From positions 4,030,230-4,094,229 of the forward strand of contig JAKZAP010000012.1 in NCBI GenBank assembly GCA_023053575.1: 64,000 bases of DNA. The letters are read 5' to 3'. Position numbers and translations under genes: made by a program. This document shows positions 1 to 64,000 of the stretch, in pieces. Position 1 is the stretch's first letter. Every line of letters begins with the position of its first letter. The stretch comes from Branchinecta lynchi. Lineage: Eukaryota > Arthropoda > Branchiopoda > Anostraca > Branchinectidae. Under the pieces are notes generated by a model. The model was given only the letters and a program-made list of their open reading frames with translations, searched no databases and was not told where the DNA came from.

Positions 1-351
1 ATTGTCAGAAGTTTAACACAAATAACAACGGATAACACAAAGATGCGCAGTTTCTACAGATAGCACTTGAGATCTCAACTGCTATGTTTTTCAAACGTTA
101 CGCATTAAAACGTTCTGCATACAAACCATTACCACAAAAAGCCGAAAAATCGACAAAAGCATCTTCTGACTTATCTAATGTCATAATCCCAAACAAAAAA
201 GTAATAAACATTTTTCAGCGGGTGTTTCTGCTCTTTTTGTATGTATAACGTGTTAATGCGTAACGTTTGATAAACGTGACAGTTAATATCCAAGTGTTAT
301 CTGTTGAAACCTCGCATCCTTATCTGTTATGAGTCGAAACTTCTGACAGTG
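1..351. mobile_element. MITE family 1 (TIR CACTGTCAGAAGTTTC), copy 1, cut by window start
   Basis: The start ATTGTCAGAAGTTTAACACA lies at the window edge and the end is CGAAACTTCTGACAGTG. Inner end motifs TAACACAAAGATGCGCAGTTT and AAACCTCGCATCCTT are inverse-related. No open frame of note. Similar copies are at 4831 and 34080. Confidence 0.8.
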
Positions 352-1798
352 CAGTTCCCGCAACGATAGGCCGCCTGATGCGTCACGTAAATAAAACAAA
401 TCGCGGCAAACGTGATAATCAGTGTAATGCTAGTGAGGAAATAGGATATTACGAAGTGAAGAATCTCCGGAACGAGAATGGATGGAAATACCACTGAAAC
501 CAAATCAATTACTACAAGTACGACGTGTTGTTTAACAATTGGCATAAATCCGGAGTTATTCCACTATATTCCACTTGAAAAATGGAACGTGTGAAGATGA
601 ATAGGAAAATAAATAAATGGGTTTGCTTGAGCAGAAGACTTGCCATATCGTCCAGGAGAGGCCTTGAATTTACGAGTAAAACCTAACCAGTTGCATTCGA
701 CAAAAGCGAGAAAATGGGCAAAGGAATTTCCGCAATCATGAGCTTACGCCAGTTTAAAGAGAGTCGACGTAAGTAAGCAGGGAAGTAACTTGAGTGATGC
801 CGTCTCAGACCTTTTAGTCTGTCCGTGTCTGGGATGATAAGGAGTTGCTAACAAACAGCAGCTGCCATTGTCCCCCCCCCCCCGCCTTGTGTTGCGTGAC
901 TGTTCTAAATACCACAATCAAATAACCATAGCCGTGCCATGGTCTACAATGATTAAAGTTTCAATGTTATATGATCTTCACCAAGATATTATTAATTCCA
1001 TTCGGAAAGTCCAACAGGTCATAATAACATAACTCAAGAGAAAAGGCTTTCGCCTCTAAATAACTGAAAAGATATTTATTCAAGTCATGTTGTGAAGCTA
1101 TGAATTCAAGAGAGAATAATTCAAATAGAGACAAGGCTTAGGCTGCGTCGAGACGCTAGGCGAGACGAGGAGCCAAAATTACCCGCATATGTGTTATTAA
1201 TCCTCCACAGACGAAGATGTTTTGCTATTTTTCTCTGCTTAGAAAATTTTTCTGTTACGCTCCTCCAAAAATATGTTGGAAAAGCAAAAGCACTTACTTT
1301 AGTTGCATTTAAGATGCATGTATCTGGGAACGAGGAACAGATAGGACTTCCTATAGACTTGCTACCTGGTTTCGTTTTCTTTTGTTTCTTTTTGATAATA
1401 TGTATAAAATGTTTGCCATTTACCAAAGTTAGTGTGACTAAACTCAATTTCTTAAGATTCAGCTGTATGAACTAAACTAAACATTTGTGATTTTTTTTTT
1501 ATATAGTACTGTCGTCCTATTCTGATACGTTTGACAGTTAAAGTACAACGGGCAGATCAAACTATCATGATGTCATATTAGCTAAAATACAATTTTGCGT
1601 CAGAAATCAGTCGATTCATAGAACATTTATTTTGGCTAATTTATAATTAGCCAACGGAGTATGTTGCTGCTTGCCATTCTGCAAATTACTAGCTTTGACA
1701 AATATAAGCAGAGTTCCTAGGAACGCTGAATAAAGTTTTGTTCTTTTTTTAACGTTATTATAATATTTTATAAGTAGTGAACCGAAAGACAAAAATGC
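351..1798. other. no recognisable gene or repeat
   Basis: The only landmarks are a C run near 876-885 and a T run near 1492-1500. Open frames of 94-108 codons at 1121-1475 overlap on opposite strands and look like chance. Confidence 0.5.
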
Positions 1799-1871
1799 TC
1801 CTCAGACGAGATTTGTACCCATGACCCTCTGCTTATAAGGCAGGTGCTCTTGCCATTTGAGCTACCGATAG
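1799..1871 (-). tRNA. tRNA-Ile(UAU)-like sequence, probably a pseudogene or SINE head
   Basis: On the minus strand a D arm (GCTC...GAGC), a 7-nt anticodon loop CTTATAA (anticodon UAU), an anticodon stem CCTGC/GCAGA with one mismatch, and a T arm ATGGG-TACAAAT-CTCGT can be folded. A-box TAGCTCAAATGG and a B-box-like GGGTACAAATC are present. The acceptor ends CTATCGG and CTGAGGA do not pair, and the B box departs from GGTTCGAATCC. It is therefore unlikely to be a working tRNA gene. Confidence 0.45.
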
Positions 1872-2194
1872 AGTCCTAGACTTCTAAATTATGTTCGAAA
1901 AACTGTTTCTGGTTTATTGGTCACGGTACAAGTCCCTAGTGTAAAGTGCCATTTATGTAATATTGTTATTATTATACCTGCAAATTATTTATTAGTGACA
2001 AATGATCTATGTTGATAGCATTAGCTGACAATTCCTTGTTCTGGACTTACCTGCAAGTACGTCTGTTAAATTTATACATTTTTGGCATTTCACATTTTCA
2101 AATCTAAAACTTTATTCTCAAGCTTTTCTTTGGTACCACAAACACTAGAACTTTCGGTAAGATAGCATCTGAGCAATCTGTCAGCTGTAGTGAC

Positions 2195-2882
2195 CAGTGC
2201 TTCCACTTGCTCATCTTCAAAATCCTTCCGCGAATCCCAAAAATCCTGAAAAATCTTGCTCGGAAAGCCCTAAATCCTGCCATACGAAAAAAAAAATCCA
2301 TATTAGTTAAAGGGACGGTCTTTAAGACTCCAGTTGGAGGATTTGAACAAGCGCAGCTGAATTTGTTTTCTCTATCATTTGGGAGGGCAAGACCTCATGT
2401 GAGATACCGAGACTACCATTAAAGAGGGAGTCAATAGGATTTACCGACAAAAGGTAGAGTGTCTACAATTGTACCAAAGACAAATTTTCTTAAGCGCCGC
2501 ATGCAAACATTTTTAAATACGCTTTTTTTGTCAAAATTCAACTTAAATTCTAGCTTTTAATGAGGTTTAAGCACCCATAAATTCCAAGACTTCAACGCCA
2601 ACCAGATGTCGCGCCCTTCTTCTAATAAGGAATTTATCCTACAAAATAGGCCGCAGGCGAAATTTTGTGGGTGTCTTTTTGCGATCCAAAACGCAGACAT
2701 AATCAGAACCATAGCTTTCAAGTTATTATCAGATGGTAAAAGTGGATCGCCGAATGTAGCAATAGATTGTAGTAAAATAGAGCTTCCGTTTTCCATAAGA
2801 TATCTAATTCTCACTGCAGTCTGTTAAAAATATCAGAAAATTCCCAGGAAATCCTGAAAAATTCTGCTAAGTGGAAGCACTG
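2195..2882. mobile_element. non-autonomous hAT-type element with perfect 8-bp TSD
   Basis: Termini CAGTGCTTCCAC and GTGGAAGCACTG form the inverted ends. The flanks GTAGTGAC (2187-2194 and 2883-2890) are identical 8-bp duplications, as in hAT insertions. Length 688 bp. The inner open frames (71-85 codons) show no transposase motifs. Confidence 0.88.
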
Positions 2883-3353
2883 GTAGTGACGGTTTATCTG
2901 AGCAGCCTTGGCGCTCAGTATCACTCGGCTCTATAAAATGGTTGATTTTTCGTACTTGACCCAGAGCTTTTAAATTTGTCACGCCTTGCACGTGCTAGCT
3001 CCGAAATCGTCTCGCCGGAGCGACGAATAAGTGATGAGAGGCTAAAACAAGAAGAAGAAGAAAACAGTTTATTTTCGAAGCGCAATCTAGGATAAGTCAG
3101 AAATGTATATTTGTGAAATTAATTGAAAAATACAGCATAATTAGTGCCCATTGTACTTTAAGAATTCTGGTATCTTTCATTGCCCCGATAAGCTGCAGAG
3201 AACAACGACAGGTCAAATATTCAGAAAAGTATTATTTAATTAAATTATACTAAGAAATATTTGTTGTGTTTGATGTGCGTGCTTTCGGTGCCGTTCCAAG
3301 TTAGGTAAGTTTAACTATGTAACTGACCAAGGTCTGCAACCGACTTCGTCATA

Positions 3354-3630
3354 GACCGTGTTCCACCCCACTTACTGCGGTTCCTACGCAGGACATCACG
3401 GATTTTGGCTTCTTGGCGACAAAACTGGAAATTTGTTTTCTGTATTTTGTAAAATATAATGCCACGCGCTAAGTGGGCCGACCACGTCACAGAGATTCGC
3501 AATTACCACGCTTAGTACGCTCAATAGTTACTATTTCGAGAAGGTCGGAACGGTCAGCGTAGTAACTTTTCACGAGGTTGAACGAATTAGTAACTAACAA
3601 TTACTATTACTAGGAGGGTGGAACACGCTC
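3354..3630. mobile_element. MITE family 2 (TIR GAGCGTGTTCCACCC), copy 1
   Basis: GACCGTGTTCCACCCCACTT at the left and GGAGGGTGGAACACGCTC at the right. Internal TTACTATTTCGAGAAGGT is shared with the copies at 36-37 kb. No clear target duplication. Confidence 0.8.
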
Positions 3631-4830
3631 TCAAGACTCTCAGGCTCAGCAAATACTCTTGATGATATCCCTCCGTGCCGATGCAAAATCTCCGGCCTCT
3701 CCGGGTAACTAGCGGAAGAAAGGCAGAAGTGGTGTCACAGCTGCACCTAAAGATCGCGGTGATTGATTGACACAGGATCTGAGTCGTTCTGTTTGAGTCG
3801 TACGAACACGCTTACTCCTTCTTCCCGAGGATCACTGGCGTGTGTTGGACTTGGTCATATAGAGTATTCTATTGGCCTTATCTAAATTCCCAGCCTGATG
3901 TTTAGCCTCCTGGTGATCAAGGGCCTGAGATGGTGAAACTTCGTCAGCGACAAGGAACTGCGGCAGAAGACCCACCTTAATAGCCCGGCGTAACCTCATT
4001 ATGGTACGGTCACCTCCCCAGAATGCCACCACATACGTGCAAAGGTCATGCTGGACTTCAATCTCGATAAGAGGCCAGCTGGAAGCGACCTAGCGGCAGA
4101 CCGAAAAAACGATGGTCTAGTAGCCTTTCCAAATACTTAAAGATCAATGGGCACATCAAACTACCCCAATCCCACTCTGTAACAACCTAGGAACAAGCTT
4201 ACCCCCTAGATCAGCAGCTTTTTCAACAGTTTCCCCTCTGTGATATTTGAAAGCGTAATTTTCTGGGCCAGTACATTCTCAGTTTACTAGCTTGGACAAA
4301 GATAAAAGTGATGTTTCTTATAATACTTAGTAGATCTTTATTTTATGCATAAATCAGCTTGTATAATTCAGATTTGAATAGGTTATTTGTTTTTGAATGA
4401 TTTTCGTAGCTATTTTATTTTTTATAAGCTTATTGCATATTCTGGTACATTTTATAAAGCAAGCTAATCAAGCTTCACAACACTATTCCACAAAGAAAAA
4501 CTTTTAATAGGCAATTTAAGCCACGGAACTTCTGATGAATCACTAGAACAATCAGGTAAACTGCATCTGCGGCTTGACTTTGGTGACATCTCAAATATGC
4601 CTTTTCTATCAAGCATTGCTTGGAGTTTTTGAATTTCCTGCCACGACATCCCAGCTCCTAAGATTTGGATCGCCGAAATGCCAGAGAGGTAAAGACAAGG
4701 GATAACAAGAAAACGACCGATTTTCGTAGCGCCTTCTAAAGGAAGTCGGAAATGTTTATTTGTGAAGTATTTAATACAAAGTAAAGCATTAGAAGTGTCC
4801 ATTGTGCTTTAAAGTTGGTAAACATCAAAG

Positions 4831-5181
4831 CTGTCAGAAGTTTCATAACGGATAACACAAGGGTGCGCAGTTTCAATAGAACACTTGGGATCTAGTCTGT
4901 TCCGATTTTGAAAACGTTCAGCATAATTGTTTTGCACAGCAAGCACTGCCAGTAAGCCGAAAAACCACCTAAAAAGCATCTGCTGATTTTTCCGATGTCT
5001 TGGCGAAAAAAAAAAAAAAAGTAAACAGATGCTTCTTCGGCCTTATTCGGCTCTTAGACAATCTTTGTAATGCATAACATTTCATGAACAATGTTTAAAA
5101 AATCACAACAGATTCCATCCCAAGTGGTGTCTGTTGAAACTGCGCATCCTTCGGTTACCTATTATGATCTTTCTGACAGTG
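4831..5181. mobile_element. MITE family 1, copy 2
   Basis: Starts CTGTCAGAAGTTTCATAACG and ends ATCTTTCTGACAGTG. Subterminal AGGGTGCGCAGTTTCAATAG pairs with GTTGAAACTGCGCATCCTT. About 350 bp, non-coding. Confidence 0.85.
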
Positions 5182-5693
5182 TATGAAGAGCCAGATATGG
5201 ATGCTGAAGGAGCTGACACCAATTTCTACGCTTACAGACGCCCGGCAGGAGACATACAACAAAGTAAGTCAGTCAGCTGCTAATGTTTACTAATCACTAC
5301 TAGAAAAAATGTCGCATGGGACGGGCACCTCCTAATTATCCAAAATCATCAACTTCTAATCACCCAAATCACGAAAATATTCCTCTTGCGCAACCACAAA
5401 AGTCCATCCTCACTTTTGCATCACGCTACTCGGCCCTCCTATGGCAAACACATTATTTCAAATTAAGAACAAATCATCCACTATCCTCACGAAAGCCCCC
5501 ACTCAGTAACCAATCTTCTTCTTCTTCTAGGGTAAAAACGAGGAGGGTTTTGCAATCTCCGCCGACCTCGATTTTCTGCAGTTAGGTCGCGTCAGCAGCT
5601 ATTCACGAGAATTCAGCAGTGGTTGGACATTCGATGGGACTTTCCTTTCGGCAAGCAAGGCAGATTAGCAATTCCCACATGGAAACTGGAGCT

Positions 5694-5758
5694 GCCACGT
5701 TGCAAATTCCGACTGCCACTTGCAAATTCCGACTGCCGCTTGCAAATTCTGACTGCCA
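5694..5758 (+). repeat. 20-bp minisatellite, three units
   Basis: Units of GCCACTTGCAAATTCCGACT, GCCGCTTGCAAATTCTGACT and a diverged first unit, in tandem. Confidence 0.75.
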
Positions 5759-5980
5759 CTCTTGCGGCCAATTTTGTAATAGGACACTGACAACATTATT
5801 CTATATAATAGACGACAATTAATAACAATATGTAAATGTGGATGTCAAAGCGAAGTCCCCCCCCCCCCCCTCACTGGATAGAGGGATAAGTGTTTAAAGT
5901 GTTGCATGGGGAGACACTTGAAACGGGCAAGATTCCTTCTGCTCTTCTGAACGGTAAGAAATAAGAGACAAACTAGACCT

Positions 5981-6068
5981 ACGTTGCCCGGGCAACGTGA
6001 AGTGTTGCGGCAACCTTTGTCCGGCTTCGCCGGCTAAAGTGTTGCGAGAGCAACACTTTGGTTTTGTT
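5981..6068. repeat. hairpin cluster at the left edge of the 6-17 kb mosaic
   Basis: Four adjacent inverted repeats occur here: ACGTTGCCCGGGCAACGT (5981-5998, perfect 18-bp palindrome), GTTGCGGCAAC (6004-6014), CCGGCTTCGCCGG (6021-6033) and AAAGTGTTGC-GAGA-GCAACACTTT (6036-6059). The last one plus GGTTTTGT has an inverted partner at 16816-16842. Confidence 0.85.
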
Positions 6069-6114
6069 TCTTCGCTGTCGGTTAAATGCTGAAATTGTCA
6101 ACTTATCGAAGCTT

Positions 6115-8867
6115 TTAAAACGGTATGTTCTAAAAAGAATAATCACATAATCAAAAGCTGTTCTTTAGCGTTGTAAAACCAACAACAAAACAATATCGGA
6201 AGAAGGCTATCCGTAACGTTTCAGATTAAAATACCATAGACGACACTATTAATTATTACAAAACTACCTTATTGTTTTACATTACCGTATCGTTTGTACC
6301 CGTTGCGTAAACAGTTAATCCTAGGTTATAGCGATAGACCATCGATACAAACTTTCTTACTGTCATATTTACAGAAATCAAATACAATGTGCACCAATTT
6401 TCAAAAATTTCTAGCCCCTCGTGAACCGATCTTACTTACAAGTCCGTCTCCCGTGATTGACATCAAATTCACCGGAAACAAATAATGGATACACCAGCTA
6501 TCAAAAGTTGCAAACCCCTCATCGCTGAAGATGATTATAGCATAAAGCCGATTATTACTTACAAGTCCCATGCATGTCTTACAATTGGGAACAAAATTGT
6601 TCTTACCATCGAATACACCTGAGACAAATAACAGGTATACCAACTAGCAAAAGCTGCAAACTCCTCGTTGCCGAAGATAATTATGAGCTAACAGTCGACT
6701 GTTGCTACTTACAAGTCTCTTGCATGTTTTACATTTGGGAACCAAATTGTTCATCAAATGACAGGTACGCCAACTAGCGAGAGCTGCAAACCCCTCATTG
6801 CCGAAGATGATTATGAGCTAACAGTCGCCCTGTCGCGTACAAGTCCCCTAAATGTCTCAAAACTGGTATCGCCTATTTTTGGTTTCAGTGTGTACCTTAC
6901 TACTGAAGTTGTCAACCCCTTGAAACTTTCAAACTGGTGTATCTCATAAAGGAATTTTTTTACCAAAAAATGGATGTCATATACTTTGATCAGCTCATCA
7001 GCGGCTATCGATTGCCGTCGAAGTTGAACTTTATCCTTTTCAATCGTAGATATCTTGACGGATGAAAACTTGGAACAATTTCTTATATAATCTAGTTGAT
7101 ATTATAAAGCTATCCGTAACTTTTCAGGATTAAAATACCATAGATGACACTATTAATTATTACAAAATTACCTTATTGTGTTACATTACCGTATCGTTTG
7201 TACCCGTTGCGTAAACAGTTAATCCTAGGTTATAGCGATAGACCATCGATACAAACTTTCTTACTGTCATATTTACAGAAATCGAATACAATGTGCACCA
7301 ATTTTCAAAAATTTCTAGCCCCTCGTGAACCGATTCTTACTTACAAGTCCGTCTCCCGTGATTGACATCAAATTCACCGGAAACAAATAATGGATATACC
7401 AGCTATCAAAAGTTGCAAGCCCCTCATCGCTGACGATGATTATAGCATAAGCTTTTTAAACGGGATGTTCTAAAAAAATTAATCACATGATCAAAAGGTA
7501 TTCTTCAGCGTTGTAAAAACAACAACAAAATAATATAGGAAGAAGGGACTAAATTAACTTTGCAGTCAGTTGTACTTTATCCTTTTCAATCGTAGACATC
7601 GTGACGGATGAAAACTTGGAACAATATCTTATATGATCTAGTTGGTAATAGAAAGCTATCCGTAACTTTTCAGGATTAAAATACCATAGATGACACTATT
7701 AATTATTATGAAACTACCTTATTGCTTTACATTTTCGTTTGTATCCGTTGTGTAAACAGTTAATCCTCGGTTACATTGATAGACCATCGACACAAACTTT
7801 CTTACCGTCAGATTTATAGAAATCGAATACAATGTGCACCCATTTGCAAAAATTCCTAGCCCCTCGTGAACCGATTCCTACTTACAAGTCCCTCTCCCGT
7901 GATATACATTAAGTTAACCGGAAACAAATAATTGGTACACCAGCTAGCAAAAGCTGCAAACCCATCATCGCAGAAGATGATTGTAGCATAACAGCCGATT
8001 ATTACTTACAAGTCCCTTGCATATCTTACCATTGGGAACCAAATTGTTCTTACCATCGAAAAGGAGCAAAGGATAAGCTCTAGTTTCTTTAGCAATGAGA
8101 GAACTTCTAAAGTTTAAGAGTTCATCTGATACCATTTCTCTACCGCAAACCCAAGTGCAAAAAAACGAATGATAAACTCAGCTGAAATCGCGTACACAAA
8201 TGGATAGTTGCGTAAACAGTTAATCCTAGGTTACAGCGATAGACCATCGATACAAACTTTCTACCGTCAGGTTTATAGAAATCGAATACAATGTGCACCA
8301 ATTTACAAAAGTTCTAGCCCCTCGTGAACCGATTCTTACTTACAAGTCTCTCTCCCGTGATAGACATCAAGTTCACCGGATAAAAATAATGGGTACACTA
8401 GCGAGCAGAAGTTGTGAACCCCTCATCCCTGAAGATGATTGTAGCATACAATGTGCACCCAATTGCAAAAATTCCTAGCCACTCGTGAACCGATTCCTAC
8501 TTACAAGTCCCTCTCCCGTGATATACATTAACCCTTAAACGAAAACAAATAATGGGTACACCAGTTAGCAAAAGTTGCAAACCCATCATCGCAGAAGATG
8601 ATTGTAGCATAACAGCCGATTATTACTTACAAGTCCCTTGCATATCTTACCATTGGGAACCAAATTGTTCTTACCATCGAATACACCGGAAACAAATAAC
8701 AGGTACACCAACTAGCAAAAGCGGCAAACCCCTCATTACCAAAGATGATTATGAGCCAACAGTCGACTGTTGCTTAAAAGTCCCCTACATGTCTCATAAC
8801 AGGTATCGCCTATTTTTGTTTTCGTGTACCTTACTACTGAAGTTGTCAACCCCTTTGAAATTTTCAA
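6115..8867 (+). repeat. tandem mosaic of ~250-bp and ~131-bp diverged repeats
   Basis: A block containing AAACAGTTAATCCTAGGTTA and CTAGCCCCTCGTGAACCGAT recurs at about 6309, 7215, 7756 and 8213, all on the plus strand. A subrepeat with CTAGCAAAAGCTGCAAAC and CCGAAGATGATTATGAGC recurs every ~131-136 bp (6501, 6635, 6768). Part of the mosaic (8061-8200) also appears at 16151-16285 beyond the foldback element. The short open frames here are repeat artefacts. Confidence 0.85.
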
Positions 8868-8875
8868 ACTGGTGT

Positions 8876-9420
8876 GGGGTCCCGTCAGTACCGCAACACG
8901 TCAGTTGACATAAACGTCAGTTCGCCACAGAATTCCGTCAGTACGCCAACATTTTCCGACAGTTCGGCTACACGTCAGTTGACCCCCAAAAATCCGTCAG
9001 TTGAACAACACGTCACTTCATCAACACGTCAGTTGACCAACACGTCAGTTGGCCAACACGTCAGTTGCCCTACACGTCAGTTGACCAAACGTCAGTTCGC
9101 CTACTGTCAGTTGACATAAACGTCAGTAGACCTACACGTCAGTTCACCTAATCCTAAAATCCGACAGTTCAGCTACACGTCAGTTCGCCTACCGTCAGTT
9201 CGGCTACCGTCACTTCACATAAGCGTCAGTTGGTATAAACGTCAGTTGACATAAACGTCAGTTTGTATAAACGTCAGTTGGCATAAACGTCAGTTCACAC
9301 ACATTTTCCGGAAGTTTGCTCACATGTTGTTGTCGACGGGATAGTTACGGAAGCTCGCCCAGGGGATTAATAAGAGAAGCCGACAATTCACTTTTAATGA
9401 GGGCAAAAATTAAGTCAGGA
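8876..9420 (+). repeat. left inverted terminal repeat with 16-bp CGTCAGTT array
   Basis: Roughly 25-30 copies of CGTCAGTT followed by a variable 8-bp spacer (GACATAAA, GGCCAACA, CGCCTAC) occur at about 16-bp spacing from 8881 to 9295. Unique sequence follows, with GGGGATTAATAAGAGAAGCC near 9362, which also has its inverse in the right end. Confidence 0.9.
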
Positions 9421-9642
9421 GGCTCTTGTCAATCCTGACAGTTTTGGTTCACGTTACGAAAGAAAGAATACGGTTGGTAGACACCAGGGAAAACTCTCAT
9501 TGTAATTGATAGCTTCGCTAAGCTGGGGTCAGGGAGGCGAATAAGGACAGTCGGTTCTGATAAATGTATTTTGAAGAGAGCTAGCTTACAACTTCAAGAT
9601 ATAAATAATAATTGCTGGGCAACTAAAACACAATTAGATTTT

Positions 9643-10867
9643 TATGGCACTTGCAGCTCCGCCATATACCGATCACTTTTTGGTCGGTCGGTCCACTGTT
9701 CTCGAGTAGGGTACTTCCAGAAGTTCTAGGACGATGAAACTTGGCAAGCATATTAGGGACCCGACCAAACTAGCTTGGAAATAGTCACTTGACCGATCCG
9801 ACCATCGTGGAGGGAGGGGGAGGTGGCGGAATCCAGAAAACAGGGGCATGCATAACTTTCGAAGAGGTGATCGGATCTTAATGAAACTTGATATCTGGAA
9901 AGACCTTGTGTCTCAGATATCTCATATCAAGTCCGGACCGGATCCGATGAATCGGGGGGGGGGGGGGGGGAGTTGGAGGGGGGAACTGGAAATCGTGTGA
10001 AACTCTTAGAGTGGAGCGATCCGGATGAAACTTAGTGGCAAGAACAAGAACAAGCTCTAGATAAACAACTGACAGAACTGGATCGGATTCGGACACTATG
10101 GGGGGAGCTGGAGGGGGGCTCCGGAATTCCGGCGATCCGTAGTTAATGTACTTCTAGGTGGACTAGGACGATAAAACTTGGTAGGCATATCAGGGACCCG
10201 ACCAGATTAACTTGGAAACAGTCACTCCCCCATCCGACAGTCGTGGGGGAGGGGGAGACGGCGGAATCCGGGAATTAGTGGCATGCATAACTTTCGAACG
10301 GGTTATCGGATCTTAATGAAACTTGATATCTTGAAAGATCCCACGTCTCAGATGTCCCGTTTCAAGTCCGGACTAGATCCGATCAACTGGGAGGGGGGGT
10401 CGGAGGGGAGAACCGGAAATCTTGTGACGCGCCTAGAGTGGAGCGATCACGATGAAACTTAGTGAGAAGTACAGGCACAAGTCCTAGGTAAGTTACTGAC
10501 AGAATCGAACCGGATTCGAGGGGGAAGGGGGGGGGGTGTCCGGAATGATCGTGAGTTAAGGTACTTCCAGATGTGCTAGGACCATAAAACTTTGCTGGGG
10601 TATTAGAAACTTGACATCATTGGGTTAGAGATCACCATTCCTTAAAGAACTCATCTTAACCGCAAAATACAAAAAACACTTTTAAGCAAAATTTACTTTT
10701 TCACGATCGCCATGTACATGATCCTTTTTGCCTCAAGGGTTTTTCTTAGAAATTAATTTTCAGCACCCTTATAGTGCGAATCTTAACCAGAAAGTGGAAA
10801 CAATACTTCTGACCATCACTTTCATCTGACCCAGCCTTGCAAGTGCCATTTGAGCTTCCAGCTCTTA
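9643..10867 (+). repeat. hairpin-ended repeat family, copy 1 (two inner units)
   Basis: The copy begins ATGGCACTTGCAGCTCCGCC and ends TGCAAGTGCCATTTGAGCTT followed by CCAGCTC. Inside are about two ~470-bp units, each with CTAGGACGATGAAACTTGGC, a G-rich tract, CATAACTTTCGAA and TGATCGCGAG-like motifs. It abuts a GGATCC-family copy at 10868. No coding potential seen. Confidence 0.8.
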
Positions 10868-11934
10868 CTTTTGGGATCCCAAAACGTACGTGGAGGGATA
10901 CCTATGACATCGCAAAAGTTGTCCGTCTGTCTGTCCGTCCGTCTGTAGCACGATAACTCTCGAAGGGAATGAGATATTTTGATGAAACTTAGTGTGAGGA
11001 TTCGTTGGGTCGTCGGACAAGTCAAGTTTGAAGATGGGCTTTGTAGCCCTACATTTAGGGGTGGGGGGGGGGGGGTTTCAAATTAAGGGGCAAACAAAAT
11101 ATTTTGAAACAGCTAATGTGATAGTCGATTAACATGCTGAACACGATGGTGAAAATCATTTTGTTATCGAACAAGTAGTTCGCCCGGAATCCGGCCCAAA
11201 CCCGAAAGTTTGTTAAAAGTAAAAGTTTTATTGTAAGCTGATTAGATGTTCGATTTAGGGGTAGGAAGACACGCTGAACACGGTGGTGAAAACCATTTTC
11301 TCGACGGACAAGTATTTCGACCGGAATCCGGCCCAAACCGGAAAGTTTGTTAAAATTAAAAGTTTTAGTTGAAGTTGATTAGATGTTCGATTTAGGGCAA
11401 GAAGACATGCTGAACACTTATGTGAAAAAAAATTTCTATCCAGACATGTAATTCGCCCGGAATCCGGCCAAAACCGGAAAATTGGTAGAAGTTAAAGTTT
11501 TATTTCTAGTTGATTAGATAACAAGGGGTAAGAAGAGATGCTGAATCCGTGTGTGACAATCATATTTTACCCGGACATATAGTTCAACTGGAATCCGGCT
11601 GGACTCGGAAAATGTGTTATAAGCTAAATTTTTATTTGAAGTTGACTAGATGTTCATTATTGGGGAAAGAAGATACCCAGAGTTCATTTTTGAGCTTTCT
11701 TTTTTTTTCGCCGGACAATTAGTTCTGGAGTTTGGCCGAAATCGGGAAATTGGCGGTAGTGGTAGGAAGTTTTTCTCAGATGATTAGCTATTTGGCCTTA
11801 ATCTGTTTCTGAATTTTAATTGTAAGAATGTTCAAGGAGTCTGGCGATGACTGGATTTGGCTAAGACAAGACCCAGTTGTCTGGATCAGATATTGAATTG
11901 TTGGGATCCCATCGAAACCTTTGGTCTTGTTTTT
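10868..11934 (+). repeat. GGATCC-palindrome repeat family, copy A
   Basis: The head is TTTTGGGATCCCAAAACGTA, then GTGGAGGGATACCTATGAC and GTCCGTCTGTCTGTCCG. Several ~110-bp tandem units (GACATGCTGAACAC, CGGAATCCGGCC, GTTGATTAGATG) follow. The tail has GTCTGGATCAGATATTG and TTGGGATCCCATCGAAACC, ending GGTCTTGTTTTT. No coding potential. All five fuller copies in the window share this strand. Confidence 0.85.
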
Positions 11935-12290
11935 CATCGCTGAGGGATAGCTAGGCCTATGAGACTAATGATTGCGTCATCAGTTCACACAAAATATGTT
12001 TTTAGAATATAAACTTTTGAAATCCACGATGAGTTGACTACTTCCCCACGATGGTCGGATCGGGTAAGTAAGCGACTTAGGGTTTTTACAGAAAACACAT
12101 ACATCTTAAAAATTTTTGTCTGCGACAACTGTTGTTTGGAAAGTAATCTGGTCGATTTTTACCATGAAGGAGTCTGATTTTCGAAATTTCTGACTGCGGC
12201 ATAAAGTTTTAAAACAGTCTGGTTCACTCTGTGTTAAAACTGTCTGTATTTAAGTAGAAAAATATTTATTTTCCATTTTTTTTTTGTAAA

Positions 12291-12427
12291 TAATGCATAC
12301 AGCGGGTACGTCAGCTACGATGCTTTGGCAGCGATATTTGGCCCTTCTTGGCAAGGGTCCTCGTCAGGCTGTCAATGTTCATCCCTGCCAATGAATCGTA
12401 GCAGACGTACCCGTTGTATGCATTATT
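12291..12427. mobile_element. short foldback element (TIR AATGCATACAACGGGTACGTC)
   Basis: TAATGCATACAGCGGGTACG at the left is inverse to CGTACCCGTTGTATGCATTA at the right. The middle has CGATATTTGGCCCTTCTTGG. Related pieces lie at 22803-22917, 24861-24905, 32165-32372, 33700-33790 and around 34040-34400. Confidence 0.8.
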
Positions 12428-12476
12428 TGAATATATTTTTCAAGGTCAGCTTGGGCTCAAGGAATATTTTTTTTTC

Positions 12477-13883
12477 ATGGCACTTGCAGCCTCTGGCTCA
12501 AGTGCCATATACCGATCATAATTCCGTCCGTCGGTCTGTCGGTCGGTCCGGTTTTTTTGTCACATTTTTTCGAATTAGGGTACTTCCCGATGTACTAGGA
12601 CAATGAAACTTGGCAGGCATATCAGCAACCCAACCAAACTAACCTGGAAATAATCAGTTTCCCAATCCAACCATATTGAGGGAGTGGAGGGCTGTGTGAA
12701 CTTGAAAATTGAGGGCAGTTTGTCACACTTTTTCGAGTTCGGGTACTTCCAGATGTGCTAGGACCATGAAACTTGGCAGGCATATCAGGGACCCGACCAA
12801 ACAAACTTAGAAATAATCAGTTTTCCGATCCGAACATCTCGGGGGGGGGGGGAAGGCGGGGGAATCCGGGAAATTGAGCAGTGTGTAACTTCCGAACGGG
12901 TGATCGGATTGGAATGAAACTTAGTAACTGAATAGATTCTATATGTCTGATGTCCCGTTTAAGGTCTTGACCATATTCGATAGCTAGGGGGGAGTTGGGG
13001 GGGGGGAGACCGGAAATCTCGAGAAACGGTTAGAATGGAGGGATCGGAGTGAAACTTACTGGGAAGTACAAACATCTGCTCCAGGTTAATCTTTTACACA
13101 ATTGGACTGGATCCGGACACTTCGGGGGTGGGGGTGTAGGGGGTTTCCCGGAATTCCAGTTTCTGGGGATTTTCATGACGTAACTTGGCAGGCATATCAG
13201 GGACCCGTTCAAACTGACTTGGAAATATAAAAAAATCTTCGATATGATAATCTTAGGGGGGAGTGGAGGGAGGGAAATCCTGAATATTGAGTCATGTGCA
13301 ACTTTGGAACGGCCGATCGGATTCGAGTGAAATTTAATAAATGAACAGAGGACATATCCCTGTGGCGATCTTCGTCATTTCCGGATCGGATCCGACAACT
13401 GTTGAGGGGGGGGGGGGGAATACTAGACCCGCTTAGACTAGTGTGATCGGGATCGAACATTGTAGAATAACAAACAGATGCTCTGGGCATCATTTACAGA
13501 ACCGGATTGGCTCCGGGTATTTTGGGTGGAGTTGTAGGGGGGGGGTCTGGGATTCCGGTGATCGCGAGTTAAGGTACTTCCAGATGAGCTAGGATGACGA
13601 AACTTCGCTGGAATATTAGATATTCAACAAGATTTGCTTATAAATAGCTACTTCCCAAATCCGACTATTACCGTATCAACCTTGACCGCAAAGTAAGAAA
13701 AATACTTTTAAGCAAAATATGTATGTTCATGGTCCCCATCAGCCAAGTGTAATTTTTGCCTCAAGGGTTTTGCTTACAAATGAAGTTCTAGCTCCCTTAC
13801 AGCGCGCCTCTTAACCGCAAAGTTCTTTTGATGAAAAATATATCTTAACCCCTGCAAGTGCCATATGAGCTTACAGCTCTTGT
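12477..13883 (+). repeat. hairpin-ended repeat family, copy 2
   Basis: The start is a hairpin, ATGGCACTTG-CAGCCTCTGGCT-CAAGTGCCATAT, and the end is AAGTGCCATATGAGCTTACA-GCTCTTG. Two to three diverged ~450-bp units with poly-G tracts (12840-12852, 13404-13414) lie between. Confidence 0.8.
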
Positions 13884-14163
13884 TTTGTTTTTATGAATTT
13901 TTCTGAACTATTGGAATAATAGCTATTTCTGGGGAGAAAATTTATTGATGTTAGGCTCTAATGTGGATAATGTGGCTCTATATTAGAAACTTTTTATTTT
14001 AGCAGACAGAAATATATTTTTTTTACTTTTTTAATTTATTCTGAAGGGGGAGCTTGAAAGTAAAAGGCTCATTAAGAACTAACTTGTGAATGGGACTGGT
14101 GATTGCATTACTATCAATTAACAGAAAATTCTAGTTTTATCTACTATTTTGGATGGCTACTAC

Positions 14164-15196
14164 TTTTTGGGATCCCGCACCTATGACTTCGTAAGAGTTG
14201 GCCGTCTCTCCTCTGTTAGCACGATAACTCTCGTAGGGGTTGAGATATTTCGTTCAAATTTGGCATAAAGAATCTTTGGGTCAAAGTACAGGTCAATTTC
14301 GAAGATGGGGTCTGTAGCCCTATATTTAGGGGTCGGGAGGGGGGTCAAATTAAGGGACAAAAAAATATTTTAGAATCTAATAAGATAATCGATTCAGAGA
14401 TAAGGAGAAATGCTGAATCCGAATATGAAAATTATTTTCGCGCCGGAAAAGTAGTTCACCGTGAATCCGGCAAAAACAGGAAAATTTCTGAAAAAGAAAT
14501 GTTTAATCTGAAGTAAATTAGAGGTTCAATTTAGGGGTAAGAAGACACACTGAACACGTATTAAACAATTTTTTTTTTCGCCGGACAAGTAGTTCGCCTG
14601 GGATCCGGCCCAAACCGGAAAATTTGTATAACATAAAAGTTGTATTTGAGCTTGATTAGATGTTCGATTCAGGCTTAATAAGACATGCTGCATCCGCATA
14701 TGACAATTATTTTCTACCCGGACATATTCTCCCGGAATCCGGCTGAAAAAGTAAAGTTTTGAAAAAGTAAACGTTTTTATCTGAAGTTGATTAGAGGATG
14801 GGTGTAGTGGTAAGGAAGCATGCTGAACCTATGTGTCAATATTCCACGCCGGACAAATAGTTCGGGCTCCGGCCAAAACCTGAAGATTCGTTAAAAGTTA
14901 AAGTTTTATCTGTAGTATATTGTAAGGTAGTATATAGTACTTAACGGACAAGAAGCTCGCCAAGAACCAGGCAGAAACCGGAAAATATGTGGGCAGTAAG
15001 GCAACTGGAAGTTTTGATCAATTTCGTCAAAGTATATCCGACTTATAGGAGTAAACACGCAAGCTGAATCCACGTCTCTCTGTTTCTAAATTCCAGTTAA
15101 AATTGGTTGGCGAAGACCGGATATTTATCTACAAGATCCAACTGTCTGGATCAGATATGAAATTTGTGGGATCCCGTCGAAACCTTTGGTCTTGTT
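14164..15196 (+). repeat. GGATCC-palindrome repeat family, copy B
   Basis: Head TTTTTGGGATCCCGCACCTA, tandem units with GACATGCTG and GGAATCCGGC, tail TGTGGGATCCCGTCGAAACC and GGTCTTGTTT. Lies inside the 7.1 kb foldback element together with copy A. Confidence 0.85.
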
Positions 15197-15424
15197 TGAA
15201 GACAATAGAGGAAGCACTGACCAAGAGCCAAGAGAAAAGAGTTCGTCCCTCACTGTTTCCGGTACCCTTTCGGAAAAGATTGAGAATCACTGGCATATTT
15301 TGGTCCTTCACCTTGCGATGGTTGTTAAGCCCTTATTTGTGTTTAATTATACGTTCACCTCATATTTTTCAGTTTTCGTTTGACTAGCCCCGTCTGCCGC
15401 ATCTGATTGCAAGCTCCCGGTGAT

Positions 15425-15983
15425 TCTTAACTAATTTTACCCTCATCAATATGCGCAAATGTCGGCTTCTTTTTATTAATCCCCTGGGTTTTATTACCTC
15501 TGCTTAATTGCTTTCGGTGACCCAGTCGACTTCGAACTAATAGGCGGGTCTGAATCTCTGGGGGTGGTGACGGATTTTGTAGGCGAAGTGACGTTTATGT
15601 CAACTGACGTTTATGTCAACTGACGTTTATGTCAACTGACGTTTATGTCAACTGACGTTTATGTCAACTGACGGTAAGCGAACTGACGTGTAGGGGAACT
15701 GACGTGTAGCTGAACTGACGTGTTGACGAACTGACGGATTTCTAAAATAGGTGAACTGACGGTGACTGAACTGATGTTTATGTCAACTGACGTTTATGTC
15801 AACTGACGGTAGGCGAACTGACGTGTAGTGCAACTGACGTTTAGGTGAACTGACGTGTAGGCGAACTGACGTGTAGTGGAACTGACGTGTAGGGGAACTG
15901 ACGTGTTGACGTACTGTCGGATTTTTCGTATAGGCGAACTGACGTTTATGCCAACTGACGTGTTGCGGTAGTGACAGCGACCC
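15425..15983 (-). repeat. right inverted terminal repeat with 16-bp array
   Basis: This is the inverse of the left end. Several consecutive exact units of TGACGTTTATGTCAAC lie at about 15597-15670, followed by more variable units out to 15960. The internal part (GGCTTCTTTTTATTAATCCCC near 15465) matches the inverse of the left end near 9362. Confidence 0.9.
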
Positions 15984-15991
15984 ACTGGTGT

Positions 15992-16813
15992 ATCTCATGA
16001 AGGAATTTTTGTACCAAAAAATGGATGACATATACTTTGATCAGCTCATCAATGGCTATCGATTGCCGTCGAAAAAAAAATTCTACCTGTCTTAGTTCAA
16101 AAGTTGACTTTTTTGCCGTGGGCCAACTTTCTAACGTCACGACTTAGAAAGGAGCAAAGGATAAGCTCTAGTTTCTTTAGCAATGAGAGAACTTTTAAAG
16201 TTTAAGGGGCACATCTGATACCGTTACTCTACCGCAAACCCAAGTACAAAAAAATTGTTTAATAAACTCAGCTGGAATCGTCGCAGACATGGACAGAAAC
16301 AATAGATGGCAGCACTTTCGGACCCGTGGGAAAAAGCCACTTTTTTGTCTCTGTAGATTTTTCTATTTATCACTAAAAGAAGATATGTTGGCTGTGGGGC
16401 CGGGTAACTGCCGCATATATTTAACACTTATAGATTTTAGTCCATCTTCAATTTGAAACTGGTGCCTGCCTGCTAGCGTGCTAGAACGGAGCTTTCCACT
16501 CGAAAGCAGAAACATGGTTTGATGAAACGAAAGGTTCGCTACACAACTTGAGATGGTCCTCTCCGACATAGGCTATACAACTCCACTTCACTTCGCAAAC
16601 CGTAGGCTCTGGCTCGATGACAAGCAAAAACCATCCTTATTGGCCCCAGGCAAGAGTTCTACGGAGCTTTCCAAAATGTAATGTCATATTCATCAATCCG
16701 GCCTAAGGTCCACACTTTCCGTAAAAACCGCACAGGTTAGACCCTTCCCAGTTACCAGGAATAAAATGAAATCGGAGTCATAGGAAAAAAAAAAAAAAAA
16801 AAAAAAAAACAGG
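15992..16813 (+). repeat. right part of the mosaic interrupted by the foldback element
   Basis: 15992-16073 continues the target sequence also seen at 6944-7024. 16151-16285 repeats 8061-8200. The rest to 16783 has no recognisable features apart from the A run at 16784-16809. Confidence 0.7.
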
Positions 16814-16842
16814 ACAAAACCAAAGTGTTGCTCTCGCAACAC
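16814..16842. repeat. inverted partner hairpin at the right edge of the mosaic
   Basis: ACAAAACCAAAGTGTTGCTC continues to TCGCAACAC. This is the reverse complement of 6039-6067, 10.8 kb away, and follows an A run of about 26 at 16784-16809. Both copies point inward, as ends of one large element would. Confidence 0.75.
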
Positions 16843-17150
16843 AATTAAGACGTCTATCGTTACTATGCCGATACAGAACGAGCTGCAGCAGCCATTAAAG
16901 TTTCATCGACTAGGCTTGAGATCCAAAATTAGAGTAACATATCAATTATTCCCTTAAATAGGACGAAAAAGAGCAGTCTTACAAGCTTACAAGATCCTCC
17001 AGACTGATCTCCCAAAGTCTTCTCACCAAACCCAGCCTTTAAAACATGGACACAGCAGAAGAATAACAAAAAAAACATGCTTCAACAAGAATCAGACATC
17101 AATTACTCTCTACCAGAGCAATACCCCTTGGGAATTGCCTCTCACAAAAA

Positions 17151-19033
17151 CAAGAGCTGGGAGCTCATATGGCACTTGCAAGGCTGGGTCAGAGGATGAA
17201 AGTAGGAATTCGGGAATTCGTGGGCTTGTTGTGGTCATTTGTAAGCAATACCCTTGAGATAAGAATGACCATGAGCCCTTAGAAATCACGAGAACAGTAT
17301 TCTAGTTTTGCACTTTGTGATGATGCAGACCTTAAGGGCGCTAAAAACTCATCTGTAATCAAAACCCTTGAGACAAAAATGATCCTGGGCCCTTTATGAG
17401 GGTCATAAAATATATTTCTCTACATATCTCCGTTTTGGAAATGTTTCACTCAGACAGATAAGAAAAAGCTTCGTGTGATTTACTTTAGGTATGCGAAGTA
17501 TTTGCTTGGGCTACCACCGTGGTCCAGTACCCAGTATATGATTGAAAGATTTGGTCTGATAGACCCGGCTGTTGCTGTTCCTATGAGAGTTGTTAATTTT
17601 CAAAATAAGTTCCGGACTCTAGATCACCCTTGGGTGACTCTTCAGAGAACGTCTTAAATAAGAAATTATATATAATAGATAAATGTTGAGTGTATTGAAT
17701 CCGTTGTACATATTCGTGGTAAATTGCATTTTGTTGTTTTTTCTTCTTTCTTTCTTTTTTCTCTCATAATCTGTCCCCTATTGTACTTGTACAGTTTTGG
17801 CAGGTAATAAATCTATATCATATCATATCAAATCATAAGTTTTGGTCTAGTATTTTGTTCGACTTTTCGGATAAGATGCGCACTTTAAGGGTGCTAGAAA
17901 TTCATTTTTAAGGAAAACCCTGGGGGCAAAAATGATCATCGGGATCATGAAAATCTATATTTTGCTTAATTTTCTTTTATACTTTTCGGCTAAGATGAGT
18001 ATTTTAAGGGATGCTCGGATCTGGGAAGTGACAATTTCTAAGCCAATCTTGTCCTCTAATGTTCAAGCCAAGCCAAGTTTCATCGTCCTAGCACATCCGG
18101 AAGTACCTTAAATCGCGATCACTGGAATTCCGCCCCCCCCCCCCCACCCGTCAGGGTGCCCGAATCCGGCCCGGTTCAGTCACTGATGCATCTAAGGCTT
18201 ATACTTGTTCTTTCTATCAAGTGTCATCCCAATTTGCTACACTCTCAGCGTGTTAACCCCCCATCCCCACATTGATCTGATCCTGTCCGCACTTGAAATA
18301 GAACACCTGAGGCTTGAGTTCGTTCTGAATATCAAGTTTCGTTAATATCGGATAACCCGTTCAAAAGTTGGACATCTCTTAAGATTCCGCCATTCCCCCT
18401 CTCTCCACACCCCCACGATAGTCAAACGGGGAAACGACTGTTCTTAAGTTAAAATGGCGAGGTCACTGATATGTTTGCCAGGTTTCATCGTCCTAGCACA
18501 TGAGGAAGCATCTTAGTTCGGGGTCACCGGAATTTCGGAACCCTCCCTCGAGCTCCCCCCTCCCCCCCACAGTGCCGGGGTCCGGTCCGGTCTTGTCAAC
18601 TATGCATATTGGGCGTGTGCTTGTTCTCCCCGCCAAGTTTCATCCTGATCCATCCAATCTGAACATGTCCCACGATTTCCGGTTCGCCGCTTCAACCCCC
18701 TCCCCCCCAAAAAAAAAGTCACCGGATCCGTTTCCGACTTGAACTGTGACGTCTGAGACGAGGTCTTTCAACTATCAAGTTTCATAAGATCCGATTCCCA
18801 GTTCAAAAGTTATATATACTTCAATATTCCGGATTCCCAATGCCCGAACTTCCCCACGTTGGTGGGATCGCGGAAGTGACTGTTTCTAAGTTAGTTTGGT
18901 TTGGCCCCTAATGTGCATGCTAAGTTTGACCGTCTTAGCACATCTGGAAGTACCCCAACTCGCGATCACCGGACTGACCGACCGACGGAAAAGTGATCGG
19001 TATATGGCACTTGGCCGGAAGCCAAGTGCCATA
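17151..19033 (-). repeat. hairpin-ended repeat family, copy 3, with LINE insertion
   Basis: Read on the minus strand it starts with a perfect hairpin (19003-19033; arms TATGGCACTTGGC, loop 5) and ends at GCTCCCAGCTCTTG. About 400 bp of LINE 3' end (around 17430-17835) interrupts it. The repeat continues on both sides in the same orientation. Confidence 0.8.
17430..17835 (+). pseudogene. 5'-truncated LINE C-terminus with (ATATC)n tail, copy 1
   Basis: The frame 17475-17657, extended upstream, reads TDKKKLRVIYFRYAKYLLGL then PPWSSTQYMIERFGLIDP and HPWVTLQRTS with a stop. This resembles the very C-terminus of CR1/L2-like LINE ORF2. A 3' UTR with AATAAATCTATATCATATC follows. It is inserted in a hairpin-ended repeat. 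Too short to be active. Confidence 0.75.
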
Positions 19034-19665
19034 ACAACAGTATACTGTGAAACAGTTGAATCTTTCAAAAAATCCGTAGATGAGGAGCGAGACGACGTCA
19101 AGTGGGAGCTGAATGGCGTATATCCGGATACTTGTAACGAGACTTTGTTTGTTGTTGTCGAGAGTATGAGAGTTTGTTTTGAAATAAGCCATTAATTAAC
19201 ATCATGAACGACCCCACCACGACCTCTTCGTCAGCAAGATCACTTCCCCAACCGCCACAACAACTTCGCTTCATCAGCGGATCGCGACGTGTTCAGAAAA
19301 CCTCGAGTTCATCCCCAGCACTGCGGGAACTACCGTAACAAGTGTTTCCCAACTTTCCCCATTCCTTCGAGCCGGGGGGGGGGGGGGGGGCAAGAAGTCG
19401 CCTCATCAGCAATATTAACTGAGGGAACAATCGTCTTGCAAAAGGACAAGGAACAGAGGCGAATAGCAATAAACCAAGCAAGGGGGCTGAAAGTATAAAA
19501 GAGATCCCAGGATATGGACCAGAGGTCACACAACACTAGTAAGGGATGGTATAAAAGTGGATTGTATCAGAGACACCCGCAAGAATTGTCTTTTTATATT
19601 TCTGTTATCCGAATAAAAAAAATAAGAAAGGAAAGGAATTTTTTACTTCGTAAGGAAGAAATTTG

Positions 19666-20101
19666 TTAAAGTTTAAACGAAAAGGGCTGGGACTGGACAA
19701 TCTAGTTACCCATCATTTATTCACTTAAATTGGCTTGAAGACCCACCGAAAATGCGTTACTCCGGTGTGTCGCAATTCACGAATAATCGATTTTCAAATA
19801 GTGGAATTTCTGTCTGATTTGCGGTACCTCTATGCGCTTGTATTTTTGTTGTATGCCTTACGAGAAAGATTTATGATTTTTTGTTTGCTCAGGCACTCAG
19901 CAATCTTCACCAATCTCACCACTGCCCACTGAAAAGCCGCGTTTGTGTTGAGATTAAAATTTCCAGCGTCATAGTAGTATTTACGCTGTGGGGACGGCCA
20001 CAGATATTCTGAACGCCACATCCAGTGCATATAGTGGAAAAAAACAAAATCCCTATGCAGTTAAATGACAACAATAAGTTGGCTTTTCAGTTAAACTTTA
20101 A
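19666..20101. mobile_element. TTAA-flanked MITE family 3 (AGTTTAACTGAAAAG), copy 1
   Basis: The ends are TTAAAGTTTAA and TTAAACTTTAA, with inner GAAAAGGGCTGG and GTTGGCTTTTCAG. TTAA borders most copies at both ends, consistent with piggyBac-type TTAA target use, although TTAA could be part of the repeat. 436 bp, non-coding. Confidence 0.82.
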
Positions 20102-20289
20102 TATAATGGCAGCCGTCTCTCGCCATCTTTTTAGTACCACAGACTTGCCAGGCAAGTCTCGTTTTGTCTATTATCTGCTATGAACTTTTGACACTATGAT
20201 ATCCTAAACAAGTATTTTAGAATTTAATTTTATTGCCCAAAAGTAACTATCACAGCTTTAACGCCAAAATTTACCTTTTCGTCATCGTT

Positions 20290-20706
20290 TCGTTCGTTTC
20301 AAAAGAAGTTAGTAGTAGGTTAATTGACCAAGAAATCCAGGTTTGGTTAGCTAGGATAAGAGATAGTGGATCCTTGAGTTTGTATGCAGAGGCTAAAGAG
20401 ATGAGGGAGATGTGGATCTAATTCATTTTATGTGTGGTTGTGATGAAACTGAGGATCTGAGGGAGGAAATTTTTAAGGGAGGGATTCATGGGAGGAAGTG
20501 GTTGTTAAATATTATGCGGAGATTTCTTAGTATAAGAAACCTGGCGAGGTTCCTCAGAGTGGCCAGTCTGCACAGGGAAAAGTGTTTGAGTGGGGTTTAG
20601 TGTAGTAGTGTGACCGTTTATTTTGTATTTACATGTTGTTATTTATATGTGTTTGTTATGGCCTTTGGGCTTTGAAGACAAATAAATATCATATCATATC
20701 ATATCA
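20290..20706 (+). pseudogene. 5'-truncated LINE C-terminus with (ATATC)n tail, copy 2
   Basis: Two overlapping frames read DQEIQVWLARIRDSGSLSLY and then HFMCGCDETEDLREEIF and SIRNLARFLRVASLHREK, a degenerate cysteine-rich C-terminal LINE segment. It ends in AATAAATATCATATCATATC, the same kind of tail as at 17.8 kb. A frame change separates the two parts. Confidence 0.72.
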
Positions 20707-22170
20707 TACAAAATAAATAAAATACACTTAAATCACTTTTACCATTTATAACATAAAGAACAAAAGTAGCTTATCGATTATTGTGCAACTAAAAAACAAT
20801 ACTGGAACAAAACACCTTCAATATATTTCAGGTAGGCTAAAGGGTCCACGGATGTTAGTTTAGAGACTTCGGGGGATTTTCTCGGTAGGGTCTACTACGT
20901 AAAAGGAAATAGGGAGAATAATATGTAGTCGGGGTACAGAGAGGGTTTTAATACGGAATCCATGCTGATGTGGGTTTGTCTCTCTTCCAGGGTACGCTCA
21001 CCATTAACCTGATATTCATGGGGCCCTTTTTCAATATTCTAAATAGGTAAGTACGCTCTGACGTGAGCACTTAGTGCCAAATAGGACACGTACTCAAGAA
21101 TAGGTCTAGTAAAACTACAGCTCGAGGGTGTCTTTAGAGGGCAAGAAAATTCTACAATTAGTTTCAAAACGGCTGTAGAGGGAGATGCGTCAGGCAATAG
21201 AGGGCGAGAACCACTTTCTAATTTTATCTCTCTGTATGATACTATAAATAAGCGGATTGGAAATTAACTATTTATTTGTTACAGACATTCTGTGAAGGAG
21301 GAAGTACAATTATAATGTTTATATGTTCAGATATTTTGTTATTTAATGTTTTTGTTCGTGCCATTTCTGATTCTTCTTTCGCTATTGCGTTTACTGTAAA
21401 TAAGCGAGTTGGAAATATATTATATTATTACACATTCGGTAGGTGAACAGGTATGATAATTTATTATCTGGACTATTTTGCTATTATTAAACCAGGGGCC
21501 AGCTAAGGCCACTTGTACAAACATAAAAAAAAAAGAATAGACGAAATAAAACGAAAAAATTAAAGATAAATCATCACTGAACAGTTCAGAGGTCACACAG
21601 ACTTCGTGAAATACGTCGAGTTTCATCGAACGAAAGGAAGAGCTCGTTTGTTTCAGAGCCTATAAGAGTGCCATATCGACCGATCGCGGCAGCCCTTAGG
21701 TCAAGAAAAAGAAAACTGCAAGGATCGATGTCTCCAATCCAACGACGAACGAAAAGGCTCGCGGTCACGTTGGGAGACGAACTCCCAAGACTCCGTCTGT
21801 TTGTGAATCAACAAGTCAGCACTTTGAGAAACTGGGAACTAATGGAGAGGCCACCAGGGGGGGATTCAAACTCCCTATCTTAATAAATCACAGGTGTCAA
21901 AAAAGATTTAGAGACCGTTAATCAAGGAGAAGAGCGGGGACAGGCCCGGATTCAACAAGGAGATGGAATAAAGAAAATGTGAACGCCAATGCATAGCAAA
22001 TCGATTCCTGTAAGTCCGAGGAATTGAAAATAAAGACTCTGGGGGGACGCGACGAGCTGCATGTACTACCAGTCGCTCCTGTGTAAATTACACCATTCGC
22101 GGATCACATGACGGAGATGCCCAAGCAATTCATAATTCATAGAGCTGAATATCGAAATGTTGCAGTGCAA
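20707..22170. other. no recognisable gene
   Basis: Contains a 71-codon plus-strand frame at 21668-21883, rich in Arg/Lys, preceded by TTTGTTTCAG. It could be an exon but nothing else supports it. The remainder is AT-rich unassigned sequence. Confidence 0.4.
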
Positions 22171-22540
22171 CCTTAGGTTCACACAGAGGCGATATCGGCC
22201 ATCGCCGAGAGTTTCGTCGCCAAAATCGGCGATTTCTGTTGCTTCGTCAGGCGATTTTCAATTTTGGTAAAATTCAACTTTAATCGGGCGACAGTACGAT
22301 GCACGCAACAGCAACATGGACAACCCTTTTGATGATTCACTTTTATAAAAATTAATTATTGCTGTTCAGTTCTACCCCATTTTGTATGAAAAGCGAGAAA
22401 AGGGATTTTTTGTCAAACTTTTCGCGTTAAATTCTGTTGGCGACGAAAATTCAGTGTGGACATCCAGGCGATAAAATCTTCTATCGCTGCAATTGAAAAA
22501 TCTCGTTCATCGCCACGATTCGCTCTGTGTGAACCTAGGG
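22171..22540. mobile_element. MITE family 4 (TIR CCTTAGGTTCACACAGAG)
   Basis: CCTTAGGTTCACACAGAGGC at the left is inverse to CTCTGTGTGAACCTAGGG at the right. GGCGATTTTCA and GGCGATAAAATC-type motifs continue the symmetry inward. 370 bp. No clear target duplication. Confidence 0.75.
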
Positions 22541-22725
22541 TAAGACAAGCGAATCCTAATACTGGTTAGTGCAGTAGACTAATGAATGAATCATTTTAAT
22601 TCAAGCAAACCCGGACCGGACAAGCAGGTAGAAAGGTGGCAGGTTTAAGCAAGTAGAGCTTGTTGAGCTCACTATAAAAATTCGTCACTAGCAATTTGGT
22701 CTGCTACATGCAAATCCTCCTGAGT

Positions 22726-22762
22726 GGAAACAAATCTGTAATCTGATTACAGATTTGTTTCC
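22726..22762. repeat. perfect 18-bp-arm hairpin
   Basis: GGAAACAAATCTGTAATC, one T, then its exact reverse complement. It would extrude as a cruciform or fold in RNA. Lies just upstream of a foldback fragment. Confidence 0.9.
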
Positions 22763-22802
22763 TTCACCGAAGTTGAGCCAGAGGATTACAGCCTGAAGAG
22801 GA

Positions 22803-22917
22803 CCCTTGCCAAGAACGGCCGAAATATCGCTGATGAAGAATCGTAGCTGACGTATCCGTTGTAAACATTGTGTGAATAAATGTTTCAAAGTCAGCTTGAG
22901 CTCAAAGAATATTTAGG
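22803..22917 (+). repeat. half copy of the foldback family
   Basis: TTGCCAAGAACGGCCGAAAT then ATCGTAGCTGACGTATCCGT and GTCAGCTTGAGCTCAAAGAA match the right arm and its flank in other copies. A further fragment is at 24861-24905. Confidence 0.65.
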
Positions 22918-23240
22918 AATTATAGACTTCTGAAATCCCCCCCCCCCCCACTTTCTCCACCGTTTCGTAATATACCCAAGATTTTTAGGCCGAGCCGAGT
23001 TTTGCCAATCACGCAACGTGAACTTCGCCGAAAGCTGCAGGGTCCGCCGACACCTCTTTTGAACATAAGGATATTAGAGCTTAAAAGTACTGTTTCTCAT
23101 TTTGGAAGACATGGTAGATCATCAAGCATATCTGCTGATGTTGACTTCTTTGTTTTTGCTTGGTTGTGAGCCGCGACATCCAACGACGATTCCTGCCTTT
23201 CTTTTTTATCCGGAATCCCAGTAATGTTAAATATAAATTT

Positions 23241-23686
23241 TTAAAGTCTAACTGAAAAGGCCTGAGATAGTACAATCTAGTTAACCATCTTTAGTTCTAA
23301 CTTCCCATCACTTATTCACTTAAGGAGGCTCGTAGACCAGACGAAAATGCGTTACTTCCTTGCTCCATTATTCGAACGAATAATCCACTTTGGATTTGTG
23401 GTACCTCTATGCGCTTGTACCTGTTTTGTATGCTTGACGAAAATGATTTACAAAAAATAAATATTCAGGCAGTAGTACCTTAGCAGTACCGTACCTTCCG
23501 CCAGCTGATCACTGGCACAGTCGCGTTTATATTGAGATTCAAATTTTCCACGTCATAGTGAAATTTTGCGTTGTGAGGACGGCCGTAGATATTCTGAACA
23601 TCATACTAGAGCAAACAGTGAAACAAAAAAAATCCGTTAACACAAGCCAAATAATGCAGTAAGTTGGCTTTTCAGTTAAACTTTAA
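23241..23686. mobile_element. TTAA-flanked MITE family 3, copy 2
   Basis: TTAAAGTCTAACTGAAAAGG to GGCTTTTCAGTTAAACTTTAA. The core shares ATGCGTTACTTCCTTG and GTACCTCTATGCGCTTGTA with copy 1. Confidence 0.82.
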
Positions 23687-24061
23687 CAAGTCCCCCACAA
23701 TTACAGATAAAAGCACGTGCCACATTGGCCACGTATCTAGAACCGAAACTATGTACAAATATCCTATGGAGGGAGAGTCCCATAACTGTCCAAATATCAC
23801 TGTTTAGTATTCCAATCCCGGGAAGAATCCTCTGTCCTCATACAATCCGGGAATAATGTGCACTATTATCCAGGATGGTTATTGAGTTACGGAAGAGGAA
23901 TTACTGATTCGAGGGATATCAACAAGTCTAATCGATCCAAGGATCATCGGATGGCGATCGGGAAATGGGTTCCTTTTTCCCAGGATATCCTTCTTTTTTT
24001 CTGAGATGGGGGAACAAATGGGATATAGTCATTCGGCCCGGAACGCTAGGACAAGAAGCTT

Positions 24062-24218
24062 TCAAAGTTTAACTGAAAAGCCAACTTATTTTTTGTGTCA
24101 TGTAACTGAATACACTGAGTAATTTCGATTCTGCTAAGGGATTATTTTTTATTTTCCACTATCTGCTCTAGTTATGACGTTCAGAACATCTGCGGCGCCA
24201 CAACGTAAATTCTACTAT
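24062..24218. mobile_element. TTAA-flanked MITE family 3, inverted fragment
   Basis: TCAAAGTTTAACTGAAAAGC then CAACTTA, CTCTAGTTATGACGTTCAGA and CAACGTAAATTCTACTA are the inverse of the right half of other copies. The other half is missing. Confidence 0.72.
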
Positions 24219-25339
24219 AGTTTTCTAAGTTTTCTAATAAGTTTTCAAATATTTTGCGTCCAACAGCCGCACTGGGAGCGGGAAGGCTGGATAGGGTCGA
24301 CAAGCGCGAACAAGAAAATCGCTAATTTCAGACGGAAAGTAATGGTATTTTCGAAAAACGATACTTCTGAGCCATTTCACCATGAAAAGATCATTCCTAG
24401 TAAGAATTGTCCTTTAAGGATGTCTGCAGTTCCGTCACAAACGTTAATTAAATTCTCCTCGCTTCAGAAATATTGTCATGCCATCCAGTATTTTGGGTTA
24501 AACTGAAAGTTTCAGAAAGTAGGCTACCGATTGCAGAGATGTCAGATTAGTTCAGTTGCCAGACCAGTGTTGCCACTGATCACAGAACTCTGCGATTTGT
24601 CCAGGTTGCCGACTTCTCCCAGGTTTACAGCTGTAAGAAATTTGACACTAGAAATTACATTAGGTCGCAGAATTCTGCAATTCCAAAGCTTTTCAGCCAA
24701 CTTCAAGGTAATTATTTTCGAGAAAAAGGGCTTATTTGTTCTAAGAACATAAGCTCATATAAGAGCGGACTGGAAATTTATTTTTGACACAAACTAATAT
24801 TCTTTTCTCAGATTTTCGCTCCTTCCATTTCACGTGAATCAGAACACTCCTTGGGCCGAAGCATCGTAGCTGACGTATCCGTCTTATGCATTATTTGAAT
24901 ATGTGAACCAATTAAAACGGAAATTATGAAATTTGTTACCAGTTTAGCTGCCAAAATTTGTCATTTAAAAACGCACCTGAAGTCAATCAAAACAGATGAA
25001 ACTGAAAAAAAGGACCGAATGTCGTCGGGGTCAAATCTCACAGGTTCTGACAAGAGGAAAGTGGCAAAACTGGTTTAGTTGTCTGACAGTGATGGATAAG
25101 ATCAGACGCATGATGTATTGTAGGAAATTAAATTTTCCCTTTCAGTTAAAGATCCTGCCCTGGCAATTCAGCAGAAATTTGATAATTTTGTAGCTAAAGC
25201 TAATAATATTCTGACTCTGAAGAATCTGTTACCGTTTTTCGCTAAAAAGTTAATAGTTAAGTAAGTACGTGCTCTGCTTAATGTACGTCAATTGTTATGA
25301 AAGTTATCTGTAACAGTGTTTTTTAAATTTATTTTAGTG

Positions 25340-25395
25340 CTCCTCATTATATATTCTTTGAGGGAAATAAATAAATGAATGAATGAATGAAAGGT
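25340..25395 (+). repeat. (AATG)n tail, probable LINE or SINE 3' end
   Basis: AAATAAATAAATGAATGAATG continues to GAATGAAAGG after an AT-rich 3'UTR-like stretch. The upstream body (24950-25330) has no motif that I recognise. Confidence 0.5.
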
Positions 25396-25639
25396 TCTCT
25401 GTTTCTAAATTTATTTCTACGTTTGTAGAATAAACGCCTCCGAAGTGATTTAGTGATTTAGCTGCTTTTATGAAGATTGCCCTACCCCTTTTAATGCACT
25501 ACCTGTACAGAAAGGTATCCCCCTGGATATCTTTTGCCAGGGGTGGATTTCCTTTTTTTGTTGGATTTATGTTTTTAAAGTCGTTGTTTAGCTATGAAAG
25601 AAAATTCCGTTTTCTTCTTGTTTGTCGTGCCATCTTTCA

Positions 25640-25888
<249 letters not shown>

Positions 25889-25924
25889 CTACAAGAAAAC
25901 TTCCATTGACACAAAGCCTTACAT

Positions 25925-26240
25925 TATTATTATTATTTATTAACTTTTTAATTCAGCTTTCGCCATAAACTAACATACAAACAACAAACAAAAAACAACA
26001 ACACTATGGACCAACATCAATGTATCTCCAGCAGATGCCTCCAGACTGGTAGGTTGTAGAAAATGGGGTTTGCTGCCAGGATGATCAGACAGTTCTCCGA
26101 CCGCCATAACCTTACAACCAAAGATGACCGGGGTTCAGCAAAACTGCAGCAATGGTTATGGACAAATGCCTGACTTATGCTCTCTCGAGCCGGCAGACGA
26201 ATCAGACGCCTAAATATTCTCTTGTAAGCATCCTTGTAAA
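25925..26240 (-). pseudogene. LINE ORF2 C-terminus fragment with (AAT)n tail
   Basis: The minus strand reads AYKRIFRRLIRLPARESISQ then AFVHNH, LRSENCLII-like and PVWRHLLEIH before a stop. This is the CR1/L2-like C-terminal pattern (R-x2-L-x-LP ... S-x-N-x-LI). Its tail is AATAATAATAATAAT at 25921-25935. It lies about 40 bp from the CPSF5 exon acceptor. Confidence 0.72.
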
Positions 26241-26365
26241 TATTCTCTTGTAAGCATAAGGATTAGCATCCATACTTCTTTGCACCCTTTTAACACATTA
26301 CATACTTATTTCTCTCCAAAAAACTTACGACCTGAAGGCTAGCACAGGCTACTGATTAAAAAAAC

Positions 26366-26710
26366 GAGAGCTAGAAGCTCATATGGCACTTGCAAGGCTG
26401 GGTCAGTGAATGAAAGTAGGAATTTGCTAATTCGTGAGTTATGGTGATCCTTTGTAAGCAAAATCCTTGAGATATGAATATGGGCCCTTGCAAATCATGG
26501 GAATGTATAAAATGTAACTAACTTATCCTTCTTGCACGTCAAATATGAGAATGTATCGGTTGGTAAAAAGTATTTTTATTTTTGCATTGGGCTGTGATGA
26601 TGCGCTAGAAATTCATCTTTAATGAAAACCCTTGAAGCAAAAATGATGATAGGCTCATCGAAATCATACAAAATATATTTTGCTGAAAAGTATTGTTTGT
26701 ATTTTAAGTA
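26366..26710 (-). repeat. hairpin-ended repeat family, truncated copy 4
   Basis: GAGAGCTAGAAGCTCATATG and GGCACTTGCAAGGCTGGGTC match 17154-17190. Similarity continues through about 26710 (GAAATTCATCTTTAATGAAA, ATGATGATAGG). The other end is missing. Confidence 0.7.
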
Positions 26711-27640
26711 TTTTGTATTTTTATTGGAATGAAAAGAAGACAATAGTTTGTGTTTTCATTTACAAGTTGTTGTTGGCACTTCAGGCGTCTGTTGTGTGAC
26801 CGTATTAGGTTTTTTCCAATAGCTTACTGTTATATGTATCTCTCCAAAAACATAAGAACTAATCTTACACTAATCTTACTGCGAAAACACGGACTACGAC
26901 TGTCAATCTAACAAGCTCAAAACATACGACAGAGAAGTCAATTCTCCGAGGCATGAGAGTGAGCCCATCCCCAAACCAACCTCCCCACTCACCCCCCCCC
27001 CCCCCTCCTGAACCCCTCCTTACCACCTGAATACGGTTCGGCGACTCCGGCGAATTTCCTTACGAATAGATCGATGCATCATCACTGAAAGGACCCCTAT
27101 GGAATCATAAGCTCCTAAAATCCTGAACTTTCGTCATTATTTCGTTTTGTGCCTACGATTTTTTAGCGCTTTTTCGGCCGTGCCGAGTTTTGCCGTCACG
27201 CAACGCATACCGGAGTGTTCAACGTCGATTGACAAGTCTTTCCAACATAAGGATATCAGAAAACTGAAAGTCTTATTTTCATTTTGGAAGACATGGTAGA
27301 CCATCAGATTTATTTTCTGTTTTCGACATTTTTTGTTTTGCTCAGTTTTCCCACTTTTTAACCACGGCACGTCGAGTTTTCAAATGTTTTGAGCCCAGCC
27401 GCCGCGTCGGAGAGCAGGAAGGCCTGAAAGGGTCGATAAGCGCTAACAAGAAAATCGGTAATTTCACGAGGAAAGTAATGCTATTTTCATAAACGATATT
27501 TCTGATCTATTTCATAGTTAAAAGATACTTTCTAGTAAGAATTATGTCTGAACAATTAGTAATGCCAAATATGTGGTTTTTATTCACCAGTCTCCTATTA
27601 TTTATATTTCTGTTCTTGCTCGAAAATTAGTTGCTATGCA

Positions 27641-28890
27641 CAGGGGCGTCACAAGGGGGGGGGGTGCAGCACCCCCCGACCACCTTTTTAGATTTTAATA
27701 AAATTGTTCAGTATTTTTTTGATACCCGAACTACTCGGATATTTACGGGGATTCGGTGGTTATACAGAATCCCAAATAGGCTACCGGCACAAATCTATTC
27801 GGTATAATTATCGGGATTCGGTATATAATTGCCAGGATTCGGCAGTTATCACGAATTGGAGCGAATTTACTGAAACTATTTGGTAATTTTTTGATGCTAG
27901 AATTATTCGGTATATTCGGTAGGAGATTCGGCAGTTAGGCTACACAGAACCCCGAACAGGCTATCGTTCCAAAATTATTCGGTGTCGCGTTTGGGATTCG
28001 ACATAATTTTTAGTATTCGGTAGTTACCACAATTCCCGACCTTTGTTCTAGTTTCGACGAAATTATACCGAATACGAATATTATTCCGTATAGCTTTTCA
28101 ATAACAAAACTATTCGGCATAATAACCAGGACTCGTAGTAATACAGAATCTCTAAGAAACTATCGGTCTAACCTTATTCGGTACTATAACTGGGATTCGG
28201 TCAATTATTCGGTAGAATTGCCAGGATTCGGTAGTCACCACGAAATTCGAAGAGGTCGAGTGAAGCACTGGTCGCAGACAAAGGACTGATCTATGATTTC
28301 ATCGATAGTCCTTTCTTTTATTCTGGATCCCAAAAAGACGCTCTAATCAACAATGTTTCGAAAATCGTGCCTTCGGCGCTTTTTATAGGTTCTCTATTTT
28401 ATGGAAGAGCGCGTCATTCAATTTCGGTTTTAAACTAGTTTTAAGATTGTGACGCTAGAATCACAGTTATAATCTGCATGAAAAAAGTTTAATTTGGCAG
28501 GATTTTTTTTTTTTTTTTTTAACTGCGGCGCTCACTTTCTTTTATCATGGGTAGTTCTGACTAGCCTACGGTAGCAGTTAAATTGTAACCTATAGGAAAA
28601 AACAGAAATGGAATTAGAAAATTTTCCACTGCGGCGCTCGATTTAATTTTGTCTTGGGTGTAACAAATAGAAGCTGCTACCGCAATCGTGACCGGCAATA
28701 TTTTGTCCAGCGGGCTTCTCAAAAAGATGATTAATAGCTGGCTAATCATCTTTCATGCTCTCCTTTAACGTTAATCTTTGCACGTAATTCTTTCTGTTCA
28801 GTGATTTTAAGTAATTTAAAGCTCGAATTCTCAGTTTTTAAGATTCAGTACCCCCCCCCCCCCAACGAAAGTGTATTTGCGACGCCCCTG
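27641..28890. mobile_element. hAT-like non-autonomous element (TIR CAGGGGCGTC)
   Basis: CAGGGGCGTCACAA at the left and the inverse of CAGGGGCGTCGCAA at the right, each followed inward by a long G or C run. Flanks GCTATGCA and GCTGCGCA agree at 6 of 8 positions, fitting an aged 8-bp duplication. About 27720-28260 is filled with degenerate GGGATTCGGTA-type repeats. 1250 bp, no transposase. Confidence 0.82.
27720..28260 (+). repeat. degenerate ATTCGG-rich repeat region
   Basis: More than a dozen ATTCGG motifs with related blocks (GGGATTCGGTA, GCCAGGATTCGG, TTATTCGGTAT) spaced irregularly at 15-40 bp. Lies inside the hAT-like element. Confidence 0.7.
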
Positions 28891-28940
28891 GCTGCGCAGG
28901 AGCAAAATTGTTCATGCCTGAAATTTAGGCTCGTACTGAC

Positions 28941-29249
28941 CGCCCGATGTAAAATTTATCTCAAAATAGTACTACGAAGTAGTAAGAAAAAGTTGCATCC
29001 AATACTAACGATGCTACTACGTGCTTCTACTTTAAGGCTACCGTGTTACTGCATACTACTATATGCTACTATTAGCAAGACTGGATGCTACTATGGCAAG
29101 ACAGGATGCTACTGAATACTACTACATAATACTGGACCAGTCTTGATACACATTAAATGATAGTATTCCTTGCTATTACATAATATTACATGCAATGTTT
29201 TAGTATTACTACCATACTACCACGCAGGCTACAGATTTTTCATCGGGCG
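28941..29249. mobile_element. MITE family 5 (TIR CGCCCGATG), TGAC duplication, TACTAC-rich core
   Basis: CGCCCGATGTAAAATTTAT at the left and the inverse of AGATTTTTCATCGGGCG at the right. TGAC flanks both sides (28937-28940, 29250-29253). The core repeats GCTACTA and ATACTACTA motifs many times. Confidence 0.75.
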
Positions 29250-29331
29250 TGACTCAGGAGAGGATAGGTGCATGTCAAGCAGAAGCTAAGAACTGGATTA
29301 AGACTAGTATTTCCGGGTGTCGATACGGGCT

Positions 29332-30032
29332 TTAAAGTTTAACCAAAAACGGAAAGGATAGGACAAACTAGTTACCAATCCCTTATGGACTGAAATTGGC
29401 TTGAAGACCCGATGAAAATGCCTTACTTCGTTGTTCCGCTATTCACGGATAATCGATTTTCAAATAGTGGCATTTCCGTGTGATTTGTGGTACCTCTATG
29501 CGCTTGTATTTTTTACGTAAGCCTTACGAGAAAGATTTATGATTTTTTCCGTTCAGGCACTAAGCAATGTTCACCAATCTCACCACTGCCCATTAAAAGC
29601 CGCGTTTGTTTTGAGATTAAAATTTCCCACGTCGTAGTAGAATTTACGCTGTGAGGACGGCCACAGATATTCTGGACGTCATAACTAGAGTAGTTAGTGG
29701 AACATTTTTGTTACTTTATCTTCCGTCGCTAAAACTTCGATTGTATATAAAATTGTTGGCAATATGGGTCTATGTAACAGTTCCGTGTTTGTAGTTGGAT
29801 TGAAAGCCTAAACAGCGACATGAATTTTCTAAAGTGGAAAACTTTACACGTGTTGCGTAGAAGCCTCGCAATCTTAAATGTATTTTGTTGTTGTTTTTAT
29901 GTGTTGTATGTGTAAAGGCTCTAGAAGCCGTAGTCGAAGTTAAATAAATAAAATAAAAAAATCTGTTTTCAGAATCCAAGTAATTCAGTGTAAATGACAC
30001 AAAAATAAGTTGGCACTTCAGTTAAACTTCAA
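29332..30032. mobile_element. TTAA-flanked MITE family 3, copy 4, with nested insertion
   Basis: TTAAAGTTTAACCAAAAACG at the left and CAGTTAAACTTCAA at the right. About 250 bp of foreign sequence (around 29708-29962, ending in an A-rich tail) is inserted in the right half. Confidence 0.8.
29708..29962 (+). mobile_element. SINE-like insertion with A-rich tail
   Basis: TTACTTTATCTTCCGTCGC and GTTCCGTGTTTGTAGTTGGA also occur at 30336-30425. The insertion ends AAATAAATAAAATAAAAAAA. No A/B box recognised; retrotransposition is inferred from the tail. Confidence 0.5.
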
Positions 30033-30333
30033 AGAGAATCCCATAATTCACATGCTTGCTCGGAACGAATCAGTTCCCGAAAAACAAAAATTTCCAGGAA
30101 AAAACTGCACGAGCCGACATTAAAAATGGTCAACGGACTCAACCATCCTTGACTGACAAAAATTAAGTCAAACTTAGCAGTAATTATAACCCGAGTTTCC
30201 GGTTGTCCACCTCAAACTAGGCATCAGAGAATTAAAAAATCTAAGAAGCTCGCGCCTCTATCCAGTCGCAAAACCGCAAAATTACGCACCGATTTGTCCA
30301 ATTCGACCAAAAACTATTCAACCTTGATTTGTG

Positions 30334-30462
30334 TGACTTTATCTTCCGTCGCAAAAACTTCGAGTGTATATAAAACTGTTTGGCAATATGGGTCAGTATA
30401 ACAGTTCCGTGTTTGTAGTTGGATTGAAAGCCTAAACAGTGATATGAATTTTCCGAAGGTTG
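30334..30462 (+). repeat. second copy of the 29.7 kb SINE-like sequence
   Basis: About 125 bp with high similarity to 29711-29835, then diverging. Flanking 30463-31606 holds only faint traces of the GGATCC family (about 30720 and 31180-31390) and no gene. Confidence 0.55.
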
Positions 30463-31606
30463 GTACAATGAATGAATAGTTTCGTCGTTTTTGCTGTCGG
30501 TCTTTTGCATATTTTTTATTTACTTGTATATTCTATTTCTGTTTCTCACAAAAATGGACAGTAAATCCCAGTAGCATTAATACCCATTCAGCCTAGACTT
30601 ACGGCGTACCAAGCTGACATACAGTTTTGCGAAGGTTTTAAATACATAAAATATCAGTAGTAAAAGATGAGTTTTAACAATTCATGGTTTTCATGAATCA
30701 GTAACATTTTTGGTTCTTTTTGAGATTCCAAAAGGAAGTAAGGATGCTTATGACACTGCAAATATGTCCGATTGTCTGTTGTCAGGGTAGCTCTTTACAG
30801 TTTTTAAAGGACCTGTCTGACCTATAATACTAGCGCAACCTACTTCCATGATCACTCCATATATTTATAAACTCGGAGACCCCCGTACTGTACATTCTGA
30901 CACCTCTGACAAAACCACGCTGATTTTCTCACTTGCTGTGTTTTGCTACCTTCGATGTGTATCACGCGGTTGTCTGCGATAAGTTTTTCCATCAGAAAAA
31001 AACGGTGTAAATTTTGTCCTTGTTATCGCTGTACGTCAACAGGTCTCGGAAAAGGCTTAAAACAGCCAGAAAGTACAGCATAGTTTTGAAGTATTCAATA
31101 TTTTAAAATACTGTAAGTTGAAGAGTAAATAATGTGAGGGATCCTTTAGCGAAGTTTGTTTGTATATCCTTGTGGTCCAAGGCCAGGTGAAATCATACTC
31201 GGCCTTTTCCCTGAACATTTAGTGGGGTAGGGGCTAGAAATTTAGGGATGAAAAAAGTTCCCCGATAAAAACTGGTTTAAAGATGCATAGGGGTAAAGGT
31301 ACATATTGACCCAAGACATTTATTGCCTGTAGCTTCAGACGGATAGCTCGGCTGCAAGCCGGCCAAACACCGGTACAACTTTACAAGTAGGCAGTTAAAA
31401 CGAAATGAGAGATATTTTCATAATTATTATTAATATTGCTAGCTAGCTTTGCGGCTAGCGTGGAGTCATGGACAGTATGCAGTTCCGTTCATTTTATTCC
31501 TTTCTTATGTTTGGTTGTTATTTAGGTTAGTTTCAGCCTTGTCTGTCATTTAACAAATCAAACAAATAGATACTGGAAAGAAACGGCATCGAGTTCCGCG
31601 TTTCCC

Positions 31607-32068
31607 TTAAAGTTTAACTGAAAAGGGCTACGATACGACAATCTAGTTACCCATCACTTGTTCACTTAAATAATCTTGAAAACCCGATGAAAAAGCGTTA
31701 GTTTGTTTTTCTGATATTTCCAAATAACCGATTATCCCATTGTGCTTGCCGCTCTTCCCGTTTCTGTGATAGCTCTGTGGTGCCTGGAACATTTGGCAAC
31801 AACACCAGCAGTATAGGAATAAATAAATTGTGTATTTGCCATATCTGACCTCGACCAAAATATGAGCTTGAAAAATCACATTTGGTCGACAGTTTAAATT
31901 TTCGCGGGCGAACTGTGGACGGATCCACCATGGGAAAGCGTCAACATTCCCAACGTCCCTACTGAAGACTACTGTGGACAGAATGAAAATCCCCAAAGTG
32001 TGTTGTAATAATTCAATGTATTTGAATCTAAGATGTAAAAATAAGTTGCCTTTTCAGTTAAACTTTAA
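31607..32068. mobile_element. TTAA-flanked MITE family 3, copy 5
   Basis: TTAAAGTTTAACTGAAAAGG to CTTTTCAGTTAAACTTTAA, TTAA at both borders. The middle (31700-31980) differs from the other copies and has long overlapping chance frames. Confidence 0.8.
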
Positions 32069-32164
32069 GTGTCTGTGTTTCTAACACAAAAATGTTTTCA
32101 CTGAAATATACCAATTTTGTGTTCTTCCTCTTCTCCATATGAACATATTCAAACAGTTGATAAA

Positions 32165-32372
32165 AACGGAAATGTCAGCTACGATGCTTTGGCAGCGACA
32201 TTTCGGCCGAATATATTTCCCGAATGAGATATGTATAGTCGGTAGAAGCTTCAGTTATTTATAAAAGGTTTGTTTCCTTCCCTGACGATGACCCTGAAGA
32301 CTGACAGCCGAGGACCATTGCCAAGAAGGGCCGAAATATCGCTGAGGAAGCATCGTAGCTGACGTAACCGTT
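32165..32372. mobile_element. foldback family member, both arms present
   Basis: AATGTCAGCTACGATGCTTT and GGCAGCGACATTTCGGCC at the left are inverse to GGCCGAAATATCGCTG and AAGCATCGTAGCTGACGTAA at the right. About 110 bp of spacer includes GTAGAAGCTTCAGTTATTTA, the unit of the nearby minisatellite. Confidence 0.8.
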
Positions 32373-32668
32373 GAGAGACAAAGAGACAAGAGACACAAAA
32401 ATTAAGACCTACCACGTGAAAATCTATACAGATTTGTTTGTGGCAGAACTAAATAATTTTATCACTTAGCCTAATTATAGAAAGAACAAAAAAGAAAAGG
32501 GAAAAAATAAATGCAGTACTATACATAAACAACTATATAATTTTTTTTGTTTTTCAATATTATATGTAAAAAGAAGACAATTAAACCTCGTGGCAATCCA
32601 GAACCAATTCGTACCCAAGGTAACCCTCTCTCCTCACCCATCTTTACTCATCAAAAAACTTTTCATAT

Positions 32669-33654
32669 TATTGGGATCCCAAAACGTAAGTGGAGGGATA
32701 CCTATGACATCGCAAAAGTTGTCCGTCTGTCCGTCCGTCTGTTAGCACGACAACTCTCGAAGGGGTTGAGATATTTTGATCAAACTTGGCATGAGGACTC
32801 TTTAGGTCAAAGTACAAGTCAAGTTCGAAGATGGGCTATGTAGCTCTATACTTAGGGGTGGGGGAGGGGTTTGAAATTAAGGGAAACAGAAAATATTTTT
32901 TAAAAGCTAATGAAATAGTCGAATTATTGGTAAGGAGACATGCTGAATCCGAATATGAAATTCATTTTCTCGCCGGACAAATAGTTCACCGGGAATCCGG
33001 CGAAAACCGGAAAATTTTAGTAATATGAAGTTGATTGGAGGTTCGATTTACGGGCAAAGAAACGTCCTGAGTCCGAATATGAAAATTACTTTCTCGCCAG
33101 ACCATTAGTTCGGCCGGATTCCGGCCACAACCGGAGAATTTGTTTAAAGTAAAAGTTTTATTTAAATTTGATAAGACGTTCGATTTGCGGGTAAGTAGAC
33201 ATGCTGAATTCGCATATGACAACCATTTTCTCAGCGGACGTATAGATCGCTCGGAATCCGACTGAAACCGGAAAATTTTTAAAAGTAAAAGCTTAATTGG
33301 AAGTTGATTAGAGTAAGGAGACATGCTGAATTCGATTTTGAGCTTTATTTTTTCGCCGGACAAGTAGTTCCGGAATTCCGCCGAAACGGGAAAATTGGCA
33401 GAAGTAAGTCAGGAAGTTTCGATCTGCTTCGTCAAAACAGATATGCCTTAAAGGGGGTAAACACATATGCCGAATCCATACCTGAACTTGGTTTTCTCAT
33501 ATGATTAGCTATTTGGCCTTAATCTGTTTCTAAATTTTAACAGCAAAAGTAATCAAGGAGTCTGGCGAAGACTGGATCTGGCGAAGACAAGACCCAGTTG
33601 TCTGGATCAAATTTGACCTTTTGGGATCCCATCGAAACCGTTGTTCTTGTTTTT
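32669..33654 (+). repeat. GGATCC-palindrome repeat family, copy C
   Basis: Head TTGGGATCCCAAAACGTAAG, at least four ~110-bp units, tail TTTTGGGATCCCATCGAAAC then GTTGTTCTTG. Lies inside the CPSF5 intron, about 750 bp before the cuticle exon. Confidence 0.85.
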
Positions 33655-33841
33655 AAATGAATATACACTCTCGGCCATCCTATGCTTTCCCGCAGATTGT
33701 ACCTATACATTATTTGAATATATTCCGGCCCTTCTTGGAAAGAGTCCTCGTCAAGCTGTCGAACGTCAAGGTCAACGTTGGCGAACGCACGAAACGAACC
33801 AGTAATAAATAACTGAAGCTTTTGAGACTTATAGTTGGTAC

Positions 33842-34000
33842 AAGCTTCAGTTATTTATTGCAGTTCCGAAACCATAGATGGTAGAAGCTTCAGTTATTTA
33901 CTGTATGTTCTCAAACCATTGATGGTAGAAGCTTCGCTTATTTACTGCAGGTCCTGAAACCATAGATGGTAGAAGCTTCAGTTATTCATTGTAGGCTGGA
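33842..34000 (+). repeat. 44-bp minisatellite, four units
   Basis: AAGCTTCAGTTATTTACTGC and CTGAAACCATAGATGGTAG recur at 33842, 33885, 33929 and 33973 (spacing 43-44 bp). An inverted AATAAATAACTGAAGCTT at about 33805 can pair with the first unit. It lies about 410 bp upstream of the cuticle exon, in its likely intron or promoter. Confidence 0.85.
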
Positions 34001-34079
34001 TCATTCGTTTCGCCAAAAATTTCCCTTACGTTCCACAGCCTGACAAGGTCACTTGCCAAGAAGGGCCGAAATGTCGCTG

Positions 34080-34300
34080 CACTGTCAGAAGTTTCACAAC
34101 AGACAACACAATGCGCAGTTCCGATATCATGATGAAAAAGAAAATAGTCAACGGATGATTTTTCAGCTCTATCCGCCAATGCTTGTTATGCAGAACATTT
34201 GATGCGTAACGTTTTTCAAAATCACAACAGACTGCATCCGAAACGTTGTCTGCTGAAACTGCGCATCCTTGTGTTATCTCTTACGAAACTTCTAACAGTG
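34080..34300. mobile_element. MITE family 1, copy 3, shortened, TG target duplication
   Basis: Starts CACTGTCAGAAGTTTCACAA and ends CGAAACTTCTAACAGTG; 221 bp. It splits a foldback-family sequence whose intact form reads CGCTGCCAAAGCATCG (compare the inverse at 12318-12334). The flanks CGCTG and TGCCAAAG imply a 2-bp (TG) duplication, or 3 bp if TGC. Confidence 0.85.
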
Positions 34301-34410
34301 TGCCAAAGCATTGCAGCGCCTGACGTTTCCTCTTTTATGAACTGTATAAATATGTTTCCAAGCCAGCTTGGATAAGGGGTATTTCTTCATATAAATTCCA
34401 TATATTTCAG

Positions 34411-35361
34411 TTCGCTGTCGCCCTCGTGGCAATCATCGCCGTCAACGCAGAGAAGAAATACAGCAAGTACGAGAACGACTACGACAACAGCGCCGCCCGT
34501 TATGATTTCGCATGGGGAGTCAGCGACGGTTCCACCGCCAACGACTATGGACATAAAGAGACACGAGATGGCGATAAAGTCACGGGTTCCTATTCAGTTC
34601 TCCTTCCAGACGGTAGGCGGCAGGTGGTTACCTACTACGTAACTGCCGAGTCTGGCTACGTAGCGCAAGTTAGCTACGAAGGTGAAGCCAAGTATGACGA
34701 TAGTTACAAGAAGTCTGACTACAGCTACAAAGCGCCGGCATACAAAACAGCAACGACACCAGCACCATATGTGGAAAAGTACCTAACAACGTCCAAGCCT
34801 AGCTACGAAAAATACCCTACCACCGACAAGCCAAGCTACGAAAAGTACCCTACCACCTACAAGCCTAACTACGAAAAGTATCCCACTACCTACAAGCCAA
34901 GCTACGAAAGATACCCGACTACCTACAAGCCCAACTATGAGGATAAATACCCAACTACGTACGGCTACGAAGAAAAATACCCAGCTACCTATAAGCCAAC
35001 ATACAAACCAGCCTACCAACCAACCTACCCCGAATATTCCCCAAGCGCTGATTACTCTGCAGCCTACAAGCCAACTTACAATTCACCCCAATACCCTGGG
35101 GAGTACCCGTCAGCCGGGTATCTGCCTTCCTACAAGCCAAACTACGCCTCGTCATCTTACAACCCGGCCTACCCCAAACAGAACCCCACCTATGGCCAGG
35201 CCTACAACGGCCAGTACCCAGCTGGCTATGGGCCTCGCTACCCATCCACTGAGTACAAACCCAGGTACGGCCAGTACTCACGACCCATCGAGGCAGCAAC
35301 CACGACAACCCTACCCGAAGAAAGTGCTGAAGTAACAACACCGCTGCCAAATGAGAACTAA
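34411..35361 (+). CDS. RR-type chitin-binding cuticle protein (pro-resilin-like), exon 2 to stop
   Basis: The exon follows a tatatttcag acceptor, opens in phase 0 with FAVALVAIIAVNA (the hydrophobic part of a signal peptide), and runs 316 codons to TAA. Cuticle protein genes typically place the first few codons, including ATG, in a separate small exon; that exon was not located. Residues about 31-95 form a Rebers-Riddiford chitin-binding domain, with YDFAWGVSDG, ETRDGDKVTGSYSV, PDGRRQVVTYYV and SGYVAQVSYEGEA. Next come roughly five imperfect 11-residue repeats of the type KPSYEKYPTTY, then a Tyr/Pro/Gly-rich tail and a Thr-rich acidic C-terminus. This composition fits an extensible, secreted exoskeleton protein. 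An AATAAA lies at 35614, about 250 bp past the stop. The gene sits inside an intron of CPSF5 on the other strand, and its stop is only 405 bp from the flanking exon. The frame is intact. Assignment to the RR family is firm; the pro-resilin label is inferred from the repeat tail. Confidence 0.93.
   Translation, partial: FAVALVAIIAVNAEKKYSKYENDYDNSAARYDFAWGVSDGSTANDYGHKETRDGDKVTGSYSVLLPDGRRQVVTYYVTAESGYVAQVSYEGEAKYDDSYKKSDYSYKAPAYKTATTPAPYVEKYLTTSKPSYEKYPTTDKPSYEKYPTTYKPNYEKYPTTYKPSYERYPTTYKPNYEDKYPTTYGYEEKYPATYKPTYKPAYQPTYPEYSPSADYSAAYKPTYNSPQYPGEYPSAGYLPSYKPNYASSSYNPAYPKQNPTYGQAYNGQYPAGYGPRYPSTEYKPRYGQYSRPIEAATTTTLPEESAEVTTPLPNEN
34790..35010 (+). repeat. 33-bp coding minisatellite in the cuticle gene
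   Basis: Four to five tandem 33-bp units encode 11 residues each (KPxYExYPTTx), with Ser/Asn, Lys/Arg and Asp/Tyr alternation. They degrade into KPTYKPAYQ-type sequence downstream. The phase is kept, so copy-number change would alter protein length without a frameshift. Confidence 0.85.
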
Positions 35362-35613
35362 TCATTGAGTTATCCAGAATTTATATTTTTGTACCGAACA
35401 CGAATGTGTATTTTTATTAGGAAATATGTTCAACAACAAGCGATGAGAGCTGCAAGCCCTCCCCAGGTTCTTCCCGCATTTAAAGGATCCCTGTCAGCAA
35501 ATGTGCCAATTCATCATCAAAGTTTATTTTTCTCTCCGGAACCCAATTTGTCTTTTCTACGTCATGCAAACGGTTCAGCAAAATATTATGGCCTGATCAG
35601 GATTGAATGCTTG

Positions 35614-35619
35614 AATAAA
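35614..35619 (+). promoter_or_regulatory. candidate polyadenylation signal of the cuticle gene
   Basis: An AATAAA hexamer about 253 bp after the TAA stop is the first canonical signal downstream. It lies 147 bp before the opposite-strand CPSF5 exon. Its use is inferred. Confidence 0.35.
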
Positions 35620-35765
35620 TTTGAGAATGAAGTCAAAAGACCCCTGAATTTTCTTGCGACAGGCAATTACCTGGACAATGAGATACAGTCGCGATACCAC
35701 AAGATCGGAATGTTCTCTGAGGCTTATGTGTTTGTTAATCGAAAGAAAAGTTTGCTTCCACTTAC

Positions 35766-35829
35766 CTCGGTCAGATGCCTCTTCATCCCTTCCACTTCAT
35801 CTTCTCCAGCGTTCAGCTCTCCACCTGGC
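35766..35829 (-). CDS. NUDT21: CPSF5/NUDT21 (CFIm25) internal exon carrying the Nudix box
   Basis: This 64-nt minus-strand exon reads one base plus 21 codons, PGGELNAGEDEVEGMKRHLT ending in E. The acceptor is ttctttccag and the donor gtaagt. The end phase (0) joins exactly to the exon at 25723-25888, giving HLTE-TLGRQDG, the order found in CPSF5. It covers the degenerate Nudix box: the G-x5-E start is present, but two positions that are Glu in active Nudix hydrolases are His and Thr. CFIm25 is known to lack two catalytic glutamates and to bind RNA instead of hydrolysing nucleotides. The intron to the next exon is 9877 bp and holds an oppositely oriented cuticle gene plus many transposons. Upstream exons (N-terminus, start of the Nudix fold) were not recognised up to the gap at 38101 or beyond it. 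Confidence 0.92.
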
Positions 35830-35996
35830 CTGGAAAGAATTAGGTTTAACTTTAAGTATTGTAGTGAGAAGCTTAGTTAGCAACATTCACAATGACACGA
35901 TGATGCGAATACGAAATTGACAAAAATATACACACGCAATGACAATAATAACATAACATGTTATTGGCCGAATTTGACGGGAGTTGGCGAGACACT

Positions 35997-36291
35997 GAGC
36001 GTGTTCCACCATTCTAACAATAGTAACTATAAGTTACTATTTTCGTTCCAACCTCATAAAAAGTACTACGCTGGGCGTTCCAACCTTCTCGAAATAGTAA
36101 CTAATAGCAAATAATACCACACTCGAGAGCGTAGTCAGCGGGGTAACTACGATCTCTGTGATATGATTGGCCAGATCATCCCGGGGGGACATTGGCCGAA
36201 AAGAGGAAAATTCGTTGCATACTTGACGCCAAGAAGCCAGAATCCATGACTATTACCGTAGTAACTACGGCAAGTAGGGTAGAACCCGCTC
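35997..36291. mobile_element. MITE family 2, copy 2, ACT target duplication
   Basis: GAGCGTGTTCCACCATTCTA to GTAGGGTAGAACCCGCTC, flanked by ACT on both sides (35994-35996, 36292-36294). Inverted relative to copy 3. It lies about 170 bp upstream (minus strand) of the CPSF5 exon. Confidence 0.85.
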
Positions 36292-36405
36292 ACTATTAGC
36301 CGAGGTCTCATTTACAACCATCGTACAGTACGGGTATGCTTTCATACACACTTCATCAACACTTCCTTCTTCACTTTTAAAACAGTGAAGAGGAAGTCTG
36401 ACTAA

Positions 36406-36711
36406 GAGCGTGTTCCATCCTACTTACCGTAGTTACTACGCATGACGTCACGAATTCTGTTTTTTTTGCCGTCAAGGCTGGAACGACTTTTCTATTTTCC
36501 AGCAGAATATCATGCAACGAGCGAATCCGACCAATCACGTTACAGAGATCCGTAGTCACTACGCTTACTACACTCCCTAGCGTGGTACGCAAATAGTTAC
36601 TATTAGTTACTATTTCGAGAAGGTTGGAACGGTCACCGTAGTAACTTTTGGTGAGGTTGGAACGGAAATAGTAAGTAATAGTAACTATTTCTAGAAGGGT
36701 GGAACACGCTC
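36406..36711. mobile_element. MITE family 2, copy 3, TAA target duplication
   Basis: GAGCGTGTTCCATCCTACTT to AGAAGGGTGGAACACGCTC, 306 bp, flanked by TAA (36403-36405, 36712-36714). A 3-bp TAA duplication fits PIF/Harbinger-type insertion. Copy 2 with ACT supports 3 bp. Confidence 0.87.
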
Positions 36712-37110
36712 TAAGAGTTTAATAACGGCTAAGAGTGTTTCATCTTTACTTTGATACAACGAATTAAAGTAAATTCCAATTTTGCTGCTTTCCTTGTTCA
36801 TTTAATTTCGTTCTGAAATTGTTCTTCTGCTTCTTCTGCCTTTTGAGATTACTAAATCTAATACGGAACTGATGCGATTCTCTGCACAAGTAAGCCTATC
36901 ACCTGCATGACTAGGAAGAAAAGTTTCTTGTGTAAATCTAACTTCATTTTCTTTATACTTCAATTTCTATATATATTATATTTCTTTATACTTTATTCCT
37001 TTATACATTTTCTTTATACAACTAATATCGTCATTCGAAGTATGGAGTATGAAAATATATTAAATACTTATAGTCTGAACTGTTTTGCTGCTAATTTTCT
37101 GGACTCTTAC

Positions 37111-37400
37111 AAGCTGTTCCACCCTTCTAATCATAGTAACTATTACTTGCTATTTTCGTTCCAACCTCTTGAAAAGTTACTACGCTGACCTTCCAACCTT
37201 CTCGAAATAGTTACTATTTGCTTACACGCTCGGAGCGTAGTTAGCGTGGTAACTACGATCTCTGTGACGTGATTCGCCCGATCAGCTTGCGGCACGATAT
37301 TTTGCCGAAAATATCAGAACTCGTTCCAGCCTTGACGTCAAGAAGCTATAATCAGTAAAATCATGCATAGTGACTACGGTAAGTAGGGTAGAACACGCTC
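37111..37400. mobile_element. MITE family 2, copy 4
   Basis: AAGCTGTTCCACCCTTCTAA to GTAGGGTAGAACACGCTC. Same orientation as copy 2. No exact duplication at the flanks (TAC and TTA). Confidence 0.8.
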
Positions 37401-38100
37401 TTAGATTTGTTAACTCATTGCTCCTATGTCTATAAACTAGTAGAACAACTATGCTAAAGAAACACAAAAATTAAAAATCAAACAATTATACTAATGTGAT
37501 ACTACAAAACGAATAAGCTCGAACTCACTATGGTGAGTTCAAATCTCCCTACTTAATTCATGAAGGGTTATCAAAAACTTGGACAACGGTAGTATCGGTG
37601 GAACACACCTTAAAATATGACTGTAATACACAAAATAACTGGTGATATAAAGTATTTGGTGTATAACAGGTTTGAGTCACTGATACCATGAGCAAAAAAG
37701 CTTTTCTGGAGAATAACTTGTAGTTCTTCAGTCGTCCAAAATTTCCCGTAGGCTAGTCTCTAACCACGGGACAACAAACTAAGTCATCCTGAACCCGAAC
37801 CAATCATACGCAGCCTATGTATTCTTAGCCCCGTGGTTGCCACCACTTAAATCACTTCTCGGCACCTGACATGTCCATATACAATCACTAGAATCTACAA
37901 AATTGAATAACGGAACGAAGAAAAATTCAAAAATTTAACTTCGGTATAGCAGCACGACTGAGAATCGAGCGTGGTTCATTGAGGAAAATCGAAACAGGGA
38001 TCCTGCCTCAGCACAGGAATCACGACTCAAGGAAGAAGATGAAAAATCGTGAATCGAGTGTGGCTGCAATCGCTTGACACAACTAAAGCTTCGACTGACC
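37401..38100. other. no recognisable gene; short ~81-bp repeat before the gap
   Basis: GAATCGAGCGTGGTTCATTG (about 37964) and GAATCGAGTGTGGCTGCAAT (about 38053) form a loose pair. Nothing else identified. Confidence 0.4.
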
Positions 38101-38200
38101 NNNNNNNNNNNNNNNNNNNNNNNNNNNNNNNNNNNNNNNNNNNNNNNNNNNNNNNNNNNNNNNNNNNNNNNNNNNNNNNNNNNNNNNNNNNNNNNNNNNN
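38101..38200. other. assembly gap (100 N)
   Basis: Exactly 100 N. The round number suggests a scaffold join of unknown size. Any open frame crossing it is not real. Confidence 0.99.
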
Positions 38201-38464
38201 GGGTCTTACGAATCCTGGAACCCCGGAACTCCGGACCCTCCGCCACCGGACCGAGTGGCTAAACGAAAACTGGACCCTCACACACGAAAACTGGACCGAG
38301 CGGCTCGGTGAAAAAAATAATGACGTATCACACGAATCCTGGAACCTCACTATATTCGTATTAAAGCGCTCCATAATTTCCCGGACCTTCCTTACGAGGC
38401 GGGCCATTTTAGGTACAACTCGGATTAGTATTACCATGGTATCATTTAGGAAGTGCATTATTCC

Positions 38465-38716
38465 AAGAAGTAAGTTCGTAATCTGCCAGAGCGTACCACT
38501 GAACAAGTGTTACCGCAGTTTTAGTTCACACGAATCCTGGACCCTGTTTCTAGCGACATTCTCGATGTAGCTAGTGCGTTATATTGGTGCTATGATAGTG
38601 CTGAAAGTCCATTTTTTTAAGTCAGCTCGTAATCTTAGACGGCCTACCATTCACGAAACTGCTACCGCAGTTTTACTTTAGGCGAATCCTGGACCGCTAT
38701 ATTAGTGCTATGGTAG
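38465..38716 (+). repeat. ~150-bp tandem family with CGAATCCTGGACC, left part
   Basis: AGTTCGTAATCTGCCAGAGC and CACACGAATCCTGGACCCTG recur at about 150-bp spacing (38472, 38624). Related motifs begin right after the gap (38204-38340). Interrupted at 38717 by GGATCC copy D. Confidence 0.75.
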
Positions 38717-39485
38717 TTTTTGGGATCCCAAAACGTAAGTGGAGGGATACCTATGACATCGCAAAAGTTGTCCGTCTGTCCGTCTGTGCGCTCTATAACT
38801 CTCGAAGAGAATAAGATATTTTTGATGAAACTTGGTGTGAGGATTCACTGGGTCAAGGGTAAGGTCAAGTTCGTAGATGGGCTCTGTAGCTCTACATTTA
38901 GGGGTGGGGAAGGGGGTTCACATTAAGGGACAAACAAAATATTTTTAAACAGCTAATGCGATAGTCGATTGTGGCGTAAGAAGGCATGCTGAGCACGTTA
39001 GTGAAAACCATTATCTCGCCGGACGATTAGTTCGTCCGGAATCCAGCAAAAACCGGAAAGTTGGTTAAAAGTAAAAGTTTCATTTGAAGTCGATTAGATG
39101 TTCGATTTAGAGGTAAAAGGACATGCTGAACACGATGGTGAAAACCAGGTATATCTGAACTTGGTTTTCTCTGTGGTTCATTTAGGGGGTAAGAAAACTT
39201 GCTGAACACGATGGTGAAAACTATTTTCTCGCCGAACAAGTAGTTCGTCTGGAATCCGGCAAAAACCGGAAAGTTGGTTAAAAGTAAAAGTTTCATTTGA
39301 AGTTGATTAAATGTTCGATTTAGAGGTAAAAAGACATGCTGAACACGACGGTGAAAACCAGGTATATCTGAACTTGGTTTTCTCTGATGATTAGCTTGGC
39401 GAAGACTGGATCTGGCGAAGACAAGACCCTATTGTCTGAATCAAATATTAGATTTTGGTATCCCATCAACACCTTTGTTCTTGTT
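38717..39485 (+). repeat. GGATCC-palindrome repeat family, copy D
   Basis: Head TTTTTGGGATCCCAAAACGT, two to three ~110-bp units containing a local duplication (39080-39170 against 39290-39385), tail TTTTGGTATCCCATCAACACC. It interrupts the ~150-bp CGAATCCTGGACC tandem family, which helps to place its ends. Confidence 0.85.
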
Positions 39486-39950
39486 CAGTTCGTAATCTGC
39501 TAGAGCGTACCACTGAACAAGTGTAACCGCAGTATTAGTTCACACGAATCCTGGACCCTGTTGTTTGCGACATTCTAGATGTTTTAAATACGCAGCGTTG
39601 TGTTATTGCCACGATAGTGCTGAAGGACTGATATTCTGATCATTTTGGTGAACAACCGACTGAAACCCGATCGACTTTTGCCGGAACAGTTTCACCATGT
39701 TTTTGCCAATAGCTTTACTTCACACGAATCGTGGACCCTGTGACGTGCGACATTCAATATATTGTTCTAATTAGCCGTCTTGCGATAAGGTGCCGAACTA
39801 AGACAACATGGCGTGAGATAGGAAAACCGTTGATTTTGCGGAGCAGCCAGTCTGATAGTTTGTATAGTCTTTGGGTCGTCCAGGACCCTGTAACTTGGGA
39901 CATTCTGACATTTGTATAACTACCATTGCATGAATTCTGTACCCTGCAGT
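39486..39950 (+). repeat. ~150-bp tandem family with CGAATCCTGGACC, right part
   Basis: AGTTCGTAATCTGCTAGAGC to GATTCTAGATG-like sequence repeats 38472-38575 closely, followed by two more diverged units (39719, 39880). Confidence 0.75.
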
Positions 39951-40641
39951 TCCTACATGACGGTCAGCAAAGCGACTCGGATTGTGTAGTACGCAGAAAT
40001 ACTTGATCGGGAAAATCGTCGAGATTTTTCAACTTTTACTTAGGAATGTATAAAACGTGTAGTCGTGCGAAAATAAAAAACGGTTGCGCACATGATAATC
40101 AGGCTACCCCACTTAAGACCTGGCCATAAATGGTCACACTTCTTGTAAAATAAATTGTTTTTTAAACGTCACGAATGGCCAGTCAAGGATGCCTATTCCA
40201 ATTTTTATATGGACGGTGCCCATATTGAGCGGTCCTAGAGAATCGGTGCGTATTCTGCATTCCACTTTTTTCGGATCCCAAAAGTGACTGATACCTATGA
40301 CTTGGCAAAATTTGACCGTCTGTCCGTCTGTTAGCACGATAACTCTCGAAATGGTTGAGATATTCTGTTCAAACTTGGTGTAGGATCATTCTGGTCAAAG
40401 TACAGGTCAAGTTCGTAGATGAGCCCCCTAGCTCTATGTTTAGGGGCGAAGGAGGGGATTTCAAATTAAGGGACGAAAAAAATATTTTTTTTAATGCCAA
40501 TAAGATAGTCAATTTAGGTGTAGTTAGACATGCTGAATCCAAATAAGAAATTTCTTTTGATGCCGGACAATTATTTCGCTCAGAATCCGACCAAATCCGA
40601 AAATTTGGAGGAAACTAAGTTGTTCCTGAAGCTGACTAGAG

Positions 40642-41419
40642 CAGTGGTTCCCAACCGGTGGTACGCGTAGCCCAAGGGGGTACGCGAGACCCTTGCAAGG
40701 GGTACGCGAAGGAACCAAAATTGATTTAGTCTGCAGCTTCAAAATCTCGCCTGACATATTTTTGATTGCCGAAAGCCTAATATTACCAGCAGAGGCATCA
40801 CCAGCCAAAATGTATCTCAAGGGGCGAGGTATTTTTACTGACCGACAGGCCATTTTTACCGACTGTTTTTTTTTAAATAACTGCTTTAACGAGAAATCGC
40901 GTCGCTTCGCGCAGAAACCGTCTTGACAACCTTTTTGGGGTAATGGGTATGAACCAGTGCGTGACTTCTCTGATTACAAGCCCTAGTGAAAGTCAGTGAG
41001 ATAATGTTGATTAAAACAGCTAGCCTACTGCTGTAAAATCTGTTTCTATGTCAAATAATATTGTTTCAAGAAGAATCGAAGACATTGCAAGTGATATTGT
41101 CATTCAGGTTGCGAATTAGCCTAACAAAAAAGTTTGCGATGCAGCTTGATGAAATGACGGAGAAATCAGAACTAAACGCTGTAAGAGGCTGACTGTAAAA
41201 AATGTGCCGCTAATGACGTCGAACCGAGATTTGACAAAATTTTTGCTACTAAGCAGCCTCTAGTGATTGCCTCATTGATTTTGTAGATACTTTTACACAT
41301 GCATGCCCTATCATTTATGATAGTAACTATCGTCTTTTTCACGTTCCGAAAAACGGGGTACGCAATCTTTTTGTACCTTGATTAGGGGTACGCGGTACGG
41401 AAAAGGTTGGGAACCACTG
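40642..41419. mobile_element. hAT element (TIR CAGTGGTTCCCAACC) with 8-bp TSD
   Basis: CAGTGGTTCCCAACC at the left and GGTTGGGAACCACTG at the right. Flanks GACTAGAG and GACAAGAG agree at 7 of 8 positions. Mirror-placed GGTACGCG motifs lie next to both ends. The element is inserted in GGATCC-family copy E and carries decayed transposase sequence. Confidence 0.92.
41051..41200 (+). pseudogene. hAT transposase remnant
   Basis: One frame reads SNNIVSRRIEDIASDI, stops, and another frame from 41118 reads SLTKKFAMQLDEMTEKSEL. These match the order RRI-x-D ... FA-x-QLDE-x-T seen at the start of the catalytic domain in Buster/ZBED5-like hAT transposases. A frameshift and stop separate them; the rest of the gene is missing. 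Confidence 0.78.
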
Positions 41420-42217
41420 GACAAGAGGGTCGATATAAGGGTAAGCAGACATGCTATATCCAAATATGAAATTTATTTTGACGCAGGACAATTAGTTCGC
41501 TTGGATTCTGGCCAAAACCGGAAATTCACAGGACGGTAAAAGTTGTTCCTGAAGCTGATTACAGGGTCCACAAAAGGGTAAGTAGACATGCTGAATCCAA
41601 ATCTGAAATTTGTTTTGACGCCGGACAATTAGTTCGCTCGAAATCCGGCTAAAACCGGAAATTTCCAGGAAGGCAAAAGTTGTCCTTGAGGCTGATTATA
41701 GGCCCGATATAGGGGTAAGGAAACATGTTGAATCCATTTTTCAGCTTCAATTTCTTACCGGAAAAGTAGTTCGCTCAGAATCTGGCCAAAAAGGGTAATT
41801 CGGCGAAAGACAAAAGTTGTTTCTGAAGCTTATTACAGGGTCGAAATAGAGGTAAGGAGACATGCTGAATCCAAATCTGAAATTTCTTTTTACGCCGGAC
41901 AACTAGTTCGCCCGGAATCCGGCCAAAACTGGAAATTTCTACATTATATTTATATACATGTACATGTAAATACATAACATTACCCTATGATCTCTATCAG
42001 GAAGTCTATTAAATATTCACTGTTGGGATCTCATCGAAACATCTGGTCTTGTTGTGTCATGCACCAATACAAAGCCTGTAGGTTATCTTACTATCTAACA
42101 GAAATACCTTTTCGTGTTTTTGTCTAGTACAGGTTCGGATTCATAGATCAGGTTATTATCAGCTAAGGGTTTGCAGGAAAACAAAGCTTATTCAAAGCTC
42201 TTAAAGCGCCTTCAATT

Positions 42218-42800
42218 CAATTCAGTTTTATTTCAACACCAATTACGGACTAGCCGAATAGCAGGTGGTAGAAGTCAAACATACATTAAAAACTAACCAA
42301 AACTATCAACATATACTAGAAAGTGGTCATATTACATATAAAATACTGAGAAAGAACAATATAAAAAATAAACGATTCGAGAAATAGACAACGGGGGGTA
42401 AAATAATAACCTACTAATTTCTGTTACGTAGGGAAACAAAGGAGGGGACAAAACTATTATTGTATCTCACGTGTCGGCAAAACACTGGTTGAAGCGCAAG
42501 GACTGGTTCGGAAGCTTGTCTTTGAGGCCTTTCCCTTTCTGTTGCAAAGCTGTGGGGGGGGGGGGGGGGGGCAGGATATCACGAAGGACCGGGTTCAGTA
42601 GAATCTGCACTCCAAACTTTAAGCAGTAAATTTTCACGACGGTGAGACAGGGTTGTCAAGTTAAGATTTTTCAGAAAATACATATAAGGAACTTTCAGAG
42701 ATTTATCCGTTATTAGGGGTCGGTATTATATCCTCTCTAGAACATCCGATTGCTCGCGAGTCACACCAAAATGCCATACAGGACAACAGTAGTTAACAGG
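42218..42800 (-). pseudogene. LINE ORF2 C-terminus fragment, inverted, with AATTG-type tail
   Basis: The minus strand from about 42790 reads CPVWHFGVTREQSDVLERIQ, then VPYMYFLKNLNLTTLSHRRE, then FGVQILLNPVLRDILPP. This is the region after the RT in CR1/L2-like LINEs. The 3' end is AATAAAACTGAATTGAATTG. An 18-G run (42554-42571) lies in the fragment. Decayed, with frame changes. Confidence 0.78.
42554..42571 (+). repeat. 18-bp G run
   Basis: Uninterrupted G tract in a LINE fragment. Likely a hard region for sequencing; length uncertain. Confidence 0.9.
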
Positions 42801-43409
42801 ACTGACCGCCGGTGGACTTGACACTCAGGGGCTGGGTTAATTTCCTATGGTTTCCTATCCTTATTTGCGGCGTTCACTACTGCGTCATCTGCTAAGACTG
42901 TTGTCCCTTTTAACAAGTTCAACTTTTGACTTCCACGCGAATTCGGGGTTTCTCTCCTCTTCCGAGACATGCAACTTCTGCATCGCCTAGCGTCGATCCA
43001 GAATTCTCTCTTCTTTCACTGTGACGTTTCTTTCACTGATCGTAGAGAGGAAGTCACATTTTCCATCCTTGTTAGACGGCTTCAAGTCTAAAAATAAACA
43101 TACTTAAGGTTAACGTTCGAGACCAAGGGCGATATCGCCCGAGGTCGAGGGCCGTGAACTGTTATAAGTATATTGCACCAGGACTACGCAACATCGTGAC
43201 ATGGTTCATACGTGAGTGTCCGTCCACGTCCAGTGTGGTTTACTGCGTTTCGCTTCTCTTATGATTGGTTGAAGGACAATGAACAGAGAGATACATTTTA
43301 TTTAGTGGTCACATTTCTTTTATTGCGCCTCGCAGTCTGCTATAGTAAAATATCAGACCGCGCAAGTTAGGATGGCACGCATGGTCAGTGGCGAAACTAG
43401 CCCATTTTC

Positions 43410-43436
43410 GGGGGGGGGGGGGGGGGGGGGGGGGGG
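43410..43436 (+). repeat. 27-bp G run
   Basis: Longest G tract in the window, 24 bp after CAGTGGCGAAACTAG, an hAT-like end sequence. No partner end was found. Confidence 0.9.
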
Positions 43437-43532
43437 CAAGCCCAGATTTTACCGTCAAGATTTAATGATTTACCGACAAAAAGCGCCGTTGCGGCTTACA
43501 ACCGTTGCAATAATAAGTTGTAACATGGAATT

Positions 43533-43575
43533 CATTCGAAAACCATCTCATCATCAATGAGATGGTTTTCGAATG
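43533..43575. repeat. 18-bp-arm hairpin
   Basis: CATTCGAAAACCATCTCA, 7-bp loop, exact reverse complement. A further GAATTCATT arm flanks it after a short asymmetric insert. Could be the centre of a foldback element. Confidence 0.85.
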
Positions 43576-43753
43576 AAAGTTAATGAATTCGCCATTCACT
43601 TCCTGGCACCAATGGTTATCACATGGAGCGAGGTCATAATATGCAGTCAATAGTCTTGCAAACCAGAAAAGAAGTGATAAGACACTGCAACAGATTACTT
43701 CACTGCTTGAAAATTTACGCGGCTGTCTTTTTCGCTTGTAAACTAAGCGACTG

Positions 43754-43890
43754 TGTGGGTTCCAAAACGTTAGCACATACGTGTTCGTAAAGTTTGTCTG
43801 TCCGTCTTTTACCATGATAACTCTCACAGGGGTTTAGATATTTTGTTAAAATTTCGTATGGCTGCGTTGGACCAAAACTGCAGGTGGAGT
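43754..43890 (+). repeat. diverged head fragment of the GGATCC family
   Basis: GTGTGGGTTCCAAAACGTTA, GTTTGTCTGTCCGTC and GATAACTCTCACAGGGGTTT resemble the head of copies A-E, with no tail. A weaker fragment lies at about 30720-30810 (GAGATTCCAAAAGGAAGTAA, ATGACACTGCAAATATGTCC). Confidence 0.55.
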
Positions 43891-44035
43891 GAACAGGCAA
43901 TCCAGTTTTCTGGAAACTTGATGGCTGACGGTAGCAGATCTGCTTCTTCTGTGTCCGAACGAAACCCGACAACTGAGTGGAACGTAGGAGTCAGAGTAAC
44001 TTTGTGATACTCCTCAGAAACCAAACGGGTTCATG

Positions 44036-44315
44036 GGCCCTAGAAAATACCTCAAGATTCCGGATTTCCCCTCCCCCACGATGCTAAGATCGGGGAAATG
44101 ACTATTTCCAGCTTAATCATTTAAGGTCCCTGATATGACTGCCAAGTTTCAATGTCCTAGCACATCCAGAAGTACAAACTAGCGGGATCACCGGAATTCC
44201 GCCACCCCCTCAACCCTCCACAGTGCCCGAATAGAGTCCGGTTATGTCAACGATGTATCTAGGACTTGTGCTTGTTCTTCCCACCAAGTTTCATCCCGAT
44301 CCCTCCCCTCTAAAG
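44036..44315 (-). repeat. hairpin-ended repeat family, copy 5, left fragment
   Basis: CCAAGTTTCAATGTCCTAGC and GGGATCACCGGAATTCCGCC match the inverse of copies 1-2. It is cut at 44315 by the LINE insertion and resumes at 48275-48600. Confidence 0.75.
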
Positions 44316-44379
44316 GCGTTTTCCGTGCTCCCATAAACAGTTTGTGGGTCGATTGTGACTCGAAAAGAGTGTTACCGCG

Positions 44380-44994
44380 GTGTTTTGTGCGGCCCACAAC
44401 TGTGTTTCCGCGACCAACAAGACTTTCATGGCTCGCTTTGTGGCTCAAATTCGACAAAGAACTGGCGAGGTGATTGTCGATTTTGTGGCTCGATTCTGGC
44501 GGGAACTCCAAATGAAGCAGCAAAATAGTCTCTCATACTCTCAGGTGGCGAGAAACAGCGGGTACTACAAGCCCCCTTCAGCTAAACCGGACCAGAGAAC
44601 AACCCCACAATACCCAGCCTCCAGACCAGCAAACCAGCAGCAACCCACAAGACCAGTCCCAGCCCAACAAGCCGAAGACCCGTCAGAATTCACAAAAATT
44701 GCCAAATACTTGGCAGTCATGCACCTCATCAACACCCAAGCTCATTCCGAGCAGGCGAAAGCCGTCTTAACCAGAAAAGCCATCACAACACTACTTGGAC
44801 AAGACATCTGGAAACTAGCATACGATGAGATGCAAACGATATCAAAAGACGTGATCTTCCCACCCACATCACCCACCAGCAAAAGCTCTAACACAAGGAA
44901 AACAGCCATACCCAACATATCAAACACTAACGAAAACCAAAAGCATATGGAACGGAGCTTCCATTCCCCAGATGAGAAAAAACAGGATGACTAG
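44380..44994 (+). CDS. LINE ORF1 (gag-like), I-group-like retrotransposon
   Basis: This 204-codon frame precedes and overlaps the endonuclease frame by 23 bp in a different frame, as ORF1 of a non-LTR retrotransposon would. It is rich in Gln, Pro and Ser (NQQQPTRPVPAQQ) and has a helical segment ITTLLGQDIWKLAYDEMQ. I see no CCHC zinc knuckles, which many I and Jockey group ORF1 proteins carry, so it may be truncated. The first roughly 40 codons lie in a sequence of repeated TGTGGCTCG motifs resembling DNA at the other end of the insertion (48190-48270), so the true N-terminus is uncertain. The role as an RNA-binding chaperone is inferred from position only. Confidence 0.6.
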   Translation: MFCAAHNCVSATNKTFMARFVAQIRQRTGEVIVDFVARFWRELQMKQQNSLSYSQVARNSGYYKPPSAKPDQRTTPQYPASRPANQQQPTRPVPAQQAEDPSEFTKIAKYLAVMHLINTQAHSEQAKAVLTRKAITTLLGQDIWKLAYDEMQTISKDVIFPPTSPTSKSSNTRKTAIPNISNTNENQKHMERSFHSPDEKKQDD

Positions 44995-46257
44995 CACAAC
45001 CAACCTACCCAGAACCCTCGCATCAAACAGAAAAATAAAATTCAATATCCTACAGTGGAATATAGTGTCGTTTAGTAAGCTAAGACAAGCAGAACTAACA
45101 ACATACGCAGCCAAGGAAGCCGTGGACATAATATGCCTACAAGAAACCAACCTGCACGACCTGAAAAAGGTGAAAATCAGTGGATTCAAAATATATAGAA
45201 AATACAGATCCAGTGGGAAAAAAGGTGGAGGAGTAGCAATCCTAGTACGCAGCTCTATTGTGCACTCTCCAATCAAACCAAACGAATACCCAAACGATAT
45301 CGATGTGATATCGGTAAAAGTCAGTCTGACAACGGGTAAAGAGGTCAAAATCTGTTGCATAACCCAAAAGGAGAAAACGAGATATATGCGACAATTGAAG
45401 AAGTCATGGACAAAGACACGTTCATGTTCGGTGATTTCAACGCCCACAATCCAATTTGGGAACCAGTCACCCAAACAAATAAGGCAGGAAGAGACATAGA
45501 GCGTTTCCTCACAGAATCTCACTTTTCCACCCTGCTGAAACCTTACAACCTCCAAACCCACTGCGATCTTCATCGGCAGCAGTGCTCAACCATTGATCTC
45601 AAACTTGGCTCATCATCTCTACAGCATTTGTGCACTGTCTCAAACGTAAAACAACTTCAGACAGATCACACTGCCATCCTCACATCCATATCCAATGTGC
45701 AGACTTCAACACAACAGATCCCAAGTTACTTTAATGAACGTAAAGCAAACTGGTCAGAATTTGAAAAACGACTAGAGAAATCAGACTACAAGGACATACG
45801 AGATAATGCTGACGCCAACATTAAAGCCGCCAGAATCACAGAAATCCTACTACGTGCCGCCCACCACACGATCCCTAGGACATCTGATAAGCCTAGACCC
45901 TTCAACATGAAGACTCAAAAGCCATGGTGGAATCCCAGCTGCGCCGAGGCAGTCACCGCAAAACAAAAAGCCAGACAAGTATTCCAGAAGACTCCGTCCC
46001 CGTCATCATTCATCGAATTAAGGAGAGCAGAAGCCAAGGTAAAGAAGACGACACAAGCGGCAAAAAAAAGCATCATGGCTCCGATACTCAAAAGATGTCG
46101 ACTACAAAACCGCAATGTCGAAAATCCACCGACAGATAAACAAAATGTCAGGGAAGGATCCAACTATCGACGACATGAGACACGACATGTGTGTGAATGG
46201 AAGAGTAATCAAAGAAGACAGCCAGAAAGCCGAGATATTCGCAACGACATACCATAG
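44972..46257 (+). pseudogene. LINE ORF2, N-terminal part: AP-type endonuclease and linker, frameshifted
   Basis: The frame starting at 44972 reads FNILQWNIVSFSKLRQAEL, DIICLQETNLHD and GGGVAILVRSS, the first motifs of the exonuclease-endonuclease-phosphatase domain that nicks target DNA in target-primed reverse transcription. A one-base frameshift near 45357 moves the rest to another frame, which reads HNPKGENEIYATIEEV, MFGDFNAHNPIWEP, STIDLKLGSSS and TDHTAIL, the C-terminal endonuclease motifs. The linker KPWWNPSCAEAVTAKQKARQ, typical of I and Jockey group elements, follows. More frame changes occur around 46110-46260. As found here the protein cannot be made in one piece. Confidence 0.88.
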
Positions 46258-46259
46258 GT

Positions 46260-46899
46260 CGAACCCACCACAACCACCCCCATTACCACCACACTGCGTC
46301 CTACCATCCAAAGCGAAACACAAGGACCCTACTTACCGCTTTCACAAGCATAGAACTAGAAGAAGCCATTTCCAGCATGAACCAGCAGTCAGCCCCAGGC
46401 ATGGACGAAATCCGCATACCATGGATAGTGAATTCCGGCAAGTCTTTCAAATCCCACCTCTTAAACACATACAATGCGGCATGGATCCAGAAAATCTTCC
46501 CCAGAGTATGGAAAACAGCCCAAGCCCATACTCAAACCAGGGAAAAATCCAGAAGAACCCAAATCATATAGACCAATCTACCTTCTCCCAGTCTTGGGAA
46601 AGGTCTTCGAAAAAATTATCTACTGACGTCTAGAATGGTTCATGGAGACCAACAACATCATCCCTTCGTGTCAGACCGGGTTTAGAAAAGGCCACAGTAC
46701 AATTGACAACATTGTCATTCTGGAACAAACGGTGAAAGAGGCTTTCGAAAACGGGGAAATTGTAGTCGCCGCGCTCCTCGACTACGAAGGAGCCTACGAA
46801 AAGAAACTCAAGGAAGTAATGGACAACAAAGACTTTCCGAAAGAGGTCACCAGCTTCATCGAAGACTATCTCAACGGAACTCACCACAACCAGAGATAA
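46260..46899 (+). pseudogene. LINE ORF2, reverse transcriptase N-terminal part, broken
   Basis: Different frames give ELEEAISSMNQQSAPGMDEI, then a YRPIYLLPVLGKVFEKIIY-type block, then CQTGFRKGHSTIDNIVILEQ and VVAALLDYEGAYE. These match RT blocks 0-3, including the first catalytic Asp region (LDYEGAYE). The sequence stops at YLNGTHHNQR followed by TAA. The second catalytic motif (Y/F-A-D-D) and all later RT and thumb blocks are absent, and RNase H-linker sequence follows directly. An internal deletion of the RT core has therefore occurred. An in-frame stop also precedes the block at 46633. Confidence 0.87.
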
Positions 46900-47892
46900 C
46901 CTCCGCCTGGCAAAGATTCATCTCAAGGGTCCCCAACTGGAGAGACTCCAAAATCACAGTATATCCATTCCCAAACACACCACCATGGGAATTCAGGAGC
47001 CCATCAGTCGAGCTTCAACTACTCCCATTCAGAAAAGACAAATACTCTGACTTAGAGGTTCAACAGATGTTTCTCGACAAGATGCAAACTGACTTCCCAA
47101 ACCACACCCAGGTATACACAGACGGCTCTGTGAAAGATGACAATGCCGGCGCAGCAGCATCCATCCCTGCATTCAACATGATTGCCACCAGAAGAATAAG
47201 CAACCACTCCTGCACAATGTCAGCAGAACTAGAAGCTATCCTAATGACAGCAGAAGTCCTATCCCGAAGACCCCCTCCAACACGGAAAGTGATCTTTCTC
47301 ACAGATTCGAAGTCCGCGCTCCAGGCCATTAAACAAATTCACCGATGTCGACCTGACCAAAATCCGAAACCTACTGTTGACATTACAGTCAAACGGTATA
47401 GAGTGCACCTTCCAACACATCCCAAGCCACAAAGGCATATGTCAAAATGAAGTGGTCGACAAACACGCTGGCAAAGCCCCAACTAGCAACCGGTTCTCTC
47501 AACAACCAACAACAGCGAGAGACACATCCAGAGCAAGAACCTCAACACCCAACCTCCGACCATACTGCTCACCATTCAAAGATAGACTGAGATCATGCAT
47601 CTTCTACAGGCTGAAATCTCAAACCATCATTCTGAATAAAACCCTTTTCGATTGGGGCACAACCCACTCCCCAAACTGCCGTATGTGCCAGGCTGAAGAT
47701 GAAACACCCCAACACTTCTTTTTTGAATGCCGCATCCCCCGACGAAGAAGCCGTCAACTGAAAAGCTTGTGCGACGAGCTAAAACTCCCGAACCAATTTC
47801 AAGTCATCACCAGTGCCAAACTCCCGGCCCAACCAGAATTCAAAATTTTCAAGATTTTGATTGAGATGCTAGTGGAGAACGGAGTCTACTAA
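46900..47892 (+). pseudogene. LINE ORF2, RNase H domain and C-terminal zinc knuckle, frameshifted
   Basis: The frame at 47067-47450 reads VYTDGSVKDDNAGAA, SAELEAILMTAEVL and FLTDSKSALQAI, the D-E-D catalytic motifs of RNase H. A frameshift near 47390 moves the remainder to 47377-47892, which gives HIPSHKGICQNEVVDKHAG (the final RNase H His/Asp motif). The C-terminal knuckle CRMCQAEDETPQHFFFEC follows (Cys-x2-Cys-x7-His-x4-Cys). An RNase H after the RT is characteristic of the I, Ingi and R1-related LINE clades. The 3' region ends in a short GATGATGAT tract near 47990, as I elements often do. Confidence 0.88.
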
Positions 47893-48274
47893 GCAAAAAT
47901 TCTGACCGAAAACAACCACCATCGATCAACCGAGAAGGCAGAAAGAGATCTACACGAAGTGGAACTCAACACCATTCAAACCTTATGATGATGATCTAAA
48001 CAATAAAGTTAACTACTTTTTCAAGCATATAGACTTAAAACTGAGGATCCCTTTTGCACATAATGGAAAGGAAATAAGTCTGGAGTTCTATTTATTGAGA
48101 TTTTACATGAATTTTATTTTTATTTGCAGATATTTGAAATTTCCGCCAAAAAAATAGACGAAACGTCGTTTCCGCGAGTTTCAACTCGTGGCTCGACTGT
48201 GTGGCACACAATCGTTTTTCCGCGACAAACACCCAGAAGTGTGTGGCCCACAATTGTGTCGCAGAAAAAGGCCT

Positions 48275-48600
48275 TAAAGGTTTTCCAAGATTTCCGGTTT
48301 CCCCCCTCCAGCTAAACCCAAAGTCGACGGGTCCGGTCCGAATTTTAAACGGATCGTCTGAAACTTTCCAAATATCAAGTTTCATTAAGATCCGATTACC
48401 CGTTCAAAAGTTATAAATACCTCTAGGGTCCCTCCCTCTACTCCCCCCACGATGCGCAAGTCGGTGAAGTGACTATTTCCAACTTAATCTTTTGGGGTCA
48501 CTGATATGCCTGCCAAGTATCGTCGTCCTAGCTTATGTGAAAGTGCCCGAACTAGCAAAACCTGGAAGAGACGGACGGACAGAAAATGCGAGCAAAAATG
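48275..48600 (-). repeat. hairpin-ended repeat family, copy 5, right fragment
   Basis: The copy resumes with TTTTCCAAGATTTCCGG, ATATCAAGTTTCATTAAGAT and GCCTGCCAAGTATCGTCGTC in the same orientation as 44036-44315. A duplicate lies at 59329-59654. Confidence 0.75.
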
Positions 48601-48755
48601 CATTGCTGTAATTTGCACACTTGCACACCCTGCCACACTAAACTGAGCGCAGCCACAAGAGTTGCAGAACAGTCAAGCATCTAACACCAGAAAGACGATT
48701 GCATATAACTTGTAACTGATGGGTATGTTCGGGGATAGCCCTGTTGATGACTTAC

Positions 48756-48968
48756 CAGGTACAGCAGACTCGACGTATTGGCTCCAACCAGTATCTTCGT
48801 CGATTGGGATCTCAAATGCACTTGACATAATTTCTCTCTCGTTTGCAGCTGCTGCGTCGTCCGCAGGGTGATAATCAATTCTCCCTTTTATAGACATAGG
48901 ACCTTTCGCCCCAGCTCTGACATATTTTCTGGGTCTTTTTTTTCTTTGAGGCGTTTTACAACAAGCTA
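48756..48968 (-). other. possible protein-coding exon of unknown identity
   Basis: On the minus strand an open stretch reads TPQRKKRPRKYVRAGAKGPM, then SIKGRIDYHPADDAAAANER and SSAFEIPIDEDTGWSQYVES, ending AVPG at a good donor (CTG-GTAAGT, 48751-48757). The mixed, polar composition and donor look exon-like. No family recognised. It may equally come from a transposon. The duplicate lies at 59810-60022. Confidence 0.35.
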
Positions 48969-49838
48969 TGCTTTAAGGATGGTATTATAAGCTTCAATTT
49001 TATTCCTTCGTACAAAAGCACGGCCAGTTTGCAGACACAGACATTGCTCTCCGAGAGGCAGCTGCATGTGAATTTCAAAAGCAGGGACTTCTTCGAAGAA
49101 GCGTCAGCTCTGATCGAGTTTATGTACACCGTCATGGCTTCTTGTTCCTTTCTTACCAGAGATACACTTGTGCCAGAGATATTTTCACTAAGTACACACG
49201 CTCATTATGGTCCCAGCCAACACCTCCTTATCGCAAGATAGCATTTGCCAAATGGATAAAAGAGAAACAGGACAGATCTTCCACGGCCTTGCCCTGATCC
49301 AAATTTTCTGTTTCCAAAAGCAAACGCTGGTATGCTTCTTACGGACTTTCTTTTGGATTTGGTACTTCGCGCATTACAGCTGGTTCTTTCTTGCAGTGGT
49401 CGATCAATAATTTAAGGTCACCAATTCCTTGGTAGCCGCGACACACCAAAGAATAGCAGTACTAGTCCATCGAAAGAAGCCCCATGATACAAACATCCAT
49501 GGCGACCCCACTTGGCTTCTGGATAATCCTTTGGGTCACCACATTCAAAGACTCAGCCGTGTTGTTGACAATCCCTAAAATAAAAAAAGGAATACGAACA
49601 GACAAAGGGTATCTCCGGGTGCATCCCTCTAGATCTAACTGCAACCGAACTATCATTATCATGGTAATGGAAGAGGGAAAAACAAAAGAAATAACAACCT
49701 TAATAGAGATGATTAAGATTCAAATATTAAGATACAAATTTATACTATAATAGTAAAAAATTATTCATAATATAAAATAATTAGTATTGAAGATTGCACA
49801 AACAGTGAAATTAAACACCGTCAGTGGAGATTGAAAGC

Positions 49839-52800
49839 CAAATAAAAGCTGCTTATGTAACGAACCACTTACTTTCAGCAAAATATTGTATTAAACTTGC
49901 AATTTTTATATGCTCAAGGGCTATGTGAAAATAAGAGAGGAATATTCCACAGAGTGGGTAAACTAAAACCAAAACATGGCAAATCGGTTGTCTTTGTTGA
50001 ATATCTCTGGACACTCATTCCATTCATCAAGAAGGGACACTGCTGTTAATTATCTACTACAGTTTTAGGTAACCAGTTAAATCTGACCATAATTTTGATG
50101 ATGAGTGTGTCGGTTACACCGTGTAGTTAACCGGTCCCGCTGTACGCTGCAGAGAACGATCAACATATGTTCAACATCAATTTTCAAGGATTGATGGTAA
50201 ACAAATGTACATGACACCTTGCAAGCTGGAATCCATCTGACTAATCTCCATTCTGGTAGAATCGAAATTAAACTCAAGATCAAAGCCAGGTTGCAAGCTG
50301 ACCATACCAAGTGCATAGAAATGGTATGCCCCTGTTTGTACAGCGATTGGCTACACCCTATGTTCAACATGTCTCGCTGTACGCTGCAGAATACGATCAA
50401 CATAAGTTCAATATCAATTTTCAAGGATTGATGCTTAAACAGATGTACATGACACCTTGCAAGCTGGAATCCATCTGATTCATCTCAATTGTGGTAGAAT
50501 CGAAATAAAACTCAGATCAAAGCCAGGTTGCAAGCTGACCATACCAAGTGCATGGTATGCTCCTGATTGTACAGCGAATGCAAGAGAAATAAAGCTGCTT
50601 ATGGTGTAACAAACCACTTACTTTGAGAAAAATATTGTATTATACTACCAATTTTTATGTGTTCAAGGGCTATGTGAAAATAAGAGAGGAATATTCCATT
50701 CATCAAGAAGGGACACTGCTGTTAATTATCTACTACAGTTTTAGGTCACCAGTTAAATCTGAGAATAATTTTGATGATGAGTGTGTGGGTTACACCGTGT
50801 AGTTAACCGGTCCCGCTGTACGCTGCAGAGAACGATCAACATATGTTCAATATCAATTTTCAAGGATTGATGGTAAACAAATGTACATGACACCTTGCAA
50901 GCTGGAATCCATCTGACTAATCTCCATTCTGGTAGAATCGAAATTAAACTCAAATCAAAGCCAGGTTGCAAGCTGACCATACCAAGTGCATAGAAATGGT
51001 ATGCCCCTGTTTGTACAGCGATTGGCTAAACCCTATGTTCAACATGTCTCGCTGTACGCTGCAGAATACGATCAACATAAGTTCAATATCAATTTTCAAG
51101 GATTGATGCTTAAACAGATGTACATGACACCTTGCAAGCTGGAATCCATCTGATTCATCTCAATTGTGGTAGAATCGAAATTAAACTCAGATCAAAGCCA
51201 GGTTGCAAGCTGACCATACCAAGTGCATGGTATGCTCCTGATTGTACAGCGAATGCAAGAGAAATAAAGCTGCTTATGGTGTAACAAACCACTTACTTTG
51301 AGAAAAATATTGTATTATACTACCAATTTTTATGTGTTCAAGGGCTATGTGAAAATAAGAGAGGAATATTCCATTCATCAAGAAGGGACACTGCTGTTAA
51401 TTATCTACTACAGTTTTAGGTCACCAGTTAAATCTGACAATAATTTTGATGATGAGTGTGTTGGTTACACCGTGTAGTTAACCGGTCCCGCTGTACGCTG
51501 CAGAGAACGATCAACATATGTTCAATATCAATTTTCAAGGATTGATGGTAAACAAATGTACATGACACCTTGCAAGCTGGAATCCATCTGACTAATCTCC
51601 ATTCTGGTAGAATTGAAATTAAACTCAGATCAAAGCCAGGTTGCAAGCTGACCATACCAAGTGCATAGAAATGGTATGCCCCTGTTTGTACAGCGATTGG
51701 CTACACCCTATGTTCAACATGTCTCGCTGTACGCTGCAGAATACGATCAACATAAGTTCAATATCAATTTTCAAGGATTGATGCTTAAACAGATGTACAT
51801 GACACCTTGCAAGCTGGAATCCATCTGATTCATCTCAATTGTGGTAGAATCGAAATAAAACTCAGATCAAAGCCAGGTTGCAAGCTGACCATACCAAGTG
51901 CATGGTATGCTCCTGATTGTACAGCGAATGCAAGAGAAATAAAGCTGCTTATGGTGTAACAAACCACTTACTTTCAGCAAAATATTGTATTATACTACCA
52001 ATTTTTATGTGTTCAAGGGCTATGTGAAAATAAGAGAGGAATATTCCATTCATCAAGAAGGGACACTGCTGTTAATTATCTACTACAGTTTTAGGTCACC
52101 AGTTAAATCTGAGAATAATTTTGATGATGAGTGTGTGGGTTACACCGTGTAGTTAACCGGTCCCGCTGTACGCTGCAGAGAACGATCAACATATGTTCAA
52201 TATCAATTTTCAAGGATTGATGGTAAACAAATGTACATGACACCTTGCAAGCTGGAATAGATCTGACTAATTTCCATTCTGGTAGAATCGAAATTAAACT
52301 CAGATCAAAGCCAGGTTGCAAGCTGACCATACCAAGTGCATAGAAATGGTATGTCCCTGTTTGTACAGCGATTGGCTACACCCTATGTTCAACATGTCTC
52401 GCTGTACGCTGCAGAATACGATCAACATAAGTTCAATATCAATTTTCAAGGATTGATGCTTAAACAGATGTACATGACACCTTGCAAGCTGGAATCCATC
52501 TGATTCATCTCAATTGTGGTAGAATCGAAATAAAACTCAGATCAAAGCCAGGTTGCAAGCTGACCATACCAAGTGCACGGTATGCTCCTGATTGTACAGC
52601 GAATGCAAGAGAAATAAAGCTGCTTATGGTGTAACAAACCACTTACTTTGAGAAAAATATTGTATTATACTACCAATTTTTATGCGTTCAAGGGCTATGT
52701 GAAAATAAGAGAGGAATATTCCATTCATCAAGAAGGGACACTGCTGTTAATTATCTACTATAGTTTTAGGTCACCAGTTAAATCTGACAATAATTTTGAT

Positions 52801-55484
52801 GATGAGTGTGTTGGTTACACCGTGTAGTTAACCGGTTCCGCTGTACGCTGCAGAGAACGATCAACATATGTTCAATATCAATTTTCAAGGATTGATGGTA
52901 AACAAATGTACATGACACCTTGCAAGCTGGAATCCATCTGACTAATCTCCATTCTGGTAGAATTGAAATTAAACTCAGATCAAAGCCAGGTTGCAAGCTG
53001 ACCATACCAAGTGCATAGAAATGGTATGCCCCTGTTTGTACAGCGATTGGCTACACCCTATGTTCAACATGTCTCGCTGTACGCTGCAGAATACGATCAA
53101 CATAAGTTCAATATCAATTTTCAAGGATTGATGCTTAAACAGATGTACATGACACCTTGCAAGCTGGAATCCATCTGATTCATCTCAATTGTGGTAGAAT
53201 CGAAATAAAACTCAGATCAAAGCCAGGTTGCAAGCTGACCATACCAAGTGCATGGTATGCTCCTGATTGTACAGCGAATGCAAGAGAAATAAAGCTGCTT
53301 ATGGTGTAACAAACCACTTACTTTCAGCAAAATATTGTATTATACTACCAATTTTTATGTGTTCAAGGGCTATGTGAAAATAAGAGAGGAATATTCCATT
53401 CATCAAGAAGGGACACTGCTGTTAACTATCTACTACAGTTTTAGGTCACCAGTTAAATCTGAGAATAATTTTGATGATGAGTGTGTGGGTTACACCGTGT
53501 AGTTAACCGGTCCCGCTGTACGCTGCAGAGAACGATCAACATATGTTCAATATCAATTTTCAAGGATTGATGGTAAACAAATGTACATGACACCTTGCAA
53601 GCTGGAATAGATCTGACTAATTTCCATTCTGGTAGAATCGAAATTAAACTCAGATCAAAGCCAGGTTGCAAGCTGACCATACCAAGTGCATAGAAATGGT
53701 ATGCCCCTGTTTGTACAGCGATTGGCTACACCCTATGTTCAACATGTCTCGCTGTACGCTGCAGAATACGATCAACATAAGTTCAATATCAATTTTCAAG
53801 GATTTATGCTTAAACAGATGTACATGACACCTTGCAAGCTGGAATCCATCTGATTCATCTCAATTGTGGTAGAATCGAAATTAAACTCAGATCAAAGCCA
53901 GGTTGCAAGCTGACCATACCAAGTGCATGGTATGCTCCTGATTGTACAGCGAATGCAAGAGAAATAAAGCTGCTTATGGTGTAACAAACCACTTACTTTG
54001 AGAAAAATATTGTATTATACTACCAATTTTTATGTGTTCAAGGGCTATGTGAAAATAAGAGAGGAATATTCCATTCATCAAGAAGGGACACTGCTGTTAA
54101 TTATCTACTACAGTTTTAGGTCACCAGTTAAATCTGACAATAATTTTGATGATGAGTGTGTTGGTTACACCGTGTAGTTAACCGGTCCCGCTGTACGCTG
54201 CAGAGAACGATCAACATATGTTCAATATCAATTTTCAAGGATTGATGGTAAACAAATGTACATGACACCTTGCAAGCTGGAATCCATCTGACTAATCTCC
54301 ATTCTGGTAGAATTGAAATTAAACTCAGATCAAAGCCAGGTTGCAAGCTGACCATACCAAATGCATAGAAATGGTATGCCCCTGTTTGTACAGCGATTGG
54401 CTACACCCTATGTTCAACATGTCTCGCTGTACGCTGCAGAATACGATCAACATAAGTTCAATATCAATTTTCAAGGATTGATGCTTAAACAGATGTGCAT
54501 GACACCTTGCAAGCTGGAATCCATCTGATTCATCTCAATTGTGGTAGAATCGAAATAAAACTCAGATCAAAGCCAGGTTGCAAGCTGACCATACCAAGTG
54601 CATGGTATGCTCCTGATTGTACAGCGAATGCAAGAGAAATAAAGCTGCTTATGGTGTAACAAACCACTTACTTTGAGAAAAATATTGTATTATACTACCA
54701 ATTTTTATGTGTTCAAGGGCTATGTGAAAATAAGAGAGGAATATTCCATTCATCAAGAAGGGACACTGCTGTTAATTATCTACTACAGTTTTAGGTCACC
54801 AGTTAAATCTGAGAATAATTTTGATGATGAGTGTGTGGGTTACACCGTATAGTTAACCGGTCCCGCTGTACACTGCAGAGAACGATCAACATATGTTCAA
54901 TATCAATTTTCAGGGATTGATGGTAAACAAATGTACATGACACCTTGCAAGCTGGAATCCATCTGACTAATCTCCATTCTGGTAGAATCGAAATTAAACT
55001 CAGATCAAAGCCAGGTTGCAAGCTGACCATACCAAGTGCATAGAAATGGTATGCCCCTGTTTGTACAGCGATTGGCTACACCCTATGTTCAACATGTCTC
55101 GCTGTACGCTGCAGAATACGATCAACATAAGTTCAATATCAATTTTCAAGGATTGATGTTTAAACAGATGTACATGACACCTTGTAAGCTGGAATCCATC
55201 TGATTCATCTCAATTGTGGTAGAATGGAAATTATCTGGAATCCATCTGATTCATCTCAATTGTGGTAGAATGGAAATTAAACTCAGATCAAAGCCAGGTT
55301 GCAAGCTGACCATACCAAGTGCGTGGACATGGTATGCTCCTGATTGTACAGCGAATGCAAGAGAAATAAAGCTGCTTATGGTGTAACAAACCACTTACTT
55401 TGATAAAAAAATTGTATTATACTACCAATTTTTCAAGGACTATGTGACAATAAGAGAGGAATATTCCACATGGTGGGTAACTTG
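49839..55484. repeat. satellite array 1, 675-bp monomer with A/B dimer order
   Basis: Eight units begin at equivalent points 50077, 50753, 51428, 52103, 52778, 53453, 54128 and 54803, a period of 675 bp. Each monomer holds two related blocks of about 236 bp (for example at 50814 and 51050, each starting CGCTGTACGCTGCAGA) plus about 440 bp of single-copy sequence. Diagnostic bases alternate: GAGAATAATT with GTGTGGGTT, then GACAATAATT with GTGTTGGTT, giving a 1350-bp higher-order period. A 75-codon minus-strand frame repeats in each unit only because 675 is divisible by 3. The first unit is longer (extra ~75 bp near 49960-50030), and the last has a ~35-bp internal duplication near 55230-55270. 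Confidence 0.96.
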
Positions 55485-55519
55485 GTAAACTAAAAATGTT
55501 GTTGTTGTTGGAAGTTGGG

Positions 55520-56070
55520 GAATGCAAAAGAAAGAAAAATGTTGCATGATTTTGTCAGGCGTTGGTCGACTTATAGGCACATCGGGTTCTCTTAATACGC
55601 AAGAAATGAAATCCTGCAAACATTTGTCAGGCAAAAGACTGAAGAAATTGAATTTTGCATGCTCTTGTTGTGCATCGATAGTCTTGTCGGCATATCGGGT
55701 TCTTTTTATACATAAGGAATCCAGAAGAAATAAACTTAGTATGCTTTTGTCTGGAGTCGGTCAACTCCTTGGCACATCTGTTTCTACTTATACTTAAGAA
55801 ATCAAATTTTGCAAACCCTGTCGGGCGCACTCGGAAAGTTCAAGTCTCATCAGCAAAAGGGATTTTTACAAGTAAGAAATTAAGTTCTGTAGGCTACAGT
55901 CTAGTAGAGGAAAACACAGAAAAAAATCAAATGCTCGATGGTTTAGCTGGTGGTTGGTATTCTCATCCTGTTGTCAACGGCAGATAAAGTTCTTTTAACA
56001 CATGTCTCATTGGTACATCAGCTTCTTTTAACACATAAAACTATAATTCTTTACAGTCTTATTGGGCAAA
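55520..56070 (+). repeat. decayed ~80-bp tandem repeat next to the satellite
   Basis: Loose units with GTCAGGCGTTGG, GCACATCGGGTTCT and TACGCAAGAAATGAAATC recur about every 75-85 bp (55555, 55690, 55750, 55820, 56000). Much more diverged than the 675-bp satellite beside it. Confidence 0.6.
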
Positions 56071-57207
56071 ACATCATAGGCTATTCCTTTCATCATCATA
56101 TTTTTTTTACAAATCATAACTATGTGATGAACAACTTCTGGAACTGGGAAAATATCACAATGGTGAAGAAACTTGATGCCATTGGTATAATACAATATTA
56201 AATACACTATTACAATAAGCATGGCCAGTCCTAATTCTAAAAATACGAACAGCTATTGCCCAATCTGGGTGAGTCATCGGGGGCTGGGGGAGAATTAGAT
56301 TTAGCTTTAGGCTAATCAGTTTAATGAGCTACCAGTCTGGTCCACTCCAAACATAGAATAATCACTGAGAAAACCATCATCACCACTACCATTAATACAA
56401 AAATGGACAAAACTAGCTATACAATTAAAAACATGCTCCAAACTACTCTACAACTTATCTGGGGTGGGAAATGTAAACTAAGAATCTAAGTAGTAGTAGT
56501 AATAGATTCCAAGAATACACCAAAGGCCATTGCCCACGCTTACATACTTTTTCGTATCTTCTTCTCCTTCTTCTGTCTACAAACGGCGTAAAAGTAAATA
56601 CGTCAGAGTAAAAGCGCTCGATTCGCTGTGTTTTTAATTTTAAGTGTGCTCACTTTTAACCGGGAAGCTCCTTGGGTTCCAATTCCGCTGCGTGAAATTT
56701 CCTATTTACAGGCTTCATTTCTTTTGGACCCAGTCACAAATGTACAGCACTTTTCTTCTCTCGCATTGAAAGTAAAAATCTCTTTGGGGAACCATCAAGA
56801 GCCTGAATATTCCAAAGAGGTTTTTTTACTTTCGGATAGGTTTATCCCGCTACACGGGTTAGTGTGTCTAAACAATGTCTCTGGAAGAAGCGTATCCTTT
56901 GTGTAGGAATAAGCGTCAGGATTCACCAGACGCCTCGGAATCTGGGGTCAAGATTATGTGAAGACAGTTATTTGCAGTTTGAGGAAAATTGAAAATCTTG
57001 TATATCTTTCTTTCATCTACCACTATCGAAAACGGACTGGAAGAAGATGGGAACCCAGAATCCGGGAGAAAAATCTGAGCAGTAGTGCCCACTTTATATA
57101 GAAAAATCCTGCTTGGAACAAAAAAAAACAATCAAGAAAAGTGAAAACTTAGGGGGAAAACTCTGGGCCGCACATGCAGCTATCTCTTCCCATTTGTCTG
57201 AAATGGG
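56071..57207. other. no recognisable gene or repeat
   Basis: A 92-codon frame at 56628-56906 (FNREAPWVPIPLREISYLQA) has no motif that I recognise. The sequence runs into the gap at 57208. Confidence 0.4.
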
Positions 57208-57307
57208 NNNNNNNNNNNNNNNNNNNNNNNNNNNNNNNNNNNNNNNNNNNNNNNNNNNNNNNNNNNNNNNNNNNNNNNNNNNNNNNNNNNNNNNNNNNNN
57301 NNNNNNN
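57208..57307. other. assembly gap (100 N)
   Basis: Exactly 100 N. The sequence to the right restarts inside a LINE already present at 46254, so the contigs on either side may overlap or be allelic. Confidence 0.99.
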
Positions 57308-59328
57308 ATAGGTCGAACCCACCACAACCACCCCCATTACCACCACACTGCGTCCTACCATCCAAAGCGAAACACAAGGACCCTACTTACCGCTTTCACA
57401 AGCATAGAACTAGAAGAAGCCATTTCCAGCATGAACCAGCAGTCAGCCCCAGGCATGGACGAAATCCGCATACCATGGATAGTGAATTCCGGCAAGTCTT
57501 TCAAATCCCACCTCTTAAACACATACAATGCGGCATGGATCCAGAAAGTCTTCCCCAGAGTATGGAAAACAGCCCAAGCCCATACTCAAACCAGGGAAAA
57601 ATCCAGAAGAACCCAAATCATATAGACCAATCTACCTTCTCCCAGTCTTGGGAAAGGTCTTCGAAAAAATTATCTACTGACGTCTAGAATGGTTCATGGA
57701 GACCAACAACATCATCCCTTCGTGTCAGACCGGGTTTAGAAAAGGCCACAGTACAATTGACAACATTGTCATTCTGGAACAAACGGTGAAAGAGGCTTTC
57801 GAAAACGGGGAAATTGTAGTCGCCGCGCTCCTCGACTACGAAGGAGCCTACGAAAAGAAACTCAAGGAAGTAATGGACAACAAAGACTTTCCGAAAGAGG
57901 TCACCAGCTTCATCGAAGACTATCTCAACGGAACTCACCACAACCAGAGATAACCTCCGCCTGGCAAAGATTCATCTCAAGGGTCCCCAACTGGAGAGAC
58001 TCCAAAATCACAGTATATCCATTCCCAAACACACCACCATGGGAATTCAGGAGCCCATCAGTCGAGCTTCAACTACTCCCATTCAGAAAAGACAAATACT
58101 CTGACTTAGAGGTTCAACAGATGTTTCTCGACAAGATGCAAACTGACTTCCCAAACCACACCCAGGTATACACAGACGGCTCTGTGAAAGATGACAATGC
58201 CGGCGCAGCAGCATCCATCCCTGCATTCAACATGATTGCCACCAGAAGAATAAGCAACCACTCCTGCACAATGTCAGCAGAACTAGAAGCTATCCTAATG
58301 ACAGCAGAAGTCCTATCCCGAAGACCCCCTCCAACACGGAAAGTGATCTTTCTCACAGATTCGAAGTCCGCGCTCCAGGCCATTAAACAAATTCACCGAT
58401 GTCGACCTGACCAAAATCCGAAACCTACTGTTGACATTACAGTCAAACGGTATAGAGTGCACCTTCCAACACATCCCAAGCCACAAAGGCATATGTCAAA
58501 ATGAAGTGGTCGACAAACACGCTGGCAAAGCCCCAACTAGCAACCGGTTCTCTCAACAACCAACAACAGCGAGAGACACATCCAGAGCAAGAACCTCAAC
58601 ACCCAACCTCCGACCATACTGCTCACCATTCAAAGATAGACTGAGATCATGCATCTTCTACAGGCTGAAATCTCAAACCATCATTCTGAATAAAACCCTT
58701 TTCGATTGGGGCACAACCCACTCCCCAAACTGCCGTATGTGCCAGGCTGAAGATGAAACACCCCAACACTTCTTTTTTGAATGCCGCATCCCCCGACGAA
58801 GAAGCCGTCAACTGAAAAGCTTGTGCGACGAGCTAAAACTCCCGAACCAATTTCAAGTCATCACCAGTGCCAAACTCCCGGCCCAACCAGAATTCAAAAT
58901 TTTCAAGATTTTGATTGAGATGCTAGTGGAGAACGGAGTCTACTAAGCAAAAATTCTGACCGAAAACAACCACCATCGATCAACCGAGAAGGCAGAAAGA
59001 GATCTACACGAAGTGGAACTCAACACCATTCAAACCTTATGATGATGATCTAAACAATAAAGTTAACTACTTTTTCAAGCATATAGACTTAAAACTGAGG
59101 ATCCCTTTTGCACATAATGGAAAGGAAATAAGTCTGGAGTTCTATTTATTGAGATTTTACATGAATTTTATTTTTATTTGCAGATATTTGAAATTTCCGC
59201 CAAAAAAATAGACGAAACGTCGTTTCCGCGAGTTTCAACTCGTGGCTCGACTGTGTGGCACACAATCGTTTTTCCGCGACAAACACCCAGAAGTGTGTGG
59301 CCCACAATTGTGTCGCAGAAAAAGGCCT
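57308..59328 (+). pseudogene. second, near-identical copy of the broken LINE (5' part lost in gap)
   Basis: From the first base after the gap, this repeats 46254-48274 at an offset of 11054 bp, with the same frameshifts and the same RT deletion. A substitution at 57548 (A to G against 46494) is the only difference I found in the RT region. It includes the RT fragment (57696-57953), the RNase H halves (58121-58504 and 58431-58946) and the zinc knuckle. Shared damage shows that this is a duplicate of one insertion and not a second transposition. Confidence 0.9.
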
Positions 59329-59809
59329 TAAAGGTTTTCCAAGATTTCCGGTTTCCCCCCTCCAGCTAAACCCAAAGTCGACGGGTCCGGTCCGAATTTT
59401 AAACGGATCGTCTGAAACTTTCCAAATATCAAGTTTCATTAAGATCCGATTACCCGTTCAAAAGTTATAAATACCTCTAGGGTCCCTCCCTCTACTCCCC
59501 CCACGATGCGCAAGTCGGTGAAGTGACTAGTTCCAACTTAATCTTTTGGGGTCACTGATATGCCTGCCAAGTATCGTCGTCCTAGCTTATGTGAAAGTGC
59601 CCGAACTAGCAAAACCTGGAAGAGACGGACGGACAGAAAATGCGAGCAAAAATGCATTGCTGTAATTTGCACACTTGCACACCCTGCCACACTAAACTGA
59701 GCGCAGCCACAAGAGTTGCAGAACAGTCAAGCATCTAACACCAGAAAGACGATTGCATATAACTTGTAACTGATGGGTATGTTCGGGGATAGCCCTGTTG
59801 ATGACTTAC

Positions 59810-60022
59810 CAGGTACAGCAGACTCGACGTATTGGCTCCAACCAGTATCTTCGTCGATTGGGATCTCAAATGCACTTGACATAATTTCTCTCTCGTTTGC
59901 AGCTGCTGCGTCGTCCGCAGGGTGATAATCAATTCTCCCTTTTATAGACATAGGACCTTTCGCCCCAGCTCTGACATATTTTCTGGGTCTTTTTTTTCTT
60001 TGAGGCGTTTTACAACAAGCTA
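59810..60022 (-). other. duplicate of the possible exon at 48.8 kb
   Basis: Identical to 48756-48968 in the exon-like part. A T-to-G change just upstream (60028 against 48974) removes the in-frame stop that limits the first copy. Confidence 0.35.
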
Positions 60023-60351
60023 TGCTTGAAGGATGGTATTATAAGCTTCAATTTTATTCCTTCGTACAAAAGCACGGCCAGTTTGCAGACACAGACATTG
60101 CTCTCCGAGAGGCAGCTGCATGTGAATTTCAAAAGCAGGGACTTCTTCGAAGAAGCGTCAGCTCTGATCGAGTTTATGTACACCGTCATGGCTTCTTGTT
60201 CCTTTCTTACCAGAGATACACTTGTGCCAGAGATATTTTCACTAAGTACACACGCTCATTATGGTCCCAGCCAACACCTCCTTATCGCAAGATAGCATTT
60301 GCCAAATGGATAAAAGAGAAACAGGACAGATCTTCCACGGCCTTGCCCTGA
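60022..60351 (+). other. 109-codon open frame, open only in the second copy
   Basis: The frame reads YYKLQFYSFVQKHGQFADTD, ALREAAACEFQKQGLLRRSV and YRKIAFAKWIKEKQDRSS. In the first copy the T at 48974 makes a stop at codon 3. No family recognised; it may be a decayed transposon frame. The minus strand here also reads protein-like stretches (YQGIGDLKLLIDHCKKEP), so the coding strand is uncertain. Confidence 0.3.
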
Positions 60352-60892
60352 TCCAAATTTTCTGTTTCCAAAAGCAAACGCTGGTATGCTTCTTACGGAC
60401 TTTCTTTTGGATTTGGTACTTCGCGCATTACAGCTGGTTCTTTCTTGCAGTGGTCGATCAATAATTTAAGGTCACCAATTCCTTGGTAGCCGCGACACAC
60501 CAAAGAATAGCAGTACTAGTCCATCGAAAGAAGCCCCATGATACAAACATCCATGGCGACCCCACTTGGCTTCTGGATAATCCTTTGGGTCACCACATTC
60601 AAAGACTCAGCCGTGTTGTTGACAATCCCTAAAATAAAAAAAGGAATACGAACAGACAAAGGGTATCTCCGGGTGCATCCCTCTAGATCTAACTGCAACC
60701 GAACTATCATTATCATGGTAATGGAAGAGGGAAAAACAAAAGAAATAACAACCTTAATAGAGATGATTAAGATTCAAATATTAAGATACAAATTTATACT
60801 ATAATAGTAAAAAATTATTCATAATATAAAATAATTAGTATTGAAGATTGCACAAACAGTGAAATTAAACACCGTCAGTGGAGATTGAAAGC

Positions 60893-63800
60893 CAAATAAA
60901 AGCTGCTTATGTAACGAACCACTTACTTTCAGCAAAATATTGTATTAAACTTGCAATTTTTATATGCTCAAGGGCTATGTGAAAATAAGAGAGGAATATT
61001 CCACAGAGTGGGTAAACTAAAACCAAAACATGGCAAATCGGTTGTCTTTGTTGAATATCTCTGGACACTCATTCCATTCATCAAGAAGGGACACTGCTGT
61101 TAATTATCTACTACAGTTTTAGGTAACCAGTTAAATCTGACCATAATTTTGATGATGAGTGTGTCGGTTACACCGTGTAGTTAACCGGTCCTGCTGTACG
61201 CTGCAGAGAACGATCAACATATGTTCAACATCAATTTTCAAGGATTGATGGTAAACAAATGTACATGACACCTTGCAAGCTGGAATCCATCTGACTAATC
61301 TCCATTCTGGTAGAATCGAAATTAAACTCAAGATCAAAGCCAGGTTGCAAGCTGACCATACCAAGTGCATAGAAATGGTATGCCCCTGTTTGTACAGCGA
61401 TTGGCTACACCCTATGTTCAACATGTCTCGCTGTACGCTGCAGAATACGATCAACATAAGTTCAATATCAATTTTCAAGGATTGATTCTTAAACAGATGT
61501 ACATGACACCTTGCAAGCTGGAATCCATCTGATTCATCTCAATTGTGGTAGAATCGAAATAAAACTCAGATCAAAGCCAGGTTGCAAGCTGACCATACCA
61601 AGTGCATGGTATGCTCCTGATTGTACAGCGAATGCAAGAGAAATAAAGCTGCTTATGGTGTAACAAACCACTTACTTTGAGAAAAATATTGTATTATACT
61701 ACCAATTTTTATGTGTTCAAGGGCTATGTGAAAATAAGAGAGGAATATTCCATTCATCAAGAAGGGACACTGCTGTTAATTATCTACTACAGTTTTAGGT
61801 CACCAGTTAAATCTGAGAATAATTTTGATGATGAGTGTGTGGGTTACACCGTGTAGTTAACCGGTCCCGCTGTACGCTGCAGAGAACGATCAACATATGT
61901 TCAATATCAATTTTCAAGGATTGATGGTAAACAAATGTACATGACACCTTGCAAGCTGGAATCCATCTGACTAATCTCCATTCTGGTAGAATCGAAATTA
62001 AACTCAAATCAAAGCCAGGTTGCAAGCTGACCATACCAAGTGCATAGAAATGGTATGCCCCTGTTTGTACAGCGATTGGCTAAACCCTATGTTCAACATG
62101 TCTCGCTGTACGCTGCAGAATACGATCAACATAAGTTCAATATCAATTTTCAAGGATTGATGCTTAAACAGATGTACATGACACCTTGCAAGCTGGAATC
62201 CATCTGATTCATCTCAATTGTGGTAGAATCGAAATTAAACTCAGATCAAAGCCAGGTTGCAAGCTGACCATACCAAGTGCATGGTATGCTCCTGATTGTA
62301 CAGCGAATGCAAGAGAAATAAAGCTGCTTATGGTGTAACAAACCACTTACTTTGAGAAAAATATTGTATTATACTACCAATTTTTATGTGTTCAAGGGCT
62401 ATGTGAAAATAAGAGAGGAATATTCCATTCATCAAGAAGGGACACTGCTGTTAATTATCTACTACAGTTTTAGGTCACCAGTTAAATCTGACAATAATTT
62501 TGATGATGAGTGTGTTGGTTACACCGTGTAGTTAACCGGTCCCGCTGTACGCTGCAGAGAACGATCAACATATGTTCAATATCAATTTTCAAGGATTGAT
62601 GGTAAACAAATGTACATGACACCTTGCAAGCTGGAATCCATCTGACTAATCTCCATTCTGGTAGAATTGAAATTAAACTCAGATCAAAGCCAGGTTGCAA
62701 GCTGACCATACCAAGTGCATAGAAATGGTATGCCCCTGTTTGTACAGCGATTGGCTACACCCTATGTTCAACATGTCTCGCTGTACGCTGCAGAATACGA
62801 TCAACATAAGTTCAATATCAATTTTCAAGGATTGATGCTTAAACAGATGTACATGACACCTTGCAAGCTGGAATCCATCTGATTCATCTCAATTGTGGTA
62901 GAATCGAAATAAAACTCAGATCAAAGCCAGGTTGCAAGCTGACCATACCAAGTGCATGGTATGCTCCTGATTGTACAGCGAATGCAAGAGAAATAAAGCT
63001 GCTTATGGTGTAACAAACCACTTACTTTCAGCAAAATATTGTATTATACTACCAATTTTTATGTGTTCAAGGGCTATGTGAAAATAAGAGAGGAATATTC
63101 CATTCATCAAGAAGGGACACTGCTGTTAATTATCTACTACAGTTTTAGGTCACCAGTTAAATCTGAGAATAATTTTGATGATGAGTGTGTGGGTTACACC
63201 GTGTAGTTAACCGGTCCCGCTGTACGCTGCAGAGAACGATCAACATATGTTCAATATCAATTTTCAAGGATTGATGGTAAACAAATGTACATGACACCTT
63301 GCAAGCTGGAATAGATCTGACTAATTTCCATTCTGGTAGAATCGAAATTAAACTCAGATCAAAGCCAGGTTGCAAGCTGACCATACCAAGTGCATAGAAA
63401 TGGTATGTCCCTGTTTGTTATGTTCAACATGTCTCGCTGTACGCTGCAGAATACGATCAACATAAGTTCAATATCAATTTTCAAGGATTGATGCTTAAAC
63501 AGATGTACATGACACCTTGCAAGCTGGAATCCATCTGATTCATCTCAATTGTGGTAGAATCGAAATAAAACTCAGATCAAAGCCAGGTTGCAAGCTGACC
63601 ATACCAAGTGCACGGTATGCTCCTGATTGTACAGCGAATGCAAGAGAAATAAAGCTGCTTATGGTGTAACAAACCACTTACTTTGAGAAAAATATTGTAT
63701 TATACTACCAATTTTTATGTGTTCAAGGGCTATGTGAAAATAAGAGAGGAATATTCCATTCATCAAGAAGGGACACTGCTGTTAATTATCTACTATAGTT

Positions 63801-64000
63801 TTAGGTCACCAGTTAAATCTGACAATAATTTTGATGATGAGTGTGTTGGTTACACCGTGTAGTTAACCGGTTCCGCTGTACGCTGCAGAGAACGATCAAC
63901 ATATGTTCAATATCAATTTTCAAGGATTGATGGTAAACAAATTTACATGACACCTTGCAAGCTGGAATCCATCTGACTAATCTCCATTCTGGTAGAATTG
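60893..64000. repeat. satellite array 2, same 675-bp monomer, runs off the window
   Basis: Units start at 61131, 61807, 62482, 63157 and about 63813, in the same A/B order as array 1. A 19-bp deletion lies near 63417 compared with 52366-52385. Substitutions occur at 61192, 61487, 63720 and 63943 against array 1. The array continues beyond the window. Confidence 0.96.

Follow-up and report, generated by a model that had tools for sequence, protein, structure and literature searches.

A non-autonomous foldback transposon with CGTCAGTT motif arrays in its ends, probably moved by a Mutator-type transposase, in Branchinecta lynchi

Results

Structure of the element

The 7,108-bp segment at 8876-15983 of the window (the whole 64,000-nucleotide stretch of contig JAKZAP010000012.1 that was analysed) is a real, recently mobile non-autonomous foldback transposon and belongs to an already known kind. 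We consider it likely that a Phantom-like transposase of the Mutator type (FLYWCH + MULE), encoded elsewhere in the genome, moves this element and its dispersed copies (family A) in trans.

The element starts with GGGGTCCCGTCAGT and ends with GTGACAGCGACCC, its inverted ends hold arrays of CGTCAGTT-type motifs, and ACTGGTGT stands directly outside each terminus (Table 1). These data confirmed the boundaries, the exact 8-bp target-site duplication and the foldback class proposed in a sequence-only reading of the window. The features of a foldback element were all present: long inverted ends that contain tandem repeats, and dispersed copies that have both ends in common and are flanked by target duplications.

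Table 1. Features of the foldback element and of its empty target in the window
Feature	Position	Strand	Remark
Whole foldback element (family A), 7,108 bp	8876..15983	+	direct sequence and dispersed copies
Left target-site duplication ACTGGTGT	8868..8875	.	
Right target-site duplication ACTGGTGT	15984..15991	.	
Left terminal motif GGGGTCCCGTCAGT	8876..8889	+	differs from right motif past GGG; retained in the family copies listed
Right terminal motif GGGTCGCTGTCACT (inward reading)	15970..15983	-	continued over 17/17 bases in one family-B copy
Left array of 25 motifs (CGTCAGTT type, usual spacing 16 bp)	8883..9295 (413 bp)	+	
Right array, 22 motifs, inverted orientation	15586..15960 (375 bp)	-	
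Left-arm inner domain, contains CAGGGGATTAAT mirrored in right arm	9296..9420	+	direct reading
Right-arm inner domain (ATTAATCCCCTGGG)	15450..15585	-	direct reading
First Helentron-like unit, ends ATGGCACTTG and CAAGTGCCATTTGAGCTTCCAGCTCTT	9643..10870	+	class inferred
137-bp minisatellite, about 4 copies	11132..11673	+	
Second Helentron-like unit	12476..13885	+	class inferred
138-bp minisatellite, family of the 137-bp one, about 2.7 copies	14401..14771	+	
Empty target, paralogous, single ACTGGTGT at 6933-6940	6624..7022	+	

Motifs were counted at no more than one mismatch to CGTCAGTT. The left arm contained 25 motifs, 17 of them exact, and the right arm 22, of which 20 were exact; in 2,000 mononucleotide shuffles of the left-arm sequence, motif counts averaged 0.13 and never exceeded 3. 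The 25-30 motifs per end described before were thus found in the left arm and had been slightly overstated for the right one. Spacings of 15-16 bp were commonest, with 21, 22 and 25 bp occurring occasionally and a single spacing of 41 bp in the right array, at a degraded motif. Each arm was about 540 bp long once the inner domain was counted. Across copies, arm lengths varied in whole 16-bp steps (545, 561 and 577 bp). The observed spacing classes are compatible with, and no proof of, the cooperative binding that may take place at these arrays.

The element flanks, joined through one ACTGGTGT, aligned across the junction to 6624-7022. An empty relative of the target, formerly placed at 6904-7024, therefore exists, and represents a paralogous repeat rather than an allelic empty site. 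The element was also correctly read as lacking a transposase. When MULE proteins were compared with it by tblastn, no significant match was obtained (best E 0.17).

Copies of family A in the genome

A search of the 576-Mb genome gave 376 family-A termini, and none for the reversed control. In the copy searches, 40 candidates were scored out of 970, 890 and 651, respectively. End coordinates were listed for 100 of the 376 termini, all on contigs C1-C9. Among the ends listed there, 20 of 33 left-right pairs spanned 6.5-7.4 kb, so the non-coding 7-kb form is the common form. The flanks of 24 left-right pairs were read (15 of the 33 pairs on C1-C9 and 9 from elsewhere; a 9,009-bp mis-pairing on C7 and a right-right pair on C4 were not among them). 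Exact 8-bp duplications were present at 20 of these pairs, with no consensus among the 20, and 4 pairs had no duplication. Both ends defined in the window thus recurred elsewhere, mostly with an exact duplication. Family A is young and numerous.

Copies ranged from 231 bp to 7.3 kb, and longer ones carried inserts. Exact duplications flanked both the 231-bp copy and a 730-bp copy in which the right arm was reduced to two motifs; such short copies may have lost sequence after they inserted. Several copies were considered as autonomous elements and rejected. The long copies on C7 (21,452 bp) and C9 (18,536 bp) were 7-kb copies with a nested Polinton/Maverick-like element, and in the C8 copy (11,161 bp) the right arm was interrupted by about 4 kb of inserted DNA bounded by Helentron-like ends; all three copies had exact duplications. 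Among the shorter copies, 10 of 11 interior probes (L084-L093) matched the 7-kb interior with deletions, while the middle of probe L083, about 1.25 kb, was unmatched, and the largest frame in that probe was 114 aa. The 9,009-bp pairing on C7 was wrong, a nearer right end giving 4,162 bp, and this 4,162-bp pair had no duplication. No transposase of its own was found in any family-A copy examined, including the 18.5- and 21.5-kb copies.

A second family (family B) has the CGTCAGTT motif in common with family A and a right terminus identical to that of family A, but its spacers differ. The motif also served as the selection criterion. One family-B copy, on C3, had no target duplication. A MULE frame in locus L079 was not taken as evidence: it sits some 0.4 kb beyond a family-B end, so that its proximity is no proof.

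Resident MULE families

There were 22 MULE matches in the genome, and the surroundings of 10 were read. Two resident families with readable ends were found, M (locus L074) and M2 (locus L077). Both hold PF10551 and duplicate exactly 8 bp of target; their termini are G-rich and unequal, and their ends contain short repeats. Because these properties are like those of family A, a MULE is a better reading than a P-type transposase, and the transposase is probably a MULE. The duplications of family A (8 bp at 20 of 24 pairs, no consensus) also fall within the 8-10 bp without consensus expected of MULEs; in yeast, Muta1 duplicates 8 or 9 bp and shows no preference, and most arthropod MULE termini open with G/C bases.

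The termini of M agreed with those of family A at 7 of 9 positions on the left and 10 of 17 on the right, a likeness with a chance probability of about 0.0015 given the GGG starts, uncorrected for the two MULE families inspected. The M2 termini agreed with family A in the GG start only. Relatives of the M protein were largely FLYWCH-MULE proteins. The repeat unit of M differs from CGTCAGTT, and no CGTCAGTT array was seen in the M and M2 loci. Large MULE frames on C18 and C162 (L072 and L073) were rejected as partners, as they had no CGTCAGTT array. No MULE was found inside family-A arms among the family-A copies and the 10 MULE surroundings examined, and the 10 MULE matches on C1-C9 were at least 22.9 kb from any family-A end listed. 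The small number of MULE matches, beside a P family with near-identical copies, counts against a MULE, as do the missing duplications at 4 of the 24 pairs and in the C3 copy of family B.

Discussion

Possible role of the arrays

In the mechanism we propose, the DNA-binding part of the transposase would dock on the repeated CGTCAGTT motif, and many sites per end would raise specificity and help to pair the distant ends. The transposase would cut at the unequal outermost 14 bp, and insertion would begin with staggered cleavage, the gaps being filled in to give 8 bp. Whole units are gained and lost in the arrays, and the interior is a passenger composed of Helentron-like repeats. We also suggest, tentatively and as somewhat doubtful, that the arrays form a phased docking platform, in which a single transposase reads CGTCAGTT sites placed at half-turn intervals of the helix, at about 16, 20.5 and 25 bp. 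This transposase would be common to at least two diverged transposase-less families, A and B, which keep the terminus and motif but not the spacers.

A possible alternative, not itself favoured but compatible with mobilisation by a MULE, is that the arrays have no binding role and are slippage products of unequal exchange, the termini alone being important. Slippage would give the whole 16-bp steps between arms, the spacing classes could descend from a few ancestral unit types, and the 730-bp and 231-bp copies kept exact duplications. However, those copies were possibly shortened only after insertion, the motif is kept between families A and B while the spacers differ (within the limit set by its use in selection), and the end repeats of Galileo are bound in vitro, according to an excerpt of PMC3688188.

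Other candidate transposases

P elements also make 8-bp duplications, and P and Galileo termini start with CA. The sequence-only reading had drawn a parallel with Galileo from the architecture. A Galileo-like system, in which a P-superfamily transposase mobilises family A with its THAP domain binding the repeats, appears improbable. Galileo is a foldback element whose tandem repeats are bound by its own THAP domain (PMC3688188, in part), and its 7-8 bp duplications (excerpt of PMC4168063) are compatible with the 8 bp of family A. The 13 P matches of the genome include open frames as long as 1,069 aa, and three sampled P copies were 99.5-99.8% identical to each other, which indicates recent P movement in this genome. 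The parallel was nevertheless not supported: family-A termini begin with GGG and not CA, and the 20 duplications share no consensus and so lend no support to a preferred target such as the GTATTAC given for Galileo in the same excerpt. Four P loci, read over about 3.4 kb each and short of the element ends, had no CGTCAGTT array, and the five P matches on C1-C9 were at least 536 kb from any family end listed. No more probable is movement by another superfamily (hAT, KDZ/Zisupton or an as yet undescribed one). Duplications of 8 bp are known in hAT and Zisupton and favour it, but hAT termini usually start with CA or TA, and the features of M and M2 suit family A better than those of other superfamilies. 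Merlin (IS1595-type DDE) was rejected as a source, with no PF12762 match in the genome.

Significance

If the arrays are such a phased docking platform, families A and B would be highly successful parasites that exploit an autonomous MULE, and would have distributed captured Helentron-like repeats and seeds of minisatellites across the genome in 7-kb loads. In its common form, this transposase-less element carries other repeats amounting to about 6 kb. A natural series is available in one genome, comprising hundreds of termini, whole-unit arm differences, copies of 231 bp to 7.3 kb, the sister family B and resident MULEs as candidate donors; the role of repeat-laden ends in transposition is therefore directly testable. 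In 2013 the binding-site role of tandem repeats in Foldback and Phantom ends was called untested (excerpt of PMC3688188).

Comparison with described systems

The resident families M and M2 are like family A in duplicating exactly 8 bp, in having G-rich termini that are unequal, and in ends that carry short tandem repeats; unlike family A, they include sequence of a MULE transposase, and their loci showed no CGTCAGTT array. Sea-urchin TU elements and Drosophila FB are also of foldback design, with short tandem units in their outer ends. Rehavkus makes a 9-bp duplication (PMC6446971, in part), and family A, with 8 bp in 20 of 24 pairs, does not agree with it. Galileo, in the excerpts of PMC4168063 and PMC3688188, resembles family A in its foldback-like ends with tandem repeats and its 7-8 bp duplications, but differs in its target consensus, P transposase and far longer repeat units. 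Tetris of Drosophila virilis, as described in part of PMC4079207, is likewise a non-autonomous foldback element with tandem repeats in its ends and no transposase copy found; it was placed in Mutator by the size of its duplications (8-10 bp), and differs from family A in its 220-bp repeat units and few complete copies.

Among described designs, the nearest is that of Tm1, a Mutator/Foldback family known from root-knot nematodes, whose transposase is Phantom-like and of the FLYWCH type. According to an excerpt of PMC3169594, Tm1 has unequal outer motifs followed by a variable number of short tandem repeats and then an inner domain, as in family A, and both have duplications without consensus and non-autonomous and MITE-like members. 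The Tm1 unit is 13-15 bp and of other sequence, compared with 16 bp in family A, and its duplications are 8-10 bp, mostly 9 bp, compared with 8 bp. In Tm1 these members stand beside a transposase-bearing form (same excerpt); family A has a 7-kb interior and, among the copies examined, no transposase-bearing member.

Boundaries and ends of the window element

The sequence-only reading had placed the ends of a foldback transposon at 8876 and 15983 with an exact target duplication, and this was borne out by the presence of ACTGGTGT on both flanks; there is practically no doubt that this is a foldback transposon. With at most 1 mismatch allowed, CGTCAGTT motifs occurred 25 times in the left arm (forward) and 22 times in the right arm (reverse), mostly 15-16 bp apart, so that the proposed 25-30 motifs per end held for the left arm but not for the right. 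In 2,000 shuffled left arms the mean count was 0.13 and the maximum was 3. The proposed empty relative of the target was also recovered: in the paralogous stretch 6624-7022 this target recurs with a single ACTGGTGT, and the alignment of the stretch with the joined flanks runs through the junction. Another copy (left flank of locus L016, G000:C7:10683160) lies in a repeat resembling the window copy's target (window 16008-16038), tens of bases further along. Because this copy occupies a similar repeat at a shifted position, the target repeat was struck at least twice.

The termini of family A, to which the element belongs, are unequal: the left one reads GGGGTCCCGTCAGT and the right one GGGTCGCTGTCACT, each followed by a common ACCGCAACACGTCAGTT. 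Arm lengths of 545, 561, and 577 bp reflected the gain of whole 16-bp units at the array's inner end. The diverged sister family B, present in numerous copies, has the same motif with different spacers, for example in units like CCCACCCGTCAGTTCG. The family B copy at C3:3957300 carried a right terminus, GGGTCGCTGTCACTACC, identical to that of family A at 17/17 bases, and no 8-bp duplication was seen around this copy. The 133 motif spacings of up to 40 bp in five arms of both families fell into classes of 15-16 (90), 19-22 (28), 24-26 (14), and 32 bp (1). These classes are 4.5-5 bp apart, about half a helical turn, which is a pattern rather than proof of constraint because the units have common ancestry, and the motif conservation in this analysis is partly built in, since sequence windows were picked by the motif.

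Distribution of family A in the genome

The proposed genome search with the left arm recovered copies up to 99% identical across the whole arm in the 576 Mb assembly, as did a search with the right arm. When up to 2 mismatches were allowed, a 31-base pattern spanning both termini matched 186 times in forward and 190 times in reverse orientation; the reversed pattern gave 0 matches in the same genome. Among 100 listed termini, 33 adjacent left-right pairs could be formed, 20 of them 6.5-7.4 kb long; of the rest, 3 exceeded this range and 10, at 231-5,775 bp, fell below it. Flanks were read for 24 pairs (15 of the 33 and 9 from elsewhere), and the expectation of consistent ends across copies was upheld by exact 8-bp duplications in 20 of them, with no visible consensus. 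The four pairs without one were C12a, C8b (last 13 bp of the right end missing), a 4,162-bp pair on C7, and an 807-bp pair on C22. The mean mutual difference among 16 of the best-matching copies, a set picked for closeness to the window copy, was 1.3% over 545 bp, so these copies moved recently. At L027 (G000:C4:3174719 and 3174755), two left ends stand face to face with 35 bp between them, and the element at G000:C4:1902216-1907941 bears two right ends.

Interior of the foldback copies

The longest stop-to-stop frame in the window element had 122 residues, in agreement with the earlier view that no transposase is left inside it, and none of its own was found in any family A copy examined. The two interior units end in ATGGCACTTG and CAAGTGCCAT(A/T)TGAGCT..AGCTCTT. 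A unit with the same kind of ends had inserted into the right arm of the foldback on C8, and no target duplication was evident around it. The interior units are probably Helentron-type rolling-circle elements, which the C8 insertion without duplication fits. A family B copy on C9 had a similar unit and minisatellite sequence in identical order. Since units and minisatellites lie in the interior, and family B is alike, the foldback carries other repeats, and this loaded form is the common one. The 137-bp minisatellite was also free-standing in the window (38976-39386 and 41426-41937), and at L075 (1012-1851 and 3839-4632) it forms inverted blocks flanking a MULE frame.

The longest copies, on C9 and C7, were ruled out as transposase carriers, each containing a nested Polinton/Maverick-like insertion with a 6-bp junction duplication (GTAGTA and ATCGGA); that of C7 has A32-type ATPase, rve integrase, and double jelly-roll domains. 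Eleven shorter copies were likewise rejected using interior probes: 10 were deletion derivatives and 1 had an unexplained middle.

Elsewhere in the window, Daphnia, Artemia, and decapod proteins were among the best relatives of the cuticle protein, which makes a crustacean the probable source of the assembly. Frames and motif matches at about 46621-50424, including a non-LTR retrotransposon, repeat at 57675-61478; the constant 11,054-bp offset indicates a real duplication or an assembly duplicate.

Features of the window and of related loci in the same genome
Feature	Location	Strand	Remarks
Foldback element (family A)	8876-15983		ACTGGTGT on either flank
Two related interior units	about 9643-10870 and 12476-13885		137/138-bp minisatellite after each
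Cuticle protein frame, repetitive tail	window 34426-35361	+	PF00379 Chitin_bind_4
Foldback copy with Polinton/Maverick-like insert	L065/L066, G000:C9:2242679-2261324		orientation opposite to C7 insert
Foldback copy with Polinton/Maverick-like insert	L067-L069, G000:C7:12342476-12364037		insertion place differs from C9 copy
MULE family M	L074 1289-4222, 2,934 bp	reverse complement	exact 8-bp duplication ACCCAGGC
MULE family M2	L077 2166-4184, 2,019 bp		exact 8-bp duplication CTTCCGGA
P-superfamily transposase loci	L095, L096, L098 (C18, C19, C3) and L097 (C13)		

Candidate transposases

The genome search gave 22 MULE, 13 P, and 0 Merlin transposase matches. None of the 10 MULE matches whose surroundings were read lay between family A arms. 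Clean ends were obtained for two MULE families, M, with termini GGGTTCCGG and GGGTCTAGG and repeats such as CCAAAACCCCCCGGTA in the ends of relatives, and M2, with termini GGCTACATATCACGAG and GGGAGCATATCACGAG and 15-bp repeats in its ends. Of the 120 relatives listed for the M protein, many combined FLYWCH (PF04500) with MULE (PF10551) domains, mostly in about 460-475 aa; the M frames in this genome had the MULE domain only. In another MULE copy (L079 2522-4164), the right end was inverted along with its duplication.

Mobilization by a MULE is the best-supported assignment for family A, and we consider it probable. The termini of families M and A were identical at 7/9 and 10/17 positions, and the chance of an equal or better match, given GGG at both starts, was about 0.0015, uncorrected for the inspection of two MULE families. 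The main rival, mobilization by a P-superfamily transposase, appears unlikely; in its favor, three P loci were 99.5-99.8% identical over their aligned parts, a near-identity that points to recent P activity in this genome. Because no examined copy encodes a transposase of its own, the element is filed as a foldback, and MULE denotes its mode of action, not proven membership.

Comparison with known elements

Galileo is described as a foldback belonging to P (PMC4168063), and its end repeats are reported to be bound by its own transposase domain (PMC3688188). The mosquito MULE Muta1 is reported to produce 8- or 9-bp duplications in yeast without preference, and Tetris of D. virilis, a non-autonomous foldback with 8-10 bp duplications, was placed in Mutator (PMC4079207). 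In Tm1 of root-knot nematodes, the terminal motifs are reported to be unequal and 7 bp long, and they are accompanied by 13-15 bp tandem repeats whose number varies; its duplications measure 8-10 bp (mostly 9) and lack a consensus, and its transposase is Phantom-like (PMC3169594).
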